Source: a virus
Length of the DNA: 62,494 nucleotides
IMG/VR virus record: IMGVR_UViG_3300009151_000076
Coordinates: 1-62,494 of that record
Reading direction: 5' to 3' (one strand)
Position numbers and translations under genes: made by a program. Below are positions 1 through 62,494 of this stretch, in pieces; positions within the stretch are counted from its first letter, which is position 1, and each line of letters starts with the position of its first letter. Below the pieces are notes generated by a model, which was not told the DNA's origin, did no database searches, and saw only the letters and a program-made list of their open reading frames with translations.

Positions 1-162
1 CATGATTATGAACATCCAGATCAAACTTTTCATAAACTTTCATCATTTAGAGAACCATCAGGTTCTTATGATATGAATAAACCAAGAGAACAATTGGGTG
101 GTAAAACATTAAATCATTATTTTGTGAAGCCTGATGGAACACATAATTTTAATCAATCGTAA
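1..162 (+). CDS. 3' end of an unknown plus-strand gene (partial)
   Basis: The frame is open from the first base of the window and runs 53 codons to a TAA at 160-162. The translated tail is rich in His, Asn, Asp and Pro (it ends HNFNQS), has no low-complexity look, and I do not recognise it. It is the only likely plus-strand gene in the window, so it converges on the minus-strand genes that start at 271. Its 3' flank leads within 12 bases into the first structured repeat (174-272). The beginning lies outside the window. It could be a chance open frame, but 53 stop-free codons in AT-rich sequence with sensible composition make a real gene likelier. Confidence 0.55.
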   Translation, partial: HDYEHPDQTFHKLSSFREPSGSYDMNKPREQLGGKTLNHYFVKPDGTHNFNQS

Positions 163-173
163 GATATAAATTG

Positions 174-272
174 GTGATAGTTTTTCTTGTGTCAGGAAAA
201 CTACCAAACCCCGCATACGCAGCCCATCCCACTTTTCGCGTATGGCGGAGGCAGCTATCTGTGGGTCTGCCT
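174..272. ncRNA. Structured RNA-like element, copy 1
   Basis: A 42-base stretch (174-215) is repeated exactly at 599-640, and the rest keeps the fold. Hairpin A pairs 178-184 with 197-203. Stem B pairs 211-220 with 238-248 (10 pairs, one bulged G at 244). Stem C pairs 249-254 with 267-272. The loop of B holds CCCAC (228-232) and the loop of C holds GTGGG (261-265), which can pair as a kissing loop or pseudoknot. Stem sequences differ from copy 2 while pairing is kept (stem C AGGCAG/CTGCCT here, TGGCGGG/CCCGCCA there). The strand is undecided: the stems work on both, but most neighbours are minus. It overlaps the last two bases of the gene at 271-552. No known family recognised. Confidence 0.6.
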
Positions 273-552
273 ATTTGGTCAGCGTGGATGGATTTGAGCT
301 TGGAGGATTAAAATAATTTTTAATTGCATTAGCAGCTTGTTTTCCATATTTAGCACCATAAATGGCCCCTGCACCAGTAGCTAATGGCTCAGTCACAGGA
401 GCGGCTGGTCCACCTAGTGAACCTACAGCAGCACCTAAAGCAGCACCTGCAGCCCCACCCACTACTTTACCGGCTGTTGTGACGACATCATCGTCATCAT
501 CATCTTCATCAACTATTTTTTTTGTTTTAGCAAATTGTTTAAAACTTTTCAT
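271..552 (-). CDS. Small glycine-zipper protein with capsid-targeting-like N-terminus
   Basis: About 93 residues. The start is placed at the second Met because GGAGA sits six bases before it and a late promoter (574-581) ends only about 20 bases upstream; a Met four codons earlier overlaps that ribosome site. The N-terminus MKSFKQF resembles the capsid-targeting leader of T4 internal head proteins (MKTYQEF type). A run of Asp/Glu follows (residues 16-22), then a Gly/Ala-rich segment (about 28-78) with a GxxxG pattern that could insert in or perforate a membrane, and a short polar tail. I infer a virion internal protein, perhaps ejected with DNA. The family is unknown. Both flanks carry copies of the structured repeat. 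Confidence 0.6.
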   Translation of the reverse strand: MKSFKQFAKTKKIVDEDDDDDDVVTTAGKVVGGAAGAALGAAVGSLGGPAAPVTEPLATGAGAIYGAKYGKQAANAIKNYFNPPSSNPSTLTK

Positions 553-573
553 GTTGATCTCCATGTTTCAGTT

Positions 574-581
574 TATTTATA
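574..581 (-). promoter_or_regulatory. T4-type late promoter (TATAAATA)
   Basis: Exact TATAAATA on the minus strand, about 22 bases before the start codon chosen for the gene at 271-552. This is the -10 element read by gp55-bound RNA polymerase in T4-like phages, and gp55 is encoded at 17886-18446. It implies a very short leader and late expression. Confidence 0.7.
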
Positions 582-598
582 AAACTAAAACTTGATTA

Positions 599-705
599 GT
601 GATAGTTTTTCTTGTGTCAGGAAAACTACCAAACCCCGCAGCGGCAGCCCATCCCACGTTTCGCCCTGGCGGTGGCGGGTACAATTTCCACTAGTGGGCC
701 CGCCA
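599..705. ncRNA. Structured RNA-like element, copy 2
   Basis: Same architecture as the element at 174-272. The first 42 bases are identical. Stem B has CCGC 636-639 with GCGG 669-672 and GGC 643-645 with GCC 663-665, with a poorly paired middle. Stem C pairs 673-679 with 699-705 (7 perfect pairs). CCCAC (653-657) in loop B can pair with GTGGG (694-698) in loop C. The inner C-G pair of stem B in copy 1 (218-240) is G-C here (643-665), and stem C has several compensated changes, so selection on structure is likely. If it is transcribed on the minus strand, a late-like AATAAATA (710-717) would start RNA right at stem C. It lies between tRNA-Lys and the small head-protein gene. Confidence 0.6.
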
Positions 706-709
706 TATG

Positions 710-717
710 TATTTATT
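710..717 (-). promoter_or_regulatory. Variant late promoter (AATAAATA), tentative
   Basis: AATAAATA on the minus strand, one mismatch from the late consensus, placed so that transcription would begin at or next to stem C of the structured element at 599-705. It abuts the CCA end of the tRNA-like gene. One-mismatch octamers are common in AT-rich DNA, so position is the main support. Confidence 0.35.
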
Positions 718-792
718 GGTCCGGGCGGTAGGATTCAAACCTGCGACAAAGAGATTAAGAGTCTCCTGCTCTACCAACTGAGCTAAGTGTCC
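717..792 (-). tRNA. tRNA-Lys(CTT)-like gene with an unpaired acceptor stem
   Basis: On the minus strand the D arm, anticodon arm (loop CTCTTAA, anticodon CTT, Lys), T loop TTTGAAT and an encoded CCA are all present. The 5' acceptor half is GGACACT but the 3' half is CGCCCGG: only one of seven positions pairs. The T stem has one further mismatch (C/A). The two halves look as if they came from different tRNAs. It may be a pseudogene, a recombinant, or the 3' half could be an attachment-type match to a host tRNA. Without repair or editing it should not be a good substrate for maturation. Confidence 0.65.
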
Positions 793-793
793 A

Positions 794-1144
794 TTATAGT
801 AAATTCTGAACTAGTACCATAAAACTTATCCAAGCCCATAAAGTATTAAATGCTACTAGTGTAGGCAATAACTTTTTATTACTTGCCCAAATTAGTGTCA
901 AACTTGTTATTAGTGTAAAGAAATAAAGCCACCATAGTTGGATATTAAAAATCAAACCAGGTACAATGATGATTGCTTTAGTAAACCAACTAGCAAATTC
1001 TACAATGTTATAGTCTGTCCAGTATTCTTTAGTAAACCACATCTTGTAAGAGGATTTAATATTCTCTATACCAACACGTTTATATACTAATATAGTGCAA
1101 ACAAGCCATATAGTAGTTGCAATTAATATCTTATCTAATGTCAT
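794..1144 (-). CDS. Small integral membrane protein
   Basis: About 116 residues. The ATG at 1144 is preferred over the GTG two codons upstream because AGAGG ends five bases before the ATG and would overlap the GTG. Three to four hydrophobic helices are visible: around residues 6-22, 52-70, 72-90 and 95-113, the last two Trp-rich. No signal peptide cleavage motif, no catalytic signature, and no family recognised. It sits between the abnormal tRNA-Lys and tRNA-Tyr, so it is part of the tRNA region. The TATAAATA at 1473-1480 could serve it through the tRNA-Tyr region. Confidence 0.55.
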   Translation of the reverse strand: MTLDKILIATTIWLVCTILVYKRVGIENIKSSYKMWFTKEYWTDYNIVEFASWFTKAIIIVPGLIFNIQLWWLYFFTLITSLTLIWASNKKLLPTLVAFNTLWAWISFMVLVQNLL

Positions 1145-1160
1145 TGGCACCTCTATATTT

Positions 1161-1248
1161 TGGTGGGGAGGGTTGGATTCGAACCAACTGCGTATCTATG
1201 TGCCGGATTTACAGTCCGGTGCCCATCCGCCATCTGAGCAGCCACCCC
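1161..1248 (-). tRNA. tRNA-Tyr(GTA)
   Basis: Minus strand, 88 bases including an encoded CCA. The acceptor stem GGGGTGG/CCTCCCC has one T-T mismatch at the fifth pair. The anticodon loop holds GTA, a long class II variable arm follows (expected for bacterial tRNA-Tyr), and the T arm GTTGG-TTCGAAT-CCAAC is perfect. It looks functional, in contrast to the tRNA-Lys-like gene at 717-792. A structured RNA candidate begins about 30 bases upstream. Confidence 0.93.
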
Positions 1249-1277
1249 AAAAATTCACCGTCCAAATTCAAATTATA

Positions 1278-1426
1278 TCTTCAAAGATACTACATAAAAT
1301 CGAATTTCGGAGTCGGGTGCTTCCCTTCCTCAGCCATTGATCAGGTTGTATTAGGATGGCAAGATGGCCCTATCATCCATTAGTGCATGCGTCCATGCAC
1401 GGTACCCTGTGTAGTATCCATGAAGA
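1278..1426 (-). ncRNA. Candidate structured RNA closed by a 15-bp terminal stem
   Basis: The two ends of this gene-free segment are complementary: 1278-1283 with 1421-1426 and 1286-1294 with 1410-1418, separated by a 2x2 internal loop. Inside are a perfect GTGCATG/CATGCAC-type hairpin near 1384-1400, a GGATG/CATCC hairpin near 1353-1377, and a small CGA/TCG hairpin near 1300. The region has no credible ORF. It lies just upstream (minus strand) of tRNA-Tyr and downstream of an exact late promoter (1473-1480), a placement reminiscent of the stable RNAs C and D next to the T4 tRNA cluster. Strand is inferred from promoter and neighbours; no known family matched by eye. Confidence 0.5.
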
Positions 1427-1444
1427 GACAACCGAAGTTGTCTC
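1425..1444 (-). other. UUCG-capped perfect hairpin
   Basis: GAGACAAC and GTTGTCTC pair perfectly over eight bases. On the minus strand the loop reads TTCG, an unusually stable tetraloop. No T-run follows, so it is not a standard rho-independent terminator. It would form the 5' end of any transcript from the late promoter at 1473-1480, where it could protect or process the RNA. Confidence 0.55.
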
Positions 1445-1472
1445 GTCGTAGTTAGATTGTCAAACAGCCATT

Positions 1473-1480
1473 TATTTATA
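1473..1480 (-). promoter_or_regulatory. T4-type late promoter (TATAAATA)
   Basis: Exact TATAAATA on the minus strand in the gap after the gene at 1488-1661. It reads toward the UUCG hairpin, the structured RNA candidate, tRNA-Tyr and the small membrane protein, which would make this a late non-coding RNA unit. Confidence 0.6.
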
Positions 1481-1487
1481 TTAGAAT

Positions 1488-1661
1488 TCAGAGAATGTCT
1501 ACAACACGACCATTTTGATCTACTGCACGAATACGATATTCTGGAAAGTTACGCTGCAGTGATTGCATCTCAGATAGAATACGCTGAGAGTTATTCTCAG
1601 TGGTGTGATAAGTACGCCACACACCAGATTTGTCTTGAGCTTGAATGTCTACCGAGTTCAT
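1488..1661 (-). CDS. Small conserved-looking phage protein, unknown function
   Basis: 57 residues if it starts at the internal Met at 1661, which has GGAG six bases upstream; a Met four codons earlier (1673) overlaps the stop of the gene above by one base. Sequence is compact and alternating (VDIQAQDKSGVWRTYH, then EYRIRAVDQNGRVVDIL), consistent with a small beta-rich fold in which two Asp-x-x-Gly turns flank strands. No catalytic motif seen. It is probably translationally coupled to the upstream gene. I do not recognise a family. Confidence 0.6.
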   Translation of the reverse strand: MNSVDIQAQDKSGVWRTYHTTENNSQRILSEMQSLQRNFPEYRIRAVDQNGRVVDIL

Positions 1662-1672
1662 CTTACTCTCCA

Positions 1673-2074
1673 TTAACCACGACGACTTTGTGAACCAAGA
1701 TTACTTGTATCTGAATCCGGACTAAAATACATAACCGGACCTTTATTATAAGCCACAGTAGTTCGCGATGCTTTTTCTAAGATAGCTTTTTGAACCTCGG
1801 GTGACTCTTTATGGAGGTTCTCCATGATACCATGGCGATACCCATTGCCGACAGTATTAGATAACATCGACATGTCGGTCTTATACTCGGGTATCTGATC
1901 TCGCCACTCACCACGAAAAGCTCTTTGAAGATCGCGCTGACTTTTATGAAGTCCTCGATCTTTAAGCCACTGCTCGTGCTTGGCGTTTGATGCGGCCAAC
2001 TTCTTAGACTTTGATGGCTTGTGCTTTGTCTTGCCATTCGTAGTAAGGTACGGTCCAACCAGATGCATGCTCAT
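1673..2074 (-). CDS. Basic phage protein, unknown function
   Basis: 133 residues, strongly basic in the first half (Lys-rich segment at about 16-27). It begins HLVGPYLTTNGK, an N-terminus I believe recurs in unrelated phage genomes next to structural or packaging genes, but I cannot name the family. GAGG lies ten bases before the start. It is the first gene after a good sigma70-like promoter (2100-2128) and its stop overlaps the alternative start of the next gene by one base. Role unknown; the charge suggests nucleic-acid contact. Confidence 0.6.
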   Translation of the reverse strand: MSMHLVGPYLTTNGKTKHKPSKSKKLAASNAKHEQWLKDRGLHKSQRDLQRAFRGEWRDQIPEYKTDMSMLSNTVGNGYRHGIMENLHKESPEVQKAILEKASRTTVAYNKGPVMYFSPDSDTSNLGSQSRRG

Positions 2075-2099
2075 ATTTTTGATTCCTCGCTATAATATT

Positions 2100-2128
2100 A
2101 ATATATACCAAGTTAAAAAATATGTCAA
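2100..2128 (-). promoter_or_regulatory. Sigma70-like promoter
   Basis: On the minus strand TTGACA (2128-2123) is followed after exactly 17 bases by TATATT (2105-2100). It sits in the 59-base gap before the gene at 1673-2074. It is the best match to a host vegetative promoter that I found in the window and suggests early transcription of the small genes downstream. Confidence 0.6.
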
Positions 2129-2133
2129 CTAAA

Positions 2134-2352
2134 TTATAATCTATCTATAGACCTGTTCTTAAACATTTTCTTGACGGTGTCTCTTATAACGTCGTCGAGT
2201 AATTTTTTGATCTCTTCTTTGGCGGGGTTATATCGATATTCTCTTATATTCATAACAGTCTTATAATTACAGTTATACTCTTCTGTATTCATCTCTTGGC
2301 GAGCATCGATCATCTTTTCTAAAGATATAATTAAGTTATCAATATTGTCCAT
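2134..2352 (-). CDS. Small charged protein, unknown function
   Basis: 72 residues, predicted mostly helical and charged, with a hydrophobic first helix (IDNLIISLEKMI) and a basic C-terminal helix (VKKMFKNRSIDRL). No motif recognised. It overlaps the end of the upstream gene by 14 bases and is followed by the sigma70-like promoter at 2100-2128, so it ends the regA-proximal unit. Confidence 0.55.
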   Translation of the reverse strand: MDNIDNLIISLEKMIDARQEMNTEEYNCNYKTVMNIREYRYNPAKEEIKKLLDDVIRDTVKKMFKNRSIDRL

Positions 2353-2680
2353 CTTCTATAGCCCTCACGTCATCTACTATAACATACTTGAAATCTTTGT
2401 CAAGCTTATTGCTATAAGCGTCCATTAGTACTCTGATATCATATAGCTTCTTTGCAACTTTTCTAATTGTATTCCTACAGGCCTCGTCGTTGTGACCCTC
2501 TTCTAGGTCGACGAGCGCCGCCTCTAAGTTCTGATCTACAGAGTAGTCGACTAGGTATTTGATACCGTCCATGTCGCCCTCCTCCATCGGAGGGAACAAG
2601 AGGTTCTTAACTTTTTCTAGCTGTACCTCTGCTTCAGTCTTAGGCTTTTTTTGAAAGAACTTAATCATCATATTAAACAT
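2339..2680 (-). CDS. Acidic helical protein, unknown function
   Basis: 113 residues, acidic and helix-rich, with a basic N-terminal patch (IKFFQKKPK) and a central run of Glu/Asp. It starts 15 bases after regA ends, with AGGA nine bases before the start. Similar small acidic genes follow regA in marine T4-like genomes as far as I recall, but no function is established. No enzymatic motif is visible. Confidence 0.55.
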   Translation of the reverse strand: MFNMMIKFFQKKPKTEAEVQLEKVKNLLFPPMEEGDMDGIKYLVDYSVDQNLEAALVDLEEGHNDEACRNTIRKVAKKLYDIRVLMDAYSNKLDKDFKYVIVDDVRAIEDGQY

Positions 2681-2695
2681 AATATAGAATCCTAG

Positions 2696-3094
2696 TTAGG
2701 TCTTCTTGCGACCTATGTTGTACTTTGTCACCAACTCCCACTCGTTCTTCTCTTTGTACGGAAGTATCTTTATCTGGCTCAGCGAGGTCTTAGGCTCATT
2801 ACACATGTCCGTATCAACTATCTTTATTAGATCCCACTCTGCCAACAGATGTACTATCGTATTACGCCGTCCGATGTCCTCTTCACTGGTATTTGTTGGC
2901 TTTCCGTCCAAGGCAAATAGCTCTTTGAAGTGAACTATGTAGTACTTTCCCTGCTTGTGGAGGATGTGACAAGACTGATACAGCTTCTTCTCTTTACGAG
3001 AAGCCACGCCAATTCGAGTAAGCGTCTCCTTGATCTTTAAGAAGTCCTCTTCTTCGCCGATCTTCACTTCCACAAGTGTTTCGAGTATTGACAT
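2696..3094 (-). CDS. regA: RegA translational repressor
   Basis: RegA binds ribosome-binding sites of early phage mRNAs and represses their translation. 132 residues against 122 in T4. The diagnostic segment is clear: ETLTRIGVASRKEK, LYQSCHILHKQGKYYIVHF (T4 has LYQSCHILQKQGKYYIVHF) and a C-terminal KYNIGR. GAGG stands five bases before the start. It follows gp62 exactly as in T4 (45-44-62-regA). The first eight or so residues extend the T4 N-terminus. Confidence 0.96.
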   Translation of the reverse strand: MSILETLVEVKIGEEEDFLKIKETLTRIGVASRKEKKLYQSCHILHKQGKYYIVHFKELFALDGKPTNTSEEDIGRRNTIVHLLAEWDLIKIVDTDMCNEPKTSLSQIKILPYKEKNEWELVTKYNIGRKKT

Positions 3095-3125
3095 AGTAAC
3101 CTCATTATTATTGTTATTATGTCAA

Positions 3126-3133
3126 TATTTATT
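3126..3133 (-). promoter_or_regulatory. Variant late promoter (AATAAATA) before regA, tentative
   Basis: AATAAATA on the minus strand in the 42-base gap between gp62 and regA. It is one mismatch from the late consensus. T4 regA also has its own promoter, but this octamer alone is weak evidence. Confidence 0.25.
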
Positions 3134-3136
3134 CTT

Positions 3137-3511
3137 TTAGAACTCTTTAGAGACCTGAAGCTCTTTCTTGATCCTCTTTAGTTGATCCTCGGACAAGATG
3201 GCCAGTGCTGACTTGGCCTTATCCCTACTGTAGCTAAAGAACTCTCTAACGGCCTCTATGTCGTCATCTTTGTCTTTTTTTGCCCACTTAGAGAACCGTT
3301 TACCCTTTCTAATTGACTTTAAAAAGTAGTCATATTGAAGCTTATTATCTAAGTTACTGCGTACGTTCATCTCTTGGGCGTATAGTAGTGTTTCTGGAAA
3401 GTATGAGAGTGCCTTATTTATTAGCCACGGCTTATATTCTTTCTGGTTGTCCTCGGTGATTATACCCTTCTTATCGAAGTTGATATCGTTGACGATGTCA
3501 AATGGGTTCAT
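3137..3511 (-). CDS. 62: Clamp loader small subunit gp62
   Basis: gp62 is the single small subunit of the gp44/62 clamp loader that opens the gp45 ring. Here it is 124 residues, clearly shorter than T4 gp62 (187). Identification rests on position (44-62-regA order, four-base overlap with gp44) and on its charged helical character; direct sequence similarity to T4 is weak, as is usual for this gene. It has little ribosome-site signal, so coupling to gp44 is likely. Confidence 0.8.
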   Translation of the reverse strand: MNPFDIVNDINFDKKGIITEDNQKEYKPWLINKALSYFPETLLYAQEMNVRSNLDNKLQYDYFLKSIRKGKRFSKWAKKDKDDDIEAVREFFSYSRDKAKSALAILSEDQLKRIKKELQVSKEF

Positions 3512-4449
3512 TTCTTAAACTCACACTCCATCATTATCTCTGTAAGACAGGCCATCAGGTTGATCTCGGGATCAGCCGCGAACGCTGCCTGATACTGATA
3601 CTTACCGATGATGATTACTGCAGGCGGAACGCCGCGCGGTGTTAAGAAGTTGACGGCTGTATCATAGATCTTTCTAAAGACAGTACCTTGGTCGTTGTCG
3701 ATGTTCTCGCCTACCCACTTACGAATTGCAGTAAAGTTCTTGTCGGCCAGCAAGCTAACAAGCTCGTCGAGTGTGGCCTGTCCAAAGTTCTGAAGCAGTC
3801 CAGAGTCAATAGCGCCTGTAGCAGAGTAGCGCTGTAGCTCGTTTAGTACACGACGCCAGTCAGGGAAGTGCTTCTTGATGACCTCGGCAACGACCGCCTT
3901 ATCGAAGGTAACGTTCTCGGTCGTTAGGATATTCTCTACACGCTTGAAGAACTGACCGGCTAACTTAGCCATGTCAGACTTACTGATCTTAAAGTCTACA
4001 ACGGAACACCGAGAGTGAAGCGGTTCAATGATCCTGTTTTTGAAATTACACGTGAGGATAAAGCCACAGTTCCTTGAGAACTCTTCCATGAAGTTACGTA
4101 GAGCAGGCTGAGTCGAGTTTGCATTGAGATAGTCAGCCTCGTCGAGGATGACATACTTTCTGCCTCCGCTAAGTGATACAGAGGACGCGAAGTTGAGGAT
4201 GTCATTTCTGAGTGTGTCGATGTTGCCATTCATAGATCCGTTAATAATAATGTAGTCACAGCCTAGTTGCTCGAGCATAGCCCGAGCAACCGTTGTCTTG
4301 CCGACGCCAGCACTACCAGCAAGAATGAGGTTAGGGATATTACCCTGATCCACAAACTGCTGGAAAGTAGCCTTAAGTTCGGCCGGAAGGATAGTATCGG
4401 CGATAGTCTTAGGGCGATATTTCTCGACCCATAGAAAATCTTCTCTCAT
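3508..4449 (-). CDS. 44: Clamp loader ATPase gp44
   Basis: 313 residues (T4 gp44 is 319). An AAA+ ATPase that loads the gp45 sliding clamp. Visible motifs: N-terminal FLWVEKYRPKTI, Walker A GSAGVGKT (about 45-52), Walker B VILDEADYL, and the arginine-finger SRC motif in LHSRCSVVDF. A helical collar domain fills the C-terminal third. AGGA lies seven bases before the start. Immediately downstream is gp62, upstream gp45. Confidence 0.97.
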   Translation of the reverse strand: MREDFLWVEKYRPKTIADTILPAELKATFQQFVDQGNIPNLILAGSAGVGKTTVARAMLEQLGCDYIIINGSMNGNIDTLRNDILNFASSVSLSGGRKYVILDEADYLNANSTQPALRNFMEEFSRNCGFILTCNFKNRIIEPLHSRCSVVDFKISKSDMAKLAGQFFKRVENILTTENVTFDKAVVAEVIKKHFPDWRRVLNELQRYSATGAIDSGLLQNFGQATLDELVSLLADKNFTAIRKWVGENIDNDQGTVFRKIYDTAVNFLTPRGVPPAVIIIGKYQYQAAFAADPEINLMACLTEIMMECEFKK

Positions 4450-4461
4450 CTAAAATTCCTA

Positions 4462-5145
4462 TCAGTTAAATGTTGATGATGATTCGTTAGCAATCCAATA
4501 CTCAAGCTCTGGGGCCTTAAAGTGAGCAAACCCCTTCGTAGAGAGGTCGACCTTGTACTCATTAGTGATCGTCTTAGACAGAACGCCAAAGTACTCTGGC
4601 TTAAACACTGCGTTAAAGGTACGATCTGTTGTACCGAGCGATACGCTATAAGTATCACCTAATGCGTTCGACATGTCAACTGCCTTGATCGTGAGGTTAG
4701 TGCCGTCACCGCTGACTGAGATCTCAGACAGGTTAAGAATACCTAGAGCGCGTTCGATCTCTTTAATGATCTCTACACTAAGGGTAAACTTAATCTCTCC
4801 CTCTGGAAAGTTAGGGTCTTTTGTAATAGGCATAGGGATCGTCGACTCTTCAGCGATAGTGTAGTTAGCGTTCTTATTATTAGAACTATCTTGAATAGTA
4901 ATAAAACGATCGTGTACGCTGATAGTTGGTTCGTTAAATAGCGACATAGTATTCAAGAAGCGACTTAGACTATAGACTGCAAACCTCTTGGTAAAGTTAA
5001 CAGGAACCTTAGCAGTAGCAAAGATGTTCTTGAGTGGAGACACCGTAGTGATGGTGTCTCCCTCTTTGAACAACATGGACGGATTGATTAAAGAAAAACT
5101 CTTTAGTACATTAACCGTCTTCGTATCAAACTTCACGTTATCCAT
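4462..5145 (-). CDS. 45: Sliding clamp gp45
   Basis: 227 residues (T4 gp45 is 228). Trimeric DNA polymerase processivity clamp; in T4 it also activates late transcription by contacting gp55 and gp33. The protein shows the expected alternating beta pattern (LSVEIIKEIERALGILNL, ITVSGDG-type turns) and lies in the canonical 45-44-62-regA order. The C-terminus ends WIANESSSTFN. gp55, its late-transcription partner, is at 17886-18446. Confidence 0.95.
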   Translation of the reverse strand: MDNVKFDTKTVNVLKSFSLINPSMLFKEGDTITTVSPLKNIFATAKVPVNFTKRFAVYSLSRFLNTMSLFNEPTISVHDRFITIQDSSNNKNANYTIAEESTIPMPITKDPNFPEGEIKFTLSVEIIKEIERALGILNLSEISVSGDGTNLTIKAVDMSNALGDTYSVSLGTTDRTFNAVFKPEYFGVLSKTITNEYKVDLSTKGFAHFKAPELEYWIANESSSTFN

Positions 5146-5160
5146 AATATATTGTACTCC

Positions 5161-6012
5161 TTACTTCTTTTTCTTCTTCAAGGCTTCAGGATCGGCCGTA
5201 GCAGAGGCCCCGATCTGTGCTAGATCGGCGAGCGATCCACCAAAGATATACGAGCCAACGTGCTGTAGCTTCATCCATGGGCAGAACCACGTCGCGAGTC
5301 CGATCTCTTGAACCTTCTGACAGAACCAGTAGTCCTCAGAGAGATAGCGCTTCGACTTAGGATCGATCTCAGCTTGGAAGAACTGCATGATCTCGCGCGA
5401 GCCGTCAAACGCCTCTGTGCGAACGTGGTCAGGGCGATAGCTGTACTGGGGATAAGCCTCGACAAACTTCTTACAAGAGTCCTTAGTGATCATCATAAAG
5501 CCGGTACCGATCTCAAGGACCTCACATGGCTCGCCGATGGCGATCGAGCCGGTATTCTGCTTAGGGTTGAACACGTAGTCGCCGACGTACTTGTCGAGGT
5601 TGCCTGGATCCTCGTCTGCAAGACCCTTATCAACCGCGAGCTTGATCTTCTCCCAGCTGATGCACTTCTTAGGGTACGGCCCGCCGATGATATTGTACTT
5701 GTCTGGCTCTTGCGCCTGAAGCGCCATGAGTGCAATGACGTCGTGTGGGTTGAACCCGATGTCCGAGTCGATGAACATAAGGTGCTCTGCCTCAGAGCGC
5801 ATGAACTCATCGACGCAGTAGTTACGCGCGCGAGTGATCAGCGACTCGTTGAAGAGGAAGTAGAGTTGAAGTGGGATACCATAGTTTGTGCAGAGCGCCG
5901 AGAGGTCGGCGATCGACTTCGTAAACATACCTGCACAGGCGCCCCCGTACATAGGTGTGGCGAGGAACAGCTTACGCTTACGAAGGTCCTCGATCGGAAT
6001 ATTAATTTCCAT
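5161..6012 (-). CDS. GT-A-type glycosyltransferase
   Basis: 283 residues. The N-terminus (FLATPMYGGACAGMF) and the DxD-like FIDSDIGF at about residue 79-86 mark a nucleotide-sugar-binding GT2-like fold; a later EDYWFCQKV resembles the acceptor-side Glu-Asp motif of GT2 enzymes. The tail ends in a run of six Lys. AGGAG precedes the start, which overlaps the upstream stop (TAATG). It stands between the replication genes and the DNA-modification block. Substrate unknown: modified DNA or a virion protein are both possible. I recall similar proteins next to gp45 in marine T4-like phages. Confidence 0.75.
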   Translation of the reverse strand: MEINIPIEDLRKRKLFLATPMYGGACAGMFTKSIADLSALCTNYGIPLQLYFLFNESLITRARNYCVDEFMRSEAEHLMFIDSDIGFNPHDVIALMALQAQEPDKYNIIGGPYPKKCISWEKIKLAVDKGLADEDPGNLDKYVGDYVFNPKQNTGSIAIGEPCEVLEIGTGFMMITKDSCKKFVEAYPQYSYRPDHVRTEAFDGSREIMQFFQAEIDPKSKRYLSEDYWFCQKVQEIGLATWFCPWMKLQHVGSYIFGGSLADLAQIGASATADPEALKKKKK

Positions 6013-6482
6013 TATTTAGTCTCCTTGTCATGTACATGCAATTGTATAATAGCATAGTGAATCACTTTCATTAGATCTTTTCTCCAGTCGGCAGGAGAAC
6101 CCTTCTTACCATAACGCTGGGCATACTTCATGACGTTGCCCATACAGAAGCCTGTACCGTGGCCAGAATCAATAATAAACTCTGTGGCTTGAAACTTATT
6201 CTGCGAGTAATGCTCGCCGTACGTATTATTAATATACGCTAAAACCTCGCTGATGTACATACTTTCATTGTACTTATATTCAATATTTTTAGATGCGTCT
6301 ACCTTTGTTATATTAAAAGCCATGTTGATATCTGTCTCTACGTATCCTTCTTTAGGTCCAGTAGAATACATATTAGGCCCTGTAGGTCCGTTAGCACCTA
6401 CAGATCCAAACATCGGCATGTCAAGCGTATTAATATCATCGGCCGTTAGCGCACCTATAGCACCATCTTTAAAATAATCCAT
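6012..6482 (-). CDS. DUF3310-like protein with collagen-like N-terminal stretch
   Basis: 156 residues from an ATG with GGAGG five bases upstream; a TTG ten codons earlier is less likely. The C-terminal half matches the DUF3310 pattern (putative nucleotide kinase): FCMGNVMKYAQRYGKKG then a DLMKVIHYAI helix. The N-terminal part is unusual, with a short collagen-like stretch (GANGPTGPN) and many Asp/Asn. DUF3310 proteins are small helical phage proteins of uncertain chemistry. Placed between a methyltransferase and a glycosyltransferase, a role in nucleotide supply is reasonable but inferred. Confidence 0.65.
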   Translation of the reverse strand: MDYFKDGAIGALTADDINTLDMPMFGSVGANGPTGPNMYSTGPKEGYVETDINMAFNITKVDASKNIEYKYNESMYISEVLAYINNTYGEHYSQNKFQATEFIIDSGHGTGFCMGNVMKYAQRYGKKGSPADWRKDLMKVIHYAIIQLHVHDKETK

Positions 6483-6495
6483 CCCACCCTCCATA

Positions 6496-7686
6496 TTAAA
6501 AGAAACTCTCAAGACTCATGGCTGCTGAATTATACTCGTGCGTCTGAGATAAATTACTCTGGTATATGTAGTCAGTATCGAGCTCTTCTAGCTCGCCGTT
6601 AATCCACTTTTTAATCTCGCCGGCCATATCGGCCGCCGTTTGGACTGGTACATTCTGACATATATGATTGACGTTCTTCTTAGGATCTATAAGTTCAAAG
6701 TTATCAGGCAGTCCCATGATCGTCATGGCCTCTCTATAGTTTATGTATCTGTCTTCTATAGGATGTGTTAAACTCGTAGGGTAGTGACCTACAAAAGCTC
6801 CAATATAATCTTTAGGAACAATGGTCCCCCTCCTCATAATAGATAAACCTCTTGATAGCTTATCGGCTTTGTACTCGCACTTCTTAACTTGTTTTTCAAA
6901 TCCATTGATCTTCATCCACTCTGCCACTTCTAGATAGTTGATACCGCGCTTTTCAATATAGGCTTGCGTATCATTATCGTGTGTTCCCGAGGCTTTCATC
7001 AAAGCAGCAAACTCTCTATGAGTTAGACCACCGTGAATATGTTCAAGCACGTACTTATAATATGGATCTTGAGATGGTATTTTAGAGTTAATGGTCTCTC
7101 TCTGAGTATTACCTAGGGCACCTAAGATTACATCTTCGATCTTTTTATGTGGGCGATTGAAGTACGATAGCAGAGGTGTTTTATCGCCTTTCCAGAAGAA
7201 GTAAAAAGATCTATTACGCACCTGTGGACCACCATGAAGTATGGTCTTGGTACGATACACGGTCATGGTGTACCCATTTTCTTTCCCGATCTGTCGCAGC
7301 TGATTACGAACTTTATCACCGATCTTACCAGCAAATCCTGGAGCGTTCTCACCCCAAAGTACTTTGGGCTGCATCTCTTCGAGCACAAATTTTGTGGTAT
7401 CAATCATCCACTTGTTATTCTGATTGTCGTCGCCGTATCCGTGTGACAGCTGAGACAGCCCAGCACATGGACAAACGGATCCAATAACATCGACTTTATG
7501 ATCTGGTCTATGACCTTTGTCGAGGACATAGTATGGAACTTCATTGTTGTAGTGATTAACGATGTGCTGATCATTCTGCCAAAAAGCTTCATAGGACATC
7601 AGGTAGTCTGGTCTAGATCCAAAAGCTTGCTCTTGACCGATCGTCTCGCCTCCAATTAAAGGTACGATAGTTGCGTGTTTAATCAT
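6496..7686 (-). CDS. C5-cytosine DNA methyltransferase (phage Dcm-like)
   Basis: 396 residues. Class I SAM-dependent methyltransferase with C5-MTase motifs in order: motif I VPLIGGETIG (8-17), motif IV PCAGLSQ (73-79, catalytic C74), motif VI ENA (113-115, usually ENV), motif VIII QVRNR (155-159), motif IX YREAMTIMGLPDNF and motif X QNVPVQTAADM. The region between VIII and IX is the target-recognition part. The family resembles a Dcm-like group found in marine phages. It coexists with a dCMP hydroxymethylase (11441-12100): if dCTP were fully replaced by hydroxymethyl-dCTP this enzyme would have no free C5 to methylate in phage DNA, so it may act on host DNA, on residual cytosines, or in reverse. 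Confidence 0.85.
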   Translation of the reverse strand: MIKHATIVPLIGGETIGQEQAFGSRPDYLMSYEAFWQNDQHIVNHYNNEVPYYVLDKGHRPDHKVDVIGSVCPCAGLSQLSHGYGDDNQNNKWMIDTTKFVLEEMQPKVLWGENAPGFAGKIGDKVRNQLRQIGKENGYTMTVYRTKTILHGGPQVRNRSFYFFWKGDKTPLLSYFNRPHKKIEDVILGALGNTQRETINSKIPSQDPYYKYVLEHIHGGLTHREFAALMKASGTHDNDTQAYIEKRGINYLEVAEWMKINGFEKQVKKCEYKADKLSRGLSIMRRGTIVPKDYIGAFVGHYPTSLTHPIEDRYINYREAMTIMGLPDNFELIDPKKNVNHICQNVPVQTAADMAGEIKKWINGELEELDTDYIYQSNLSQTHEYNSAAMSLESFF

Positions 7687-7695
7687 TTTATATCC

Positions 7696-9105
7696 TTAAA
7701 AGAACGTTGATAGATCTGGAATAGAAGCTTTAAAGTCGCTTGCTACTCTTGCGCGCGATCCCTCGCCTTTAAATACATTAACTGTCTCTAATTTTATTTC
7801 TGAAAATCCAAGTGGGATAGGGTGATCTTTAAGAATATTATCGGCGTATTTCGCCAACTCTCTATTATTATAGACATTATATAATACTTCAAGATCAGAG
7901 TCAAATTTATTATAGTCTTTACCGGCCTTTAATATACCGTCGAACATCGCCGGCAGTACGATCTTAGAATCAAACTCGGCGCTGACGAAGTTTAAACCGG
8001 CCTCTTGATACTGTTTCTGCTTGATGGGGTTACCGGCGATATCTAAGATAGTATCGACGGTCTCATCAAGATTTTCACGATCGCTCCAGACTGCTAGGTT
8101 GTCGACGGAGTCAAAGCTCTTACCATCGTCGGTAAAATTATTTCTTCCATAGTCAACGTCGAATACAGGTATGGTCCCAAGCCCAATCATCTCGATCTGC
8201 GTATACTCCATACGATCGCCGTAGTTATTTTTATCTTTTAGCAAGCGATAGAACGAGGCGCCGAACATAGACTCTGCCATGATACGCATACCTTCGTTAT
8301 ACTTGTAAGGACCCATCGTTACTGTTTTAGTAGGGTCTTGAAGAACTTTAGGTGGGTACACGCAGTACGTATAGAACTCACACAGAGGATGATCTAAGAT
8401 ATCTACTCGCGCACCTATCGACTTCTCAATTCCAATAATCAAAGTATCAAAGCTTGAGTCTTTCTGACGAAAGTGTGGTGTCATGTCAAGGATGCGACGC
8501 GGATCTTTCATGGTTGTCCAACGACCCATATAAGTTAGTCTCTTCTTCTTATCAGACTCATACTTCTCGCCGGTTTTCTGTAGCTCAGATATATCAGTCC
8601 ATAACTTAAATCGACGTGTACGCTCACCAAGAATTTTGCTCGGGAATAACTTAGAGAAACCGGTAGAGAAGAACGTTTTTGTAGAGAAGTTCATAACAAC
8701 ATCGCACCAGTTTAAGATCAAGAACAGTATAGGGATTCGATCTATATTGTTCTTGCTGATCTCGTGCATCATCCCGACTATGATAGGCTTATCAAGCTTC
8801 TTTACAAAATTATTATAGAAACTCATTATGGTATTAGACTCGTGCTTGATCGATGGGTACGAGTTTAATATTACTATATCATAGTTACTATTGATATGAT
8901 CGGCGTGATTTTTAAAATCTTGAGGTATCATTCCGATATAGTTACTCGTATCGCCATGAAACTTTGCACGATGAAATTTTCTCTCATCTACGTGATAAGA
9001 GTCACATACGTGGCCATTTTGTTTAGCCCAGTTTGTCATCTCAACGCCTCCGCGCTGAACGCCACACCCGTCTAGTCCTTTGCCGTAGATGATCGCTATC
9101 TTCAT
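7696..9105 (-). CDS. T4 AGT-like DNA alpha-glucosyltransferase
   Basis: 469 residues, longer than T4 AGT (400). AGT transfers glucose from UDP-glucose to 5-hydroxymethylcytosine in DNA; GT-B fold. Similarity to T4 AGT is visible at the N-terminus (IAIIYGKGLDGCGV against ICIFMARGLEGCGV), in IVILNSYPS against ILIINSVPA, and in the donor-binding C-terminal segment YTQIEMIGLGTIPVF against YTHLELGACGTIPVF. An extra C-terminal tail of about 60 residues ends IPDLSTFF. It overlaps the cytidylyltransferase gene by four bases. With the gp42 homologue in the same block, a glycosylated hydroxymethylcytosine genome is the simplest reading; the sugar and its carrier are not proven. Confidence 0.82.
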   Translation of the reverse strand: MKIAIIYGKGLDGCGVQRGGVEMTNWAKQNGHVCDSYHVDERKFHRAKFHGDTSNYIGMIPQDFKNHADHINSNYDIVILNSYPSIKHESNTIMSFYNNFVKKLDKPIIVGMMHEISKNNIDRIPILFLILNWCDVVMNFSTKTFFSTGFSKLFPSKILGERTRRFKLWTDISELQKTGEKYESDKKKRLTYMGRWTTMKDPRRILDMTPHFRQKDSSFDTLIIGIEKSIGARVDILDHPLCEFYTYCVYPPKVLQDPTKTVTMGPYKYNEGMRIMAESMFGASFYRLLKDKNNYGDRMEYTQIEMIGLGTIPVFDVDYGRNNFTDDGKSFDSVDNLAVWSDRENLDETVDTILDIAGNPIKQKQYQEAGLNFVSAEFDSKIVLPAMFDGILKAGKDYNKFDSDLEVLYNVYNNRELAKYADNILKDHPIPLGFSEIKLETVNVFKGEGSRARVASDFKASIPDLSTFF

Positions 9106-9548
9106 TTCTTACCCTTTGCAACTCTATCACGTAGCTCGGTCGTCGAGAACGAGTGCCTACGCTTGTTGTAGTGTATAGGACACAGTCCCTTACCCGTATG
9201 ATCTTTACCCTCGTACTCCTCACCAACAACCCTTATGTCAGGGTTGATCGTAAGAACCAAGTCTACGATGTCTTGCTCTTTCTCGAATGGGATGATCTCA
9301 TCGACATATTTACACGCAGAGACTTGAAGATATCTTTCTATGACCGTCTGTATCGGTTTATTCTTTGAGTCAGGACGATCCACAGTAGGATCTACGAGCA
9401 ACCCAACGATGAGGTAGTCACACATCTCTTTTGCTTCTTGAAGCATAACGACGTGACCACTGTGAAATAAGTCAAAAGTACTACAAGTAAACCCGATGAT
9501 AGGCTTTCTTCCTAGTTTCTCTCTTAACTCAACTCGATCTAAAAACAT
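9102..9548 (-). CDS. TagD-like cytidylyltransferase
   Basis: 148 residues. Nucleotidyltransferase fold of the glycerol-3-phosphate cytidylyltransferase family: GFTCSTFDLFHSGH with the HxGH site at 29-32, DYLIVGLLVD, and FSTTELRDRV in the position of the RTEGISTT nucleotide-binding motif (the Arg of that motif is His here: RRHSFSTT). Such enzymes make CDP-alcohols such as CDP-glycerol from CTP and a phospho-alcohol. It is coupled by overlap to the AGT-like gene and the HAD-kinase gene, so the three likely serve one pathway. The true substrate cannot be read from the sequence. Confidence 0.82.
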   Translation of the reverse strand: MFLDRVELREKLGRKPIIGFTCSTFDLFHSGHVVMLQEAKEMCDYLIVGLLVDPTVDRPDSKNKPIQTVIERYLQVSACKYVDEIIPFEKEQDIVDLVLTINPDIRVVGEEYEGKDHTGKGLCPIHYNKRRHSFSTTELRDRVAKGKK

Positions 9549-10639
9549 GGCGATACATCTTCTCTAAACAACTTGTCAATTATATCACGTACTAAATCTT
9601 TTTCAAACTTATTCTTTTTATACTTCAGCATGCGGATATAGTGAATCATCTCACATAGCTTACCATATATGATCTCATCTAAAGTTAGTAGGCTCTCGAA
9701 CTCTTCCAGTAACTTAGGTTTATTTATGCGTGATTTAGAATTTCCAAACACGCTCTCATAATCAAAGTGAAGTGACTGATATACTTTACCGATATCAAGT
9801 AGATATGACGTATAGAGACCTGCCGGTGTGTTAGGATCAATGAAGTAAACTTCGCCGTATCTATTTACTATTGCGTTCTCAAAAGTCATATCCCCATGAC
9901 AGAAGCTAGCAGATTTTGTCATGTACTCGGATACAAAATCACTTGTTATGATCTTAAGTATCTCTTGCTCGTGCGGTATGGCGTTAATAGAAAGGTGAGT
10001 TTTAATCCTATCCACCATCGTGTTCCAATCACTGCTGATTGCCGGTAGATCGCCTATCAAATTTATAGTCTCCTTAACAGTGATAAGGTCGTCTCCGGTA
10101 CAGCAATTATTGAGAGACATGCCTTCGATGTACTCCATATCCAGCGTATCGTTATAGTTAGACATGACTCTAGGTACGCGGATATTGGGTTGTTTATTTG
10201 CTATTGTCTTATACCAAAGGGCTTGCTCGCGAGCATTCGGTGCGTTCTTGATAACACGGTTATTAAAGATCTCGATCTCTGCACCGGACCCTCCGATGAT
10301 GCGCTCGAACCTAGCGCTTGAAAACTCATCAGGACGCATGGCTTTGTCGTCGATGTACGCGAGCGCAAGTGGCTTACCAAACAAAAGCTCGTGATACTTT
10401 ACGTTGTTCTTCTTAAGCCAAATACGAAGTGCTGGACCCCTCGAAGCCTCTGCAAGCGCAGGATCGTTGTCGCACGAGAGCATACCTCTGGCCGTGTGTA
10501 AGATTATCTTCCACCCAGAGTCATACATCTCGTTTATCTTTGCGATAACGTCCGTGTGCGGTATCGCGTTTGCATAGTCGCGATCTATGTGTGTCGAGAT
10601 CGTGTCGTCGACATCCACCACTATAGACTTCTCAAACAT
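9539..10639 (-). CDS. HAD phosphatase / APH-choline-kinase-like fusion protein
   Basis: 366 residues, two domains. Residues 1-105 are a HAD hydrolase: motif I DVDDT (9-13), motif II HTAR (48-51), motif III GKP with K89, motif IV IDD (96-98); the order resembles small capsule-sugar phosphatases. Residues 115-366 are an aminoglycoside/choline kinase fold: VIK (K131), hinge MEYIEGMSL, catalytic HGDMTFEN (H248, D250, N255) and metal-site IDPN (D268). A kinase and a phosphatase on one chain, next to a TagD-like enzyme, suggest preparation of a phospho-alcohol or sugar phosphate for CDP activation. The gene overlaps both neighbours. Fusion partner choice is unusual to me. Confidence 0.8.
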   Translation of the reverse strand: MFEKSIVVDVDDTISTHIDRDYANAIPHTDVIAKINEMYDSGWKIILHTARGMLSCDNDPALAEASRGPALRIWLKKNNVKYHELLFGKPLALAYIDDKAMRPDEFSSARFERIIGGSGAEIEIFNNRVIKNAPNAREQALWYKTIANKQPNIRVPRVMSNYNDTLDMEYIEGMSLNNCCTGDDLITVKETINLIGDLPAISSDWNTMVDRIKTHLSINAIPHEQEILKIITSDFVSEYMTKSASFCHGDMTFENAIVNRYGEVYFIDPNTPAGLYTSYLLDIGKVYQSLHFDYESVFGNSKSRINKPKLLEEFESLLTLDEIIYGKLCEMIHYIRMLKYKKNKFEKDLVRDIIDKLFREDVSPCF

Positions 10640-10994
10640 TCAAATATTCCTCACATAACAAAAGCATCTCATCTTCATAGGCTTTATCGTTTAGCTTTCT
10701 ATTTAGCCCAGAAGGGTGTGGAAGTATAAAGTGCTCGACATTTATTTTTTCTAAAGCTTTAGACACAAAGTTACCGAGTGCTATTACTTTCTCATGCCCA
10801 ACGGTACAAGCGGCCAAGATATCATAGTCGATATCTTTGTGTGAGTACTTACCCTGATTTGGTATGCAGTTTGTAAATGCAAAGATATCTAACCCAAGCC
10901 GATCTGCCCACGCTGGAAGTCTCCTCCAGGTGGTGCTTCGATCAGCTTTAAGATTTGATGGATTAATCCCTACTATCAAGACGCGCTGAGACAC
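10632..10994 (-). CDS. Short uracil-DNA-glycosylase-superfamily protein
   Basis: 120 residues from a GTG inside the end of the deaminase gene; the open frame continues upstream but that part is only antiphase deaminase sequence, so the GTG is preferred. UDG-fold marks: VGINPS (8-13, motif A) and HPSGLNR (93-99, motif B). The protein is much shorter than typical UDGs (about 190-230) and lacks an obvious Fe-S cysteine set. It could excise uracil or an unwanted modified base, or be a binding-only relative. Coupled by overlap to deaminase and HAD-kinase genes. Start and enzymatic competence are uncertain. Confidence 0.6.
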   Translation of the reverse strand: MSQRVLIVGINPSNLKADRSTTWRRLPAWADRLGLDIFAFTNCIPNQGKYSHKDIDYDILAACTVGHEKVIALGNFVSKALEKINVEHFILPHPSGLNRKLNDKAYEDEMLLLCEEYLNV

Positions 10995-11469
10995 CTGCTT
11001 CTTGGAAGATAGCCGAGGTAACTTTAAACGAGTCTCTCCACTTGTCGTTGATCTCTTCTGGGCAGCACATGAAGACTCGCTTGATGCCGACTTGGACAAC
11101 ACCTTTGGCGCACTCCGAGCAGACTGGTAGTCCATAGACGTAGAGGTCAGCATCTTTTAAACTCACTCCATTGAGCGTTGCATTGTATATACAGTTCATC
11201 TCTGCGTGAACTACAAACTTATACTTCTCTTCACGATTGATAAGACGCTCATATGAGTCCTTAATACCGCGAGGGAAACCGTTGTATCCCTGCGAAAGGA
11301 TCTGGCCATCGCGACCTACAGCCACAGCTCCGACTTTGGTGCTTGGGTCTTTAGACCAACTAGCAATGTGCTTAGCTAGATCTAGATACTTGTTCATCCA
11401 GCTCTCAGAAAAGCTGTCTGGCTTACGAGGAAGCCACGTATCAGAGAACGAGGTCAAAGTGTCGCTCAT
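10963..11469 (-). CDS. cd: dCMP deaminase
   Basis: 168 residues from the first ATG; a second ATG at 11397 (MNKYLDLAKH) has a slightly better ribosome site and matches the usual family start. Converts dCMP to dUMP for thymidylate synthesis. Zinc-site motifs: HAEMN (catalytic HAE) and PVCSECAK (PxxC variant of PCxxC), plus KDPSTKVGAVAV typical of deoxycytidylate deaminases. In T4 this enzyme partners thymidylate synthase and gp42. It overlaps the gp42 homologue upstream by 29 bases if the long start is used. Confidence 0.93.
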   Translation of the reverse strand: MSDTLTSFSDTWLPRKPDSFSESWMNKYLDLAKHIASWSKDPSTKVGAVAVGRDGQILSQGYNGFPRGIKDSYERLINREEKYKFVVHAEMNCIYNATLNGVSLKDADLYVYGLPVCSECAKGVVQVGIKRVFMCCPEEINDKWRDSFKVTSAIFQEAGVSARLDSRD

Positions 11470-12100
11470 ATACGTGAAGGGATCCGACGTTCCAGTGAAT
11501 ATCTCCCATGTCTAATCCTAGATCGCTCGACAGTTCGTTCAATACATTCTCTTGCCAAGCGAAGTCGTTCTTATAGCCATACACGACGTCGTTTGATCTC
11601 ATCTGAACGACGGCGTCAAGCTTGTTATTGCGAATAAGATACTGCACAGAGTTAGTGCACATGAAGTCTGACCTGCCATTGAGGTTATAGTCATACTGCA
11701 TAGAAGGTCGCGTATATATCATTATAGCTCGACGCGAGAACGGATTGTTCTTTAACTCATTTAAACAGCTTGAGTATTGATAGCCGTTATCTTTACTGTA
11801 TATACACCAGCCATAGTTCGAGTTAACATAGCCATCGGAGTCTGCAACTTGCTTCCAGATAGCCGGCGGTCCGCCTCGGATATCATTTACATTCAAAGAC
11901 TGTAGCTTATACCACTCGATCTCGCGCATCACGTAGTCATAGTTGACGGTGCCAAAGATCGCGGGCTTATCTGCAATGAACGACGCGTTGATGATCTCGA
12001 GCATCTTAACGCCTGTCTTATCGATGACGTACATCTCACGCTCTTTAAGAAGTTTAAATGACTCACGAACATTATCGATATCATTACGGGTGTGTAGCAT
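11441..12100 (-). CDS. 42: dCMP hydroxymethylase (T4 gp42 homologue)
   Basis: 219 residues from an ATG overlapping the upstream stop (TGATG). Converts dCMP and methylene-tetrahydrofolate to 5-hydroxymethyl-dCMP. Near-collinear with T4 gp42: VNSNYGW (92-98), RRAIMIYTRPSMQ, catalytic Cys in DFMCTN (C148), MRSNDVVYG, and KNDFAWQ with D179. T4 has C148 and D179 at the same numbers; Asp rather than Asn there favours dCMP over dUMP. The C-terminus stops just after GSLHVYERHF, about 26-30 residues short of T4, so the tail that closes the active site is missing or altered. Thymidylate synthase is the alternative but fits less well. Confidence 0.93.
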   Translation of the reverse strand: MLHTRNDIDNVRESFKLLKEREMYVIDKTGVKMLEIINASFIADKPAIFGTVNYDYVMREIEWYKLQSLNVNDIRGGPPAIWKQVADSDGYVNSNYGWCIYSKDNGYQYSSCLNELKNNPFSRRAIMIYTRPSMQYDYNLNGRSDFMCTNSVQYLIRNNKLDAVVQMRSNDVVYGYKNDFAWQENVLNELSSDLGLDMGDIHWNVGSLHVYERHFDLVL

Positions 12101-12438
12101 CACTTGATCTTTCTATTTAAGAAGTCACGATCGGGCTGCTGACCATCAACTTTGCCGCGCGAGTATGCGACATAGAACGAAGAGTAGTTTATGAGGTCTT
12201 TGGCCGAGTCTTCAAGCGACTCATAGTTAGGTTTGTACGTTGGATCGTTCTGCATGGCCTCCATGACTGAACGCATGCGAAGCAACTTTGCGTGCATGAT
12301 CTCGAGGATGGTCAAGCACCCCGTTGGGTAGTAGTCGGCCTGTCGTATGGTTGAGTTTGGGTTCTGATAATCTCGAGACTTCTTACTTTGAAGATCAATG
12401 CACTCTTGAAGCACTTTAATTGACTCACGATCTGTCAT
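12100..12438 (-). CDS. DUF1599/Nmad1-like protein (nucleotide modification associated)
   Basis: 112 residues from an ATG with GGAG six bases upstream; a Met 16 codons earlier (12486) is also possible. All-helical, with SRDYQNP, then LEIMHAKLLRMRSVME, then ESLEDSAKDLINYSSF; this is the pattern of DUF1599 (nucleotide modification associated domain 1), which I match from memory. The E/D-rich last helix resembles MazG-type all-alpha pyrophosphatases, so hydrolysis of dCTP or a modified dNTP is a possible role. Its overlap with gp42 (one base) fits a job in modified-cytosine supply. Confidence 0.6.
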   Translation of the reverse strand: MTDRESIKVLQECIDLQSKKSRDYQNPNSTIRQADYYPTGCLTILEIMHAKLLRMRSVMEAMQNDPTYKPNYESLEDSAKDLINYSSFYVAYSRGKVDGQQPDRDFLNRKIK

Positions 12439-12982
12439 ACTGCTCTCCAGCTTGTTTCCAATAGTCTTCGATAACTGCTTTTTCATGTACCACCTTTAAT
12501 TGTTTTAATATATCGTATTGTTGTACTATTGTCAAGGCGCTATAAAGCTCAATTATCTCGTACTCATCACCATCTTTACCGGCAGACGCCTCTTTCCACC
12601 CAAATCGATATCCGCATAACTTTTCTGTCTCACTGTGGATCTTATTTTCAAGCTCCGTCTCGTTCCCTGGCTCTACGAGTAGAAGTCGAACAAACACGTC
12701 ATTTGGCGCAATGTTGTTCTGTCGAATATACTTACAGACGTTGTGGCCACCGCCGCGAATAGAATAAGTACGAGAGTGGATACTCTTGCTCTTACCGGTA
12801 TACCCGATCAGTGGATGGATGATAGAGTCACCTATCTCGACGATGTCTTTGTTGAGTGCTATCTGATATATCCCGACCTCTCCCTCTCCCTCGACGCGTT
12901 CGTTATATAGTCTTGTTTTTGTAGATGGGATAGAAACTACAGGGCGCCAATCGGTTTTAATTGTAATCAAGTTATCTATCAT
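12425..12982 (-). CDS. GIY-YIG-like nuclease
   Basis: 185 residues. The N-terminal part carries a GIYQI strand (37-41) and, after an insert, LIGYTGKSK in place of the usual YIGxT, followed by an Arg-containing helix (SIHSRTYSIRGG) and a Glu in ELENKIHSETEKL. These fit the GIY-YIG order GIY, YIG, R, E. The second half of the motif is altered (IGY rather than YIG), so activity may differ. T4 carries GIY-YIG enzymes as homing nucleases (Seg) and endonuclease II; here the gene sits inside the modification block and is coupled to its neighbours, which argues against a free-standing homing gene. Confidence 0.55.
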   Translation of the reverse strand: MIDNLITIKTDWRPVVSIPSTKTRLYNERVEGEGEVGIYQIALNKDIVEIGDSIIHPLIGYTGKSKSIHSRTYSIRGGGHNVCKYIRQNNIAPNDVFVRLLLVEPGNETELENKIHSETEKLCGYRFGWKEASAGKDGDEYEIIELYSALTIVQQYDILKQLKVVHEKAVIEDYWKQAGEQYDRS

Positions 12983-13539
12983 ACGGCCTCACGATAAAAA
13001 GCGTGGCCGTCGATTGCGGCCGATTTGTGGTTATAATAAAAATCTTTGCTAAAGCCAGACATGGTGCAGTAGCGCCTAAAGTTCTTGGCCTCACACACCA
13101 AGAAAAATAGAACGTTATACGCCGAGTCTGTCTGGTGTAATTTACCGGATATAAAGTAGTCTATAATATCTTTGTTCTTTAGCATCGTCTCGATGCTCGG
13201 TGGCTTGAATGTAAAGTACTTCTTTGACCATCGCTTACACTCAAAAGTCTTTCCATTCTCTGGATCAAACACGTCGTACGCATATGAGAATCGATCTGTA
13301 TGATCGAACTCGAGAGGGTTCATCTGCATTCCCGTTACTTGTGCGAGTGCGTACTCAAGGACCATCTGCTCTACGCTGTGAAACACGTTCTCATAGCTTC
13401 TTCCGTTATAGTTCCTGAAAGGACAGTTGTATATCGACTCGGCTATAGAATTGAAGCGATCCATAAGCTCCGATGTTTTCTCTATCTTTATAGGCTTAGG
13501 TGTAAGAATAACATCGGCGTAGTCTTTTAAAGTTTTCAT
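12979..13539 (-). CDS. PD-(D/E)XK-like nuclease, tentative
   Basis: 186 residues. A stretch SYAYDVFDPENGKTFECKRW places an Asp followed about 12 residues later by ECK, the spacing of a PD-(D/E)XK metal site; an upstream helix has a possible conserved Glu (HSVEQMVLEYAL). The C-terminus has aromatic-rich strands and a final DGHAFYREAV. The N-terminus MKTLKDYADVI faintly resembles a capsid-targeting leader, but the gene sits among early genes. Start GTA-TGA-type overlap couples it to the GIY-YIG-like gene. Alternative: a restriction-like effector acting on unmodified DNA. Confidence 0.45.
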   Translation of the reverse strand: MKTLKDYADVILTPKPIKIEKTSELMDRFNSIAESIYNCPFRNYNGRSYENVFHSVEQMVLEYALAQVTGMQMNPLEFDHTDRFSYAYDVFDPENGKTFECKRWSKKYFTFKPPSIETMLKNKDIIDYFISGKLHQTDSAYNVLFFLVCEAKNFRRYCTMSGFSKDFYYNHKSAAIDGHAFYREAV

Positions 13540-13940
13540 TCTTTATATACTCTGCCAAAAAGCCCTACGTTATTATTGTGAGATGGCGCCTCCCACCCTT
13601 CAGGCTTGATTAAGTCAGGAAGTCCAAGTGGGTTAGGGCGTGACTGCTTGACACCAACTTTCTTACTCATGTTAGCCTTAAGCACTTTATCCCAAGCCAT
13701 CTCGATGTCGACGTCCATTGCGTCGAGGGTGCCGATGGCGACTACGCAGAGATCGATCAGCGCGTCGACAGCCTCATCGGCCGTGTCGGCCTCAAGAAGC
13801 TCAGTCATCTCTTCTTCAAGAAACTTATAACGAAACTCAAGCAGCTTTGCCAGCATGTCATCGTCAAAAGTTTCAACTACCTTATGCACTCCATAGTGCT
13901 TGTGCATCTTATAGATATCGTCTACCCAATCTTTACTCAT
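13536..13940 (-). CDS. MazG-like all-alpha NTP pyrophosphatase
   Basis: 134 residues from the ATG at 13940, which has GGAG seven bases upstream; an upstream Met at 13994 lies inside the previous gene. The metal-binding pattern is LEEEMTELLEA followed by DEAVDALIDLCVVAIG (ExxE, then ExxxD), typical of phosphoribosyl-ATP/MazG-like pyrophosphatases. In a phage with dCMP hydroxymethylase it is a plausible functional replacement for T4 gp56, the dCTPase/dUTPase that removes dCTP and feeds dCMP to gp42; gp56 itself belongs to this superfamily. Substrate is inferred from context. Confidence 0.75.
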   Translation of the reverse strand: MSKDWVDDIYKMHKHYGVHKVVETFDDDMLAKLLEFRYKFLEEEMTELLEADTADEAVDALIDLCVVAIGTLDAMDVDIEMAWDKVLKANMSKKVGVKQSRPNPLGLPDLIKPEGWEAPSHNNNVGLFGRVYKE

Positions 13941-14466
13941 GTATCCACTCCGGCGCTTCGCGCTTTTTCCAACTGTGAAGGTTTGCTTTTCCAACTTTAT
14001 AGTAATTTCTATAGTTTATTATGGGGTCTTGACTGATGATATACTTGTCGTCCATACACGACGGCATCTCTGTCCACTCCCAATCTTTTAGATTGAACGG
14101 TGGTGCTTGAAGATCAATTGCGAGCATAGTACAGGCGTGCTTCTTCTCATATCGATACGTGTACTCGTCTAACAAAGCAAACAAGTGATCCGATAGCCAG
14201 GTATAGTTCTCTACGGATTGACGACACCATACTGCAGACGGATGATTAATGTGAGTTGCTTTGTACATCACGTCCTCACGACTGTCAACCAGCATCCAGC
14301 GCTTAATACGCCTTCCGCTTGTTACGTCGATATACTCTACGCCATCAAGTACTCGATGCGCGGTGGACAACAGCTGTGCGGACTCGAGGATCATCTTAAC
14401 GACGTGCTTATCGACCATTGACTGTGCTGCGGTGATTGGATTTTTATCGACATAAAAGATATTAAT
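13933..14466 (-). CDS. Conserved phage protein with probable AUU start codon
   Basis: 177 residues if initiated at ATT (14466-14464), five bases after a perfect AGGAGG. The first ATG (14418) is 48 bases downstream with no ribosome site. The 16 added residues (INIFYVDKNPITAAQS, initiator read as Met) continue smoothly into MVDKHVVKMILESAQL, an N-terminus I recognise from a phage family of unknown function (NIFxxDxxPxxAAQ, DKHVVKM). Later conserved-looking segment: HPSAVWCRQSVENYTWL. No catalytic motif can be assigned. AUU starts limit initiation (as for IF3), so expression may be deliberately low. A sigma70-like promoter is at 14491-14519. First gene of the modification block. Confidence 0.7.
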   Translation of the reverse strand: MNIFYVDKNPITAAQSMVDKHVVKMILESAQLLSTAHRVLDGVEYIDVTSGRRIKRWMLVDSREDVMYKATHINHPSAVWCRQSVENYTWLSDHLFALLDEYTYRYEKKHACTMLAIDLQAPPFNLKDWEWTEMPSCMDDKYIISQDPIINYRNYYKVGKANLHSWKKREAPEWIHE

Positions 14467-14490
14467 GGTAGCCTCCTATGATATTTAAAC

Positions 14491-14519
14491 ATGGTACCAT
14501 ATGATATAATCTATGTAAA
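14491..14519 (-). promoter_or_regulatory. Sigma70-like promoter of the modification block
   Basis: On the minus strand TTTACA (14519-14514), a 17-base spacer and TACCAT (14496-14491), followed 25 bases later by the ATT start with its AGGAGG. Element and spacing match a second candidate before uvsY (TTTACT, 17, TACTAT at 20366-20394), which supports both as phage-used early/middle promoters. Confidence 0.45.
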
Positions 14520-14522
14520 CTA

Positions 14523-14999
14523 TTATTTTTTCCAGCGTTTAAATCCAAGATCACGATGATACTTGTTAGCTTTATTATAGAATAAAACACCGTCGAGTTG
14601 ATCTACAGCGCCTTGAAATGCGCGGGCGGTTATACCCGTAAACGTATCGGTCCTTGTCTCTCCATTAGGTGTTTGAAACCTAACTTTGATCTTCATAGGT
14701 CTCTTTACTTTAATAAGAAGCTTTGGAAACGTTATTGAGCTCTCTTCAAGTAATACACTTTCGGTAGATACATCTACTATACGTGGGTTAAAGCAGACAA
14801 AGTTCTCAGGAGAACCGCGAAGGGCAAAGACGCGATGCGGTAAGCCGACTTGATTTCCGGTCAGTACTATGCCATTGTGTTCGTACATCAACTTAACCAT
14901 GTCTTTTGCCAGCTCTATTGGATCGATAAGAGGATTATCAAAGTCAAACTTCTCACACTCTTTTTTTAAGATAGGATCATCGCCATCAACTAATTTCAT
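14523..14999 (-). CDS. Peptide-deformylase homologue lacking the catalytic residues
   Basis: 158 residues, length and layout of type I peptide deformylase (PDF removes formyl from nascent N-termini using a Cys/His/His metal site). Motif 1 is recognisable (GIVLTGNQVGLP, 43-54). Motif 2, normally EGCLS, reads ESSIT (86-90), so the metal Cys is Ser88. Motif 3, normally QHExDHLxGVLF, reads QGAVDQLDGVLF (129-140): both His and the Glu are gone (G130, A131, Q134). The hydrophobic core around them is intact. This looks like a pseudoenzyme rather than decay, since the frame is open and coupled to neighbours. Marine T4-like phages often encode active PDFs, so the loss is notable. Confidence 0.82.
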   Translation of the reverse strand: MKLVDGDDPILKKECEKFDFDNPLIDPIELAKDMVKLMYEHNGIVLTGNQVGLPHRVFALRGSPENFVCFNPRIVDVSTESVLLEESSITFPKLLIKVKRPMKIKVRFQTPNGETRTDTFTGITARAFQGAVDQLDGVLFYNKANKYHRDLGFKRWKK

Positions 15000-15168
15000 C
15001 TGCTGGGTCCTTTGTGGTTAGAGTAACTCTCTTACTAGTATCATCGACCTCCCACCATAGAGCCGTACTATCTGTCCATCCCATAGTTTCTAAAAGATCT
15101 TCTGGCAACTCAATAAAAAGCTCACCGTTCTCATCTTCTTTTACAACCGTAAACCAATTTGTTTTCAT
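14986..15168 (-). CDS. AbrB-like small protein
   Basis: 60 residues: an N-terminal strand (WFTVVKEDENGELFIELP) followed by DLLETMGW and a second strand pair, the swapped-hairpin pattern of AbrB/MazE-type DNA-binding proteins. Such proteins are frequent in T4-like phages between gp46 and other genes. Ribosome site AGGA seven bases upstream. Overlaps gp46 (four bases) and the deformylase homologue (14 bases). Function unproven; a small transcription modulator or antitoxin-like protein. Confidence 0.55.
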   Translation of the reverse strand: MKTNWFTVVKEDENGELFIELPEDLLETMGWTDSTALWWEVDDTSKRVTLTTKDPADEIS

Positions 15169-16874
15169 GTTATGATCCTACTAAAGTTTTGTGTTTTTTC
15201 AAACTTAATTGTATTCTCAAACTTGTCACCGATCTGATCTGACTTATGACTAATGATAAAGGTGTTGGTCCCAGCCGTCAGTTGATTTAGTATCTTTAAG
15301 AACTCTTCAATACCCGTAGAGTCAAGTGAACTATCAAATACTTCGTCCATTATGAGAATATTAGTATTAATAGAGTTACGAAGTTTAGCAACAGCTCTCC
15401 AAGTAAACAATATTGCAAGATTAATACGCATCTTCTCACCTTCACTAAAGGAAGCGTAGCTAAACTCATCCCTAAATCTTGACTTGATTGTTTCATTAAA
15501 TTCTTCATCGAGGTTGAACTGCACGACGAACTCGAGCGATGCTAAGTACTTATTGATAAGTTTATTGATTACTGGAATGTACTGCTTAATAATGATTGAC
15601 TTAATACCACCGTCTTTTAATAAAGATGACGCGGCCGTAAGAATAACTTTCTCGTCTTCTAGATCTTTTAAGTTATTTGTAGCTGTAGACAACTGCCCTT
15701 GCATATTAATCAGTACATTTTGATCTACACCAACAGTTTTAGTTTCTATTGATACTATATCTCCCTCTAGCTCGGCGATATAAGAGTTAAGAGATTCTAT
15801 TTTTGTTTTGATGCGATGACATTGAAAGTTCTTGTCATTGATGCTGGCGTGTACCTCTGATATATCAGATATCTTCTTACTTACTTTATTGTATTCTTCT
15901 TGCAGCTGAACCAAACCATCTTTAATATCACCTATCTTTGCCTGCTTAGTATCGATCGCCTCAGCTTTAAAAACAGTATTAATCTGCTGAGTGCATGTAG
16001 GACAGTTATCGTACTCGTGAAAGAACTTAACGTCTTTATTAAGGATGTCCAAGTTGGCTTCAATTCTTTGCTTTAAGGCACCAAGTTGGTTCATCTTCTT
16101 TGATATGGATGGCTCGTCAGCTATGGTATCTTGGAGCTCTTTAATCGATGTGGATATATCTTGGTAATCTTTATTGAGGCTATTAATACTTTGATTAGTT
16201 GTGGTGATGCGATCCATCTTCTCTTTAATCATAAAGTCGTTGGTGTTTTGCACCTGCTTTAAGTGCTCACTTATGATGCTCATCTTCTCGTTGATAAGTT
16301 TTTTCTCACTTTGAGCCTCAATGATTGCGTCTTTATTAATTACTACTTTATCTTTTAAAAGAGCGTTCATCGTAGTAAAGATTTGAAGGTCTAAAAGATC
16401 TTCAATGATCTCACGTCTTTGACCCATGGGAAGCTGCATAAAAGGTTGAAACGTTGCAGACCCAAGAACTACAACTTGAGAAAAAGACTTGTGATTGATC
16501 TTTAATATCTGCTTCTCAAGTATCTCTTGATAGTCTTTCATCTCTGCCGTTTGATTTATAAGGATATCGTTCTGATAAACTTCAAATATATTTGGCTTCA
16601 TACCACGAACAATCTTATAACTGTGTGGATGAATATCAAACTCTACTTCAACCACCGCATCTTTCTTGGTGATAGAGTTAACGAGTTGCGGCTTGTTAAC
16701 TTTTCTAAACGGCTTGCTAAAAAGTGCATACGATAGAGCGTCGAGAACAGTAGACTTTCCTGCACCGTTCTCGCCAACTATAAGTGTCGTGTTGCTCTTA
16801 TTAAGCTCTATCTCAGTAAATACGTTTCCAGTAGATAGAAAGTTTTTCCATCTAATCTTCTTAAAGATTATCAT
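15165..16874 (-). CDS. 46: Recombination nuclease ATPase subunit gp46 (Rad50-like)
   Basis: 569 residues (T4 gp46 is 560). With gp47 it forms the SbcC/Rad50-type exonuclease that resects DNA ends for recombination-dependent replication. Walker A GENGAGKST (34-42), long coiled coil with a zinc hook CPTC near the middle, ABC signature FSEGEKMRIN, Walker B ILIMDEVFDSSLD. Gene 46 follows 47 with a four-base overlap as in T4. Confidence 0.96.
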   Translation of the reverse strand: MIIFKKIRWKNFLSTGNVFTEIELNKSNTTLIVGENGAGKSTVLDALSYALFSKPFRKVNKPQLVNSITKKDAVVEVEFDIHPHSYKIVRGMKPNIFEVYQNDILINQTAEMKDYQEILEKQILKINHKSFSQVVVLGSATFQPFMQLPMGQRREIIEDLLDLQIFTTMNALLKDKVVINKDAIIEAQSEKKLINEKMSIISEHLKQVQNTNDFMIKEKMDRITTTNQSINSLNKDYQDISTSIKELQDTIADEPSISKKMNQLGALKQRIEANLDILNKDVKFFHEYDNCPTCTQQINTVFKAEAIDTKQAKIGDIKDGLVQLQEEYNKVSKKISDISEVHASINDKNFQCHRIKTKIESLNSYIAELEGDIVSIETKTVGVDQNVLINMQGQLSTATNNLKDLEDEKVILTAASSLLKDGGIKSIIIKQYIPVINKLINKYLASLEFVVQFNLDEEFNETIKSRFRDEFSYASFSEGEKMRINLAILFTWRAVAKLRNSINTNILIMDEVFDSSLDSTGIEEFLKILNQLTAGTNTFIISHKSDQIGDKFENTIKFEKTQNFSRIIT

Positions 16875-17932
16875 GCTACGTTCAACGCCTCATTGTATAT
16901 GTCTATTATAGTAGATTCGAGTTTGGCTTTGTTCACGCCGGCTGAACTTATCTGATCGATATACTTTTTAAATATGTCGATGGTAGACTCGGCCTCATTA
17001 ATTATATTGTCGTCTGTCTCAAGATCTAGATTAAGATTATCTTCAACAATCTGTAAGTTTAGTAACCCATGGTGCTCAAGAAGCTCTATGTACTTATCAA
17101 ACATGTATGGGTTTGTTTTATTCTTAACAATAACTTTTATGATCTTTCCAGAATAATCTACATCACGGTCAAGGTCAACGACACCATTAGAGTCATCGTA
17201 CCATAACTTAAGAAACATCTTATATGGATTTTCGACGAATGTCAACTCTAGTGTGTCAGTATCCAGTATATGAAAGCCCCTAGGGTCATCATAATCAGAC
17301 CACGTGAACTCAGCATGGCTGCCAAGATAGCTAATATTACCGACGGTAGAACGATGATGATAGTGCCCACTGCATACAAGGTCAAAACGACCAAACAAAC
17401 TAGGATCGTCTCCATGAGTAGCCACACTGCCTCGAAACATCTCGAAGCCCTGTAGCTCCAGGTGTCCCATAACTGCTTTTGCTTTGGTTGTCCTGATCGC
17501 ATTTAATGTCTCCTCGCGATTCTCATCATTTATCCATGGAAGGAATAATACAACGGTTCCACCTAAAATTGCTATCTCGGACGGTTTGGTATATATCTCT
17601 ATGTTGTCATACTTGTCTGCGACCATCTCTTGCAGGGCGTTGACGCTGTTTGTATTCTTATAGAAAACATCGTGGTTGCCAACGATGATCTTCATGCTGA
17701 TATTGTTGTGCCATAGCTTCTCTAAGAAGTCTTCCCTGAGGCGCTTGGCAGTGAGAAAATTAATGTATTTGCGGCGATCAACCAAGTCGCCCAAATGCCA
17801 CACATCGCTGATCCCATCACGAAGTAGGGTAGGGAAGAATACATCATCGAGGAAACGCTTGGTGTTGTCGAGGAACGCTGTGCTGTCATTGCGGATTCCC
17901 CAGTGTGTGTCCGTTATCAGTGCTACCTTCAT
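16871..17932 (-). CDS. 47: Recombination nuclease subunit gp47 (Mre11-like)
   Basis: 353 residues (T4 gp47 is 339). Start placed at the ATG at 17932 (MKVALITDTHWGI) with GGAG seven bases upstream; the open frame extends ten codons further into gp55. Metallophosphoesterase motifs in order: DTHWG, GDLVDRR, GNHD, GHLEL and GHYHH. Acts with gp46. It overlaps the end of gp55 by 47 bases, a compact arrangement. Confidence 0.96.
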   Translation of the reverse strand: MKVALITDTHWGIRNDSTAFLDNTKRFLDDVFFPTLLRDGISDVWHLGDLVDRRKYINFLTAKRLREDFLEKLWHNNISMKIIVGNHDVFYKNTNSVNALQEMVADKYDNIEIYTKPSEIAILGGTVVLFLPWINDENREETLNAIRTTKAKAVMGHLELQGFEMFRGSVATHGDDPSLFGRFDLVCSGHYHHRSTVGNISYLGSHAEFTWSDYDDPRGFHILDTDTLELTFVENPYKMFLKLWYDDSNGVVDLDRDVDYSGKIIKVIVKNKTNPYMFDKYIELLEHHGLLNLQIVEDNLNLDLETDDNIINEAESTIDIFKKYIDQISSAGVNKAKLESTIIDIYNEALNVA

Positions 17933-18446
17933 TAACCATCTCCAACTTCTTTTTCTTCTCAAGTTTAGCTGCTTCTATCTTATCTTCAAACGACCTGATC
18001 ACGTTGTCGGTGTGCTCGTTCGTGTTCATAACGGCGCCGTCCATGTGGTCCTCCATTAAGAACGTATTCTGATAGTTCTTGTGCTTGATATACGACTGCT
18101 TCTTCTCCATCGTGATCCTTCTAATAAACGCGTTCCAAGCAATCTGTGTAAAGTAAGCAAACGGGTTTATTGACTTGGCAGGATCAAAGTTATGAACGGC
18201 GGCAACACAGTTCTCTATACCATCTGATATCATGTCATCTCTATAAGAGTAGTTCATAAAGTTAGGCTTTGTAGAAAGTTTCTTACAAATTAGCATCAAG
18301 CACTCACCAACGTATCGTGGAATCTGAGGTTTCTTTCTTTGCTCCTCTTCAGCCAACTTACAAGCGTCTTTATACTTGACCATCTCTTCATACATGGTCT
18401 TGTTATTGACGTAGTGCTTCTTTGGCTTTGCTAATTTGACTGACAT
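17886..18446 (-). CDS. 55: Late-transcription sigma factor gp55
   Basis: 186 residues (T4 gp55 is 185). Binds host RNA polymerase core and directs it to TATAAATA promoters, activated by gp45. Matches T4 in YVNNKTMYEEMVKYK, DDMISDGIENC and HNFDPAKSINPFAYFTQIAWNAFIRRI (shown in part as NPFAYFTQ). AGAGG precedes the start. Exact TATAAATA sites in this window at seven places are its likely targets. Confidence 0.95.
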   Translation of the reverse strand: MSVKLAKPKKHYVNNKTMYEEMVKYKDACKLAEEEQRKKPQIPRYVGECLMLICKKLSTKPNFMNYSYRDDMISDGIENCVAAVHNFDPAKSINPFAYFTQIAWNAFIRRITMEKKQSYIKHKNYQNTFLMEDHMDGAVMNTNEHTDNVIRSFEDKIEAAKLEKKKKLEMVNEGSTDNGHTLGNPQ

Positions 18447-18447
18447 G

Positions 18448-19890
18448 TTATACCTCTATTTTTACAGTATATGTTTTATACTTAAATTGCTCTCCAATAT
18501 AGATCTTAATTCTCTCTGCAAAGTGTTTAAGTGTTGTGTTCTGCTTCTTCTTCCAGGTGAGGTCATCGGCTATATCGTAAAGAGTAGCCATATCTTTATC
18601 CTCTGCAGTCCTTAGAGCTCTACCGATAGACTGTAGATTTCTAACACGTGACTTAGAAGGAGAACTAAAGATGATATTGTGAAGTTTCTTTATATTGACG
18701 CCTGTTGAGAACGTCCCATAGCTTGCAACTATAATACAGTTATCTTCTGTCTCTACTAACTTTCTGATCTCTTCACGATCTTGTCCATCAACGCTCCCGG
18801 CAACATAAAAAACTTTGCGACCTGTTTTTGAAAGATCATCATATAATACCTTACCATGTTTTTCAACATATTGAAACAACAAAAGTGTATTTCCTTTTAA
18901 AGATAAAGCTAAATTTTTAATGAACGTGTTCCTCGACGCACACTTAACAAGCCAGTCCATCTCGGTCTGATATTCAGCGTTGCTAAGTATCTGTCTTACA
19001 GTGTCAGGGTACTGTAGCAAGATAGCTTTTATTCGAAAATTTGATAGATGCTTGTTGTCGATAAGCTCGGCCGTCGTAGTTACTTTCTTTACCGGACCAA
19101 ATAGTCCCTCGAGTACAAATCTATGTGTCTTTGTACCGTCTAGAGTTCCTGTCAGCCCAAATCGATACTTGCAGTGTTCAAGCTTTGCCATAATAGACTG
19201 AAGAGACTTAGCCGTGAACAGATGCACCTCATCGCCGATCACTAAGTCATACTGTCCGAAGAAACTCTTGTCTAGCTTATAGACAGACTGCCATGTAGAT
19301 ATGGTCACCCACTTATCAGTCTGCTTGCTCTCACCGGCATAGATCTTATGAACATCCTCATCGGAATTAAATCCATACTCTTTAAAGTCTGTAGTCAGCT
19401 GACTGACCAATGACGTTGTCGGTACGATGATGAGAGTCTTTACGTTATAGTATCTCAGCAATAGATAGATTATGAGAGACTTGCCGGATCCAGTAGGCGA
19501 TAGCAGAATAGATCTACTATTTCTTACGGCGTGTGCAAACGCACTGAGCTGATAGTCTCTAGGCTCCATGGTAAGACCATAGTGCTTCGTATCTGCCTGC
19601 GCATCGACTATAGAGAAGTTCTTGGCGGCGAAGTCATCTAAGAACTCCAGCTCATACCCACGATCGCGACAGAACTTTTCTAGATAGATAGTTAACCCGC
19701 CATAAAGCTGACAAGCCATGTGATTAAACAACCTGATCTTTCCGTCCCACATCTTGTTTCGATACGCGGGCATGAACTTTGCTCCGGGAACATCGAAGGT
19801 AAAGTGCTCGCGCAGCTCATACGCTACCCCTGGATCGCATATGACTTTATTAAACGTCTCATTAATTCTCTTAAGTTGTATTGTTTCCAT
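18448..19890 (-). CDS. uvsW: UvsW ATP-dependent helicase
   Basis: 480 residues (T4 UvsW is 587 in its long form, about 503 in older annotation). Superfamily 2 helicase that branch-migrates and unwinds R-loops, switching origin-dependent to recombination replication. Motifs: I SPTGSGKS, II DEVH, III LTGTL, VI QSIGRALR. N-terminal DNA-binding domain precedes the helicase core. Sits between uvsY and gp55, one base overlap with uvsY. Confidence 0.95.
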   Translation of the reverse strand: METIQLKRINETFNKVICDPGVAYELREHFTFDVPGAKFMPAYRNKMWDGKIRLFNHMACQLYGGLTIYLEKFCRDRGYELEFLDDFAAKNFSIVDAQADTKHYGLTMEPRDYQLSAFAHAVRNSRSILLSPTGSGKSLIIYLLLRYYNVKTLIIVPTTSLVSQLTTDFKEYGFNSDEDVHKIYAGESKQTDKWVTISTWQSVYKLDKSFFGQYDLVIGDEVHLFTAKSLQSIMAKLEHCKYRFGLTGTLDGTKTHRFVLEGLFGPVKKVTTTAELIDNKHLSNFRIKAILLQYPDTVRQILSNAEYQTEMDWLVKCASRNTFIKNLALSLKGNTLLLFQYVEKHGKVLYDDLSKTGRKVFYVAGSVDGQDREEIRKLVETEDNCIIVASYGTFSTGVNIKKLHNIIFSSPSKSRVRNLQSIGRALRTAEDKDMATLYDIADDLTWKKKQNTTLKHFAERIKIYIGEQFKYKTYTVKIEV

Positions 19891-20333
19891 CAGGCGCCTT
19901 GAATAAATTTATTCCAATCAATTGCATTCTTAATATGATAACCACGGTTTGACACGGTCTTAATAATATTCTCGAGTAGGTCTATCTTCTCGTTCTGATA
20001 CCCGATCTTAAGGTTAAGGTCTACTATATCTTTATCTGCGTCCATATACATCGGCAGGTCGGCCTTAAGTATCATACCGCGGGCGGGTAGAGTCCAGCCC
20101 TTCTCTTGGGTATCTTTGGTATGTCCTTGCGTGTAGAACTCATACTTATCTAACTTGAGTTGCTTTGAGTCGGCCTCGAGCTTCTTTAGTAGAAGTTTCT
20201 CTGAGGTGTAGATCTTGTAATATTTATGGTGTAGCTGAGGGATCTTTAGCGACTCGTTTGAAAGCTCAGTTCTATCTATCTGACTATCAACTTCCCAAAG
20301 TGCAAGTATGTTTTCGATGTTCAATGATCTCAT
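19890..20333 (-). CDS. uvsY: UvsY recombination mediator
   Basis: 147 residues (T4 UvsY is 137). Loads UvsX recombinase on gp32-coated single strands. Helical and charged; weak but collinear similarity to T4 in the segments SEKLLLKKLEADSKQ and VSNRGYHIKN (T4 IKSRGFAIKH). The AGG directly abuts the annotated ATG, so a TTG four codons in (LNIENI) is an alternative start. First gene of the uvsY-uvsW-55-47-46 unit, preceded by a promoter candidate. Confidence 0.85.
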   Translation of the reverse strand: MRSLNIENILALWEVDSQIDRTELSNESLKIPQLHHKYYKIYTSEKLLLKKLEADSKQLKLDKYEFYTQGHTKDTQEKGWTLPARGMILKADLPMYMDADKDIVDLNLKIGYQNEKIDLLENIIKTVSNRGYHIKNAIDWNKFIQGA

Positions 20334-20365
20334 CCTAAACGTGATTATAATATAAACTATGTTTT

Positions 20366-20394
20366 ATAGTATCATGATCTTACTAAAAAGTAAA
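20366..20394 (-). promoter_or_regulatory. Sigma70-like promoter before uvsY
   Basis: Minus strand: TTTACT (20394-20389), 17-base spacer, TACTAT (20371-20366), in the 61-base gap between the gp3-like gene and uvsY. A TATAAT further downstream (near 20346-20351) is an alternative -10. Its form parallels the promoter at 14491-14519. Confidence 0.4.
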
Positions 20395-20916
20395 CTATAT
20401 TTTACTTAATTCATAGAACATATATTTAAATGCAACCGTACAGGTCATGTAGTTAACCGACTCATCTGTGGTCGAGAACTGAAGTGGACCTACCGATATA
20501 GGGATGCACTCTCTAAAGTTAACTTGATAGTTGGCAACTTTTGTACTGGCAGATATCAGTAAAGTTATATCAGACCTAATGCCCTTACCCGATGTTATTG
20601 ACTTGGCTGCAATTACTTGGTATTGATTGAAGTCTGCAGGAAAACCTAGCTCGGTAATCCAGTTAAACACTTCTAAGTAGTTCTGTAAATCTTCATCAAC
20701 TTTAAAAGTTACGTTTAAGTCGCCAAAGTAGAGTCTGTCACCTGTCATTGGAATATTAGAGAACGGCGTAGGCTGTAGCGGGTTCTCAAAAGACACGCCA
20801 GGTAGGTTAATAGACTGTATAAAGAAGTTTACATGTGGTGCTCTCTGGAGCGAGAACTCAAAGTTTAGTGGACTAAGAAAGTTCTTATTGATCGGGGTAT
20901 TGTCAAGTGCTGACAT
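20395..20916 (-). CDS. 3: Tail-tube-fold protein, probable gp3-like tail completion protein
   Basis: 173 residues. The segment FSLQRAPHVNFFIQSINLPGVS and the later NYLEVFNWITELGFP are those of the gp19-like tail-tube superfamily, but the true tube protein gp19 is encoded at 27966-28562. In marine T4-like genomes I recall a gp3 tail completion/sheath stabiliser protein of this size between gp23 and uvsY, which is exactly the position here. GGAGA precedes the start. It could instead be a baseplate tube-initiator protein. Symbol is given on position and fold, not on close T4 similarity. Confidence 0.65.
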   Translation of the reverse strand: MSALDNTPINKNFLSPLNFEFSLQRAPHVNFFIQSINLPGVSFENPLQPTPFSNIPMTGDRLYFGDLNVTFKVDEDLQNYLEVFNWITELGFPADFNQYQVIAAKSITSGKGIRSDITLLISASTKVANYQVNFRECIPISVGPLQFSTTDESVNYMTCTVAFKYMFYELSKI

Positions 20917-20941
20917 GTTTATCTCCAGATAGATTCATATC

Positions 20942-20949
20942 TATTTATG
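20942..20949 (-). promoter_or_regulatory. Variant late promoter (CATAAATA)
   Basis: CATAAATA on the minus strand, 26 bases before the start of the gp3-like gene and just after the gp23 terminator. One mismatch from the late consensus; the location between a terminator and a structural gene supports use. Confidence 0.5.
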
Positions 20950-20994
20950 AAAGGGATATAACCCTATTATATAAGGTATTCCAAGAATGTCAAA

Positions 20995-21022
20995 TAAAAA
21001 AGGCGACCCGAAGGCCGCCTAA
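20995..21022 (-). terminator. Rho-independent terminator after gp23
   Basis: On the minus strand AGGCGGCC-TTCG-GGTCGCCT (21020-21001, with one T/G pair) is followed by TTTTTTATT. A GC-rich hairpin with a UUCG loop and a six-T tract is a textbook intrinsic terminator. It lies 32 bases after the gp23 stop, as expected for the most heavily expressed late gene, and insulates the gp3-uvsY genes. Confidence 0.93.
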
Positions 21023-21053
21023 TTTATGTCTGGTTAACCCAGATCTTTTTAAA

Positions 21054-22454
21054 TCACATAAGGTTGTTGACGATAATACGACGATAGTACTTGTTCGTAT
21101 TAAAAGCAAGTTCGCCTGCACCCTTTGTAAGGCCCTCAGCGAATGGATTTGCAACCATTCCGTAACGAGTCTTGAAGCCGATCTTTGGCTGGAAGGTCGA
21201 CTGATCAACCGCACGAACCATCTGAAGAGGAACGTATGGGCAGTAGAACAGACCGGCATCGAATGCCGAAGAACCCTTATAACCAACGGTCAGGTAGTTT
21301 CCGCCGATCGCATAAGGATCGATGTAGACACGAAGGCGACCATTGAGGACACCAGCGAAGGTGTTACCCGTGTCGTCAACCTGAAGGTTGTTGCTGTTAA
21401 GAGCAGGCGTGTAGTCAAGAACACCAGCCATCTGAAGAGCCGAAGCAACGTCCGACGAGCAGATGACGATGTTACCCTTGCCGCGACGTGTCTGCTTGGC
21501 AATCTGGTTAGCTTCGCGTTCAAGCTGGAACATAAGACCCTTGAACTTCTCAACCGACCAACGACCGTTAGAATCGGTATCAAGATCGAACACACCGGCA
21601 GTCGTTGTGTTTTCCTGAGCGCCAGAAACAGCGGTGATGTTGATGGTACGAACGACTTCACGATTGATTTCCGCAAGGATTTCAGCCGAAAGAATGTTCG
21701 TCAACTCTGTCTCAGCGTCAAGACCGTGAATGGCCTTAAGATCCTGAGCAAGTTCCATCGTGTATTCAGCCTTGAGGGCGCGGGTCTTAGCAGTGACCGT
21801 AACCTTCTCGATGGTGAATGCCATCTGGTTGAAGTTGTTACCCGAGTCAACGCCGAGCGACTCAGCGAGAGACGTTGGGATAGCCGAACCCGTGTTGTAG
21901 GTAGCAGTGTTCACCATTGGGGTGGTGTTTGTCTGACCTGGGATCGTACCGAATGCACCCTGACCGAAGGTCGAGTTACCCGAAAGAGCGTTTGTGCCCG
22001 TCGAGAACGCTGTATTGACTTCGTTGTAGAATGTTTCGTTGTCCTGCATCTGGAGATTTGCATATCCGTTTGCGCCGGTCTGGTTAGCATAGCGCGAACG
22101 CATTGCGAAGATCAAACCAGTTGGGCCTGTCATTGGCTGAACGCCGCAGATGTCATAGGCAATAAGGTTAGGCATCGAACGACGAACGAGCGAGATCAAC
22201 ACTGGATCGAAGGTGTCAATACCACCAGCTCCAGCTGCCGAGCTCGATGTACCCATGAAGTTAACAGGGGTCGACGAAACGGTTTCGTTAAGAGTAGTAA
22301 AGGAACCATGGGCTCCCGATTCCATGAGAGCACGTTCTGTATTCTCGAGGACGACTGCAGTTACGGAACGGCGGGTCTGGTCTTGGATCTTAGGAAGATC
22401 CGCGTGCTCCAGAATGGGCTGCCATTTTCTTTGAATTTCCTCAGCTAGATACAT
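21054..22454 (-). CDS. 23: Major capsid protein gp23
   Basis: 466 residues (T4 gp23 is 521). HK97-fold shell protein. Recognisable stretches include RSMPNLIAYDICGVQPMTGP and GNIVICSSDVASAL. The N-terminal region contains TTLNE followed by TVSSTP, an [LI]xE site suited to cleavage by the gp21 protease near residue 57. AGGAG precedes the start, an exact late promoter lies at 22487-22494 and a strong terminator follows. No separate gp24 vertex gene is present in this window. Confidence 0.97.
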   Translation of the reverse strand: MYLAEEIQRKWQPILEHADLPKIQDQTRRSVTAVVLENTERALMESGAHGSFTTLNETVSSTPVNFMGTSSSAAGAGGIDTFDPVLISLVRRSMPNLIAYDICGVQPMTGPTGLIFAMRSRYANQTGANGYANLQMQDNETFYNEVNTAFSTGTNALSGNSTFGQGAFGTIPGQTNTTPMVNTATYNTGSAIPTSLAESLGVDSGNNFNQMAFTIEKVTVTAKTRALKAEYTMELAQDLKAIHGLDAETELTNILSAEILAEINREVVRTINITAVSGAQENTTTAGVFDLDTDSNGRWSVEKFKGLMFQLEREANQIAKQTRRGKGNIVICSSDVASALQMAGVLDYTPALNSNNLQVDDTGNTFAGVLNGRLRVYIDPYAIGGNYLTVGYKGSSAFDAGLFYCPYVPLQMVRAVDQSTFQPKIGFKTRYGMVANPFAEGLTKGAGELAFNTNKYYRRIIVNNLM

Positions 22455-22486
22455 TAGTGTCTCCTTTTCTTATCTAGGACGTATTT

Positions 22487-22494
22487 TATTTATA
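22487..22494 (-). promoter_or_regulatory. T4-type late promoter of gp23
   Basis: Exact TATAAATA on the minus strand about 33 bases before the gp23 start. Confidence 0.85.
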
Positions 22495-22499
22495 TACTA

Positions 22500-24038
22500 T
22501 TACTTTTTAATTGATCTTGAGATAGCCTGAACGTACTTGTTGACCGATGGGTCAATGTGTACGGACTCGGTCAATGAGTTGCCTTCAAAAGTCTCTTCTT
22601 CAATGTTTGAAGAAGTGAAAGACTTCTTCTCAGTTCCGAAGTAGTTTTCTTTGATGACCGAGAGCTTTTTCTTGTAGGTGCTCAAGTCGCCGTCAAAGTC
22701 GATACCCTCGGAAAGGGCGGCGAACTTCTCTTGCTGCGATAAAGCCAAGCCCTCCATCATGGAGTCTAGAACATTATCTTTTTCTACCTCGACGAGGGCT
22801 TTCTTAAGCTCTACGTTTTCAGAGATTAGTGCATCTTGTCTGCTCTCGAGCTCTTCGACCTTCTCGGCCATTGTCTCGAGCACATCAACTTTGTCTTCTG
22901 GGATATCGATGTAGTGCTCTGTAAACAAACCCTTCATCCCATCGATGAAGTCAGTAACGAGTTCGTTGCGGAGGGTTGACTCAACAGCTACTTCGTTCTC
23001 GTTCATCCAGTTCTCAACGACGTAGTCAAGATAAGTATCAACTTTAGAGGTGACCTCCTCCGTGATATTTTCAATGGCTTCATTGAGATAGTTATCATAC
23101 TCTTCTTCAAGTCTTGCGACTTCGAGGTTGATGCGCGCACCGACAGCAGCCTCAAAGAGTGTAGTTGCTTTTTCTTTAAACTCTTCTGTAAGGTCTTCGC
23201 CGGCAAACATCTCTTCAACGTCTTCTTTAACGCCGAGCTTTGGCATCGGCATCTTTGTCTTAGGACCAATTCCGTTCGACATGTCGATCGTCGATGCGTT
23301 CTTTGCAGAGTTATCGCCAACGCCATAGGTCTTGCCTGGGCCGAACTGCGACATCGTATCGTTGAACCACTTAAGCAAGTCATCTTTGCCCATTCCGCTC
23401 ATTGTATTGGTTACGTGATTCATCACTTCCAATTTTGACTTTGGATTTTCAATGGCGCGTGCACCTGGATGAAGCGAGCTTGCGGCTGCAGTTTCTTCAT
23501 GAACGTACTCTTCTTCGTACGGCTCTGCCACTGCTTTTGGTCTTTCTTTCTTGCCGGCCTTGCGAGCAACATCTTTAGGAGAATCTTTTTCCCAGTCAGA
23601 TCCTTGAAAGTCCGTAACCGGTTTATCATTTAAGCGACGACCTGCAATAGCAATGGTGCTATCTTTGGCATTGCGCATTGTCTCGTGGTGCTGCTGACGA
23701 GCTTTATGGTGTGCTTCTTGTTTTCCAAGCTCTGCTATGCGAGCGGCGTGGGCTTCTTTGGACTCACCTTTTCTAGGACCTTTGGCCGTTTCTCTTTCTT
23801 TTTCGGCTTTGGTTTTCTGCCAAGCAGTCTGATGTGCTCTATACTTCTCATCGTGGAATGCTCTACGTGGGACGGCTCTTTGAGCAAGCAACTTACCGAT
23901 AACTTCTTTTGAAGGTGTTTCAATAAGCGTTGACTCGTCGATCATCTGGAGCAACTCAAGATCAGAAAGATCAAAGTAATCTTCTTCAGTTATATCAAGT
24001 GCCTCGAGGATATATTCTACTGTAATTTCGTTAGACAT
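22500..24038 (-). CDS. 22: Prohead scaffold core protein gp22 with long N-terminal extension
   Basis: 512 residues, about twice T4 gp22 (269). The C-terminal half (from about 265) is acidic and coiled-coil-like (MAEKVEELESRQDALISENV), as expected for the prohead core that gp21 degrades. The N-terminal half is different: a helical start, then a basic Lys/Arg/His-rich stretch (about 50-130) and a Pro/Glu linker. AGGAG precedes the start. The basic extension may bind DNA or organise cargo, or be a fused internal protein. Many [LI]xE sites are present for processing. Confidence 0.85.
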   Translation of the reverse strand: MSNEITVEYILEALDITEEDYFDLSDLELLQMIDESTLIETPSKEVIGKLLAQRAVPRRAFHDEKYRAHQTAWQKTKAEKERETAKGPRKGESKEAHAARIAELGKQEAHHKARQQHHETMRNAKDSTIAIAGRRLNDKPVTDFQGSDWEKDSPKDVARKAGKKERPKAVAEPYEEEYVHEETAAASSLHPGARAIENPKSKLEVMNHVTNTMSGMGKDDLLKWFNDTMSQFGPGKTYGVGDNSAKNASTIDMSNGIGPKTKMPMPKLGVKEDVEEMFAGEDLTEEFKEKATTLFEAAVGARINLEVARLEEEYDNYLNEAIENITEEVTSKVDTYLDYVVENWMNENEVAVESTLRNELVTDFIDGMKGLFTEHYIDIPEDKVDVLETMAEKVEELESRQDALISENVELKKALVEVEKDNVLDSMMEGLALSQQEKFAALSEGIDFDGDLSTYKKKLSVIKENYFGTEKKSFTSSNIEEETFEGNSLTESVHIDPSVNKYVQAISRSIKK

Positions 24039-24065
24039 TTAAGGTCTCCTTCTAGAATTTATAAT

Positions 24066-24073
24066 TATTTATA
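24066..24073 (-). promoter_or_regulatory. T4-type late promoter of gp22
   Basis: Exact TATAAATA on the minus strand about 28 bases before the gp22 start, in the 41-base gap after gp21. Confidence 0.8.
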
Positions 24074-24079
24074 ATAAAA

Positions 24080-24748
24080 TTATCTCTTAAACGCCAAAGA
24101 ATTCATGTAGTCTTCAAAGATGGCCATCTTGCTCTCTTCGAGACTTGACTTGCTCATCTTATGAATCATCTTCTTGGTGTTATCTAATTTCTCTTCGAGC
24201 CATGTATCTTTCACCGGATCATAGAGCCACTCAACATTCTCCATAATACCCTTAACATAAGCGTCTGGCGCAGATGGATCAGCAACTATGTCGGCTGCTG
24301 TAGCAAGACGAAAATCGTCCTGTACTTCCATGATGCCGTCTTTAGTAGGCTTCAACGATCCAAGACCACGAGAGGAGGCACCTAGACCAGCTCCAGACTT
24401 TATAAGGCCCTTGGCGATGTTACCCATAGGGGTGTCGGTAAGTCTTGCCTTGCCGATCCAGTTATCACCGTCTCTCTTGAGCTCAGTGATGATGTGCGAC
24501 ACGCGATCTAGGTTGATGCTCGGACCCTGTGGATGCCCAAGTTCACCATAACCACGATTATTCTTTACAACATCATTCATATATCTATCGACTTCTTTTT
24601 CCATTATATGTGAAGGATAGATACGTCCGTTACGGTTCTTCTTATTAGCTTGTAAAAAGATACCATGTATGTAGTGTTCTTTCTCGCCAGATTCTTTGAC
24701 TTCTGAAAGGTACTCAATGTTCTCGGATAGTTCTGTGATTAACTTCAT
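24080..24748 (-). CDS. 21: Prohead protease gp21
   Basis: 222 residues (T4 gp21 is 212). Serine protease of the S77 herpes-assemblin-like group that cleaves capsid and core proteins after [LI]xE. Visible: HYIHGIFLQANKKNRNGRIY, catalytic-His region ELGHPQGP and the Ser motif GLGASSRGLG. GGAG six bases before the start. Next to gp22 and gp23, its substrates. Confidence 0.95.
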   Translation of the reverse strand: MKLITELSENIEYLSEVKESGEKEHYIHGIFLQANKKNRNGRIYPSHIMEKEVDRYMNDVVKNNRGYGELGHPQGPSINLDRVSHIITELKRDGDNWIGKARLTDTPMGNIAKGLIKSGAGLGASSRGLGSLKPTKDGIMEVQDDFRLATAADIVADPSAPDAYVKGIMENVEWLYDPVKDTWLEEKLDNTKKMIHKMSKSSLEESKMAIFEDYMNSLAFKR

Positions 24749-24749
24749 C

Positions 24750-25028
24750 TTACGCTCCGGAGAATGCTACAGGAACTGCCTGTACAGAAGAGTCAGAAGC
24801 GTTAGACGAGAGGTAATCTGTTGGATTCTTAACCAATAGAACTTCCTGGCCACCCACTACACTGATACTATATTTAGCTGTTGTATTTGCATAGTAACAT
24901 GTGACAAGATGAGCTGAAGCTGTTGTACCCATATGAGTAACTCTAACAAGAGTTGCTGCATTATATGTATTAGTGGTAGTCGTATTACATACTGCCTCTA
25001 ATGCTAATGGCTTTAAGATGTGTGTCAT
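24750..25028 (-). CDS. Small Thr/Ala-rich virion-type protein
   Basis: 92 residues, rich in Thr, Ala, Asn and Val with alternating polar and hydrophobic residues (beta-rich). It contains no catalytic motif. It lies between gp21 and the 338-frame head protein, overlapping the latter by four bases, so a small structural or head-decoration protein is the natural inference. GGGGATG lies before the start. I recall comparable small genes at this place in cyanophage genomes. Confidence 0.55.
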   Translation of the reverse strand: MTHILKPLALEAVCNTTTTNTYNAATLVRVTHMGTTASAHLVTCYYANTTAKYSISVVGGQEVLLVKNPTDYLSSNASDSSVQAVPVAFSGA

Positions 25029-25978
25029 ACGTTCATCCCCGCGTGATCGACATTCATTCCTGGAAACGTCATTGGTGTATCTGACTCGTCTTCTTCTTCC
25101 TTGTGATTACCAAAGATCATATAGTCATGCACGTCTGAGACGAAGCTCTTTGCCTGTGCGATCTTTGCCTGTACCCATGGCTCAACATGCATTCCCTCTG
25201 GCATCGCCATAGCAAGATGCATAGCCTTATTAGCAAGAGCCTTAAGCTCAGACTTGACCATTTCGGCTGCCTCATCTGAAACACCACGAGGCTTATTATC
25301 ATGATCGGTGTATCCGTATCCTACTGCTGACTCATTGCGCTGCTTAGAATAGTAAGCTGCTAAAGCCATCTGCTTGCGCTTCTCTTTTGACTTACCTTTA
25401 AACTGAGGAGCATCTGATTTTTGAAAATCTTTAATAGTCTCACCCGCTGTTGTTGACTTAGTTAGAATTTCATCAAGTTCTACTTCTTCTTTTCGAGTTC
25501 TTCTAGCAAGCATAGCAGCACCAGCTTCTCTATTTTTAATTTTATTTTTAGGATAAAGAAGACCTCTGCTTATATCACTTTTTACAGCCGCCTGAGCATC
25601 TTTATATCTATCAAGAGTACCTCCAATTTTATCATTGAGCTCTTTGATGGTCTTCGTATCGTAGCACTCTGCCATGCCGTGAACTGGACACGCAACACCT
25701 TTAGCAGAGTGGTTGCACTGCGCATCTTCAGCTTTTTTTGCTTCGTATACTTTCTTGTCATCGCCTCTCTTGTGGCCATAATTCTTCATATTTGAACTAT
25801 AGTGATCTTTGGCGTCGGCGTTAGACTTATTGCCTACGCGGTCGTCGTGCTTCTCAACCTCGTGCTTAGCAGCAAACTTGACCTCGTCACCGGCCTTTGG
25901 CTCGTAGCCATCCAATGACATGGATCCTTTCTTGGATGACTTAACACCGTTTAAGATGTCTTTAAGCGTCTTGACCAT
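25025..25978 (-). CDS. Lys-rich head-region protein, unknown function
   Basis: 317 residues from the ATG at 25978 (MVKTLKDILNGVK); the frame extends 21 codons upstream into the previous gene but the internal start has a better site and a leader reminiscent of capsid-targeting sequences. Lys/Asp/Glu-rich and probably flexible, with one Cys/His cluster (CNHSAKGVACPVHGMAEC, about 86-104) that could bind zinc, a helical middle, and an amphipathic C-terminal helix before an acidic tail. In T4-like marine phages a structural protein lies here between gp20 and gp21. Function not assigned. Confidence 0.6.
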   Translation of the reverse strand: MVKTLKDILNGVKSSKKGSMSLDGYEPKAGDEVKFAAKHEVEKHDDRVGNKSNADAKDHYSSNMKNYGHKRGDDKKVYEAKKAEDAQCNHSAKGVACPVHGMAECYDTKTIKELNDKIGGTLDRYKDAQAAVKSDISRGLLYPKNKIKNREAGAAMLARRTRKEEVELDEILTKSTTAGETIKDFQKSDAPQFKGKSKEKRKQMALAAYYSKQRNESAVGYGYTDHDNKPRGVSDEAAEMVKSELKALANKAMHLAMAMPEGMHVEPWVQAKIAQAKSFVSDVHDYMIFGNHKEEEDESDTPMTFPGMNVDHAGMNV

Positions 25979-26153
25979 TGTCCTTGTCCTCTTCTTCTTG
26001 GTCTCTAAAAATCGTTTGAGCCATCTCTGTTTTCTTGTCATTGATCGCTATAGCTAGTCTGTCTACCATAAGCGAATTAAATGCGTTCTCAAACTCAATA
26101 GGCTGTTGATTTAGTGAGAACTTTACCAAGTCATCGGTTGTATATTCTGTCAT
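25962..26153 (-). CDS. 67: Prohead core protein gp67-like
   Basis: 63 residues from the ATG at 26153 (GGAGA six bases upstream; a TTG four codons earlier overlaps that site). The pattern DLVKFSL...FENAFNSLMVDRLAIAINDKKTEMAQTIF followed by an acidic tail (EEEDKDNGQD) parallels T4 gp67, a prohead core protein with an acidic C-terminus, and the gene follows gp20 as in T4. Similarity is by pattern, not strong identity. Confidence 0.65.
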   Translation of the reverse strand: MTEYTTDDLVKFSLNQQPIEFENAFNSLMVDRLAIAINDKKTEMAQTIFRDQEEEDKDNGQDA

Positions 26154-26165
26154 GTTTATCTCCAA

Positions 26166-27884
26166 CTATTTATTTTTTGCTAACACTTGAACCGCGGACT
26201 TAAACCTAGACTGCTCTTGCGGCGACCTATTCCCTTTCTTCTTTGACAGAAGATTTACTTGGGTCTTTGCGTCTGCTAGTTTTCTAATCTTATTGTCTGT
26301 CTCGGGCGTGGCGTCGGTGTCCTCGTCCGCTGCTAGAGGCTGCACCTCGTCGCTCTGCTCTTGGTCCATCATCATCTGCTGGTCCATAGGGTTCATCCAG
26401 CGCTCGTCGCCTGAGTTAGCTTCCTCGTCAATCTGCTCATCCATCTCCTCGATGTCTTCGTCAGACTGTTGTAGTATATTCTTACGTGCCCACTCATGTG
26501 ACCAGTACTTACCTAGGAACTCTTGAACGTTGCGAACTAGGTTAACACGGTTCTCAATCATCTCGCCGTCTTTGAGCTCGGCGAAATAATTATCCTTAGA
26601 GAAGTCATACTTAATATCTTGCTGGATATTATCAAAGTCCTCAATAGACATGACCTGCTTAAGTACTAGTTGCTTCTCAAGCATTCTGGTAAATAGAATA
26701 GCAAACTTATTACGAAGGCGTGATATGAATCTATCAAACTTAAGCTCGTCTCTAGTCACCTCTGTAGCACGACCAAGCGAGAACAAGGCGTCTGAATTGA
26801 GGCGATTAATAGGAACGTTAAGTGTCTGGTATAGTTTCTTTTGGAAGTATAGAACGTCATCCATCTGACCGAGTGTCTGACCACCGGGAAGTGTTGTCAC
26901 CTCTGTACCTCTACCACCCTCGCGGCGTGGCAGCCAGTAATCTTCCAACATAGTCATAAACTTACGATCGTCGCGAACCTCGCCGGTCGCACCGTCATAG
27001 ATAAGACGATTCTTATGCTTGGTCATGATGTCTTTAAGATACTGCTCAGCCTTCATCTTAGGAAGGTTACCAACGTCAATGTACCACACTCTGCGCTCTG
27101 GTGCTCTTGCTAGTCTATAGATAACAAGTGCATCTTCCAGTGCCCTCAGCTGGTTCAACGCTTTAATAGCTTTGTGCATATAGGAGAGAACCATCGTTCC
27201 CTGCGTGTCGGTTAAACCCGACGTAATGTGTAGGATAGAGTCCTTTGCGATCTTCAATCCAGAAGTGGCAGGACCAACAGTCTTATTGCCATAGCTGAAT
27301 CCCTTGTCATTGAAGACATAGTACTCATTTTGGACTTTCTGTATGTAAGACTCATTAGTGACGTCGCCCTTGACCTTTTGTTTACTGATCTCACGAACTT
27401 TACGGATCTTGCGTGGGTCGATATAGCGAACTTCTTTGATACCCATCTTAGGATCGTTCTTATCTATCAGTACATGATAGTAGAGGCGACCATCAACGTA
27501 CCAGCGACGATAGATCTCATACGCATGCTTTTGGAAGTCAAGGATATTTAAGATGTTATTAAACTCGTCCCGGATAGCCTTCTTCATTTGATCCGAGATG
27601 TTGATATTATCAAGGTTTACTGAAACAATATTTGGCTCGTCTATAGCCATTGTCTCGTTGACTATCTCGTCAACCGCCGCGTCGATCTCTGGCTGAAGTG
27701 CCATCTCTCTATATTTTGTTACTAGCTCTGCTTCTGTTCTTACCGTACCGTCCAGGTCGATATAAGTGCCAAAGCTAGCACCCGCTGCAACTACTACGGC
27801 CCCATCGTCTTGGTCCTTCGGAGCGAACGTTGCGATGGGGTCGTTAGGTAATTTTCTTTTAAACTCGAAACCGAATAATTCCAT
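26166..27884 (-). CDS. 20: Portal protein gp20
   Basis: 572 residues (T4 gp20 is 524). Dodecameric portal through which DNA enters the head. Start is the ATG at 27884, with GGAG six bases upstream; the TTG four codons earlier would overlap it. Typical stretches: VDEIVNETMAIDEPN, YIDPRKIRKVREI, LRALEDALVIYRLARAPERRVWYIDVGN (cited in part), and PGGQTLGQMDDV. C-terminus acidic and Gln/Met-rich. Confidence 0.97.
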   Translation of the reverse strand: MELFGFEFKRKLPNDPIATFAPKDQDDGAVVVAAGASFGTYIDLDGTVRTEAELVTKYREMALQPEIDAAVDEIVNETMAIDEPNIVSVNLDNINISDQMKKAIRDEFNNILNILDFQKHAYEIYRRWYVDGRLYYHVLIDKNDPKMGIKEVRYIDPRKIRKVREISKQKVKGDVTNESYIQKVQNEYYVFNDKGFSYGNKTVGPATSGLKIAKDSILHITSGLTDTQGTMVLSYMHKAIKALNQLRALEDALVIYRLARAPERRVWYIDVGNLPKMKAEQYLKDIMTKHKNRLIYDGATGEVRDDRKFMTMLEDYWLPRREGGRGTEVTTLPGGQTLGQMDDVLYFQKKLYQTLNVPINRLNSDALFSLGRATEVTRDELKFDRFISRLRNKFAILFTRMLEKQLVLKQVMSIEDFDNIQQDIKYDFSKDNYFAELKDGEMIENRVNLVRNVQEFLGKYWSHEWARKNILQQSDEDIEEMDEQIDEEANSGDERWMNPMDQQMMMDQEQSDEVQPLAADEDTDATPETDNKIRKLADAKTQVNLLSKKKGNRSPQEQSRFKSAVQVLAKNK

Positions 27885-27965
27885 ATTGCTCTCCAAAGAG
27901 GAAGTGGCTAGTTAGTTGTGCCCCTTCCTGTAATAATATATCAAGAGGCTATGCCTACTCTACTT

Positions 27966-28562
27966 TTACGTAGAGATAGGTGATATAGCCTGTCCTAAGT
28001 AAGGATTAACGGTCTCGTCACGAGGCAGCCAGTAATCATATGTAAATGTTGTAGTAAACGTTTCGATCTGGTTCTGTGAGTCCCAGTCAAGCGTGATGGC
28101 GTCGACGACTGTTGGGAACGCGCCGATGATATCATACGCTCTAATTTGAGAACCGTCCTTACCGTACTGAATGACCGTCAGGTCAGTCTTGTAAGAGTTC
28201 TCATTGAGAGAGTATAGTGTATCGCGAACGTTTGACTCCATACGATTTAGAGAGTTTGACCACTTCTCAAACATCGAGCGAACTAAGAAGTCTTCGTCGT
28301 TCATCACCGTGACCGACCAGTCTGCGAATGTTCTATCTCCGGCAACCTTGACCTTACGTCCGAAGTAAGGGATCTCGACGTTACCGATGGTCGCTGCAGG
28401 GAGCTGGGCTGCCCTGCAGGTAAATCTAAACTTGTCTGCTGAGGATTGATCTGCGCCGACCCCGACCGGAATTCTAAGATATACTTCGAAAAGTGCCGGA
28501 CGAGTTCCACCAAATGTTAGCCCTCTAGACTTGAAGGTACTAATATTAAAACCTGATGCCAT
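27966..28562 (-). CDS. 19: Tail tube protein gp19
   Basis: 198 residues (T4 gp19 is 163). Forms the inner tube of the contractile tail. Conserved style: FRFTCRAAQLPAATIGNVEIPYFGRKVKVAGDR (cited in part as AAQLPAATIGNVEIPYFG) and FTTTFTYDYW. AGGAG precedes the start. Follows gp18 as in T4. A paralogous tube-fold protein is at 20395-20916. Confidence 0.94.
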   Translation of the reverse strand: MASGFNISTFKSRGLTFGGTRPALFEVYLRIPVGVGADQSSADKFRFTCRAAQLPAATIGNVEIPYFGRKVKVAGDRTFADWSVTVMNDEDFLVRSMFEKWSNSLNRMESNVRDTLYSLNENSYKTDLTVIQYGKDGSQIRAYDIIGAFPTVVDAITLDWDSQNQIETFTTTFTYDYWLPRDETVNPYLGQAISPIST

Positions 28563-28583
28563 TTGTGTTCTCCTTATTATTCT

Positions 28584-28591
28584 TATTTATC
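28584..28591 (-). promoter_or_regulatory. Variant late promoter (GATAAATA) of gp19
   Basis: GATAAATA on the minus strand 22 bases before gp19, overlapping the TGA stop of gp18. One mismatch from consensus; position typical of a late promoter. Confidence 0.5.
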
Positions 28592-30704
28592 AGAATTTAC
28601 CGATGATTTCTGAGAACTGAACACCAGTACGAACAGCAACAAAGTTAAGCTGAATGTAGTTGATGGAACGGGCCGGCTTGATGTAGATGTCACCAATGAA
28701 CCTGTTACCGTCAATAACCTCAGCCGTATTGTTTGTTCCATCGCAGACCACTGTATAGTCAGTGATACCACGACGACCCTGGATGTCTCTCAGATAAGGA
28801 TTCACAAGGGCCTTAAACTGTGCTCTCGTGAAGTCATCGTTGAACTCAAACAGGAAGAACTTAGCTGCTGTAGCAATTGCCTTCTCTAGGACGATGAAGA
28901 GACGACGAACGTTGATGTGATCGAACGCCGATGCCTTAGACTGTAGTGTCTTATCACCGAATAGAACTGTTCCCTGACCAGGGAACGTAACCACTGGGTT
29001 TACGTTGTGCGAGTACAGAAGATCTCTATCGGCCTTCGAAGGATTATAGCGAAGCTTGACGAGGTTCTTGATCTGTCCACGATTGAAGCCCGCAGGCGAC
29101 CACCATGGATCGCGTATATTATCCGTGCGAACACAGAGTCCACCGATATCACCGTTCGTTGGTACATAGCGGTATACGTCATTGTAGCGATCGTACATGT
29201 ACTTATATCCAGAGTCCATGACTGCATAGCTACTGTCATGAAGAGCACCACGGAAGTTAACTAACGACGTGGCCTCTGCGCCAGGATTAGATCTAACTAA
29301 GTTATCATCTGGCGAGATAAGAACTATACAGTCTTTTCTAACCTCTGCGATATTATCGATGAGATAATTAGCCAACTGAAAGTTGCTTATAGTCTGACCA
29401 TTTACTACTGTCGTGCCACCGGTCGGCTTACCCTGAAGGATCAAGGCAACATCAACGTCTTCCGATGAGATGTACTTGTCGTATCCAGTAGCTAAGACTG
29501 ATAGAGGGGCTGTAGTCTCTGTGTAACCATCTGTACCACCGGTAAAATCGAAGTCAAAAACACGATTAGTATTGGTAAGATTAGCTGCTGTTGCAGACTC
29601 GATACCCATGGTCTCATTAACAGCCCAAACATACTTAGAAGACTGGTTGATTACATCTTTCCAGAAGTTACCTGCGCCACCAACGGTGGTAGCGTCTGTA
29701 GCTCTTGAAAGATTCGTGTATGTTTCTAAGACTGTTCCTGGGGATCCTGTAAACTTACCTAAACTATCAGTTATGACAATATGGATACCATCGACAACAC
29801 TTGGGTTAAATGTAGCTTGATAGTCTGTAGTTTTTGGAGCTGAACCAGTTGTTGGCGCATGCTGCCATGAACGCTTAATGATGCTATTATCTGTATATCC
29901 AGTATTATAGTTGGTTGACAACTTATAAGTCGTGGTGAACGTGATGTTAGCCGCTGCAGTGTCAGAACCGCCACCGATGACGAACGAAGCGGCACCAACA
30001 GAAGCAACTTGAAGAAGTTGTGTTCCGATAGATGCGTTACCAACAGTGATAAAGTCACCAACTGCAACGTTAGCTACGAAAGCTGCTCCGAAGGTATTAG
30101 CTTGTGTCTGGGTTACAGATGCTGTAGTATTAGCTTTAAAGTAAACCACTGCGGTGTTTGATCCAACCGCAATAGAGACGTTCGCTGAAACGTCTACAGC
30201 ACTAGGAGAATCTAGACCCTTGGCATAAAAACTTGATGAGTATCCATTAGTACCTGTAACTACATAAATCGATAACGAGTCACCCATGCTTCCAGGATAC
30301 TTAGCAACAAAGAGTACGCTGCTATCAAATGATCCGACCTTGTGCTCAAAGTCTGTGTTATTTAAGATAACTGGATTAGATGAGACAGTGTCATAGTTCG
30401 CATATGCATTTCTTGCGGCTATAGAGCTAGAGGCCACAGCAGACGTGTTTGCAGCACGAACAACAAACAGGCTGTTTCCATACGATAAGAAGTTAGAAGC
30501 CGTGAACCACGTCTCAAAATTGGTTGAGTTCGGCATACCGAACATCGATACCAGTTTTGTTTCGGTATCTACGAGAACACGCTCGTTTACCGGACCCCAG
30601 TTGAATATACCGGCGATTGCACCGGTTGAAGTAGCGACCGCTGGTACGATCGAGGTTAAGTCGATCTCGGTAACGTTTACTCCAGGACTAAGCTGAAATG
30701 CCAT
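28590..30704 (-). CDS. 18: Tail sheath protein gp18
   Basis: 704 residues (T4 gp18 is 659). Contractile sheath. Typical N-terminus LSPGVNVTEIDLTS and the C-terminal core (RRLFIVLEKAIATAAKFFLFEFND, cited in part as LFIVLEKAIATAAKFFLFE) with VNPYLRDIQGRRGI. A long variable middle region rich in Thr/Ala/Asn (about 100-330) forms the surface domains. AGGAG before the start and an exact late promoter upstream. Confidence 0.97.
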   Translation of the reverse strand: MAFQLSPGVNVTEIDLTSIVPAVATSTGAIAGIFNWGPVNERVLVDTETKLVSMFGMPNSTNFETWFTASNFLSYGNSLFVVRAANTSAVASSSIAARNAYANYDTVSSNPVILNNTDFEHKVGSFDSSVLFVAKYPGSMGDSLSIYVVTGTNGYSSSFYAKGLDSPSAVDVSANVSIAVGSNTAVVYFKANTTASVTQTQANTFGAAFVANVAVGDFITVGNASIGTQLLQVASVGAASFVIGGGSDTAAANITFTTTYKLSTNYNTGYTDNSIIKRSWQHAPTTGSAPKTTDYQATFNPSVVDGIHIVITDSLGKFTGSPGTVLETYTNLSRATDATTVGGAGNFWKDVINQSSKYVWAVNETMGIESATAANLTNTNRVFDFDFTGGTDGYTETTAPLSVLATGYDKYISSEDVDVALILQGKPTGGTTVVNGQTISNFQLANYLIDNIAEVRKDCIVLISPDDNLVRSNPGAEATSLVNFRGALHDSSYAVMDSGYKYMYDRYNDVYRYVPTNGDIGGLCVRTDNIRDPWWSPAGFNRGQIKNLVKLRYNPSKADRDLLYSHNVNPVVTFPGQGTVLFGDKTLQSKASAFDHINVRRLFIVLEKAIATAAKFFLFEFNDDFTRAQFKALVNPYLRDIQGRRGITDYTVVCDGTNNTAEVIDGNRFIGDIYIKPARSINYIQLNFVAVRTGVQFSEIIGKF

Positions 30705-30748
30705 CTTTATCTCCTTCCATGGAAAAAGGCTTTGAGTTTATTTTCTAT

Positions 30749-30756
30749 TATTTATA
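30749..30756 (-). promoter_or_regulatory. T4-type late promoter of gp18
   Basis: Exact TATAAATA on the minus strand, about 45 bases before gp18 and overlapping the stop region of gp17. Confidence 0.75.
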
Positions 30757-32389
30757 AAAATTGGTTTTCATCACTCGTAAGCCAATTCCTCATAGGAGTA
30801 TCGATGATCTCATCTAGGGAATCCCCTACATCAACGTACCCAAAAGGGGTTAGGTCATTCATTATATCATCTTCTGTTCTGTCTCTGAGTTTCATCAGAG
30901 TATTTATGTTGGTGTACTCTTTAAAATACTGCTGATCGGTCATCCAAGCAAATAGCACCAATCCCATGACGATATCGTCGTGACAACCGGTCTCAGCCTC
31001 ATAACTATTTAAATGTTTTGAGAATGTACTTAACTCTTTGATAGTATTTGTGTCGTTGATGATCAGCTGGTTCTGCTCTATCAAGAGCTTTAATAGCGCG
31101 CAGCCGATAGATTTAACTGGCTTGGTTGTTCTGACACCCTTATCGACCCCGGTACTTATTCCAAATCCGGACGTGATTCTTTTACCCGCCCTGCCGGCAT
31201 TTTCAGTAAATATAATGTTCTCGTACTCAAAATCTGTGTGTAAAGCATTGGCTACCTGGTCGCCGATGTCATTTATCTCAACCAAGACGGAAGCACCGTT
31301 GTATCTCTTTGCCAACTGAAATATGAACTCTGCGTAGTCGGCCGGAGTTATGAGGTTATTTCTAAACACACACACCTGTTTATAAGGCATAGCTGTAACG
31401 TCAATCACGCTGAACGCAGAGTAATCGAGTCCTTTACCCCTTGATACGTCACAGATTATAGAGTACAAGTGATTTTCTTCCGGCATCTCGTAGACTGTCA
31501 AACCATCCTTGTCATGGATTGACGACTTAGCCACAAGCTCTTTGAGCTTCCAACCGGCAATAAGAGTTCCAGAGCTACCCATGAACTCAACGCAGTACTC
31601 TTGCTCAAACTTCTCTGAGTCAAAGTTCATGGCAGAGAGAGTGTCTAACTTCCACTGCTCATCTCTACCCGGGACGTCATACCACATGACCTTGATCGGG
31701 TTGTACCCGTTCTTTCCATTAACGGCGTTCTGCCAGGTTGAGTGAAAGTGATTTAGTCCGTTGGGTGTAGAGACTAAGACGATCTTAGACTCTTGTCCAG
31801 AAGAGATCGTAGGATACACCGACGTAAAGAACTGATCCCAGTTCTCGATAAAAGCCGCCTCATCAATGAAGAGCAAGTTGATCGAGTAACCGCGAATGGC
31901 GTCGGCCGACGTCGCTGCAGCGATGACCCTAGAGTTGTTCTCAAGAACGAACGATCCTTTGTTCCACTCAACAACTCCTTGCTGAAGCCACTTAGGAAGG
32001 TGCTCATAAGCCAGCTGAACGCGACCAAGAATCTCTCGGGCCGTATCTCCTTTATTTGCAAGAAGCGCGACGGTCTTATCGGCATGAAAAATTATATACC
32101 ATAAGATAAAAGCACACGTAGTGGTTGACTTACCAGCCTGACGCGCCGTTGCAATTACGGTGAACCTATTATCTTTCATCGACCTTAACATAACTTTTTG
32201 ATATTTATAAAGCTTAAAGCTCATGAGACCACGATCCACGTTAATGATCTTCATGTACTTCTCAGTAAAGTATACTGGGTCTTGAGCACACTTTATGTAC
32301 TCTCCAACCATGTCTTTATCAAATTGTATCTTTTGATTGGAACGCTTTATAAGAGCGTTGCCGTTATAGCTCTTTATCAGCTGTTCCAT
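30752..32389 (-). CDS. 17: Terminase large subunit gp17
   Basis: 545 residues (T4 gp17 is 610). Packaging motor ATPase and headful nuclease. ATPase: Walker A-like ARQAGKST, Walker B LLFIDEAAF, coupling VLVSTPNG. Nuclease: CDVSRGKGLDYSAF with the metal Asp, VEINDIGDQV, and HDDIVMGL. Overlaps gp16 by 26 bases. Shorter N-terminus than T4. Confidence 0.97.
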   Translation of the reverse strand: MEQLIKSYNGNALIKRSNQKIQFDKDMVGEYIKCAQDPVYFTEKYMKIINVDRGLMSFKLYKYQKVMLRSMKDNRFTVIATARQAGKSTTTCAFILWYIIFHADKTVALLANKGDTAREILGRVQLAYEHLPKWLQQGVVEWNKGSFVLENNSRVIAAATSADAIRGYSINLLFIDEAAFIENWDQFFTSVYPTISSGQESKIVLVSTPNGLNHFHSTWQNAVNGKNGYNPIKVMWYDVPGRDEQWKLDTLSAMNFDSEKFEQEYCVEFMGSSGTLIAGWKLKELVAKSSIHDKDGLTVYEMPEENHLYSIICDVSRGKGLDYSAFSVIDVTAMPYKQVCVFRNNLITPADYAEFIFQLAKRYNGASVLVEINDIGDQVANALHTDFEYENIIFTENAGRAGKRITSGFGISTGVDKGVRTTKPVKSIGCALLKLLIEQNQLIINDTNTIKELSTFSKHLNSYEAETGCHDDIVMGLVLFAWMTDQQYFKEYTNINTLMKLRDRTEDDIMNDLTPFGYVDVGDSLDEIIDTPMRNWLTSDENQFL

Positions 32390-32792
32390 TTTTCATATTC
32401 TCTAGTACTTTTTGTAGCTCGGCCGTTGAGCCTACAAATAAGTTGTTGGTGATGCTCTTTGCATCTTGATTGTGTGGCTCGTCAACCGCTTGAATCTCTC
32501 TAACTTTTTTCTGAAGATCCATAAGATCTTTATTGGCGTCAAGCATCACTTTATAGAGACCGCCTAAAACTTCAAACGCCCTAGGGTGTTGACTCTGATC
32601 TGCTATCTGCGATAACTTCTCGATGGCGAACGTACCGTTCTGAATTATCTCGTGTATGTTGGTCCTGGCAATGTTGAAGTCTGCCAAAGCGCTGTCGTCA
32701 CTCCCTTTGGCTATTATCTGTTTTACTTGATCTTCTATCGGTGATATATTCAAGGCTTTTCCAATCGAATCATTATTACTTGTGTCTGTCAT
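32364..32792 (-). CDS. 16: Terminase small subunit gp16
   Basis: 142 residues (T4 gp16 is 164). DNA-recognition and regulatory ring for gp17. Helical with central coiled coil (LYKVMLDANKDLMDLQKKV) and RAFEVLGGL matching the T4-like family. Position between gp15 and gp17 is canonical; overlaps both. Confidence 0.93.
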   Translation of the reverse strand: MTDTSNNDSIGKALNISPIEDQVKQIIAKGSDDSALADFNIARTNIHEIIQNGTFAIEKLSQIADQSQHPRAFEVLGGLYKVMLDANKDLMDLQKKVREIQAVDEPHNQDAKSITNNLFVGSTAELQKVLENMKNGTADKEL

Positions 32793-33619
32793 GTTGTAAG
32801 GTCTGTCGTTGTTGTTATAAATCCAAAGTTACTGGTGGCGGTTATTAAGTTAGGATCTATAGTGTTTGCTATATTAGAAGTCGGCTGTCCGTTGGCCGTT
32901 AATCCAGGCTGTACTATAGTTACTGTAGCTGGACCTGCAACACCAATAGAAGACGGTATGGCTGTGTCTGGGGCATATACCGTCGTATTGGCAAATTTGA
33001 TAATCGCACCGCTCTTGATCGGACCATACAGGTATCCTTTGAGGGTAAAGTCTAGAGTCCAAGTCATGTGCTGTCTTTCAGAGAAAGAGCCGTCGTATGT
33101 ATCTACATGACTTACCGAATTAAGTATTACGGGTATGTCCATAGTTATATCCATCTCTGGAATAAGATGAACGGACGTTGTCCAGTCTGGAGTAAAGTAT
33201 GGAAGGATCTGCTCTACTATCTTTGTACCGTCCTCGGTGTTCTTTACAGCCAAGTATAATTTAAATTCAAAGTTATATGGGACGGGACTATACTGATACT
33301 TCATCTTGTTTGCGCTTGTTGGATCAGAAACAGCGGTCCTCTTTGTTGTAGGGAGCTTTCTGTTACCGTCGTACGACAGCCCGGTCATCTCAAAAGATAT
33401 AACCGGCATGGTGATCATCGCCGATGTCTTTTGAATGTTTGGGTCTTGAAGTACCCTTGCGAGCATCTTATCTTTAGATGCATATGTTATAGGAACTTTA
33501 ATGAACTGCTTAACATTACCACTTCCGTCTGTCCTACTTATATTTACGTCGTCAAACAGAGTACCAAACAATGTTACGTACTTTCTTATCAGCGAGAAGT
33601 AAAAGTTTTGCTTAAACAT
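32789..33619 (-). CDS. 15: Tail terminator / sheath stabiliser gp15
   Basis: 276 residues (T4 gp15 is 272). Caps the tail and joins it to the neck. Recognisable: TLFDDVNISR, IKVPITYASKDKMLAR, MPVISFEM, YGPIKSGAIIKFANTTVY. Four-base overlap with gp16, one-base overlap with gp14. Confidence 0.94.
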   Translation of the reverse strand: MFKQNFYFSLIRKYVTLFGTLFDDVNISRTDGSGNVKQFIKVPITYASKDKMLARVLQDPNIQKTSAMITMPVISFEMTGLSYDGNRKLPTTKRTAVSDPTSANKMKYQYSPVPYNFEFKLYLAVKNTEDGTKIVEQILPYFTPDWTTSVHLIPEMDITMDIPVILNSVSHVDTYDGSFSERQHMTWTLDFTLKGYLYGPIKSGAIIKFANTTVYAPDTAIPSSIGVAGPATVTIVQPGLTANGQPTSNIANTIDPNLITATSNFGFITTTTDLTT

Positions 33620-34362
33620 TATACGACCCCATCGCTGAATGGATCTATAGCAGAAAAATCTATAAACGAAGACGAACCCGTTGGGTGGTTATTTGACCCG
33701 TCTTTTAGCTCTTGGTTAATCTGACCCGGGAGGTTAAAGTCTGCATAGCTCTCTAAGACAAGGTAGTTATTATCACCCTCATCGATATAGAAGCTTCCAT
33801 CCTCCGCCAATATAGCCCAGTTAAGAACGTTAGTGCTGTAGTTTGCCTGTATAGAGTCAATAGCATCGATACCCGTGTCAAAGAACTCATCTGAGTACTC
33901 AAACACTTCGCAGGTCATCTCCCATGTCTGAAGCGCGTTTAGCTGGTAAAACATCTCGAACTTGTTTACATATTTTATCTGGAATATTCTCCCGTTTAAT
34001 GGGAAGAATATAAGATCACCTTCTCTAGGGCGCACAAAGTTTGTCCAAGCTCCAATCTCATCGTTAAATACTTTTTGTGACATCGAGAACACAACTTGAT
34101 CTCTAACCTCAAGACCAAACTTAGACATGAAGCTTCCATCGCCGCCAAAGCCGTCGACAGACTTTATGTACATCTCAACAGAGTACGACTGGTTATAGTA
34201 AGACTGATCATCGGACATGAGAAGGCCATCATAGTTACCAAGATTACGCGGGACGTATAACATGTCCTGCCCATAGATACGTATGGACTCTATGATAAGA
34301 TCCTCTATGAGGAGCTGCTCTTCACTGGTAGCAAAGTTATTGAAGTAAAAATTGGTACCCAT
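33619..34362 (-). CDS. 14: Neck protein gp14
   Basis: 247 residues (T4 gp14 is 256). Head completion/neck protein linking portal complex and tail. Family-like segments: EEQLLIEDLIIESIRIYGQDMLYVPR (cited in part as LIEDLIIESIRIYGQD) and REGDLIFFPLNGRIFQIKYV. Lies between 13 and 15, canonical. Confidence 0.95.
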   Translation of the reverse strand: MGTNFYFNNFATSEEQLLIEDLIIESIRIYGQDMLYVPRNLGNYDGLLMSDDQSYYNQSYSVEMYIKSVDGFGGDGSFMSKFGLEVRDQVVFSMSQKVFNDEIGAWTNFVRPREGDLIFFPLNGRIFQIKYVNKFEMFYQLNALQTWEMTCEVFEYSDEFFDTGIDAIDSIQANYSTNVLNWAILAEDGSFYIDEGDNNYLVLESYADFNLPGQINQELKDGSNNHPTGSSSFIDFSAIDPFSDGVV

Positions 34363-34365
34363 AAA

Positions 34366-35106
34366 TTATCCGATCATGTCGGCTACAGGCAAGCTGTAGG
34401 TAAAGATCATCTCTTGCTCTAGCTCCTTGCGCTCCTCGGTAGCCTCATCAAATATAGCCTGACCGTTAAAGCTAACACCACCTGGCAACTGCATACCATT
34501 ATACTTCTTGATATTGTTTCCCCACTGTTGCTTAATCAAGCAAGAGGCGTATCTCTGTAGCCAACGATCTGACCACACACTCGAGTAAAGTTCAGGGTCA
34601 ACAATCTGATAAGCCTCAACGACAATATAGTCACCGACATTCATGATGCTCCAGTCCATGTCTATGTATAGTTTATTGACATGTCGGTTATATCTAATAG
34701 GTTGCTGCCCAACTAACATCTGCTCTAAGAACTGAATGTGTGTGAGCGCCATATAGTATGGCACCATGGATACGGACGTAAGTGTATATAGATCGTTTAA
34801 GGCAATCTGGTAGCGTATGTTAAAGAGATTATTAGTGTTAAGAGCTTGGCCGACTGGAAATATATTAACTGCCCCGATGATATTATCCGGAAGAGTAATA
34901 TATCTGTTAGTCTTATCCTCTTGTGTGACGACCTTCTTATAATAAGTCTTGTCTGAGCCATCAAAGTGATAATCCCAATAGTAGCGGAGAGCCTCATCGA
35001 TACGGTCATCGACTTGGTCTGGATCGACGTTGATCTCAATAACTGGCTTACCTAGCTTGCGAAGACAAAACTCGGCAAATGCTGCTCTTGTTGTTGGGAC
35101 TGTCAT
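34366..35106 (-). CDS. 13: Neck protein gp13
   Basis: 246 residues (T4 gp13 is 309). Head completion protein. Typical: FCLRKLGKPVIEINVDPDQVDDRIDEAL (cited in part as LRKLGKPVIEINV) and YYWDYHFDG, then LIKQQWGNNIKKYNGMQLPGGV. AGAGG precedes the start. First gene of the neck-to-capsid series. Confidence 0.95.
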   Translation of the reverse strand: MTVPTTRAAFAEFCLRKLGKPVIEINVDPDQVDDRIDEALRYYWDYHFDGSDKTYYKKVVTQEDKTNRYITLPDNIIGAVNIFPVGQALNTNNLFNIRYQIALNDLYTLTSVSMVPYYMALTHIQFLEQMLVGQQPIRYNRHVNKLYIDMDWSIMNVGDYIVVEAYQIVDPELYSSVWSDRWLQRYASCLIKQQWGNNIKKYNGMQLPGGVSFNGQAIFDEATEERKELEQEMIFTYSLPVADMIG

Positions 35107-35124
35107 CTCTATTCCTCTTTACTA

Positions 35125-35132
35125 TATTTATT
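35125..35132 (-). promoter_or_regulatory. Variant late promoter (AATAAATA) of gp13
   Basis: AATAAATA on the minus strand 19 bases before the gp13 start, in the 24-base gap after the gene at 35131. One mismatch from consensus. Confidence 0.45.
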
Positions 35133-35850
35133 ACTTTTTCTCAACAAGATTATCTCTGTAATGACTCTCATGAGAAGATCTCTGTCTACTTGTTAATTGT
35201 AGTTTTTCAAAGTCTTTTTCAGTAAATTTTTGTATCTTACTTTTATTTAATAATTCTGATCTCTTTATAGGGATAGCTTGTACAAGAGGTGTTCCTGCTG
35301 GTAAAATTCCAGTAAAATTTGGCTCATTAAAAAAGAACGGAAAGTTAATATAATTAAAATACTTGTCTGTATCAACTAAACCACTTATACATGTAAAACG
35401 AAAATCATCCCTGTTTAAAGGTGGTACAAATAGTGTAGACCATCCTGGAGGTGTTTGTATAGCCCAATAATTTAAAAACTTCATAGGCGGTTTATTGCCA
35501 ATAGGATTAGGACATTTATCAGTTGTTATCTGATACTTGCCATGATTGTCTACCATAGGTTTATAAAAACCAGTATTATAAGAAATACCAGAAGCATCTT
35601 GATTTGATATAAATTCAATATCAGCCGCTAGAGGTATAATATATCCTATTGTCATAGCATCTAAAAAAGGATTACATTTTTTTATTGTACTATTATTTAA
35701 CACTTGTTTGTTATCAATATACATAGGTAATGCTTTATACCAGTCGGGCATTAATTTTTTTGCCGAATATGGCTTGGGTATTACATCCCAATCTTTATTT
35801 TCGCAAAAGAATTTTATCTCTTTATTTTTACCAAAAAAAGACTTTAACAT
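35131..35850 (-). CDS. Conserved marine-phage-type protein, DUF6065-like
   Basis: 239 residues. Contains NYWAIQTPPGWSTLFVPPLN, then GLVDTDKYFNYINFPFFF and GTPLVQAIPIKRS. This layout (PPGxS, phrase VDTD, INFPF, GTPLxQxIP) matches a family I recall from phage tail and fibre neighbourhoods, similar to DUF6065, with no established function. AT-rich relative to gp13 and beyond. No catalytic residues can be assigned. Next to fibre genes, so a structural or surface-modifying role is plausible. Confidence 0.5.
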   Translation of the reverse strand: MLKSFFGKNKEIKFFCENKDWDVIPKPYSAKKLMPDWYKALPMYIDNKQVLNNSTIKKCNPFLDAMTIGYIIPLAADIEFISNQDASGISYNTGFYKPMVDNHGKYQITTDKCPNPIGNKPPMKFLNYWAIQTPPGWSTLFVPPLNRDDFRFTCISGLVDTDKYFNYINFPFFFNEPNFTGILPAGTPLVQAIPIKRSELLNKSKIQKFTEKDFEKLQLTSRQRSSHESHYRDNLVEKK

Positions 35851-35865
35851 AATATTGTCACCTTA

Positions 35866-36084
35866 TCAATTTTGCCCATTACCAGCATAATAATTTACTT
35901 GTTTACCGGACTCAACCCACTCCTTGCACATCAATACTTCTTTGTAACCCCTTAGTATATGATCATCATGTAGTGAGAAATGTAGATTAGATATCCAATC
36001 TCTCATCTCATATGGTAATTTATCAAAGCAGGTCATGACTATGACCATTCTTTTATGATCAAGAGCAGAATTATTTTTACTCAT
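35866..36084 (-). CDS. Small protein, unknown function
   Basis: 72 residues, mixed helix and strand, Trp/His/Tyr-containing (WISNLHFSLHDDH, MCKEWVESG). Its start overlaps the upstream stop (ATGA). No family recognised. AT-rich like its two neighbours, which together look like a small accessory insert between the neck genes and the fibre genes. Confidence 0.5.
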   Translation of the reverse strand: MSKNNSALDHKRMVIVMTCFDKLPYEMRDWISNLHFSLHDDHILRGYKEVLMCKEWVESGKQVNYYAGNGQN

Positions 36085-36389
36085 AACATAAATAGTTCTA
36101 CCAAATTACTGTTTTTTATCTCGTCTAATCCTAATAAAAATACAGGTCTAGAATTAAAATCACTATCTATCTCTGTGTAGTGTACAAACGGAAATTTATT
36201 AATAATTAAACTACTACCCCAAGTATTATAGTTAGTAAATAACTCATCGTGCTGATCTGGGTCCCAGTATGCATTATGCTGAAACTTTACACCACTTTCT
36301 TTTAACCAGTCATAAGCTTTTTTGCACTCGCCTATGTCTTCGGATAATCCTGTGCAAAGAATTATATCTTTTATTTTTAAAATACTCAT
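36081..36389 (-). CDS. Small protein, possible thioredoxin-like fold
   Basis: 102 residues from an ATG with GGAGA six bases upstream (a Met six codons earlier lacks such a site). The order of a strand (IILCTGLSE), helix (CKKAYDWLKESG), strand (FQHNAYW), helix and WGSSLIINKFPFVHYTEI is like thioredoxin/glutaredoxin folds, but no CxxC is present. The assignment is weak. Coupled to the next gene by ATGA. Confidence 0.45.
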   Translation of the reverse strand: MSILKIKDIILCTGLSEDIGECKKAYDWLKESGVKFQHNAYWDPDQHDELFTNYNTWGSSLIINKFPFVHYTEIDSDFNSRPVFLLGLDEIKNSNLVELFML

Positions 36390-36399
36390 TATCCTCTCC

Positions 36400-37779
36400 T
36401 TATCCAATACCTTGATTTGGCCATGTTACAGATAAACTACCCTTATTACCCGAAGCACCGGCATTACCTGCTGTACCGCTCGCGCCCTTAGCTCCTGTCG
36501 AACTACCAGCTCCACCATCACCTCCAGCTGCAGAAGCTCCTCCAGCTCCACCTGAGCCACCGGCACCTATCACAACAGATGCTATTGACTTTGGTGTAAA
36601 AAATGCTGCAGATGATCCAGGTGTAGCAGATGCTCCGGCATTACCTAAACCACCACCACCGCCATTTCTACCAAACCCACCAGCAGAACCAGGATTACCT
36701 GAGCCACCGCCTGTTCCTGCATTACCTGCTCCACCGCCTGCACCAGCACCACCAGCATTACCTGGGCTTCCGCTTGATGGCCAAGTGTGTGAAGCACCGC
36801 CAGTCCCGGCATTGCCACCACCCGTTCCGGAACCCTTATTACCAGAATTACCATTTTCACCGGGACCTCGGTCTCCACAACAACTTCCATTAAAACAATG
36901 TGATCCACCGGCACCACCACCACCACCGCCTCCAGGAGAACCAGCAGCTCCACCTGTTCCTGCATTACCTGATGTAGCACCGTTACCACCAGCTCCACCG
37001 CATCCACGAGAACCAGCCGTCCCTCCACTACCACCAACTGTAGATCCAGCAGCTCCAGAAAAAGTTATAGGACTGCTTAAACCACCTGAACTTATTTGAG
37101 TAGAACCACCGCTACCACCTGATCCACCTGTACCGCCTACTAAACCAGCACCGCCTGGAGAACCCGCAGCGCCTGATGTTCCACCACCAGAACTTGGATT
37201 ACCAGCATTACCAGCAACACCGGCACCGCCGCCACCTCCACCACCTCCACCGCCTCCTGAACATCCTGTCCCGTTCCCATAAAAATATCTAGCCCAAGTA
37301 CCGCCACCTGAGCCTCCATTACCGCCGCCGCCGCTTCCATTACCACCTGCTGCACGTGGAGAACCTGAAAAGCCAACACAACGACCTCCTGGGCCATAGC
37401 CGCCTTCGCCTTGTGCTCTAGAGCCAGTTGCACCAGCATTTCCACCAGCATTTCCTCCAGCACCACCGGCAACACCATTAGTATAAGTGCCACTACCATG
37501 GGTACCACCCGTTGTATTACCACCAGAACCGCCACCGCCGCCATTACCACCAACACCGGCATTACCAGCACCACCCGCTGATGAACCATTTCCAGCATAC
37601 CCTGTTCCACCCTGACCACCTTGTGATCCGCTTCCACCGTTACCCGACCACCCGCCGTTACCACCTTGGCCACTAACAGTAGCGCTACGAACTTTATAGG
37701 GAACACACCAATTAGTACTACAATTAAATGTAATACTACCAGCGTTTATTCTAGTGTTTAGTAAAAAACCCTTTGCCAT
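36400..37779 (-). CDS. Glycine-rich fibre tip / adhesin-like protein
   Basis: 459 residues, nearly half Gly from residue 35 onward, arranged as GG-x-G-N-A/GT-G short repeats with Ser, Ala and Asn. A cap (MAKGFLLNTRINAGSITFNCS with a further Cys and Trp) begins the chain and SVTWPNQGIG ends it. Such sequences form polyglycine II sandwiches in T-even adhesins (gp38 of T2/S16-like phages), where variable loops bind the receptor; two Cys (in FNGSCCGDRG) may join strands. A related Gly-rich domain ends the protein at 46199-48760. AGAGG precedes the start. Very repetitive, so recombination-prone. Confidence 0.75.
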   Translation of the reverse strand: MAKGFLLNTRINAGSITFNCSTNWCVPYKVRSATVSGQGGNGGWSGNGGSGSQGGQGGTGYAGNGSSAGGAGNAGVGGNGGGGGSGGNTTGGTHGSGTYTNGVAGGAGGNAGGNAGATGSRAQGEGGYGPGGRCVGFSGSPRAAGGNGSGGGGNGGSGGGTWARYFYGNGTGCSGGGGGGGGGGGAGVAGNAGNPSSGGGTSGAAGSPGGAGLVGGTGGSGGSGGSTQISSGGLSSPITFSGAAGSTVGGSGGTAGSRGCGGAGGNGATSGNAGTGGAAGSPGGGGGGGAGGSHCFNGSCCGDRGPGENGNSGNKGSGTGGGNAGTGGASHTWPSSGSPGNAGGAGAGGGAGNAGTGGGSGNPGSAGGFGRNGGGGGLGNAGASATPGSSAAFFTPKSIASVVIGAGGSGGAGGASAAGGDGGAGSSTGAKGASGTAGNAGASGNKGSLSVTWPNQGIG

Positions 37780-37790
37780 CTATTCCTCTA

Positions 37791-40700
37791 TTAGTTAATA
37801 GCTACGTTGGCCATCGACCAAGCACCGGCATAAGTAGTACCAGCATCAAACGTGGTAAACGTAAATATATCACGTCGGTTAACTGTTGTTGTCAGTACGG
37901 GTGCAGTTCCATAAGACCACCTAACCGCTGCAGGCCACGTTACAGTTCTGCTACCAGCGGAATCTTGCTGCACAACTATAGTTAGGGTCTGCATCTTACC
38001 AACACCAGGAGGGTTATTAAATGTAAAAGTTGGATTTCCACTTAATACGATACTAAAATTACTAAACAATGACCAATCAAAATTAACTGTACTTGCATAA
38101 GTGACGGCAGTTATAGTCTCTGCGCCTGTTCCAAAACCATTTGTTGAGTTGGCATAACTTCGATCGTTGCTGAATGTACTGATCGATGGTGGAGAACCCT
38201 GCAAGCCGGACCAGAGAGTATTTGCAGGAGTAAAGTTTAACTGACCAGCAACTGAGCTTGATACAGTTAAAGATCCACCAGTAGCAGTAGTTGGTGCAGT
38301 CGTTAATACAGTAGTAATAGCGTTGGCAGAACCAATAATAAGCGGCCCTGTAGTTACTGTGAGTGGGGCATTAAAGGTAAAACCACCACCGCTTAACGTT
38401 AGAGTCTTTGCAACACCAGTGCCATTACCAAAATATAGAGTTCCTGTTGAAGGAGAACCAGTCGTGTATATATCGACCGGACCGGTAAAGATACCACCAC
38501 CAAATGTAGGCGTTGATGACGTATTGACACTCTGGTTAAGAGGGAAGTTAGTTATGTTATTAGCACTTCCAGAGAAAGAAGTAGAGTTGATAGTGGAGTT
38601 AACGGTAGAGTTACCTATGACAATAACACCAGCACCTGCTGCATTATTACCGACTCTAACCGAGCTGTTATAGTTAATTGTGAGAAAATGACCAGGCTGA
38701 GCTGTAGCTGACACACCAACAATGCTAACTGGATTTAAACCATCAGACGTAGTTGACAGCGCGGTCGAAACATCATTACCCCATATAGCGTAGTAAGTCT
38801 GTGTCGGTGTTAAGCCTGTAATAGCAGTGTTACTAGTACCTATCGTATAAGTTAAAGCGTCACCTGTATCGAGAAGACCAGCAATACCAGGAACATATAA
38901 GCGGCTTCTATTATCAAGACCACCTGTATACCATGTTGCAGAAGTAGCTCCTCCAGCAACAGACTGTACTAGAGTCATTGCCGTATCACTCGTGATAGAC
39001 TTAACAGTATACCACACAGGTGGTGCTGCTGCGGGATTAAGTGTTATAACAGTACCGAGAGGTAGTTGCTTAAACAGTGTACCTGATCCGACTACAGTCT
39101 GTGTTCCTGCCGGGATAGATATTGTTCCAGTGGCTAACGCTGCAGCTATAGTATTTGCAGTCGTAGTACTTACCTTAACATTTCCTGTAAGCGCGGTGGC
39201 ATTACCTGAGAAGGTATATGTAGAAGGTGGAATTATTGCTGATAGTGTATTGGCATTTAAATATGTTACGTTTGCCGTATTAAGTATAGCATTGCTTGAC
39301 CAGTAAGGAGCAAACGTTCCTGTTCCGGTAGCAGTTAAGATCTGGTTAGTGAGACCATTACTAACTGCCGTGTCTCCAGAAACAGTAATTGCCCCGCCGA
39401 TATTAGCCCCTGCTGTCGTGACAAGATCACCGTTAATATCAACAAGAGCTCTCGGTGTAGTGGTATTAAATCCGGTGTTACCAGCAACATACAGCGCGTC
39501 ACTTAAAGCTCTTGCAGCAGTTGGGGGAGCAGTACCAATACCGACACCACTAGGGCCAACATTGAATTGTCTAAACTGATAACTCGTCTTATCAGCCGAG
39601 TCTGTAGTGATGAATCTATAAGAATTCCAAGTAGCAGACGTAGCACCTGATGCTAAATTTTGATATAAGAATAAAGTATTAGACGATGCAGTACCGAATG
39701 GATTATCAATCTCAACATAAGCAGCTGGACTTGATGTTCCATGACCAGTATTACCGGTAGATGTTACGTATAGTGTTGTTCCTACTTGGAAAGCATTACC
39801 ACCTATAGTCGCTCCGTTTGCACCAATCTTTGTACTACCAGCAGTATTTGATACCCACAGTACCGAGTTAGATGTGACTGTAGTATTACCGGCTATAAAT
39901 CCAGAATAAGAATGTGTTACGTTACCGACAGTAGTACTAGTTCCACCTAGTGTAATAGCTGCTGTGTTGATAACTGTGTTTGTTACTGTTGAGTTACCAA
40001 AATAAGCTGTACCCTGAACAGAGGCATTACCAAAGAAAGTGTTAACAGCTGTAAAGTTTAAGTTACCCGAGAGAACACGACTATCTGTATTTTGTACATA
40101 ACTTGCAGCAGCAACACCGCCAAGCTTTTGCGAGTCACCAACCGTAATACCTGGCTGAGCAGAAGCTAGTGTTCCATATAGTGTAGTTGCATACACCGTT
40201 TTCCATGTTTGTGTCGGAGAACCAAGATTTATTGTACCGGTACTTAAAGGCGATACATCTACACTTGAAAGCCAAGCGTTGTTTGATGAGTTAAATAATA
40301 AGCTGGCATATGTTGTAGCAAGGGCGCCAGTTGTAAAATCTGTATTGCCGACGATAACGCCAGATCCGTTAGCGTCTCCGATTGCGGTGGATCCATCGGC
40401 AAGAATGAGTGTATGATCTTTAGTTGATATACTAACGTTATTAATGACTGTGCACGAATAAGTAGTTGTAATATTACCTATAACAACAAGATTACCGGAA
40501 ATATAGACATTACCGTTAATATTAGCCCATGCTAAGTTAGCTAGACCCGTCGACTCAAGATAAGATGTCTTAACGTTACCAGATAAAGCATACAAACCGG
40601 ACGAGTTAGACACTGTAGACACTGTGCCATTAGTAACGGTGAATGTTGGATTAACAGTCAACGCCGCCATAGTAAAGTTACCAGTCGTATTGACTGTATT

Positions 40701-41306
40701 AACTGGAGCATAAGCCCAAGCTAGAGTACCAGCATTAATGTTTGTAGCATTACGATAATAGCTTGCTAGCTGACCATTTAAATATGTCGCGTTATTAGCA
40801 GCGCCGCTAAACCCGGTTGTGTTGATAGTAACATTAACCGTTGAGTTACCAAGTGATATGATACTGCTATTGACAGTTGTACCATTAGACGACGAGTTAA
40901 TTGTATTAAAGAATACTGTTGGTGTGACTGTATCATTACCGAAGTAGTTATTTGCTGCGGTAAGATTTAAATTACCGGTCATCGTAAAGTTACCGGTAGT
41001 GTTTACTGTGTTAATTGCTTGATACGCCCATGCCAGTGTACCAGCATTGATGTTGGTAGCATTACGGTAGTAAGATCCTGGCTGGCTGTTAAGATTAGTA
41101 GAGTTGGCTGACGTGCCACTATAGTTAGCCGACGTCAGTATACCGGTAACGGTAGTGTTAGAGAGGGTAAGTGTCAGGGTATTAGTGGTCGGCGAGGTAA
41201 AGACCGCATTGACGGTGGTATTACCTACGTGGACCTCTGTTGAGTTGGCTGTAAAGGTAGTGTTTACTACTAGGCCATTCTTAACGACAAAATCTTTATC
41301 TGACAT
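37791..41306 (-). CDS. Long tail fibre protein with GNSTVN repeats
   Basis: 1171 residues. Starts SDKDFVVKNGLVVN (a common fibre N-terminus) then carries many short units built on GNTTVN/GNSTVN and [NS]TTx[FY]SGxANNAT, likely triple-beta-helix or shaft repeats. The middle has LVVIGNITTTYSCTVINN and HTLILADGSTAIGDANGSGV. The C-terminal domain (TFTFNNPPGVGKMQTLTIVVQQDSAGSRTVTW, cited in part as FNNPPGVGKMQTLTIV) resembles a lectin-like end. Late promoter at 41338-41345. Receptor-binding or shaft role. Confidence 0.85.
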   Translation of the reverse strand: MSDKDFVVKNGLVVNTTFTANSTEVHVGNTTVNAVFTSPTTNTLTLTLSNTTVTGILTSANYSGTSANSTNLNSQPGSYYRNATNINAGTLAWAYQAINTVNTTGNFTMTGNLNLTAANNYFGNDTVTPTVFFNTINSSSNGTTVNSSIISLGNSTVNVTINTTGFSGAANNATYLNGQLASYYRNATNINAGTLAWAYAPVNTVNTTGNFTMAALTVNPTFTVTNGTVSTVSNSSGLYALSGNVKTSYLESTGLANLAWANINGNVYISGNLVVIGNITTTYSCTVINNVSISTKDHTLILADGSTAIGDANGSGVIVGNTDFTTGALATTYASLLFNSSNNAWLSSVDVSPLSTGTINLGSPTQTWKTVYATTLYGTLASAQPGITVGDSQKLGGVAAASYVQNTDSRVLSGNLNFTAVNTFFGNASVQGTAYFGNSTVTNTVINTAAITLGGTSTTVGNVTHSYSGFIAGNTTVTSNSVLWVSNTAGSTKIGANGATIGGNAFQVGTTLYVTSTGNTGHGTSSPAAYVEIDNPFGTASSNTLFLYQNLASGATSATWNSYRFITTDSADKTSYQFRQFNVGPSGVGIGTAPPTAARALSDALYVAGNTGFNTTTPRALVDINGDLVTTAGANIGGAITVSGDTAVSNGLTNQILTATGTGTFAPYWSSNAILNTANVTYLNANTLSAIIPPSTYTFSGNATALTGNVKVSTTTANTIAAALATGTISIPAGTQTVVGSGTLFKQLPLGTVITLNPAAAPPVWYTVKSITSDTAMTLVQSVAGGATSATWYTGGLDNRSRLYVPGIAGLLDTGDALTYTIGTSNTAITGLTPTQTYYAIWGNDVSTALSTTSDGLNPVSIVGVSATAQPGHFLTINYNSSVRVGNNAAGAGVIVIGNSTVNSTINSTSFSGSANNITNFPLNQSVNTSSTPTFGGGIFTGPVDIYTTGSPSTGTLYFGNGTGVAKTLTLSGGGFTFNAPLTVTTGPLIIGSANAITTVLTTAPTTATGGSLTVSSSVAGQLNFTPANTLWSGLQGSPPSISTFSNDRSYANSTNGFGTGAETITAVTYASTVNFDWSLFSNFSIVLSGNPTFTFNNPPGVGKMQTLTIVVQQDSAGSRTVTWPAAVRWSYGTAPVLTTTVNRRDIFTFTTFDAGTTYAGAWSMANVAIN

Positions 41307-41337
41307 CTGGTTCCCTCTCCCGCAGAGTTATTTTGAC

Positions 41338-41345
41338 TATTTATA
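41338..41345 (-). promoter_or_regulatory. T4-type late promoter
   Basis: Exact TATAAATA on the minus strand 32 bases before the fibre gene at 37791-41306. Confidence 0.8.
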
Positions 41346-41346
41346 A

Positions 41347-41589
41347 TCATTCCGCATTAATGATAGCGGTAGATGTCTCTTTATCTATTGTCATAATACC
41401 ATAACAGCAAAAGTTCCAATCATCATTTCCCATCCCGTCTCCGGAGACTTCATCATGCACGGGTACGTTCATCTTAACATGCTTGAAGATGAATTCTTTA
41501 TCATTCTCAAAGACTCTCCAGACATGGTCCAAAGTCCCCCTTCCAGGTTTCCCCTTAGATTTATTAAATCTTATTAGATACTTATTCAT
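41347..41589 (-). CDS. Small conserved phage protein
   Basis: 80 residues: KYLIRFNKSKGKPG, then HVWRVFENDKEFIFKHVKMNVPV, then WNFCCYGIMTID. I recall closely similar small proteins in cyanophage fibre regions, function unknown. The CC pair in WNFCC and the Trp residues suggest a compact domain. One- to four-base overlaps with the oxygenase gene. Confidence 0.6.
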   Translation of the reverse strand: MNKYLIRFNKSKGKPGRGTLDHVWRVFENDKEFIFKHVKMNVPVHDEVSGDGMGNDDWNFCCYGIMTIDKETSTAIINAE

Positions 41590-42227
41590 ATTATTGTTGC
41601 TTGTGATGGCTCATAGTTAATACGATCACCGATATATCTAGCTGTCACATCAAAATGAATCATTCTAAATGGCTCGTTAGACTCGTTCTTTGTAAACGAG
41701 TGTGGTAACCATGAATTAGTAAAGACTAGCATCCCTGGATTTGGTGTAAAGTTAACCATTTTACTTGCATAAGTGATGTCGTTTGTATTTTTTTCTGGAA
41801 GAAATACATACTCTTTAACTGACCTAGGCTCGTGTATAACAAGCCTACAAGAATTTTCAGGGCAATCTAAAAAATAGAAACCAGATAACATTGATCCATG
41901 TATATGTCTTTCATGTCCGGAATGTTTTTGATGCTCTTGACACCAAAAGTCATCCATAAAAGTACCAAAATTACGCATGTCATAACCCTGGCTATCGAGT
42001 ATATCCCATGACATATCTAGAATAAACTTAGACAGATCTTTAACGTCCTCATGGTCATCAAAATTATTCGTATTATATAGAGGATATATGTCATTAGCAA
42101 CTTGCTCCTTTTTAACAGAGTCAAGAAGTTCATATGATATCTTTTTAGCAGAGGCTAAAAACTCAGGTTTATTCACCATATAGATGGGACTAGAAAAATA
42201 GAACCAACTATCAAAATTGTTAAACAT
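41586..42227 (-). CDS. 2OG-Fe(II) oxygenase
   Basis: 213 residues. Double-stranded beta-helix dioxygenase: H in HERHIHGSMLSGFYFLDCP as first iron His with nearby Asp/Glu, LVIHEPRS, and WLPHSFTKN (second His) followed by FRMIHFDV with the 2OG-binding Arg. Many marine T4-like phages encode such enzymes next to tail fibres, probably to hydroxylate virion proteins; this is not a TET-type 5-methylcytosine dioxygenase as far as sequence shows. GGAGG before the start. Confidence 0.75.
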   Translation of the reverse strand: MFNNFDSWFYFSSPIYMVNKPEFLASAKKISYELLDSVKKEQVANDIYPLYNTNNFDDHEDVKDLSKFILDMSWDILDSQGYDMRNFGTFMDDFWCQEHQKHSGHERHIHGSMLSGFYFLDCPENSCRLVIHEPRSVKEYVFLPEKNTNDITYASKMVNFTPNPGMLVFTNSWLPHSFTKNESNEPFRMIHFDVTARYIGDRINYEPSQATII

Positions 42228-42239
42228 AATAATCCTCCA

Positions 42240-42260
42240 TGATATATTAATTATATATCA
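42240..42260. repeat. AT-rich inverted repeat between genes
   Basis: TGATATAT and ATATATCA (8 pairs) around a five-base centre fill the 30-base gap between the oxygenase gene and the next gene. No T-run follows, so it is a weak terminator or protein site at most. Confidence 0.5.
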
Positions 42261-42572
42261 AAATGGAAAGGCTTTATCCGTGATGCTTCTTGAATTATTG
42301 ATAGCAATGATCTTGTTAGCTATGTCTTCCTCGATACCGGCAACATCAAGATGCCCGTCAGTCCACTCGTCAAGAAGCTCTTTAGTTAGATCCTCAAACA
42401 CGACAAAAGTCTCTGGATCAGGGTCTGTCAAGTCAACACGCATATTAATAGATGCAGTAGCTGTACCGTCAGTTCCGGTAATGAGACACTGAAAGGACTG
42501 CACTACGTCTTTAAGATCGCCGACATCCTTGACCATAGATCCTGTGTATGTTCTTGTATATGTTACAGTCAT
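42258..42572 (-). CDS. Small fibre-region protein, unknown function
   Basis: 104 residues. Beta-rich N-terminal half (TVTYTRTYTGS, CLITGTDGTATASINMRVDL) and a helical C-terminal half (LTKELLDEWTDGHLDVAGIEED). I recall similar short proteins beside fibre genes in marine T4-like phages; perhaps a fibre chaperone or attachment protein. AGGAG precedes the start. Confidence 0.6.
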   Translation of the reverse strand: MTVTYTRTYTGSMVKDVGDLKDVVQSFQCLITGTDGTATASINMRVDLTDPDPETFVVFEDLTKELLDEWTDGHLDVAGIEEDIANKIIAINNSRSITDKAFPF

Positions 42573-42573
42573 G

Positions 42574-45500
42574 TTAGACTCCTATTGCGTGATAGTATAC
42601 TGTGCTCGATGTAGCACTGTTGGTGGTGACAGTAGCCGTAGTATTATTTGCACCACTAAGCCAGACAAATGCGGTACTGACAGTTCCACTAACTGTTACG
42701 TTATAAAGTGTAGTAAACGCACTAGCAAATGTACCGACAACACCCAAGCTGTTTGCCGAGATCGATCCCCAATTCATCTTGATACCGTTTGGAAGCACCG
42801 TGTAACCAGTAGCTGCTGCTGTAACTTTACCACCGATATAGACGCCAGCTGTATTAATTGTCGCGTTACTAGTATTGTTGCCAACAAAAAGAGCAGAAGT
42901 ATTAACAACAGCACCACCTGTACCGGTAGTAGTTGCAGCTGCTACAGGATTGATAGTTATAGTAGAAGTACTATGAAGTGCGTTAATGGTGTTATTTCCG
43001 GCAAAGAATGACGACGTGTTAACTTTACCACCACCTGTACCGGTACCAATAGCAGTACCAACAAGTAAAGTAGATCCTTCTGATGTATTGTACGTTCCAT
43101 TCCAATAAAGATTAGCTGCGTTATTTCCAGCAAACAGTACCGGTCCGCCACCAGTTGAATTGAATTGCAGAGCGCCAGAACCAGTCGTATTAGAAGGCGA
43201 TATACCAGTATAAAATATACTGGCACCACCACCAGATTGACCCATTGTGAAGTTAGATGGTGCTGCTGAAACATATGTAGCTGTATTTCCTATGAAATAA
43301 CCTGAGCTTGTAATATACACGCCACCTTGGCCAGTAGTATTAGCTGAAGCTGTTTGATTGATTCTCAATTCAACAGAACTGATACTTGCGTTGACTGTGC
43401 TGTTACCAACGAACAAGCTGCCGGTGCCGTCACGCGTGATCTGCACGCTGCCCAGCGTATTACCGACAAAGATAGTTGTACCAGTAATATTCACACCACC
43501 TGAGCCCGTAGTATTAGCGGAAGCTGTTGGATTAATTACCATGCTAGTTGTATTATGATACGAATTGACTGTGCTATTACCAACAAAAAAGCCTGTAGCA
43601 CTGATATAGACGCCACCAGTACCAGCTCCGTTTGCAGTTGCAACTGGATTAATTGCCAACGATGTTGAGTTGATCCAACCATTAACTGTAGTGTTACCAA
43701 ACTGAACTGCATACGCGTTAACGTTAAAGCTACCAGGACCAGACGCGTTTGAGAATCCTACAGCTTGGATGAACGGGTTATTTGCAGCATTGGTGCCTGA
43801 TGTGTAGAAGTTTATATAGTTTGTACTGTTACCTAACTGGATAGCAGAGGTATTTACATTATATAGGTTTTGAGCAACAGCAAAGACACCTGATCCTTGA
43901 GGGAACCACTGAGTAGCGCCACCTGGACCGTTCTGCCCGCCGTCAAATCCTAGAGTAAATATCGGTCCAACTTCAGCAACACCACCAGAGACTGGAGTCA
44001 TAAAGATAGCAGTACTATTGCCAACCGCGCCGTTACGGAAGATACGAATACTAGATCCGTTGGCCTGGAATTTAGAAGCCGTGTTACCATAATATATTGC
44101 AGTGGTGTCAACCGTGAAACCACCAACACCAGTAGTCAATCCAGTACCACCGTTTAGCGCGATAGAAGATCCGGAGTTAACCCAAGCATTTGATACGGCG
44201 TTTCCTATAAAGAAAGCAATACTATTGATGAGCGCGCCGCCAGATCCAGTATTTCTAGAATCAGAGGTTGGGTTTATATAAATCTGAGATGTTGAATGAT
44301 AACCATTGACTGTACTATTACCAACATACATAACACTACCGTTATGAACACCTCCTCCTAAACCAGTTCCAGTACCACTTATAGTTAAAGTAGGCGCCGG
44401 TGTTGCAGACATCTGTACGTTACCGCCGGTGTTACCTATTGATAAGAAATATCCGTTAGCTATAAAACCGCCGGATCCAGTATTTCTGGCATCAGAGGTT
44501 GGGTTTAAATACCACTGAACGACGTCAAAATAAGCGTTGATGATGTTGTTACCAATCAGCACTACGCCAGACTGTGTACCGCCACCGCCACCTACTTTTA
44601 TACCACCAGTACCGGTAGTTGTTGCTGTACCACCACCAAAAAGTATAGCAGTCGTGTTTACGGATATATTCGCTGCGGTGTTGCCTATGAATAACTGATT
44701 ACCTGTACCAAAGAAACCACCGGTACCAGTAGTGTTGGCAAGAGGACCACCTATAGTGATTGCTGTAGTATTAACAGTGGTGTTTGTTGCGGCGTTACCA
44801 AGGAACAAAGTACTAGCATTTGCAAATAAACCACCAGATCCAGTATTTCTTGCATCAGCAGTTGGATTAATTGTTATTGCCGATGTATTATGAGTAGCAT
44901 TGATTGTATTATTTCCAAGGAATAATACAGACGCGTTAACAACGGCTCCGCCAGTTCCTGTAGTAGTACCAGTACCAGCACCAATAACTATCGAGCTCGT
45001 ATTGTGAACAGAGTTAATCGAATTATTACCAAGAAATATAGTGCCACCACCGATTAAGTTAGCTTGAAGACCGCCTGTGCCGGTAGTTGCAGTAGTAGTA
45101 CTGCCAATCATTACCTGGGCGCCGGTAGACGTATGTGTAATTGATATATTAGCGGCGGCGTTACCGATGAATAATCCGGTATTAATAACACCAGGTCCGG
45201 CAAACAATGCAGCACCGCCTGTACCAGAAGTATTTGCAGTACCACCACCTATGACCATTGCTATAGTATTGACTGTTACGTTAGCTGCATTGTTACCAAG
45301 GAACATACCGATCGTAGGATTTAACCAGAAACCACCGTTACCTGTGGTGTTTGCAGCCGCAGTGGGTATGACTGTTATCTGTGATGTTGTTAGAGACGCT
45401 CCAATTGTAGAGTTACCTAATACCACTTGAGAGGCGTTGGCCAAGAAACCACCGGTGCCGGTACTTAAAGCAACTGCACCGCCGATTAAGAAGTTAGCGC

Positions 45501-46179
45501 CGGCACCGATGTTTACTGTAGGAGTGGTTCCTGTCGTACTAATAGAGACGTTACCTGCACTATTTCCAATATACAATGTTGAACCGGTAGCATATAAACC
45601 ACCAGTACCTGTAGTATTTGCTGCGACTGTACCATTAATATATAAAGCAGTTGTACTGTATGCGGCGTTAACGGTATTGTTTCCAACTGCCATCGCCGAC
45701 GCTGTAGCGGAGAACGCTCCGGTACCAGTGGTTGAATTGACGCCGCCTGTTATAGATATTGTATTTGTAAAAGCGTACTGCGCAGATAGATTGGCGTACG
45801 CAGTAAGTGCTGTGGAACCAATAAACACACCAGTAGTATTCATAGTAGCATTTGATAATGTATTACCAAGATAAATGCTGGATCCAGTAGCATATAAACC
45901 ACCTGTGCCTGTGGCATTCGCGCCTAGACTGATACTCGATGGTGTTATCTGGGTGTTGCTTAAAGTGTTAGCAAGGGATATAGTAGCTGTTATCTGAGTG
46001 GTAGTAGAGTTACCGATGGTGATTGCACCGGTGTTTGCTATTGATACAGTGGGTAGTGTAGTAGCGTTACCGGTATAAACAATAGAAGTAGTGTTCAATG
46101 TTAAGTTCGTATTAACGTTGACTTGTGTGTCAACGTTCGCTATGCCGTATATCCTGGTGCCACCGAGTAGATTTGCCAT
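42574..46179 (-). CDS. Long repetitive tail fibre protein
   Basis: 1201 residues made almost wholly of 30-40-residue units of the type STxxFxGNxxxNxxxNTTxIxI followed by ANTTGTGGxxxxGS; about 25-30 units can be counted by eye. It is Asn/Thr/Gly rich and likely forms a triple-stranded beta fibre shaft. A central non-repeat domain (about 740-830: SGGVAEVGPIFTLGFDGGQN) is close to one in the giant fibre (48760-57360: MPDTNAGPLFTIGFDNRVGQ), indicating domain exchange. The C-terminus ends SSTVYYHAIGV. Confidence 0.85.
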   Translation of the reverse strand: MANLLGGTRIYGIANVDTQVNVNTNLTLNTTSIVYTGNATTLPTVSIANTGAITIGNSTTTQITATISLANTLSNTQITPSSISLGANATGTGGLYATGSSIYLGNTLSNATMNTTGVFIGSTALTAYANLSAQYAFTNTISITGGVNSTTGTGAFSATASAMAVGNNTVNAAYSTTALYINGTVAANTTGTGGLYATGSTLYIGNSAGNVSISTTGTTPTVNIGAGANFLIGGAVALSTGTGGFLANASQVVLGNSTIGASLTTSQITVIPTAAANTTGNGGFWLNPTIGMFLGNNAANVTVNTIAMVIGGGTANTSGTGGAALFAGPGVINTGLFIGNAAANISITHTSTGAQVMIGSTTTATTGTGGLQANLIGGGTIFLGNNSINSVHNTSSIVIGAGTGTTTGTGGAVVNASVLFLGNNTINATHNTSAITINPTADARNTGSGGLFANASTLFLGNAATNTTVNTTAITIGGPLANTTGTGGFFGTGNQLFIGNTAANISVNTTAILFGGGTATTTGTGGIKVGGGGGTQSGVVLIGNNIINAYFDVVQWYLNPTSDARNTGSGGFIANGYFLSIGNTGGNVQMSATPAPTLTISGTGTGLGGGVHNGSVMYVGNSTVNGYHSTSQIYINPTSDSRNTGSGGALINSIAFFIGNAVSNAWVNSGSSIALNGGTGLTTGVGGFTVDTTAIYYGNTASKFQANGSSIRIFRNGAVGNSTAIFMTPVSGGVAEVGPIFTLGFDGGQNGPGGATQWFPQGSGVFAVAQNLYNVNTSAIQLGNSTNYINFYTSGTNAANNPFIQAVGFSNASGPGSFNVNAYAVQFGNTTVNGWINSTSLAINPVATANGAGTGGVYISATGFFVGNSTVNSYHNTTSMVINPTASANTTGSGGVNITGTTIFVGNTLGSVQITRDGTGSLFVGNSTVNASISSVELRINQTASANTTGQGGVYITSSGYFIGNTATYVSAAPSNFTMGQSGGGASIFYTGISPSNTTGSGALQFNSTGGGPVLFAGNNAANLYWNGTYNTSEGSTLLVGTAIGTGTGGGKVNTSSFFAGNNTINALHSTSTITINPVAAATTTGTGGAVVNTSALFVGNNTSNATINTAGVYIGGKVTAAATGYTVLPNGIKMNWGSISANSLGVVGTFASAFTTLYNVTVSGTVSTAFVWLSGANNTTATVTTNSATSSTVYYHAIGV

Positions 46180-46198
46180 TTAACTATCCCTAAAAGAT

Positions 46199-48760
46199 TT
46201 ACGCTAGAGTTCCATCTGCAGTGAATACGTGCACTACGTTGGCTCCGACTATGTATGTGTTACCGCCGCTAAACAGCTGTGGTAATGGATATGATATGAC
46301 GACTATACCAGATCCACCGGTGTTTGCAGGAAGTGAAGTATTTGTATTACTAAAACCACCGCCACCACCGCCACTACCAGTATTTATAGCACCTGCAGTA
46401 GATGACTGATTGTTGCCAGTAGAGTTACCACCAGATGAACCAAAGACGCCTGCGCCTTGGCCACCAACACCCGAAGATCCACCAGCCCCTGGCTGAAAGT
46501 TTGTTGTAGTATTACCCTGACCTGATGGAGTATAATCGGTACCACCACCTCCACCTGCAGCATAGATAACTGATGTACCAGTTATAGAACTAGATACACC
46601 GTTACCACCCGGGCCTCCGATGCCAACTAAAGTGTTATTAAATGATCTTGTCTGGGATGCATCACCGCCATTGGCAGAAGCTCCTCCTCCACCCGCAGCT
46701 GACCTATTAGCAGTAAGTGAGTTCCACGAACCACCTCTATTACCCTGACCTAATGTATTAGCACCGCCTGTCATACTAGCATTAAGAGAAGTACCAGCTG
46801 CACCACCACCAGAACCACCTTGATAACTTACCGGTGTATCATAACTCGAACCCGCACCACCACCTATCGCAGTATAACTACCAAATACAGAGTTTGTTCC
46901 GTTTGCCCCTACCGCACCACCACTTCCTACAATTACAGAATAAACAACCCCTGTTAATAAGTTAGCAGTTGAGTTAACAGATATTAAGCCACCAGCACCG
47001 CCTCCTCCGGTACTTATAGAGCCATTAACAGATCCGCCACCGCCACCGCCAGCAACTACTAGCACAGAGGCCCCGGTAACTAGCTGTCCTTTCTGGTATG
47101 TGACTTCATCGAATATACCGGCTACCTGAAAGTTACCGTTGGGATAGAGTCTATTTGCAATATTTACAGATGAGTTAGCTAGAAGACCACCTATAGGGAT
47201 CGTGTACCCACCAGGTACAGTAGTATTTGACACCGCATTAAAATTATTAATCGTGTATTGATTAGGACTATTGTCTATGATAGTAGCCGACTGACACGTA
47301 AGTAAGGCAGTGTTAGGTACTTTGTAAAGTGGAAATACGGGCGTAAAGTTACTATTATATATCGCTACTCCATTTACAAGTCTCGTATTGGATATATTAC
47401 CTACAAAATACTGTGCGCTAATGATAGCATTAGCAGTAGATCCTATAAGCCAAGGCGATGTACCACCGCCTATTGAAGTTAAATTAATAGTATTACTTGC
47501 AACTAATACTCCGTCAAGGTACAGCTGTAGGGTTGTATTTGTTCTAGTAACAGCGGCATGGTGCCAAACATTATTTGCAATGATAGTATTAGAGAACAGA
47601 GAGGTATAAGAGGGACCAGCCGAATTACCGACAAAGCAGTTAATAGTATTTGCGTCAGATGATCCTGGCTGGTTTCCGGAACCAAAAGCGCCTATGACTA
47701 GAAAGAATCCATCAGACCAAGTAGAAGATCCTGGGTTAACATCCTTCGATATTATTGGGTGAACACTATTACTTGTTCCCTGCCAATTGAACCACGTCTC
47801 GACCGTCCAGTTTGACTGCGAACTGTTTAATAGGTCTATAGATCCGTTGGCAACATATGGCACTGATATGTACGAGTTACTGCCGGTAAAGTAGTCACTA
47901 TAAGATGCGCCTGCTACAGTCGTCGGTATCACCTCATCAAATAAACCTTTAATCAAAAAGTTACCGTTACTATAGACTTTTGAAGATGTACCAATAGAGA
48001 CAGTTACGTCATTTGATAGTGCAACCAGAGATGTATTGACATTCGTGGTAGTTATGTTTAACGGACCTACGTCAGAGACTGGTAGGGATTTATATGCTGA
48101 TAGATAATACTGAGTGTTAGCTGAACTGATATTAGTGGTAATTGTCGAGGGTGTAAAGTTTGCTGAATATTTCACGCCTTTTGATATAGAGTAATTTGCT
48201 ATAGCTAAAGGGCCACCGACAGTCAGCGTTGTTAAGTTACTAGCAGCGTGTGTACCAATAAGTGGGGTGATGTTAGGATTACTAGTAACAAAGGATAAAT
48301 TTCCAGTCTGGGTACCGGTAACACTGAGACCGTTTATATAAGTCGCAACAGTTGTTCCATTAAATGTCATGGCCATGTGATTCCACACACCAGGAACAAA
48401 AACACTATTAGCGGTTATATGCTGTAGAGCAGGTGTAGCAGTTAAATTATATACGTTGAGTGTTATTCTGTTATTTACATTTCCATCAAGACGTATGTCG
48501 GCTCCTGTAGGATTTGCTAAAGCAGTAAGATAATCAGAAAATAAAAATGAAGCAGTTGTATTAGAAGACTTGTTAAACCAAGTTTCAAATGTCCACGTTT
48601 GACCATTTGATAGAAGATTAAGAGAGGCATTTGCCAGATATATAAAGCTGTTGGCCGCGGGTCCGCCGCCGACACCTATGGCATAAGTTAAATTTACCTC
48701 ATCGAGTATACCCGATACGGCAAAGTTACCATTACTAAAAACTTTAGAAGTTGTAGCCAT
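46199..48760 (-). CDS. LamG-domain fibre protein with Gly-rich C-terminal domain
   Basis: 853 residues. N-terminus SKVFSNGNFAVSGILDEV is repeated later (SKVYSNGNFLIKGLFDEV and NRLYPNGNFQVAGIFDEV), marking three successive modules. Two concanavalin/LamG-like lectin domains follow: around residues 55-200 (WTFETWFNKSSN) and 285-470 (NWTVETWFNWQG ... WHHAAVTRTNTTLQLYLDG). The last module (about 560-853) is Gly-rich (VLVVAGGGGGGS ... GGAGG), like the adhesin at 36400-37779. A receptor-binding, probably glycan-binding, fibre. Its ATG overlaps the stop of the giant fibre. Confidence 0.82.
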   Translation of the reverse strand: MATTSKVFSNGNFAVSGILDEVNLTYAIGVGGGPAANSFIYLANASLNLLSNGQTWTFETWFNKSSNTTASFLFSDYLTALANPTGADIRLDGNVNNRITLNVYNLTATPALQHITANSVFVPGVWNHMAMTFNGTTVATYINGLSVTGTQTGNLSFVTSNPNITPLIGTHAASNLTTLTVGGPLAIANYSISKGVKYSANFTPSTITTNISSANTQYYLSAYKSLPVSDVGPLNITTTNVNTSLVALSNDVTVSIGTSSKVYSNGNFLIKGLFDEVIPTTVAGASYSDYFTGSNSYISVPYVANGSIDLLNSSQSNWTVETWFNWQGTSNSVHPIISKDVNPGSSTWSDGFFLVIGAFGSGNQPGSSDANTINCFVGNSAGPSYTSLFSNTIIANNVWHHAAVTRTNTTLQLYLDGVLVASNTINLTSIGGGTSPWLIGSTANAIISAQYFVGNISNTRLVNGVAIYNSNFTPVFPLYKVPNTALLTCQSATIIDNSPNQYTINNFNAVSNTTVPGGYTIPIGGLLANSSVNIANRLYPNGNFQVAGIFDEVTYQKGQLVTGASVLVVAGGGGGGSVNGSISTGGGGAGGLISVNSTANLLTGVVYSVIVGSGGAVGANGTNSVFGSYTAIGGGAGSSYDTPVSYQGGSGGGAAGTSLNASMTGGANTLGQGNRGGSWNSLTANRSAAGGGGASANGGDASQTRSFNNTLVGIGGPGGNGVSSSITGTSVIYAAGGGGGTDYTPSGQGNTTTNFQPGAGGSSGVGGQGAGVFGSSGGNSTGNNQSSTAGAINTGSGGGGGGFSNTNTSLPANTGGSGIVVISYPLPQLFSGGNTYIVGANVVHVFTADGTLA

Positions 48761-51700
48761 TATCCAAATACCGTGTCAAGTGATCCTGTAGTTGCGTTAT
48801 AGTACGTGTATGCTTGGTTAGCCCCTGTAGAGTTAGCAAAACCGACACGAGCTGCTGTATATATGTTACCGTTTGCGCCTATCCCACCAAGAGTAGTGAT
48901 GGCCCCAGAGTTGGAGTTGACTGACGCGGTCGTGTTGGTGAAGGCATAGCTTGATGCCAGATTGACTGAACCACCACCCGTTGCTGTCGACCAGTAAGCG
49001 TTGCTGCTGCCGTTTGAGGTTAATACCTGACCCGCAGTTCCGTTCGAGCCGTTGAGCTGAACCACACTGTTCGCGCCAAGTATACCGTTATGCGTGGTTG
49101 TATTGCTGAACGATATTGTATTTGTGAAGGCATACTGAGCGGCTACGTTAACTGACGCTGCACCAGGTGATGACCAATAGACGTTGCTCGTACCGTTTGA
49201 CGTTAAGTATTGACCGGCTGTGCCTGAGTTACCACCAGCAATAACTGCGGCATTTACTGTCAAGTTAGCAGTGTGTAATGCTAAGTTACTAAATGTAACA
49301 GTATTACTATATGACTGTGTTCCATTATATGTAAAGTTTGCAGTCGTATTGACAACGTTTGTTAATGCAGTGCTAAGATAAGTGTTTGTAACAAATGTAG
49401 ATAAGCCATAACCACCAAAGTATAGTGAGTTGTTTGACGTGCCGCTGAATGACGTAACAGTACTATTAGTGCTTATTGCGGCGTTGACTGTGGCACTACC
49501 AAACGTGATAGTATTACTAAATGTAGTTGTATTACTAAAAGTTTGTGAAGCATTTAAAAGTGCTATGTTTGTATTAGTATAGGCAATTGCGTTGGCATAT
49601 GCTTGTGCAGCATTACCTGAATAAGCAATTGCGTTAGCATACGCTAGTGCAGCGTTGCCAGAATACGCAATGGCATTGGCATAAGCCAGTGCTGCGTTGC
49701 CAGAATAAGCTATCGCGTTGCTGTAGGCGTTGTCGGCCTTATTACCTGCATACGTGACGGCGTTGCTGTATGCGTTGGCAGCTTTATTGTCTGCATAAGT
49801 TACTGCATTGGCATAAGCCAGTGCTGCGTTGCCAGAATAAGCTATAGCATTTGAGTAAGCATTTGATGAGCGATCGATGAGTTGCTGTGCCGTGTTACCA
49901 TTCAGTGTCGACGAATCGGTAGCAATAGTTGACCAGTAAACGTTGGCTGTGCCATTAGACGTAAGAACTTGACCGGCTGTACCTTGGCTGCCAGTAGAAT
50001 CATAGACCGATATACCAGGATTAATCTTAACATTCGCGTTAAGCGAGAGGGCAGTGTTTGTGCTAGGAAGAGGCCCATAAGTTCCTGCATTTAATACGCC
50101 GCCGTTATTTGTCGTAACAATGCTATATAGCCCAGCATCAGTGAAAACGTTGCTAGTAAAGAGAAGTATCTGGGTGCCGGTAATTGCAGTTAGATGCGTC
50201 GTTGGTGGTGTAAATCCAGAAAGCGAGTAGACTGTATTACTGGTAGTAACTCTGAAGTCTATTATCTTATATGAACCAGCGCCGCTTGTTGTTGAATAGA
50301 ACTTCAAGCCGCCAGTATTAAGTGTACCGTTCTGTGTAGCACCACCGCTACCACCCTTACCGCCGTGTGTAGGTGTAGCAGTTGGGGTTATAAATGTGCT
50401 GCTGGTGTACCACGTTGCAGGTGAACCATCCACGAACAGGTATGTCTGGCTACCAGTACCAATATAAGCTATGTGATGCCAAGTGTTTGCAGCTATGCTA
50501 AACCCACCGGCATATTCAGTGACATACGCGTAGTTTCCAATATACGCGCCATTATTAGCAATTTGGAAAACAAGACCATCTGGGCTTGGAGCTAATAGAA
50601 CTGAAGTAGGCGTAGTATTAGTTGTAGGGAAGTTAACCCAGAATTCTAAGCAGTAACTATTGCCAACGCTGGATACTGTATTAGAGAAACCAGCTGTAAG
50701 ATTAGCAGTTCCAGTGAAGGAAAATACGTTGGCCAGTGTTAACGACGTGGTATTTACAGTCAGCACATTAGTAAGATATGCGTTACTAACATATGCATTA
50801 CTTAGCGCGCCGTTAAGATATATCGAGTTATTAGACGTACCGCTAAACGATGTTACACTGCTATTTGTACTTATTATTGCATTGACGGTGGCATTACCAA
50901 ATGAGATTGTGTTACTGAAACTCTGAGTATTAGTCCAAGCATATTGTGCAGCAACGTTCGTGTTGATAAGCTGTGTGCCGCCAACATAAAAACCAGTGGT
51001 ATTGATAAGAGCATTTGATGTGTTATTACCGACAAATATTGTTGTTAAGTTGGCAGTAAGACCACCTGTTCCAGTTGTCGTCAGAGATCCACCACCCATT
51101 GTGAGAGTGGTAGGTGACAGTGTAGAGTTGACCGTGTTGTTACCCATAGATAACAGGTTATTAGCAAATGCCAGAGTGCCTGTGCCGGTTGTAGCCGCGG
51201 TGCCACCGGTTATCTTGATCTCAGAGTTAACTGTAACGTTTGCAGCAAATGTGTGTATATTTGTCCAAGCGTATGTGGCGTCTACGTTAACAACAGCCGC
51301 GGCGGGTGATGTCCAGTAAGGAGCTCCAGTGTCGCCGTTGCTCGTCAAGAAGTATCCGAGAGTGCCGTTGCTTCCTGTTAGTGCTATAGCACCATTGATA
51401 GCTAGAGTCGCATTAGTCTGTACGTTACCGGTAAATGTTGTTCCAGTCTTGAGCGCTATGTTTGTATTAGTATATGATATAGCATTTGAGTATGCATTAT
51501 CAGCTTTATTACCGGCATATGTTACGGCATTCGAGTAGGCATTTGATGAGCGGTCAATAAGTTGCTGAGCTGTATTGCCACCGAGTGTTAACGCGTCTGT
51601 GGATGCAGATGACCAGTAAACATTAGCAGCACCATTAGATGTGAGAACTTGCCCAGCAGTACCCTGGCTGTCAGTCGAGTCATAGATAGCAATTCCTGTA

Positions 51701-54700
51701 TTAATTTTAACGTTAGATGTAAGTCTTAACGCAACGTTTGCACTAGGAAGCGGACCCACGACTGTAGGGGTTACAGTACCACCATTATTTGTAACACTCA
51801 GGCTATATGGACCGGCATCCGTGAAAGTATTGCTCGTGAATAGCAATACTTGGGTTCCGGTTATAGATGTCAGGTGCGAGGTCGGGGGTGTAAATCCAGA
51901 AAGCGCGTAGACTGTATTGCCTGTAGTAATTCTAAAGTCTATTATATCAAAAGCGCCGGCACCAACAGCATATCCTGACGAGAGACTTAAAGGTGAAAGT
52001 GCTAATATACCATTCTGTGTATAGCCACCCTGTCCGCCCTTACCACCATGTGTAGGTGTCGCAGTCGGAGTAGCATAAGAGTTACTAGTATACCATGTTG
52101 CACGAACACCGTCTACATAGAAGTACGTGTAGTTGCCAGTGCCTATATAAGCATAGTGGTGCCAAGTATTAGCTGCCACATTAAATCCACCTGGGAATTC
52201 TGTCGTATAGCCACTTTCTGAGATGGTAGCACCATTGTTTGCAATAGCTATTTGTAGTGAGCTAACACCGCCAGTAGTTATATTTGTAGCACTACTATTA
52301 GTTGTGGCAAATCTAACCCAGAATTCTAAGCAGTAACTATTACCGACACTCGTGACAGTATTAGCAATAGTGACTCTAACGTTAGATGTACCGCTGAGTG
52401 AGAATACGTTAGCAAATGTCTCGGAACCAGTCTGTACATACATTGACTGGGTAAGGTACGAGTTACTAACATATGCGTTAGGATTTAAACCGTTAAGGTA
52501 CAGTGAGTTATTGGCTGTTCCAGAGAATGCCGTTGAGTTAACAACAGAGTTAACTGTTGAGTTACCAATTGTAAGACCAGATACGTCTAGAGTTACACTC
52601 GCAGTAGTATTTGATATAAACACACCATTATTAGATATGTCTGTATTAACAGTAGTATTACCAATCGAGAGGTTACCAACGGTTACTGCAATCGAGTCTG
52701 CTGAAAGATCAGCAGCCGTAGACATAGATGTCCAGTACGCGCCACCAGTACTATTTGATGTTAGAACCTGCGCGCTAGTACCGATGGATCCATTAGCAAT
52801 AATATTTCTAATATAAGCATTAGACCATATTCTGGTTGCAGCACCAAGATTTAAACTATTCGTACTAGGCGTGATATTGACGTTAGACTGCCAAGAAGTT
52901 GTTGGATCATCAAACACAAGGTTAGCCGATGTGCCAGCCACGATACCGGCGCCATCTGTCAACATACTATTGGCTGCACTATTTGCAAAGATGATGTTAA
53001 GATCGTTTGTAGTTATCACTGTCGAGTTGACAAACGTAGTAGTTCCGGCAAGGATAAGATTACCAGTAACTGTCAGGTTTTTATCGATAGTAACGTTGCC
53101 AGTAAACTTAGTAGATGTCGTATTAAATGCCGTGCTGTTAATTGTCGTATTAACAGTAGAGTTACCAATCTTAAGCTCGGAGCCGGTGAAAGAACCACTA
53201 TTGACATAGAAACCATTTGTATTAGCAGAAATGTATACAGTTCCGTTACCTGCATAGAATCCACTGTCATTTGCAGTAAAGCCGCCGCCTTGGTCTGAAG
53301 GATTAACAGCTGTGATATATGGGCTGTTGGCACCGATAGAGAAGTTCATATAGTTAGAGCTATTACCTAACTGTATAAATGAGGTGTTAACACTGAATAT
53401 ATTAGAGCCTAAAGCAAAAGAACTACCTTGCGGGAAGTATGCAGTTCCTCCACCACCACCGTTACCCATGTGGTCATTAAATCCAAGACCAAAGAATGGT
53501 CCGACACCGGTGGATCCACCTGGATTTTGAGCAATGAATATATCAAGGGCGGTCGTGCCGTTTGTTATATAAACTGATTGGTTATTAACAGTGACATTTG
53601 TTGTACTTGCTAGGCCACCAACAGTTATGTCATTATTAACAATACTATGGTTGGCGTAGAGGTTATTAGTCTTTACGTTAGATGCCGTAATAGGTGGAGA
53701 CGCGCCGTTGATATAGAAGCCAGTAGTATTAGCTACCACATTAGATGTAGTATTACCAGCATAGAATCCTAACTCATTTGCAGTAAAACCACCTCCAGCA
53801 GAATCTGGGATTACAAACTTAATAGATGGGTTATTATTAACAGACAAGTTCATATAGTTGGTAGTATTACCTAACTGCATGAATGATGTATTAACTATGA
53901 ATACATTCCAGCTTACGCCAAAGCCACCACCCTGTGGGAAGTATGCCGTAGATCCTCCTGGGCCTTGACCTACACGGTTATCAAATCCAATAGTAAATAG
54001 AGGTCCCGCGTTTGTGTCAGGAAGCATCATGAAGCTATACTCATGGGAGCTACCATTTGACATGCGGAATATAGAAGAGTTAACAACTGTATTGACAGTA
54101 TTACCTATAGACAAACTACTTAAATTTAATGTAGTAGATGTTAGAGTATTACTGATAAAGATACCAGTATTAGATATATCGGTGTTATTAGTAGTATTAC
54201 CAATTGATAGATTACCAACACTGATAGTCATGGCGTCAGCTGCTAGGTTACCTACACCTGTTCCCCAGTATACTCCGCCAGTTGAGTTAGTAGTTAGTAT
54301 CTGACCGTTTGTTCCAGCTGCACCGTTAGCAATAAGCTTGCTAACAGATACATTTGTAGTAGCTAGACTATTACTATTAATTGTCGTGTTGACAGTTGAG
54401 TTACCTATAGCAATTGTAGATAAATTTACTGTCGTTGTTGACGTAGAGTTACTAATGAAGATACCAACATTAGACATGTCAGTGTTAACTGTAGAATTAC
54501 CTATCGATAGGTTACCAACACTGATAGTCATAGCAGATGCGGCTAAGTTACCAACACCGGTTGACCAGTATACTCCACCGGTCGAGTTGGTAGTTAGTAT
54601 CTGACCGTTTGTTCCGAGTGATCCGTTTGCAACCAGAGTATTTGCAACTATATTAGCGTTGAATACGACATTACCGGTAAATGTAGTGCCTGCCTTGAGG

Positions 54701-57360
54701 GCATAGCTTGCAATATCTACAGCAGGTGACCAGTATGGAGAACCAGTTGAGCCATTTGATGTCAGTATTTGACCAGCAGTACCATTGCTACCATTTGCAT
54801 TTAATGGAATACCAGATATTGTAACTCTCGAATTATTAGCAACAAACTTGGTGCCGACAGAATGAGTGGCTGCGTTTACTGAGCCACTAGTGAAAACACC
54901 AGCAGTATTTGCAGAAGTATAGTTACTAATAGTAAATGGAGATAGTGATGAATATGATGGTGTACCCGATGCAGTTATAGTAATCGGAGTATAGTTAGAA
55001 TTAGTATCTGTGAGATATGTATCGGCTGTAGTTTGTAAGAGAAGTAACTCAGTATAAGCGATCGTACTTAATGGTAATATCGATGGAGTAAAGTTACTTG
55101 TATAAACAGGAACAGACCATGTATATCTGATATTAGAGATATAACCATTAAAATATGTTGAGTTCATTGAACCGGCAATGAACGTAGTATCTGAGAAAGT
55201 ATAGTTAGTTGAAGTAGTGGCGACCGATGTACCATTAATATACAGCGTTAATGTGCCAGAATTTCTAACCAGCGCTACGTGATAAAAGTTATTAATAGCC
55301 GGAGGATTATAATAGGTGATAATATCACCAGCATTGTTTCTTACACCCCATCTAGCATTATTAACATATAACCAGAATCCAGTATTAGTTCCATCGCCAT
55401 TCATTAATGAGATAACGCCAGGAGTATCACCACTACCGGCAAGGCTGCTAGCTCTAATCCATGCTTCCATGGTAAAGTCGCCGATACCCGCTGCTCCGGT
55501 ACTAGTTCCAGGAGAGTGTGTTACTGTACCAGTGATGTAAGAGTTCGAACCGTTAAAGGCTATACTTCCACCAGCTGATATGCTTATATTAAGACCGGCC
55601 GTATTAAACGAGGTCGTATAGCCAGCTCCAGTAGCAGACATGCCCGAAGTATTAGTTGTAGAATTAACAGTCGAGTTACCGGTATTAAGGCCAGATAAGT
55701 TTAATGTCGTACTAGATGAAGAATTCTGAATGAATACTCCATTATTTGATACGTCAGTATTAGCTATAGTATTACCAATCGATAAATTACCAGCGCTGAT
55801 AGTTATGGCATCTACTAAGAGATTGGCTGAACCTGTTCCCCAGTACACACCACCGGTCGAGTTGGTAGTTAGTACCTGACCATTAGTTCCAAGAGCACCG
55901 TTAGCAATAACAGTTTTAACTGTGACATTAGTAGTTTTTATACTATTGCTATTTGCCGTAGTATTAACAGTCGAGTTACCTATTGCGAATGTGGCTATAT
56001 TCAGTGTCACAGTAGATGTTGTATTACTGATGAATACACCGGTATTAGATATGTCGGTATTGACAGTCGAGTTACCAATAGATAGATTACCGACACTAAT
56101 AGCTATAGCTTCTGCAGATAGGTTGCCCACACCCGCAGACCAATATACTCCGCCGGTTGAGTTAGTTGTCAGTACCTGACCATTAGTTCCAAGATAGCCA
56201 TTTGCTACTATAGTGTTAGCAACTATATTGGCATTAAATGTGACATCACCGGAGAAAGTTGCTCCCGTCTTAAGAGCAATACTTGTATTAGTGTAAGCTA
56301 TAGCATTTGTGTAAGCAGTAGAAGCTTTACCATCTGCATAAGTTGCTGCATTGCTATAAGCAGTTGCCGCTTTAGTATCTGAATATGTTCTTAGTGTCGA
56401 GGCACTATTTCCATTAAGATAACTGGCGTTATTGGCAGTACCACTAAATGTTGTAGAGTTGATCGTTACATTTACGGTCGTATTACCTAGTGCGAAGGTA
56501 GATAGATTTAATGTAGTCGACGTTGTACTATTACTGATGAATATGCCAGTATTAGACATGTCAGTATTATTAGTAGAATTACCTACCGAGATATTTCCAC
56601 TCGTGACAAAGATAGACTGTGCAGATAGATTACCTGTATTAATAGAGGCGGTTATACTTGTCCAATATACGTTACCGTTACCATTTGATGTTAGGAACTG
56701 ACCAGCAAGTCCAGAGTTTCCACCGGCTATGATTGCGCCATTGGCTACTATGTTAGCAGTGTGTGTTACTGTACCAGTAAAGGTCGTGCCAGTCTTGAGT
56801 GCGATGTTTGTATTAGTATAAGAGATCGCATTGCTATAAGCATTGTCGGCTTTATTGCCAGCATATGTTACCGCGTTACTATAAGCATCAGCCGCCTTGT
56901 TGTCGGCATATGTTGTGGCATTCGAGTACGCCTGAGCAGCATTTCCTGAATAAGCAATTGCATTACTGTAGGCATTTGCAGCAGAAAGGTCAGCATAAGA
57001 GATAGCATTACTGTAAGCATTGGCCGCTTTGTTATTTGCATATGCTAGTATTGTAGATACGCTATTTCCACCCAGATAGCTACTGTTATTTGATGTTCCA
57101 CTAAATGTTGTTGAGTTAATAGATACATTGACAGAAGTATTGCCGACTGTTATTACTGAGCTATTGACAAATACGTTGGCATTAAAAGTAGCCGTGCCGC
57201 TGAACGATGATACATTGATCGTGGCGTTATTAATCGTGGCGTTAGAGATTGTCGAAGACTTGGATACGATCTTCCATATATACTGATCGGCGAACCACTG
57301 GTAAGTGTATCCATTGGTCGTATATAGTTCACCGTTAGCGGTAGGGGTTGGAAATGACAT
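48760..57360 (-). CDS. Giant 2866-residue tail fibre protein
   Basis: Largest gene in the window. The N-terminus FPTPTANGELYTTNGYTYQW is an attachment-type domain. Long alpha-helical stretches of AYSNAITYADNKA-type 11-residue repeats flank beta shafts of GNSTVN units. Three LamG-like lectin domains are visible, near residues 590-800, 1640-1870 and 2200-2430; the last two are close duplicates. Recurrent linkers read NGQxLTTNSTGGVYW. The chain ends SLDTVFG. Such length implies a very long side fibre or a multi-domain receptor spanner. AGG precedes the start; the stop overlaps the next gene by one base. Confidence 0.85.
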   Translation of the reverse strand: MSFPTPTANGELYTTNGYTYQWFADQYIWKIVSKSSTISNATINNATINVSSFSGTATFNANVFVNSSVITVGNTSVNVSINSTTFSGTSNNSSYLGGNSVSTILAYANNKAANAYSNAISYADLSAANAYSNAIAYSGNAAQAYSNATTYADNKAADAYSNAVTYAGNKADNAYSNAISYTNTNIALKTGTTFTGTVTHTANIVANGAIIAGGNSGLAGQFLTSNGNGNVYWTSITASINTGNLSAQSIFVTSGNISVGNSTNNTDMSNTGIFISNSTTSTTLNLSTFALGNTTVNVTINSTTFSGTANNASYLNGNSASTLRTYSDTKAATAYSNAATYADGKASTAYTNAIAYTNTSIALKTGATFSGDVTFNANIVANTIVANGYLGTNGQVLTTNSTGGVYWSAGVGNLSAEAIAISVGNLSIGNSTVNTDISNTGVFISNTTSTVTLNIATFAIGNSTVNTTANSNSIKTTNVTVKTVIANGALGTNGQVLTTNSTGGVYWGTGSANLLVDAITISAGNLSIGNTIANTDVSNNGVFIQNSSSSTTLNLSGLNTGNSTVNSTTNTSGMSATGAGYTTSFNTAGLNISISAGGSIAFNGSNSYITGTVTHSPGTSTGAAGIGDFTMEAWIRASSLAGSGDTPGVISLMNGDGTNTGFWLYVNNARWGVRNNAGDIITYYNPPAINNFYHVALVRNSGTLTLYINGTSVATTSTNYTFSDTTFIAGSMNSTYFNGYISNIRYTWSVPVYTSNFTPSILPLSTIAYTELLLLQTTADTYLTDTNSNYTPITITASGTPSYSSLSPFTISNYTSANTAGVFTSGSVNAATHSVGTKFVANNSRVTISGIPLNANGSNGTAGQILTSNGSTGSPYWSPAVDIASYALKAGTTFTGNVVFNANIVANTLVANGSLGTNGQILTTNSTGGVYWSTGVGNLAASAMTISVGNLSIGNSTVNTDMSNVGIFISNSTSTTTVNLSTIAIGNSTVNTTINSNSLATTNVSVSKLIANGAAGTNGQILTTNSTGGVYWGTGVGNLAADAMTISVGNLSIGNTTNNTDISNTGIFISNTLTSTTLNLSSLSIGNTVNTVVNSSIFRMSNGSSHEYSFMMLPDTNAGPLFTIGFDNRVGQGPGGSTAYFPQGGGFGVSWNVFIVNTSFMQLGNTTNYMNLSVNNNPSIKFVIPDSAGGGFTANELGFYAGNTTSNVVANTTGFYINGASPPITASNVKTNNLYANHSIVNNDITVGGLASTTNVTVNNQSVYITNGTTALDIFIAQNPGGSTGVGPFFGLGFNDHMGNGGGGGTAYFPQGSSFALGSNIFSVNTSFIQLGNSSNYMNFSIGANSPYITAVNPSDQGGGFTANDSGFYAGNGTVYISANTNGFYVNSGSFTGSELKIGNSTVNTTINSTAFNTTSTKFTGNVTIDKNLTVTGNLILAGTTTFVNSTVITTNDLNIIFANSAANSMLTDGAGIVAGTSANLVFDDPTTSWQSNVNITPSTNSLNLGAATRIWSNAYIRNIIANGSIGTSAQVLTSNSTGGAYWTSMSTAADLSADSIAVTVGNLSIGNTTVNTDISNNGVFISNTTASVTLDVSGLTIGNSTVNSVVNSTAFSGTANNSLYLNGLNPNAYVSNSYLTQSMYVQTGSETFANVFSLSGTSNVRVTIANTVTSVGNSYCLEFWVRFATTNSSATNITTGGVSSLQIAIANNGATISESGYTTEFPGGFNVAANTWHHYAYIGTGNYTYFYVDGVRATWYTSNSYATPTATPTHGGKGGQGGYTQNGILALSPLSLSSGYAVGAGAFDIIDFRITTGNTVYALSGFTPPTSHLTSITGTQVLLFTSNTFTDAGPYSLSVTNNGGTVTPTVVGPLPSANVALRLTSNVKINTGIAIYDSTDSQGTAGQVLTSNGAANVYWSSASTDALTLGGNTAQQLIDRSSNAYSNAVTYAGNKADNAYSNAISYTNTNIALKTGTTFTGNVQTNATLAINGAIALTGSNGTLGYFLTSNGDTGAPYWTSPAAAVVNVDATYAWTNIHTFAANVTVNSEIKITGGTAATTGTGTLAFANNLLSMGNNTVNSTLSPTTLTMGGGSLTTTGTGGLTANLTTIFVGNNTSNALINTTGFYVGGTQLINTNVAAQYAWTNTQSFSNTISFGNATVNAIISTNSSVTSFSGTSNNSIYLNGALSNAYVSNAYLTNVLTVNTTSLTLANVFSFTGTANLTAGFSNTVSSVGNSYCLEFWVNFPTTNTTPTSVLLAPSPDGLVFQIANNGAYIGNYAYVTEYAGGFSIAANTWHHIAYIGTGSQTYLFVDGSPATWYTSSTFITPTATPTHGGKGGSGGATQNGTLNTGGLKFYSTTSGAGSYKIIDFRVTTSNTVYSLSGFTPPTTHLTAITGTQILLFTSNVFTDAGLYSIVTTNNGGVLNAGTYGPLPSTNTALSLNANVKINPGISVYDSTGSQGTAGQVLTSNGTANVYWSTIATDSSTLNGNTAQQLIDRSSNAYSNAIAYSGNAALAYANAVTYADNKAANAYSNAVTYAGNKADNAYSNAIAYSGNAALAYANAIAYSGNAALAYANAIAYSGNAAQAYANAIAYTNTNIALLNASQTFSNTTTFSNTITFGSATVNAAISTNSTVTSFSGTSNNSLYFGGYGLSTFVTNTYLSTALTNVVNTTANFTYNGTQSYSNTVTFSNLALHTANLTVNAAVIAGGNSGTAGQYLTSNGTSNVYWSSPGAASVNVAAQYAFTNTISFSNTTTHNGILGANSVVQLNGSNGTAGQVLTSNGSSNAYWSTATGGGSVNLASSYAFTNTTASVNSNSGAITTLGGIGANGNIYTAARVGFANSTGANQAYTYYNATTGSLDTVFG
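49860..50870 (-). repeat. LamG module, second copy inside the giant fibre gene
   Basis: Encodes VGNSYCLEFWVNFPTTN to the linker NTAQQLIDRSSNAYSNA. It aligns over its whole length with the module at about 51540-52510 (VGNSYCLEFWVRFATTN), including the shared HHxAYIGTG, PTATPTHGGKGG, GFTPPT and LLFTSN stretches. Edges are approximate. Confidence 0.8.
51540..52510 (-). repeat. LamG module, first copy inside the giant fibre gene
   Basis: Partner of the module at about 49860-50870. Proteins agree closely in the core and differ in the loops (GGVSSLQIAI against APSPDGLVFQI), as expected for a duplicated lectin domain under diversifying selection. Edges are approximate. Confidence 0.8.
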
Positions 57361-57371
57361 CTATATGTACC

Positions 57372-58562
57372 TCACGCCGGTGGAAGAAAGTCGAACCAGT
57401 AACTATTAGTACCGTCATACACCCACATGTAAGGCTTACTGTCTGATACTAGGTACCAGATATCGCCATAGTTAGAGGTAGATGGTGCTGTGTTACTGGC
57501 GGTAAAGACAGTGGCCCAGGATGACGCTGTGCCATTCGAAGTTAGTTTTTGTCCGGCAGATCCATAAGAACCATTAATACTTATACCAGTATTAGTTACT
57601 ACAGTGTTTACTGTAGAGTTGCCAACGGAGACGTGTCCATTACTGACCTCTACATTCTCTACTGTTAAGTTAGTTGGAGTGACAGACGACGTCCAATATA
57701 TAGATGTTCCATTGGACGTAAGATAATTTCCATTACCACCAGCTGAACCATTAGCTATGATCATAGTTGAGTTAATAACTATGTTTGATGTCGAATTACC
57801 TATCTTAATAGAGTTATTTGATATTACTACATTGACTAGCGAGTTACCTACAGCTAGTCTTCCACCAGTTATACTTATAGAGTTTACTGATAAGTCTGAT
57901 GGTGTTACGGCTGATGCCCAATAAACACCAGATCCATTTGATGATAAGAAAGTTCCAGACCCACCAAAGTCACCATTAGCATACAAGCCAATGTTATTTG
58001 CTATTCTTATAGCTGTTGTATTGACATATAGTGTATTAGCTACATTAAGTGTATTAGAGATAGTAGCATCGACAGAGCTAGTTACTTGTGAAGATAGTGC
58101 AAACGCCTCATAAGCCGCTGTATTGCTTATAAAAGTATTTTGTACGTAGTTGTTTGTTGTGACATAGTCACCATTAACTGCGATCGCAGTACTGGTCATA
58201 ACACTGTTGACTGTACTATTACCGATCTGTAAGATCGATCCAAAGATCGCTACGTTACCTGGCTTGATTAATGTGTTAGCAGTGGAATTAGCTATGTAGA
58301 TGGAGCTTGAGTTTACTGTAGCGTTGACAGTACTGTTACCGAGGAATATAGTATTGCCGACTGTTAGGCTGGTGAGATTTGATCCAACCTCGAAGGCTGC
58401 AGATCCATTTGATGAGAATAATTTATTATCTGTTAGATTAAGCGCCAACTCACCGGTACTGATATACTGAGTATTAGCAGAATTTGTCGTGTTGGGGACT
58501 CTTCCCGACACGGCTGTTCTTCTGATAATAATATTCAGTTTACTAGATGGCGGTGGCGACAT
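57372..58562 (-). CDS. Tail fibre / tropism-type protein
   Basis: 396 residues. N-terminus IIIRRTAVSGRVPNTTNSANTQYISTGELALN (cited in part as RVPNTTNSANTQYISTGE) followed by LTDNKLFSSNG is the classic phage tail-fibre N-terminal domain that attaches to the tail. GNSTVNxxxxSSxIxI shaft units follow, and the C-terminus (YGDIWYLVSDSKPYMWVYDG ... FDFLPPA) is a small Trp/Tyr-rich cap. AGGA precedes the start. Shaft units are shared with the other fibres. Confidence 0.82.
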   Translation of the reverse strand: MSPPPSSKLNIIIRRTAVSGRVPNTTNSANTQYISTGELALNLTDNKLFSSNGSAAFEVGSNLTSLTVGNTIFLGNSTVNATVNSSSIYIANSTANTLIKPGNVAIFGSILQIGNSTVNSVMTSTAIAVNGDYVTTNNYVQNTFISNTAAYEAFALSSQVTSSVDATISNTLNVANTLYVNTTAIRIANNIGLYANGDFGGSGTFLSSNGSGVYWASAVTPSDLSVNSISITGGRLAVGNSLVNVVISNNSIKIGNSTSNIVINSTMIIANGSAGGNGNYLTSNGTSIYWTSSVTPTNLTVENVEVSNGHVSVGNSTVNTVVTNTGISINGSYGSAGQKLTSNGTASSWATVFTASNTAPSTSNYGDIWYLVSDSKPYMWVYDGTNSYWFDFLPPA

Positions 58563-58595
58563 ATGTCATTCCTATCAACCGGTATATACCGAGGA

Positions 58596-58811
58596 TTAAA
58601 AGTCTTCTTTTGTAGGTTTTGAAGCCCTCTTATTTAAAGAGGCTTCTAGCTTATTTATCTGCTGCTTTAGGTCCTCATTGTCGGCCGCCAGGGCTGCTGT
58701 GGCTTTCTTAGCTAGGTCGAGTTGAACTTGATATATGATCTCGTTCTTTGTCATTAACTCGACTCTAGCCGAAAGTTTTTCAATATAAAGGTTTACAAAT
58801 TCTGAATCCAT
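58596..58811 (-). CDS. Small coiled-coil protein
   Basis: 71 residues, one long amphipathic helix: MDSEFVNLYIEKLSARVELMTKNEI then heptads through LKQQINKLEASLNK. Similar small coiled-coil proteins accompany fibre genes in marine T4-like phages and may trimerise to connect fibre to baseplate; that is inference. AGGA ten bases before the start. It is bounded by a CGGTATATACCG palindrome at 58580-58591. Confidence 0.6.
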   Translation of the reverse strand: MDSEFVNLYIEKLSARVELMTKNEIIYQVQLDLAKKATAALAADNEDLKQQINKLEASLNKRASKPTKEDF

Positions 58812-58838
58812 GATATAATAGTCCTATCACTGTTGAAA

Positions 58839-61800
58839 TTAGAAGGTACCACCGTCAATTGTATCAGAGTACGCTGGTATGTTGTTTTTAATCATTAGGA
58901 TCTGATCGTTAGCAGCTGCTATCGGAACAGATAGAGTAGTTAGAGTTGTTGATGACTGACCACCACCATCGTACGTGCCAGAGGCATACACGATGTCACC
59001 TGCAAGGTAAGTAGCAAGACCTGTACCACCAGAGTTGGCTGGAAGCGCACTGGAAAGATGAAGAGTATTAGCAGTGATCGCTACATTAACCGATGCATTT
59101 GCAGTAAGAGCAACGGTAGTTGAATTAGCTACAAATCCCTTACCGGTATCAAGGTAAGACATAAGTGTCGATAGATGATAACCTGCAGCAGTACCATCTA
59201 CTACATACGGGGCTGTCATGCCCGGTTCTGTTGTAGTCGAGTAGAGGTGATACACAGCATTAGTAGCATCACCCATGGTGTGATCACGGAAGATACCTGA
59301 GTAGTAAGTAGTTGCATCTACTTTATACTGACCATAGAAACCAAAGTCAACAACATCGGCTGCATTGTTAGACGCGAGCTTAAGGTTGATGTCAGCGATT
59401 GCTACCTGAGTAGTATCAATTGTAGTTAGAGTACCTTGAACCGTCAGGTTACCCGTGATGATCGCGTCGCCATTAACACCTAGCGAGGTGGCGTTAACAG
59501 ACGCAGCATTGAGGTAAGTTCCGGTTCCGAGATAGATACCAAGACTGTTAGCCGTTAAGTTACCATTGATCGTAAACGAAGCAGCATTGATAGTGCCGTT
59601 GGAGTATATATTATGCACCGTGATAGACGTTGCGTTGATGACCGTGTTAACGCTGCTGTTACCTACAGTTAAGGTACTATTAGCTGACAGGTTTTCCATG
59701 ACAGCATAGCTTACTTCCTTTGTAGCAGTATCATAGAACAAGAAGTTGCTTGATCCATTGCTGCTACCGGCAACATTACGTATCGGATCAATAAAGAGAC
59801 CGACAACTGACGCATCAAGATTTGCGCCGGATGCGTTAAGTATGATAGAGTTGTTGACTTGGTTGGTTCTACCTGCATAGACGCCGATTGCAATCGAGTT
59901 ACTACCTTGATTGATCTGACCTGCATAGCGGCCGATTGCTACAGCGCCATACGCCTGAGTTGTTTGACCAGCACGATGACCTAAAGCGACGGCGTCTTGA
60001 CCTTGTCTATCCTCACCAGCGGAACGTCCAACAGCAACTGCCTTGATACCCTGTGTATTTGCACCAGCATAGTAACCAATAGCCACAGCGCGCTCATTCT
60101 GAGAGTTGGCGCCGGCAAAGAAGCCCATAGCTATCGCTTGATATGTTTGATTTGCATGACCTGCGGTATCACCTATCGCTATAGCCTGATATCCTTGATT
60201 GGAATATCCTGAGCCAATACCCACAGCTACCGAATTATATCCTTGATTTGCATATCCAGCAGTTGCCCCTATAGATACTGCACCGATCTGTTGATTAGCA
60301 AAACCTGCAAAATAACCAATCGCTACAGCATTAGATCCTTGGAAAGAGTCAGCTGCTGCAGTACCAATAGCAACGGCATTTTGTCCTTGTCCGCCGAAGG
60401 TTACTAAGATTTGTCCGCTCGAGTTATCTAAAGCAGCTTGATTTACAGTATATGTTCCTGCAGATCCGCTGGTAATATAAGTACCAGGCGCTACGCCCGG
60501 GCCAGACACATAGACTTTCTTGTCATTATTATCGACATATAAACCAACAAAATAGTCTAACTCTCCGCCATCAGATGATACGTCGATGGTCCACGATGTA
60601 GATCCAACAGTGAATGTTGGATTGTAGTATACGTAATCAGAACCTTCCGAAGTATAATCGCCGATTGCGATCGAACCATATCCTTGACCTTCACCACCGG
60701 CAAAAATACCTATTGCAATTGCATTTGATTGCTGATTATATCTACCTGCCGAGTGACCAACTGCGATAGCCGAGTCACCCTGATATATCTGTCCAGAGTA
60801 AGGGCCAACCGCAACAGCGGCTGTGCCCTGTGACTCTAAAGCCGAGCGAGTACCAACAGCAACAGAGTCACTTGATTGATTCGATTGTCCGGCCTCATAG
60901 CCTACAGCAACCGACTCGCTGCCTTGATTATTATTACCAGAGAATTTACCAACCGCTACTGCGCGTTGACCCTGTTGAAAGGCGCCTGCGTTAGCACCGA
61001 TAGCAACAGCACCTTCCTCTTGGCTTTCATTACCGGCATATGAACCGATAGCTATAGAATTTGCACCCTGAGTATTGGAAGCAGCATAGTTACCAATTGC
61101 CACGGCAGTGTTCATCTGGCTATTAGCACCAGCATGATTACCCATAGCTACGCTATATGCTCCTTGATTTAGCTCAGCTGCACTACGGCCGATTGCTACA
61201 GAGTCCCATAGCTGATTAACAGAACCAGAATTAGCACCGATCGCAACTGCATAGATATGCTGGTGATCGTAACCCGCAAATTGACCTATAGCAACAGCGC
61301 CTAAACGCTGATCGATTTGTCCAGTATTTGAACCAATAGCAATCGCGTAAGAGTTTTGATTAGTGTCACCCGCATACTGACCTATAGCTATTCTATTCTG
61401 ATGACCTGCATCTCCATTATATGAACTACCAGTTGAAAGTATAACGTTATTATTAAATGCACTTAAATATGTGTTACTATCAGCAAAGTGAATGCTGTGG
61501 TTTGCTGTGCTTGTACCAAGTGATAGGGCATTAGTTGTCTTGTCAAAGGTAAATCCAGCAGTTGCATTAGCATAACCATCGTCGTTAAACTGTACTTGTG
61601 TATTAGTTCCAGCAATCGACGTGACATTTGCCCAGTAGAGACCGGTACCGTTGCTGTGAAGTGCTTGGTTTGCGGAGCCGAGCGACCCGTTAGCCGAGAT
61701 AGCTATAGTGTTAATCGTACCATTAACCGTAAGAGTATTGCTTGACTTATTAAATACGAACGAAGTAGAACCATTTGCATAGCCAGAATCGTTATACGTA

Positions 61801-62494
61801 ATCTGAGTATTAGCACCTGCAGCTCCAGCAACCGGAGAGTCCCAGTAAGTAGCTGTACCATTACTGTGAAGGACATATCCATTAGAGCCTATGCTTCCGT
61901 TAGCATAGATACCGGCTGTGAACTCGGCAGAACCCTTGACGATGAACGTTGCGTTGGCTGTGTCCGTAGTTCCGATAGCTACGTTACCGTATGCGTCAAA
62001 GCGCATACGCTCGTTAGCAGCCATAATTCCGCCAGTGAAGATCGAGACGTACTGGGCATTAGCCGTACCGATAACAAGAGCCGAGTTACCCGTGTAGATG
62101 TAAGATGTTCCAGCAGGTGTTATGGTAGAAGCAGCGTTAGAGTAGTTCGTACTAACAATACCCATGTCGATGAAGCTGGCGTAAGACTGGTCGTCGTTAT
62201 AAGCAACCCAGTCAGACGAGGCCTCGATGCCGGTATTATCGTTGTGGATCATCGCCTGAACGTAGTTGTTCTGGTTACCTAGGTTCTCCTGAGTAGCTTT
62301 AAGGTCGGTGATGTATCCGGTCAATACGTATGAGGATGTGTTGCCAACCTTTAGGGTGCCGGCAATATTGTCATAGATCATGTTAGGAGCGCCGGCGATC
62401 GTATTAAAACCTGACGACTGGTCGTTGTACTGAATGGCTCCGTTAGATCCAGCAGAAGGAGCGCCGTTTGCGTACACACCACCTAAGAGGATCG
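58839..62494 (-). CDS. Tail fibre protein with 16-residue beta-roll repeats (5' partial)
   Basis: The open frame continues through the window end (ILLGG precedes the GTG at 62477), so the start is outside; at least 1217 residues. Parts: GNSTVN-like shaft and NGSLGSANQALHSNGTG linkers (about 1-360); an array of 16-residue units AVAIGxxAGxxxQxxx (about 27 units in two blocks); an inserted beta-rich domain (VYVSGPGVAPGTYITSGS) between blocks; then a C-terminal region with VQGTLTTIDTTQVAIADINL and FGFYGQYKVDATTYYSGIFRD. The repeat recalls YadA-type head domains but has 16 rather than 14-15 residues. Late structural gene, receptor-facing. Confidence 0.85.
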   Translation of the reverse strand, partial: ILLGGVYANGAPSAGSNGAIQYNDQSSGFNTIAGAPNMIYDNIAGTLKVGNTSSYVLTGYITDLKATQENLGNQNNYVQAMIHNDNTGIEASSDWVAYNDDQSYASFIDMGIVSTNYSNAASTITPAGTSYIYTGNSALVIGTANAQYVSIFTGGIMAANERMRFDAYGNVAIGTTDTANATFIVKGSAEFTAGIYANGSIGSNGYVLHSNGTATYWDSPVAGAAGANTQITYNDSGYANGSTSFVFNKSSNTLTVNGTINTIAISANGSLGSANQALHSNGTGLYWANVTSIAGTNTQVQFNDDGYANATAGFTFDKTTNALSLGTSTANHSIHFADSNTYLSAFNNNVILSTGSSYNGDAGHQNRIAIGQYAGDTNQNSYAIAIGSNTGQIDQRLGAVAIGQFAGYDHQHIYAVAIGANSGSVNQLWDSVAIGRSAAELNQGAYSVAMGNHAGANSQMNTAVAIGNYAASNTQGANSIAIGSYAGNESQEEGAVAIGANAGAFQQGQRAVAVGKFSGNNNQGSESVAVGYEAGQSNQSSDSVAVGTRSALESQGTAAVAVGPYSGQIYQGDSAIAVGHSAGRYNQQSNAIAIGIFAGGEGQGYGSIAIGDYTSEGSDYVYYNPTFTVGSTSWTIDVSSDGGELDYFVGLYVDNNDKKVYVSGPGVAPGTYITSGSAGTYTVNQAALDNSSGQILVTFGGQGQNAVAIGTAAADSFQGSNAVAIGYFAGFANQQIGAVSIGATAGYANQGYNSVAVGIGSGYSNQGYQAIAIGDTAGHANQTYQAIAMGFFAGANSQNERAVAIGYYAGANTQGIKAVAVGRSAGEDRQGQDAVALGHRAGQTTQAYGAVAIGRYAGQINQGSNSIAIGVYAGRTNQVNNSIILNASGANLDASVVGLFIDPIRNVAGSSNGSSNFLFYDTATKEVSYAVMENLSANSTLTVGNSSVNTVINATSITVHNIYSNGTINAASFTINGNLTANSLGIYLGTGTYLNAASVNATSLGVNGDAIITGNLTVQGTLTTIDTTQVAIADINLKLASNNAADVVDFGFYGQYKVDATTYYSGIFRDHTMGDATNAVYHLYSTTTEPGMTAPYVVDGTAAGYHLSTLMSYLDTGKGFVANSTTVALTANASVNVAITANTLHLSSALPANSGGTGLATYLAGDIVYASGTYDGGGQSSTTLTTLSVPIAAANDQILMIKNNIPAYSDTIDGGTF
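59850..61395 (-). repeat. 48-bp coding repeat array (beta-roll units)
   Basis: Two tandem arrays of 48-bp units, about 16 units at about 60655-61395 and about 11 at about 59850-60395, separated by an inserted domain. Each unit encodes AVAIG-x2-AG-x3-Q-x3, with Gln at unit position 13 almost invariant. DNA similarity between units is moderate (not recent expansion). Limits are approximate. Confidence 0.85.

Follow-up and report, generated by a model that had tools for sequence, protein, structure and literature searches.

The window, that is, the whole stretch of DNA that was analysed, is a 62,494-base virus record of T4-like type, with a clamp loader that is 64% identical to that of Stenotrophomonas phage DLP_6 and 59% identical to that of Methylophilales phage Melnitz. 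It carries two copies of one element, at 174-272 and 599-705, which share 42 identical bases (GTGATAGTTTTTCTTGTGTCAGGAAAACTACCAAACCCCGCA), as a sequence-only reading of the window had reported. A minus-strand ORF of 97 amino acids (271-564) lies between them and touches hairpin C of copy 1 with its stop codon; the product is glycine-zipper-like, with a weak Gly-zipper match (E 0.045). Between this ORF and copy 2 stands the box TATAAATA (574-581, minus strand), which we take to be a T4 late promoter motif, in line with the earlier description of one small late gene flanked by the copies. On the other side of copy 1, the 3' end of a plus-strand ORF (1-162) converges on the element, with its stop codon about 12 nt from hairpin A. 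The copies adjoin a tRNA region, also as described before: tRNA genes stand beside them, and a tRNA-Tyr(GTA) found by ARAGORN (1161-1248, minus strand) lies upstream on the RNA strand in the same region. Elsewhere in the window, a highly repetitive minus-strand ORF of 2866 codons (48760-57360), with many repeats of 24-300 nt, probably encodes a tail-fibre protein.

Read on the minus strand, the element consists of hairpin C, hairpin B, the linker GGGGUUU and hairpin A, and it measures about 95-125 nt across the family. In copy 1 (RNA 5' end at 272), hairpin C spans 272-249, hairpin B 248-211 and hairpin A 205-176. Stem C pairs 249-254 with 267-272, stem B pairs 211-220 with 238-248 around a single bulged base at 245, and stem A pairs 176-186 with 195-205; CCCAC at 228-232 forms a pseudoknot with GTGGG at 261-265. 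In copy 2 (RNA 5' end at 705), hairpin C spans 705-673 with a longer loop, hairpin B 672-636 and hairpin A 630-601, with stem C at 673-679/699-705 and the pseudoknot between 653-657 and 694-698. The three stems and the CCCAC/GTGGG loop-loop pairing proposed from the sequence were found in both copies.

The same architecture recurs in the relatives. Hairpin C has 5-6 bp and holds a 5-nt pseudoknot strand in its loop, 1 nt after the 5' arm; the remainder of this loop is variable and often contains a fourth hairpin. Hairpin B consists of CCG, one bulged base and about 7 bp, with the loop GAAA(N)-pseudoknot-AUGGGCU, and pairing of the hairpin C and hairpin B loops gives a 5-bp pseudoknot. The hairpin A loop, CCYGACACAA, is near-invariant. 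In L009, L013, L016, L021 and L063, an intrinsic terminator, perfect or nearly so (AGCCCGCTTCGGCGGGCTTTTTTT), lies in the hairpin C loop on the RNA strand.

A covariance model built from 19 members of the family (R1) matched the window at two places only, 164-278 (E 9.2e-32) and 589-711 (E 1.9e-29). Among these 19 close relatives, both partners change at 11 pairs, with 53 double-change cells compared to 15.8 after shuffling, and the pseudoknot is invariant. An alignment of 63 diverse RNA-strand sequences gave 95.5% paired cells (75.3±0.7% shuffled) and 287 double-change cells, a number that was reached by 0 of 500 shuffles (88.7±11.5 expected). The covariation score was 0.597 versus 0.193, 13 pairs showed double changes, and pairing collapsed to 34-49% when partners were slid by 1-3 columns. 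Hairpin A contributed 66 double-change cells compared to 19.9 shuffled. The pseudoknot, with strands placed by offset and not by fit, was 98.1% paired in this set and all five of its pairs covary. Distant members contain 12 different fully Watson-Crick pseudoknot sequences, such as CCCAC/GTGGG, CCTGT/ACAGG, CTCCG/CGGAG, CTTGT/ACAAG, CTAGT/ACTAG and TCCCT/AGGGA. Double-change cells are not independent events, but up to six pair types occur per pair, and a handful of ancestral changes could hardly account for such variety. The pairing-preserving changes first noticed in stem C and the inner part of stem B were confirmed and are seen throughout the family. A lack of further homologues with covariation had been named as the refuting result; such homologues exist, with strong covariation that includes the pseudoknot. 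The observation is thereby confirmed, and its reading as a functional folded RNA is supported.

The strand of the RNA was examined by counting pairs that are not Watson-Crick. G-U pairs are tolerated in RNA, and the other strand mirrors them as A-C. On the tRNA strand, such cells comprised 20 G-U versus 6 A-C in stems B, C and the pseudoknot, and 24 versus 9 in hairpin A, giving 44 versus 15 in total on the window minus strand. Because of this excess of G-U and the co-directional gene context, the RNA likely reads on the minus strand, and a plus-strand RNA was rejected on the same counts and context. The fold drawn in the sequence-only reading was correct in its structure but used the plus strand. 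The T-G pairs that never vary at the hairpin A tip, an early hint of the plus strand, can be read equally well as loop.

Relatives were collected from IMG/VR by exact-pattern scans, which successively returned 5, 35, 18, 85 and then at least 120 contigs; a variant of the hairpin A loop pattern added 22 further contigs. R1 confirmed 69 matches in the loci searched first and, in the set that followed, 77 strong ones. Because the scans require them, the pattern letters (GTGTCAGG, AACCCCG, CAGC and others) show no variation among scan matches; plasmid copies and matches to the second pattern reveal variation in one or more of them (CCTGACAC/CCCGACAC). When the GC-rich member L131 was used as blastn query, five copies on plasmids of Alphaproteobacteria were identified: one each in Azospirillum, Skermanella and Methylobacterium, and two on plasmids of Paracoccus yeei. 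Carriers of this plasmid form include P. yeei plasmid pYEE7 and Methylobacterium oryzae. With seven element queries, blastn gave no convincing match among INPHARED phages; one query produced only short matches, covering at most 30% of it, in its terminator stretch. A GTDB pattern scan, with a pattern too tight for plasmid-type members, gave a single match (L100) that the model did not confirm. The carriers sampled are mainly large phages, with some plasmids. One copy per record is the rule; the window has two, and so has isolate contig 2582580766. A Betaproteobacteria-type permuted tmRNA (RF01850) lies upstream of the element in L139, L164, L130 and L124, which hints at the hosts.

In its usual settings, the element stands beside co-directional tRNA or RNA-metabolism genes. 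Among 108 unique copies, 25 begin 2-9 nt after a co-directional tRNA and 41 begin at most 30 nt after the stop of a CDS; in 17, located within tRNA operons, a co-directional tRNA starts 7-12 nt past the end of the element. Four loci (L015, L039, L144 and L153) have tRNAs on both sides, and in none of the 108 is the nearest tRNA on the opposite strand. A gene for a DUF2828 protein lies within 2.5 kb in 30 of 130 copies and stops at most 15 nt 5' of the element in 27 of these, and a calcineurin-like phosphoesterase gene is found within the same distance in 34 of 130; all 64 of these neighbouring genes are co-directional with the element. On the downstream side features vary, and no co-directional gene follows directly at copy 1, L001, L012, L026, L035 and L036.

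Some copies may have a promoter of their own. A TATAAT-like box stands directly 5' of hairpin C in 17 of 65 non-tRNA copies (4.5 in control windows) and the late box TATAAATA in 5 (0.4 in controls). This enrichment is modest; coding sequence is more frequent in the control windows, and intergenic DNA is rich in A and T. TATAAT-like boxes on the opposite strand beside hairpin A are about equally frequent (15/65). Plasmid copies carry -10-like boxes (TATGAT in L206, CATAAT in L207), and L124 has TATAAATA. These boxes are suggestive of an own promoter at hairpin C in plasmid copies and some phage copies.

Three observations concern the 5' side of the element. The preceding tRNA is called with anticodon CUA, an amber suppressor, in L188, L136, L150, L179 and L210, and is often the only tRNA of the locus. 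About 100 nt 5' of the element, L031, L040, L041, L077 and L095 share a conserved gcgaagatc...gtttgtggctctaactttgttatCCACGTTCGC, possibly a second structured RNA. In L131 and L208, a small CSCWMCGNPRR protein without Pfam or NCBIfam match is encoded upstream, near the element.

The two copies in the window are each preceded by the 3' end of a different tRNA. Copy 1 directly follows a tRNA-Pro 3' remnant (TCAAATCCATCCACGCTGACCA; 273-297, minus strand), in which CAAATCCATCCACGCTGACCA is identical to the 3' end of the tRNA-Pro that precedes the element as a whole gene in L035. Fused in frame to the 97-aa ORF (a gene-tRNA fusion at 271-300, minus strand), this remnant now supplies its C-terminal codons. 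Copy 2 directly follows a tRNA-Lys(CTT)-like gene (712-786, minus strand) with a foreign acceptor 3' half: an acceptor stem test and comparison with L129 showed that 1 of 7 acceptor pairs forms. The Rfam tRNA model scores 41.3 bits at 728-785 on the minus strand, and ARAGORN misses the gene. This chimeric tRNA is probably a recombinant remnant and may be non-functional. Hairpin C of copy 2 and its flank are closer to L129 than to copy 1. Because different tRNA 3' ends precede the two copies, a tRNA 3' end plus element seems to travel as one mobile unit, and the sequences point to separate tRNA-linked origins; the 42-nt identity may be due to later gene conversion. The element is indeed present twice, as the word duplicated had implied, but not by simple local duplication.

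When three diverse members were compared with Rfam 15, only chance matches appeared, even with the limit relaxed to E≤10, and only tRNA reached the gathering threshold in the window, which agrees with the initial view that no known riboswitch or ribozyme is present. No description of the motif was found in the open-access literature; it may have been described elsewhere. A riboswitch or other cis-regulator upstream of a gene was rejected as unlikely because the family has no consistent downstream gene and genes converge on copy 1. Kinship with tmRNA was likewise rejected: R1 matched tmRNA 3' hairpins at E 0.01-0.1, and a model of hairpin A only gave a non-significant E of 1.5-8. The 3' hairpin of the permuted tmRNA loosely resembles hairpin A, but the element contains neither a tag sequence or reading frame nor a tRNA-like domain, and separate tmRNA genes exist in some loci. 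A candidate antisense target of the hairpin A loop, a 12-nt match at window position 54012, was discarded since this tail gene is read from the minus strand, in the same sense as the RNA.

Other phage RNAs share the location of the element. The T4 RNAs rnaC and rnaD (species 1 and 2) are small RNAs that also lie beside co-directional tRNA genes (AF158101); they are still described as late RNAs without a known function (PMC9697503). T4 rnaC ends in a tRNA-like T-arm motif, which the element lacks, and in the T4 tRNA region R1 gave no match up to E 10. GOLLD and ROOL are structured RNAs, likewise without a known function, that phages carry close to their tRNA islands (PMC12286853); they are several hundred nt long, compared to about 95-125 nt for the element, and are set apart by the missing Rfam match. 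For T4 rnaC/rnaD, the Y RNAs and the theta ribozymes (see below), membership fails on a tested feature in each case. We rate the element, as far as sequence features tell, as a new RNA class with a putative function.

Our main reading, to which we assign a probability of about 0.55, is that the element is a free-standing structured noncoding RNA, made from tRNA and RNA-metabolism transcripts or from its own promoter, that would act in trans as the RNA of a ribonucleoprotein. From the fold, covariation, strand preference and context we infer the following course of expression, processing and action with a partner. Transcription would proceed on the tRNA strand, i.e., minus in the window. In phages, the element would usually be one cistron of a tRNA/RNA-metabolism transcript and could be released by cuts at the 3' end of the preceding tRNA and the 5' end of the following one; in plasmids and some phages, transcription would start at hairpin C from its own promoter. 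The hairpin C loop would then pair with the hairpin B loop, followed by folding of hairpin A, and the RNA would serve as scaffold, adaptor or decoy, with the conserved loop nucleotides as a putative binding surface. A cis-regulatory role is disfavoured because copy 1 lies between two convergent genes and the plasmid copies are intergenic. Against this reading of a free-standing RNA is that no single partner gene is common to all carriers. Furthermore, the perfect terminator in the hairpin C loop of the L009 branch would shorten transcripts on the RNA strand; transcription may mostly end at this point, or else the hairpin has been co-opted. A cis role at the 5' edge of the element, tightly tied to the 3' end of the preceding gene, is possible.

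Such a cis role is the core of one alternative, in which the element stabilises or ends the upstream transcript, i.e., a tRNA precursor or a Ro60-like or phosphoesterase mRNA. With 66 of 108 copies starting at most 30 nt from the end of an upstream gene and intrinsic terminators following soon after in several loci (e.g., L064, L080 and L097), the location fits. However, conservation is far above what a stability hairpin would need, the plasmid copies and some of those in phages carry a promoter-like box with no gene that they could protect, and the 17 copies directly before a co-directional tRNA in tRNA operons do not suit a 3' end element; we hold this explanation to be quite unlikely. An RNA that generates tRNA 3' ends, either as a self-cleaving ribozyme like phage theta ribozymes or as a processing signal, would occupy the same niche, for theta ribozymes are pseudoknotted and abut phage tRNA 3' ends, suppressor tRNAs included (PMC10879173), as the 25 tRNA-adjoining copies do, several of them behind the amber-suppressor tRNAs of L188, L136, L150 and L179. 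High nucleotide conservation, a pseudoknot core, the HDV-like order P1-5', P2-5', hairpin, P1-3', ..., P2-3' and CGAA before the last strand also speak for it. On the other hand, HDV ribozymes form a nested double pseudoknot with an unpaired C in J4/2, whereas the equivalent C of the element closes hairpin B in 63/63 rows, and the strand between P1-3' and P2-3', the would-be P4 and catalytic-C strand, pairs outside, 3' of P2-3', in the strongly covarying hairpin B. The element thus lacks both the P4 of HDV and an unpaired catalytic C, its P2-like strand lies inside hairpin B, and an HDV/theta ribozyme was rejected because the topology fails. In addition, the element has an extra conserved hairpin A, many copies stand behind protein stop codons or alone on plasmids, and an Rfam ribozyme match was not found. 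A self-cleaving class other than HDV/theta is possible; overall we consider ribozyme or processing-signal activity unlikely.

The fold might alternatively act at the DNA level, as a folded single-stranded site or as a mobile cassette that lands at tRNA 3' ends and whose fold serves a recombinase. Covariation is also compatible with folded ssDNA, each copy in the window comes with the 3' remnant of its own tRNA species, and locations are varied. The one-strand G-U bias, the fixed orientation to tRNAs, the promoter-like boxes and the rule of one copy per genome argue against this, and no common recombinase was noticed beside the element; we regard it as very improbable. RNA is favoured over ssDNA because the unit occurs in tRNA operons and promoter-like boxes lie upstream of some copies. 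A more specific proposal is that of a Y-RNA-like adaptor, in which the RNA would attach to the DUF2828/DUF7788 ring protein, either gating it or linking it to a nuclease; in Deinococcus, a Y RNA tethers Rsr to PNPase. The neighbouring protein matches PF11443, PF25043 and phrog_850 ('RNA-binding protein'), and the four best PDB matches of its AlphaFold model are all Ro60/TROVE structures: 9kop, 9l5y (Ro60 of Thermus phage phiLo), 2nvo (Deinococcus Rsr) and 9nen (human). The model, with a pLDDT of 70 that is only moderate, predicts a Ro60 fold. In 27 of 130 copies, across differing pseudoknot sequences, the element starts 1-12 nt after the DUF2828 stop, like bacterial Y RNAs (YrlA/YrlB) after a co-directional Ro60-like gene, and the rsr-yrlBA operon has this same gene-then-RNA order (PMC7790460). 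The identical gene order makes a Y-RNA-like role with the Ro60-like protein attractive and plausible in one branch. Most copies, however, have no Ro60-like protein nearby. The gene was not found in element-bearing records of 104, 157 and 158 kb, which may be incomplete, and DUF2828 as a universal partner was rejected on this ground; branches without it would have to use a host protein or have the gene elsewhere. Conversely, among 682 INPHARED records with DUF2828 homologues, the element was not found at six examined loci of named phages, nor did blastn retrieve a convincing copy from that collection. The paired 5' and 3' ends of a bacterial Y RNA form its Ro-binding stem, whereas the element starts with hairpin C, ends with hairpin A and has no long-range end pairing; neither ARAGORN nor Rfam called a tRNA in it that could correspond to the tRNA-like module of YrlA. 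As a general explanation, the Y-RNA-like adaptor is tentative at best.

Well-supported new classes of structured RNA are rare, and this element combines covariation in every stem and the pseudoknot with occurrence in at least 120 phage contigs and in plasmids and no relative in Rfam 15. A wider, rather doubtful proposal is that the class belongs to mobile elements of Betaproteobacteria-type phages and Alphaproteobacterial plasmids and, by acting either as a decoy or within a Ro60-like ribonucleoprotein as its RNA, would protect phage-encoded tRNAs and translation from RNA-cleaving host defences; it might be an anti-defence or RNA-repair RNA that moves with tRNA 3' ends. The position in tRNA operons offers a handle on the role of unexplained small RNAs in phage tRNA clusters, such as T4 rnaC/rnaD, and the position beside Ro60-like genes on which RNA, if any, phage Ro60 proteins use. 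With a single defined RNA and a single protein in hand, both questions become open to direct test.

L116 (2989-3324), which is Synechococcus phage BUCT-ZZ01, L118 (3391-3505) and L120 (3395-3637) carry tRNA-like genes of 113-121 nt a short way downstream of DUF2828/Ro60-like genes. In L116, the anticodon region of two such genes contains a common insert of about 40 nt. These genes are possible Y-RNA-like RNAs or intron-bearing phage tRNAs.

Follow-up and report, generated by a model that had tools for sequence, protein, structure and literature searches.

Does a block of fourteen tightly packed phage genes encode a modification of cytosine, and if so, what would the finished base be? The block lies in the window, by which we mean the whole 62,494-nucleotide stretch analysed, and according to its ORF list it runs from 5161 to 14418, entirely on the minus strand:

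5161..6012, minus: GT-A-like protein (PHROGs match, phrog_1574)
6012..6512, minus: DUF3310 protein, a neighbour (PF11753, 2.5e-10)
6496..7686, minus: C5-methyltransferase homologue with an altered cofactor site (VPLIGG, Q344; PF00145, 64.2 bits)
7696..9105, minus: AGT-family DNA glycosyltransferase, 469 aa (PF11440; phrog_2888, 1.6e-89)
9102..9548, minus: cytidylyltransferase-fold sugar-phosphate nucleotidyltransferase (PF01467, 61.2 bits)
9539..10639, minus: fusion of a HAD phosphatase (about residues 1-115) and a kinase of the APH/methylthioribose-kinase fold (phrog_1238)
10632..11153, minus: small UDG-superfamily-like protein (PF03167, 2.2e-4; 21.7 bits, cut-off 24.3)
10963..11469, minus: dCMP deaminase (PF00383, 6e-19; phrog_174, 2.9e-42)
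11441..12103, minus: dCMP 5-hydroxymethylase of the gp42 type, 220 aa (PDB profile match, 1b49)
12100..12486, minus: phrog_18404/1485 protein, which lies close to gp42 at many loci
12425..12982, minus: orphan with a GIY-YIG-looking pattern, seen by eye only in the alignment
12979..13539, minus: orphan with an invariant D...E-x-K-R, like PD-(D/E)XK nucleases, seen by eye only in the alignment
13536..13994, minus: MazG-superfamily nucleotide pyrophosphohydrolase (PF01503, 1e-8; phrog_671)
13933..14418, minus: phrog_624 protein, a neighbour (PHROGs match)

The initial annotation had described fourteen genes on one strand that combine hydroxymethylcytosine (hmC) with a glycosyltransferase and reach past the T4 scheme. 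The homologies of gp42 and AGT and the presence of the extra genes bear this out, and the single-strand layout is correct, except that the last start, at 14418, falls 48 bases inside the upper edge of 14466 given there. Overlaps of 1-30 bases had been reported; most neighbours do overlap, but by 1-62 bases and with two exceptions: the methyltransferase and AGT homologues stand 9 bases apart, and the UDG-like ORF, in its called extent, shares 191 bases with the deaminase ORF. The gene set and its order are more than chance, because both were found again in many contigs of an IMG/VR survey. We read the block as a putative cytosine-hypermodification operon of a T4-like phage, and consider that reading, taken with the whole pathway set out below, slightly more probable than improbable.

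The gp42 homologue matches T4 dCMP hydroxymethylase (1b49) at E=2.3e-83, its top PDB match, with the 9iq-series TS entries a long way behind. Its C149 and D180 correspond to T4 Cys148 and Asp179, the residues singled out earlier under the T4 numbers. The Cys and the Asp (at the TS Asn position) are retained in 49/49 alignment rows, and a wider survey found the Asp in 173/173 and the Cys in 172/173, the single odd row being cut at the Cys. By family this is a true gp42-type dCMP hydroxymethylase, and formation of hm-dCMP is predicted. Were the base instead a 5-hydroxycytosine that bears a sugar, the form made by RB69-type phages, gp42 would have to be a 5-hydroxy-dCMP synthase. Relatives of the block's HAD and kinase do belong to the RB69-type pathway, but gp42 is 58% identical to the phage T2 protein over 99% and only 26% identical to that of Mosigvirus mobillu over 90%, which places it far from the 5-hydroxy-dCMP synthase branch of the TS family, and its PDB ranking points the same way; we regard this alternative as very unlikely.

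Two companions of gp42, the dCMP deaminase and the MazG-like protein, are as first labelled, the latter being a candidate dCTP pool enzyme. The UDG-fold label has some similarity behind it, but a weak one that stays under the Pfam cut-off. Homologues of this protein at the same place have 118-157 residues (one has 187), and the block ORF, called at 173, is probably shorter, with its true start further in, near 11000.

The HAD-kinase fusion and the cytidylyltransferase-fold enzyme had been thought to lack a place in the pathway. The fusion itself is confirmed by phrog_1238, by PDB matches and by a structure model (pLDDT 90.7). Its HAD domain is 41-42% identical to 9iqw (profile E=4.4e-19), titled as the D-arabinose 1,5-diphosphate phosphatase AfhF of phage HY126, and is of the AfhF type that belongs to the RB69-type arabinosyl pathway; in NCBIfam it scores 71.8 bits with TIGR01689, under the cut-off of 162, and the best HAD model there, under its cut-off, carries the name capsule biosynthesis phosphatase. 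The kinase is nearest to methylthioribose (MTR) kinase, tied with other APH-fold kinases (2olc, 1.3e-5 by profile; 2pyw, Z 17.2, rmsd 4.5, 274 aligned). Together the two domains are predicted to form a sugar 1,n-bisphosphate and then remove one of its phosphates. For the nucleotidyltransferase the PF01467 fold stands, but the earlier TagD label is loose, as the RfaE domain II (heptose-1-phosphate adenylyltransferase) model scores higher than TagD, both below cut-off (TIGR02199, 76.9 bits against 181.5; TIGR01518, 56.2 against 165.4). The enzyme, whose HxGH is retained in at least 90% of 40 rows, appears to lie between the two, closer to a sugar-1-phosphate nucleotidyltransferase. Since the HAD resembles AfhF, the kinase MTR kinase and the third activity a sugar-1-phosphate enzyme, these genes do find a place, and they fit a phage-encoded sugar-nucleotide supply such as has been proposed for RB69-type phages and for Thanatos (PMC6024577, PMC12838424, PMC13390438). 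Their product is most likely an NDP-sugar for hmC, probably a pentose, in a domain-shuffled version of the RB69-type supply.

The same genes might serve a surface glycan or the decoration of a tail rather than DNA, by supplying an activated polyol or sugar. The capsule name of the HAD model would suit such a role, as would cyanophage S-B43, whose TagD homologue is surrounded by sugar dehydratase and epimerase genes and has no annotated gp42 within 10 kb, and two surveyed loci (L036 and L047) that hold the pair without gp42 or the methyltransferase homologue. However, in the survey, where many loci are near-copies and each scan covers at most 80 loci, gp42 lies upstream of the pair in 36 of 39 testable loci and the methyltransferase homologue, a DNA-modifying relative, downstream in 38 of 40. 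A sister nucleotidyltransferase clade is accompanied by the HAD-kinase, gp42 or the methyltransferase homologue in 0/13, and AfhF is, by its PDB title, a phage arabinose enzyme. A role in surface decoration is accordingly judged quite unlikely, and supply of a sugar for hmC is preferred.

The AGT-family label is secure: the protein scores 55.4 bits with PF11440 (cut-off 25), matches T4 AGT (1xv5) at E=4.8e-21 and is 41% identical to Bacillus phage G gp306 over 98%. The second GT-A enzyme had been counted as part of the block. A GT-A-like ORF is indeed present, and it accompanies the methyltransferase homologue in 83/87 loci of a survey anchored on the cassette, but phrog_1574 occurs in 63 phage records, mostly of Synechococcus and Sinorhizobium phages, whereas the methyltransferase homologue occurs in the nine listed below, and we take the ORF for a probable neighbour rather than a part of the cassette. 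Labels of the Nmad1/DUF1599 kind find no support in Pfam, PHROGs or NCBIfam; the ORFs concerned are the phrog_18404/1485 and phrog_624 proteins, the second with a sub-threshold pyrimidine-dimer-glycosylase match. As for the orphans, Pfam, PHROGs, NCBIfam and PDB gave nothing for 12425..12982, nor did Pfam or PHROGs for 12979..13539.

The added C5 methyltransferase is confirmed as a homologue. Its PF00145 score is well above the cut-off of 22, motifs IV, VI and VIII are present, and its model (pLDDT 90.1) aligns with 2uyc, of the M.HhaI type, at Z 24.6, rmsd 3.1 over 289 residues, tied with DNMT1 and M.HaeIII. The catalytic residues P73, C74, E113, N114, Q155, R157 and R159 are intact, and C74, E113, N114, R157 and R159 recur in 102/102 family sequences. 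The cofactor site is altered. Motif I, mapped to ordinary enzymes by hhalign and by structure (model 1..365 = HhaI 11..325), reads [VI]PL[IV]GG in place of the usual F-x-G-x-G-G in 101/102 sequences, with Val or Ile for the Phe, and Gln344 occupies the cofactor-selecting Asn304 position of M.HhaI in all 102. In 43 further homologues motif I, the Gln and the catalytic residues are the same, save for two gapped at motif I. At the motif-II position, E33, the alignment is less sure, since hhalign sets it elsewhere; the block protein has Glu there. The NCBIfam dcm model TIGR00675 gives 29.9 bits, under its cut-off of 100.65. The family forms its own clade (support 100/99), with at least 572 matching stretches in IMG/VR; the nine phage records that match are S-TIM cyanophages, phage G, XG4 and one fecal contig, with no T4 record among them. 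Because the cofactor site is altered, plain 5mC writing seems unlikely; because Asp56, the counterpart of the Asp with which CmoX binds adenine, persists in 96/102, a SAM-like cofactor may still bind. The pocket looks rebuilt, possibly for new chemistry on hydroxymethylated cytosine.

That phages re-tool C5 methyltransferases is proven by CmoX, in the part of PMC12783734 that describes it, and the block homologue, which shares the CmoX fold (8yf3, Z 23.5, rmsd 3.7, 286 aligned), might likewise be a carboxymethyltransferase using Cx-SAM. Yet the defining Arg350 of CmoX, at the Asn304 position, is the invariant Gln344 here, its SPPC motif reads VCPC, the motif-I Phe is gone as described, and the 62-kb fragment holds no CmoA. 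We consider a CmoX-type enzyme very improbable.

Linkage ties the methyltransferase homologue to gp42, which lies upstream of it in 46/46 and 27/27 testable loci in two scans. From the side of gp42, the homologue is present in 10/23 loci. The 89 loci with both genes hold 20 gene combinations between them; AGT occurs in 33 and is the sole labelled cargo in 13, and alternative middle genes include UDP-galactopyranose mutase and an inositol-phosphate synthase with a hydroxymethyl-DNA kinase domain. The genes between gp42 and the methyltransferase homologue are swappable. The initial annotation had asked whether the extra genes occur independently of gp42 and AGT: the methyltransferase homologue and the sugar pair are gp42-linked, but AGT is not a constant partner and gp42 often lacks the methyltransferase homologue.

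These observations bear on a simpler account, in which the phage uses host UDP-glucose to make only T4-style glucosyl-hmC, guards sites with the methyltransferase homologue as an ordinary 5mC enzyme and employs the sugar genes for something else. The T4-like gp42 and AGT, the loci with AGT as sole cargo, the PF00145 score and the retained Asp56 agree with it. The family-wide loss of the usual SAM motif I and the low dcm score do not, and the homologue is linked to gp42 although hmC already fills C5, as are the sugar genes. This account we think unlikely.

The favoured pathway, drawn largely from homology, would begin with conversion of dCMP to hydroxymethyl-dCMP by gp42, aided by the deaminase and the MazG-type pool enzyme, so that hmC enters DNA. 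Starting from a host sugar phosphate, most likely a pentose 5-phosphate, the kinase-phosphatase fusion and the nucleotidyltransferase would produce an activated sugar by 1-phosphorylation, removal of the other phosphate and transfer to a nucleotide, and the AGT-family enzyme would attach this sugar, not glucose, to hmC. The methyltransferase homologue, in its clade a regular gp42 partner whatever the sugar, retains what is needed for covalent chemistry on cytosine, in which the Cys attacks C6. Its most likely substrate is cytosine or hmC in DNA, on which it would carry out a further step with another cofactor or none because its SAM site is altered. The final base is likely a sugar-hmC, perhaps with one step more. 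Homologies, motifs and linkage are observed and substrates and products are predicted; as a best explanation we hold the whole somewhat likelier right than wrong.

Several observations count against it: Asp56 is retained in most of the family, as described; gp42 lacks the methyltransferase homologue in 13/23 gp42-anchored loci; no SIS-family sugar isomerase (PF01380) was found in the 62-kb fragment; and C5 methylases are reported in Tevenvirinae groups without known hmC genes (PMC8056088), though the block homologue has matches in nine phage records only.

A bolder proposal, which is tentative and more probably wrong than right, is that the family no longer takes a methyl group from SAM and employs the Cys-C6 adduct on hmC in DNA. 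The 5-CH2 substituent would be eliminated or exchanged, with addition of a nucleophile or of a group that carries a sugar, or else chosen sites would gain or lose formaldehyde. The enzyme would then be a fixed hub, its cargo swapped between gp42 and itself: a pentose, a UDP-galactofuranose-type sugar, inositol phosphate with a hydroxymethyl-DNA kinase, and others. Passages of PMC7176277 describe engineered M.SssI coupling thiols to 5hmC in vitro and the use of M.HhaI for installing hydroxymethyl groups. The methyltransferase family poses the question of what a C5-methyltransferase active site does in DNA whose C5 is already hydroxymethylated, with CmoX as a real precedent of re-tooling. More generally, the block suggests a modular system in which gp42, usually accompanied by dCMP deaminase, stays constant at the front and the methyltransferase homologue at the back, while the exchangeable genes between them tell which cargo is added. 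Such a system predicts unseen bases, pentosyl-, galactofuranosyl- and inositol-linked hmC among them; XG4, phages of the S-TIM5 type and phage G are candidate carriers.

Compared with the T4 pathway, the block shares the gp42-type enzyme with its Cys148/Asp179 equivalents, the AGT family, dCMP deaminase and T4-like replication neighbours, but has its own sugar-nucleotide genes and a C5-methyltransferase homologue. That homologue keeps the whole fold and catalytic residues of M.HhaI-type enzymes and departs from them in motif I, at the Asn304 position and probably in motif II. With the CmoX 5-carboxymethylcytosine system of phage S-B43 (PMC12783734) it has in common a C5-methyltransferase fold re-tooled for DNA hypermodification, yet it has Gln for the key Arg and is tied to gp42. 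Like the pentose-cytosine pathways of RB69, HY126 and Thanatos, the block places an AfhF-family HAD and an APH-fold kinase beside a TS-family enzyme; unlike the RB69 type, its HAD is fused to the kinase, its nucleotidyltransferase has the RfaE/TagD fold (PF01467), its gp42 is of the hydroxymethyl type, a SIS isomerase is missing from the fragment and the C5-methyltransferase homologue is added. Bacillus phage G carries, in gp301-gp319, a C5-methyltransferase homologue, two AGT homologues, a nucleotidyltransferase, a HAD, a kinase-profile match (gp311, 3.4e-9), dCMP deaminase and a D-type TS homologue, but it is an unrelated phage, with an RmlA-type nucleotidyltransferase and genes on two strands. 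The RB69-type fusion of an RmlA-like NTP-transferase with APH, absent from our block, is present in XG4, where gp42, HAD, a 559-aa NTP-transferase-APH fusion, a transferase-family ORF, an unlabelled ORF and the methyltransferase homologue stand in a row, the fusion resembling in layout RB69 ORF53_52c (561 aa) as the source describes that protein.

The cassette comprises 14 minus-strand ORFs within 5161-14418 by ORF calling in the window, in agreement with the initial annotation of fourteen genes on one strand, and its flanks are T4-like replication genes. The features concerned are as follows, with PHROGs as the basis for regA and gp45, and our own reading together with the T4 gene order as the basis for those marked as presumed.

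2696-3094, regA
3137-3511, presumably gp62
3508-4449, presumably gp44
4462-5145, gp45
5161-6012, minus strand, second GT-A glycosyltransferase
6496-7686, minus strand, C5-methyltransferase homologue
7696-9105, minus strand, AGT homologue
9102-9548, minus strand, nucleotidyltransferase of the cytidylyltransferase fold
9539-10639, minus strand, HADkinase (HAD phosphatase fused to a kinase domain)
11441-12103, minus strand, gp42
15165-17962, presumably gp46 and gp47

The source record consists of this 62,494-base fragment only. A megablast of the block region against phage records, a set from which close relatives may be missing, gave no match, and a literature search produced no paper that we recognised as describing this cassette, although absence from print is not claimed. 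The second GT-A was provisionally set aside as a pathway member. Two neighbouring orphans at 12425-13539, by eye GIY-YIG-like and PD-(D/E)XK-nuclease-like, are possibly enzymes that degrade host DNA while sparing modified DNA; the family of 12425-12982 gave a single match against the PDB (E=0.33). Elsewhere in the window, the stretch from uvsY to the major head gene contains a second tail-tube-like ORF (20395-20916, phrog_45), separate from the tail tube at 27966-28562.

The gp42 product is a clear T4-type dCMP hydroxymethylase by sequence, as had been proposed: it matches 1b49 with E=2.3e-83 and is 58% identical to the phage T2 protein over 99% (26% to that of Mosigvirus mobillu over 90%), figures on which a place on the 5-hydroxycytosine branch was rejected. 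Its key Cys and Asp are both conserved in 49 of 49 aligned rows, and in the wider survey the Asp is present in 173/173 and the Cys in 172, the remaining row being cut at that position. The family of the AGT-like glucosyltransferase also proved correct (PF11440), the nearest isolate relative being Bacillus phage G gp306 (41%). Single-sequence IMG/VR scans with the AGT homologue and HADkinase gave little: a twin contig of the window, and a single relative that has HAD only. In cyanophage S-TIM54, a gene annotated ThyA (L086:6114-6956) has LDMFRYG, where thymidylate synthases have Asn at the corresponding site, and may encode a dCMP hydroxymethylase; it lies near a methyltransferase homologue, on the opposite strand.

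Linkage was surveyed by pattern scans that retained the best matches among redundant and cut contigs, so that counts are of contigs, many of them near-identical; anchored counts exclude the window's twin contigs (L005, L093 and L182) and, for the methyltransferase anchor, also L070, which had already been fetched. Among the best 80 of 98 IMG/VR nucleotidyltransferase loci (79 used), 70 leave space for a neighbouring HADkinase and 57 of these have it next to the nucleotidyltransferase; the pair has gp42 upstream in 36/39 and the methyltransferase homologue downstream in 38/40 with room, the exceptions being L033, L036 and L047. In a sister clade of the nucleotidyltransferase, comprising 13 loci at 52-56% identity with several short contigs among them, neither HADkinase nor gp42 nor the methyltransferase homologue was found. 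For the methyltransferase anchor, at least 572 relatives were found among at least 599 pattern matches; within the best 80 of these (78 used), gp42 is upstream in every one of the 46 loci that extend 4 kb or more on that side, and tblastn detected the nucleotidyltransferase in 3 of these 46 and HADkinase in 2, so that the sugar genes are optional there. A remote methyltransferase branch (84 loci, L219-L299 and L015-L017, one lacking a methyltransferase label; L216-L218 and L221 omitted as contigs already counted) has gp42, HADkinase and nucleotidyltransferase all upstream in 27/27 loci with at least 5 kb. Among gp42-anchored loci (33 of 34 used), 23 have 5 kb downstream, and the methyltransferase homologue occurs in 10 of these but not in 13. 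The linkage holds from the methyltransferase homologue to gp42, but not in the reverse direction.

What lies between gp42 and the methyltransferase homologue is swappable: 20 combinations of labelled genes were found in 89 loci, distinct by exact methyltransferase DNA only and with the window's twin counted once.

Labelled genes in the interval between gp42 and the methyltransferase homologue (loci of 89)
AGT, HADkinase and nucleotidyltransferase, the window's type: 16
AGT as the sole labelled gene: 13
365-aa family phrog_14998 as the sole labelled gene: 11
UDP-galactopyranose mutase together with the phrog_14998 family: 14, including 7 that also have an epimerase
Another transferase family with HADkinase and nucleotidyltransferase: several forms
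Myo-inositol-1-phosphate-synthase relative with 5-hmdU-DNA-kinase-domain protein: 4
TAGT transferase, and others: further combinations

Labels with family support are GLF (5.8e-51), Inos-1-P_synth (1.1e-8), HMUDK_hel (2e-11), TAGT (2.7e-19) and the SDR epimerase; the others come from our own small profiles. Counting near-copies, no gap separates the methyltransferase homologue from its immediate upstream labelled neighbour in 129 of 145 cases, the two being contiguous or overlapping. The mutase genes, at L137:8994-9995 and 13 more loci, stand beside the 365-aa family, and this cargo class suggests galactofuranosyl-hmC DNA. At L162, L163, L165 and L168 the inositol-phosphate-synthase relative, the kinase-domain protein and a 368-aa family with a GDSHA motif by eye replace the glycosyltransferase. 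Six further loci carry orf383, the threonine-dehydratase-like phrog_7093 and orf368; L158 and L159 add orf324 and have the methyltransferase homologue, which is not found at L206, L208, L209 and L214.

The METHYLTRANSFERASE homologue can be aligned by hhalign over its full extent with a set of eight ordinary C5 methyltransferases (E=4e-17, probability 98.8) and superposes on M.HhaI 2uyc (Z 24.6, rmsd 3.1, 289 aligned). In the tree, the window's protein, 17 cassette members, S-TIM54 and XG4 form one clade (100/99) with phage G adjoining, the tool flagging long branches. Across 102 non-identical sequences of at least 330 aa, taken from 134 full-length ones and including the window, XG4, S-TIM54 and phage G, the catalytic residues Cys74, Glu113, Asn114, Arg157 and Arg159 are invariant and Gln155 is kept in 101. 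The homologue might possibly serve as a base-flipping helper for the transferase, but these invariant residues favour chemistry. The cofactor site is altered. Motif I reads [VI]PL[IV]GG in 101/102 (the likely exception being phage G), while the comparison enzymes have F in 7/8 and G-G in 8/8. Where the alignment is less sure, the residue following the motif-II acid is Ala, Pro or Gly in 90/102 and bulky in all eight comparison enzymes; the acid itself, present in 50/102 and in 6/43 of the remote branch, was no longer counted as firm evidence, two alignments being at odds over that site. Ala75, which we take to be the M.HhaI Gln82 position, was likewise dropped as a sign of an enlarged pocket, since ordinary enzymes also vary there (S, N, Q, P). 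At the M.HhaI Asn304 position, which is Arg350 in CmoX, the phage S-B43 5-carboxymethylcytosine enzyme, according to an excerpt of PMC12783734, all 102 homologues have Gln344, and the comparison enzymes vary (N, M, L); membership of the CmoX group was rejected on the absence of this key Arg. The counterpart of CmoX Asp69, a residue at the adenine, is Asp56, retained in 96/102. Ordinary SAM-dependent methylation appears unlikely from these residues, and the cofactor may be an adenine-bearing one.

In the pathway that we infer, as we do all functional assignments, hmC would be formed at the nucleotide level, incorporated and then glycosylated with a phage-activated sugar. The methyltransferase homologue would attack C6 of C or hmC and then carry out a step other than methyl transfer; because it tracks hmC synthesis and not any single sugar, that step should concern the base. 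Excerpts of PMC7176277 describe test-tube side reactions of C5 methyltransferases, in which engineered M.SssI couples thiols to 5hmC and M.HhaI is used for hydroxymethylation.

As for sugar activation, the HAD domain is 41-42% identical to 9iqw (profile E=4.4e-19), whose PDB title is phage HY126 D-arabinose 1,5-diphosphate phosphatase AfhF. The kinase domain is nearest to methylthioribose kinase, which phosphorylates pentose C1 (2olc, 1.3e-5 by profile; 2pyw, Z 17.2, rmsd 4.5, 274 aligned, several other APH-fold kinases tying). For the nucleotidyltransferase, the model of heptose-1-phosphate adenylyltransferase gives 76.9 bits and TagD 56.2 bits, both below cut-off, and the top PDB match by sequence is ethanolamine-phosphate cytidylyltransferase (9.1e-24), so that any substrate assigned to it is tentative.

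The trio of kinase, bisphosphate phosphatase and nucleotidyltransferase of this fold resembles the ADP-heptose route. The set is also alike in function to the supply of activated arabinose in RB69-type phages, as described in excerpts of PMC6024577 and PMC13390438. Pseudoalteromonas phage XG4 bridges the cassette and this supply: in its row, gp42 is followed by a HAD protein of 131 aa, an NTP-transferase-APH fusion of 559 aa, a transferase-family ORF of 414 aa (9.3e-125 with our cassette-transferase profile), an unlabelled ORF of 368 aa and then the methyltransferase homologue. Bacillus phage G (L085, 219-235 kb) has equivalent functions with an RmlA-type nucleotidyltransferase, alongside an annotated cytosine methyltransferase, two AGT homologues, a HAD hydrolase, gp311 (Pfam APH weak, 0.018; our HAD-kinase profile, 3.4e-9) and a TS homologue carrying the hydroxymethylase-type Asp. 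The initial view that the extra genes have no place in the T4 pathway therefore stands for T4 but not beyond it.
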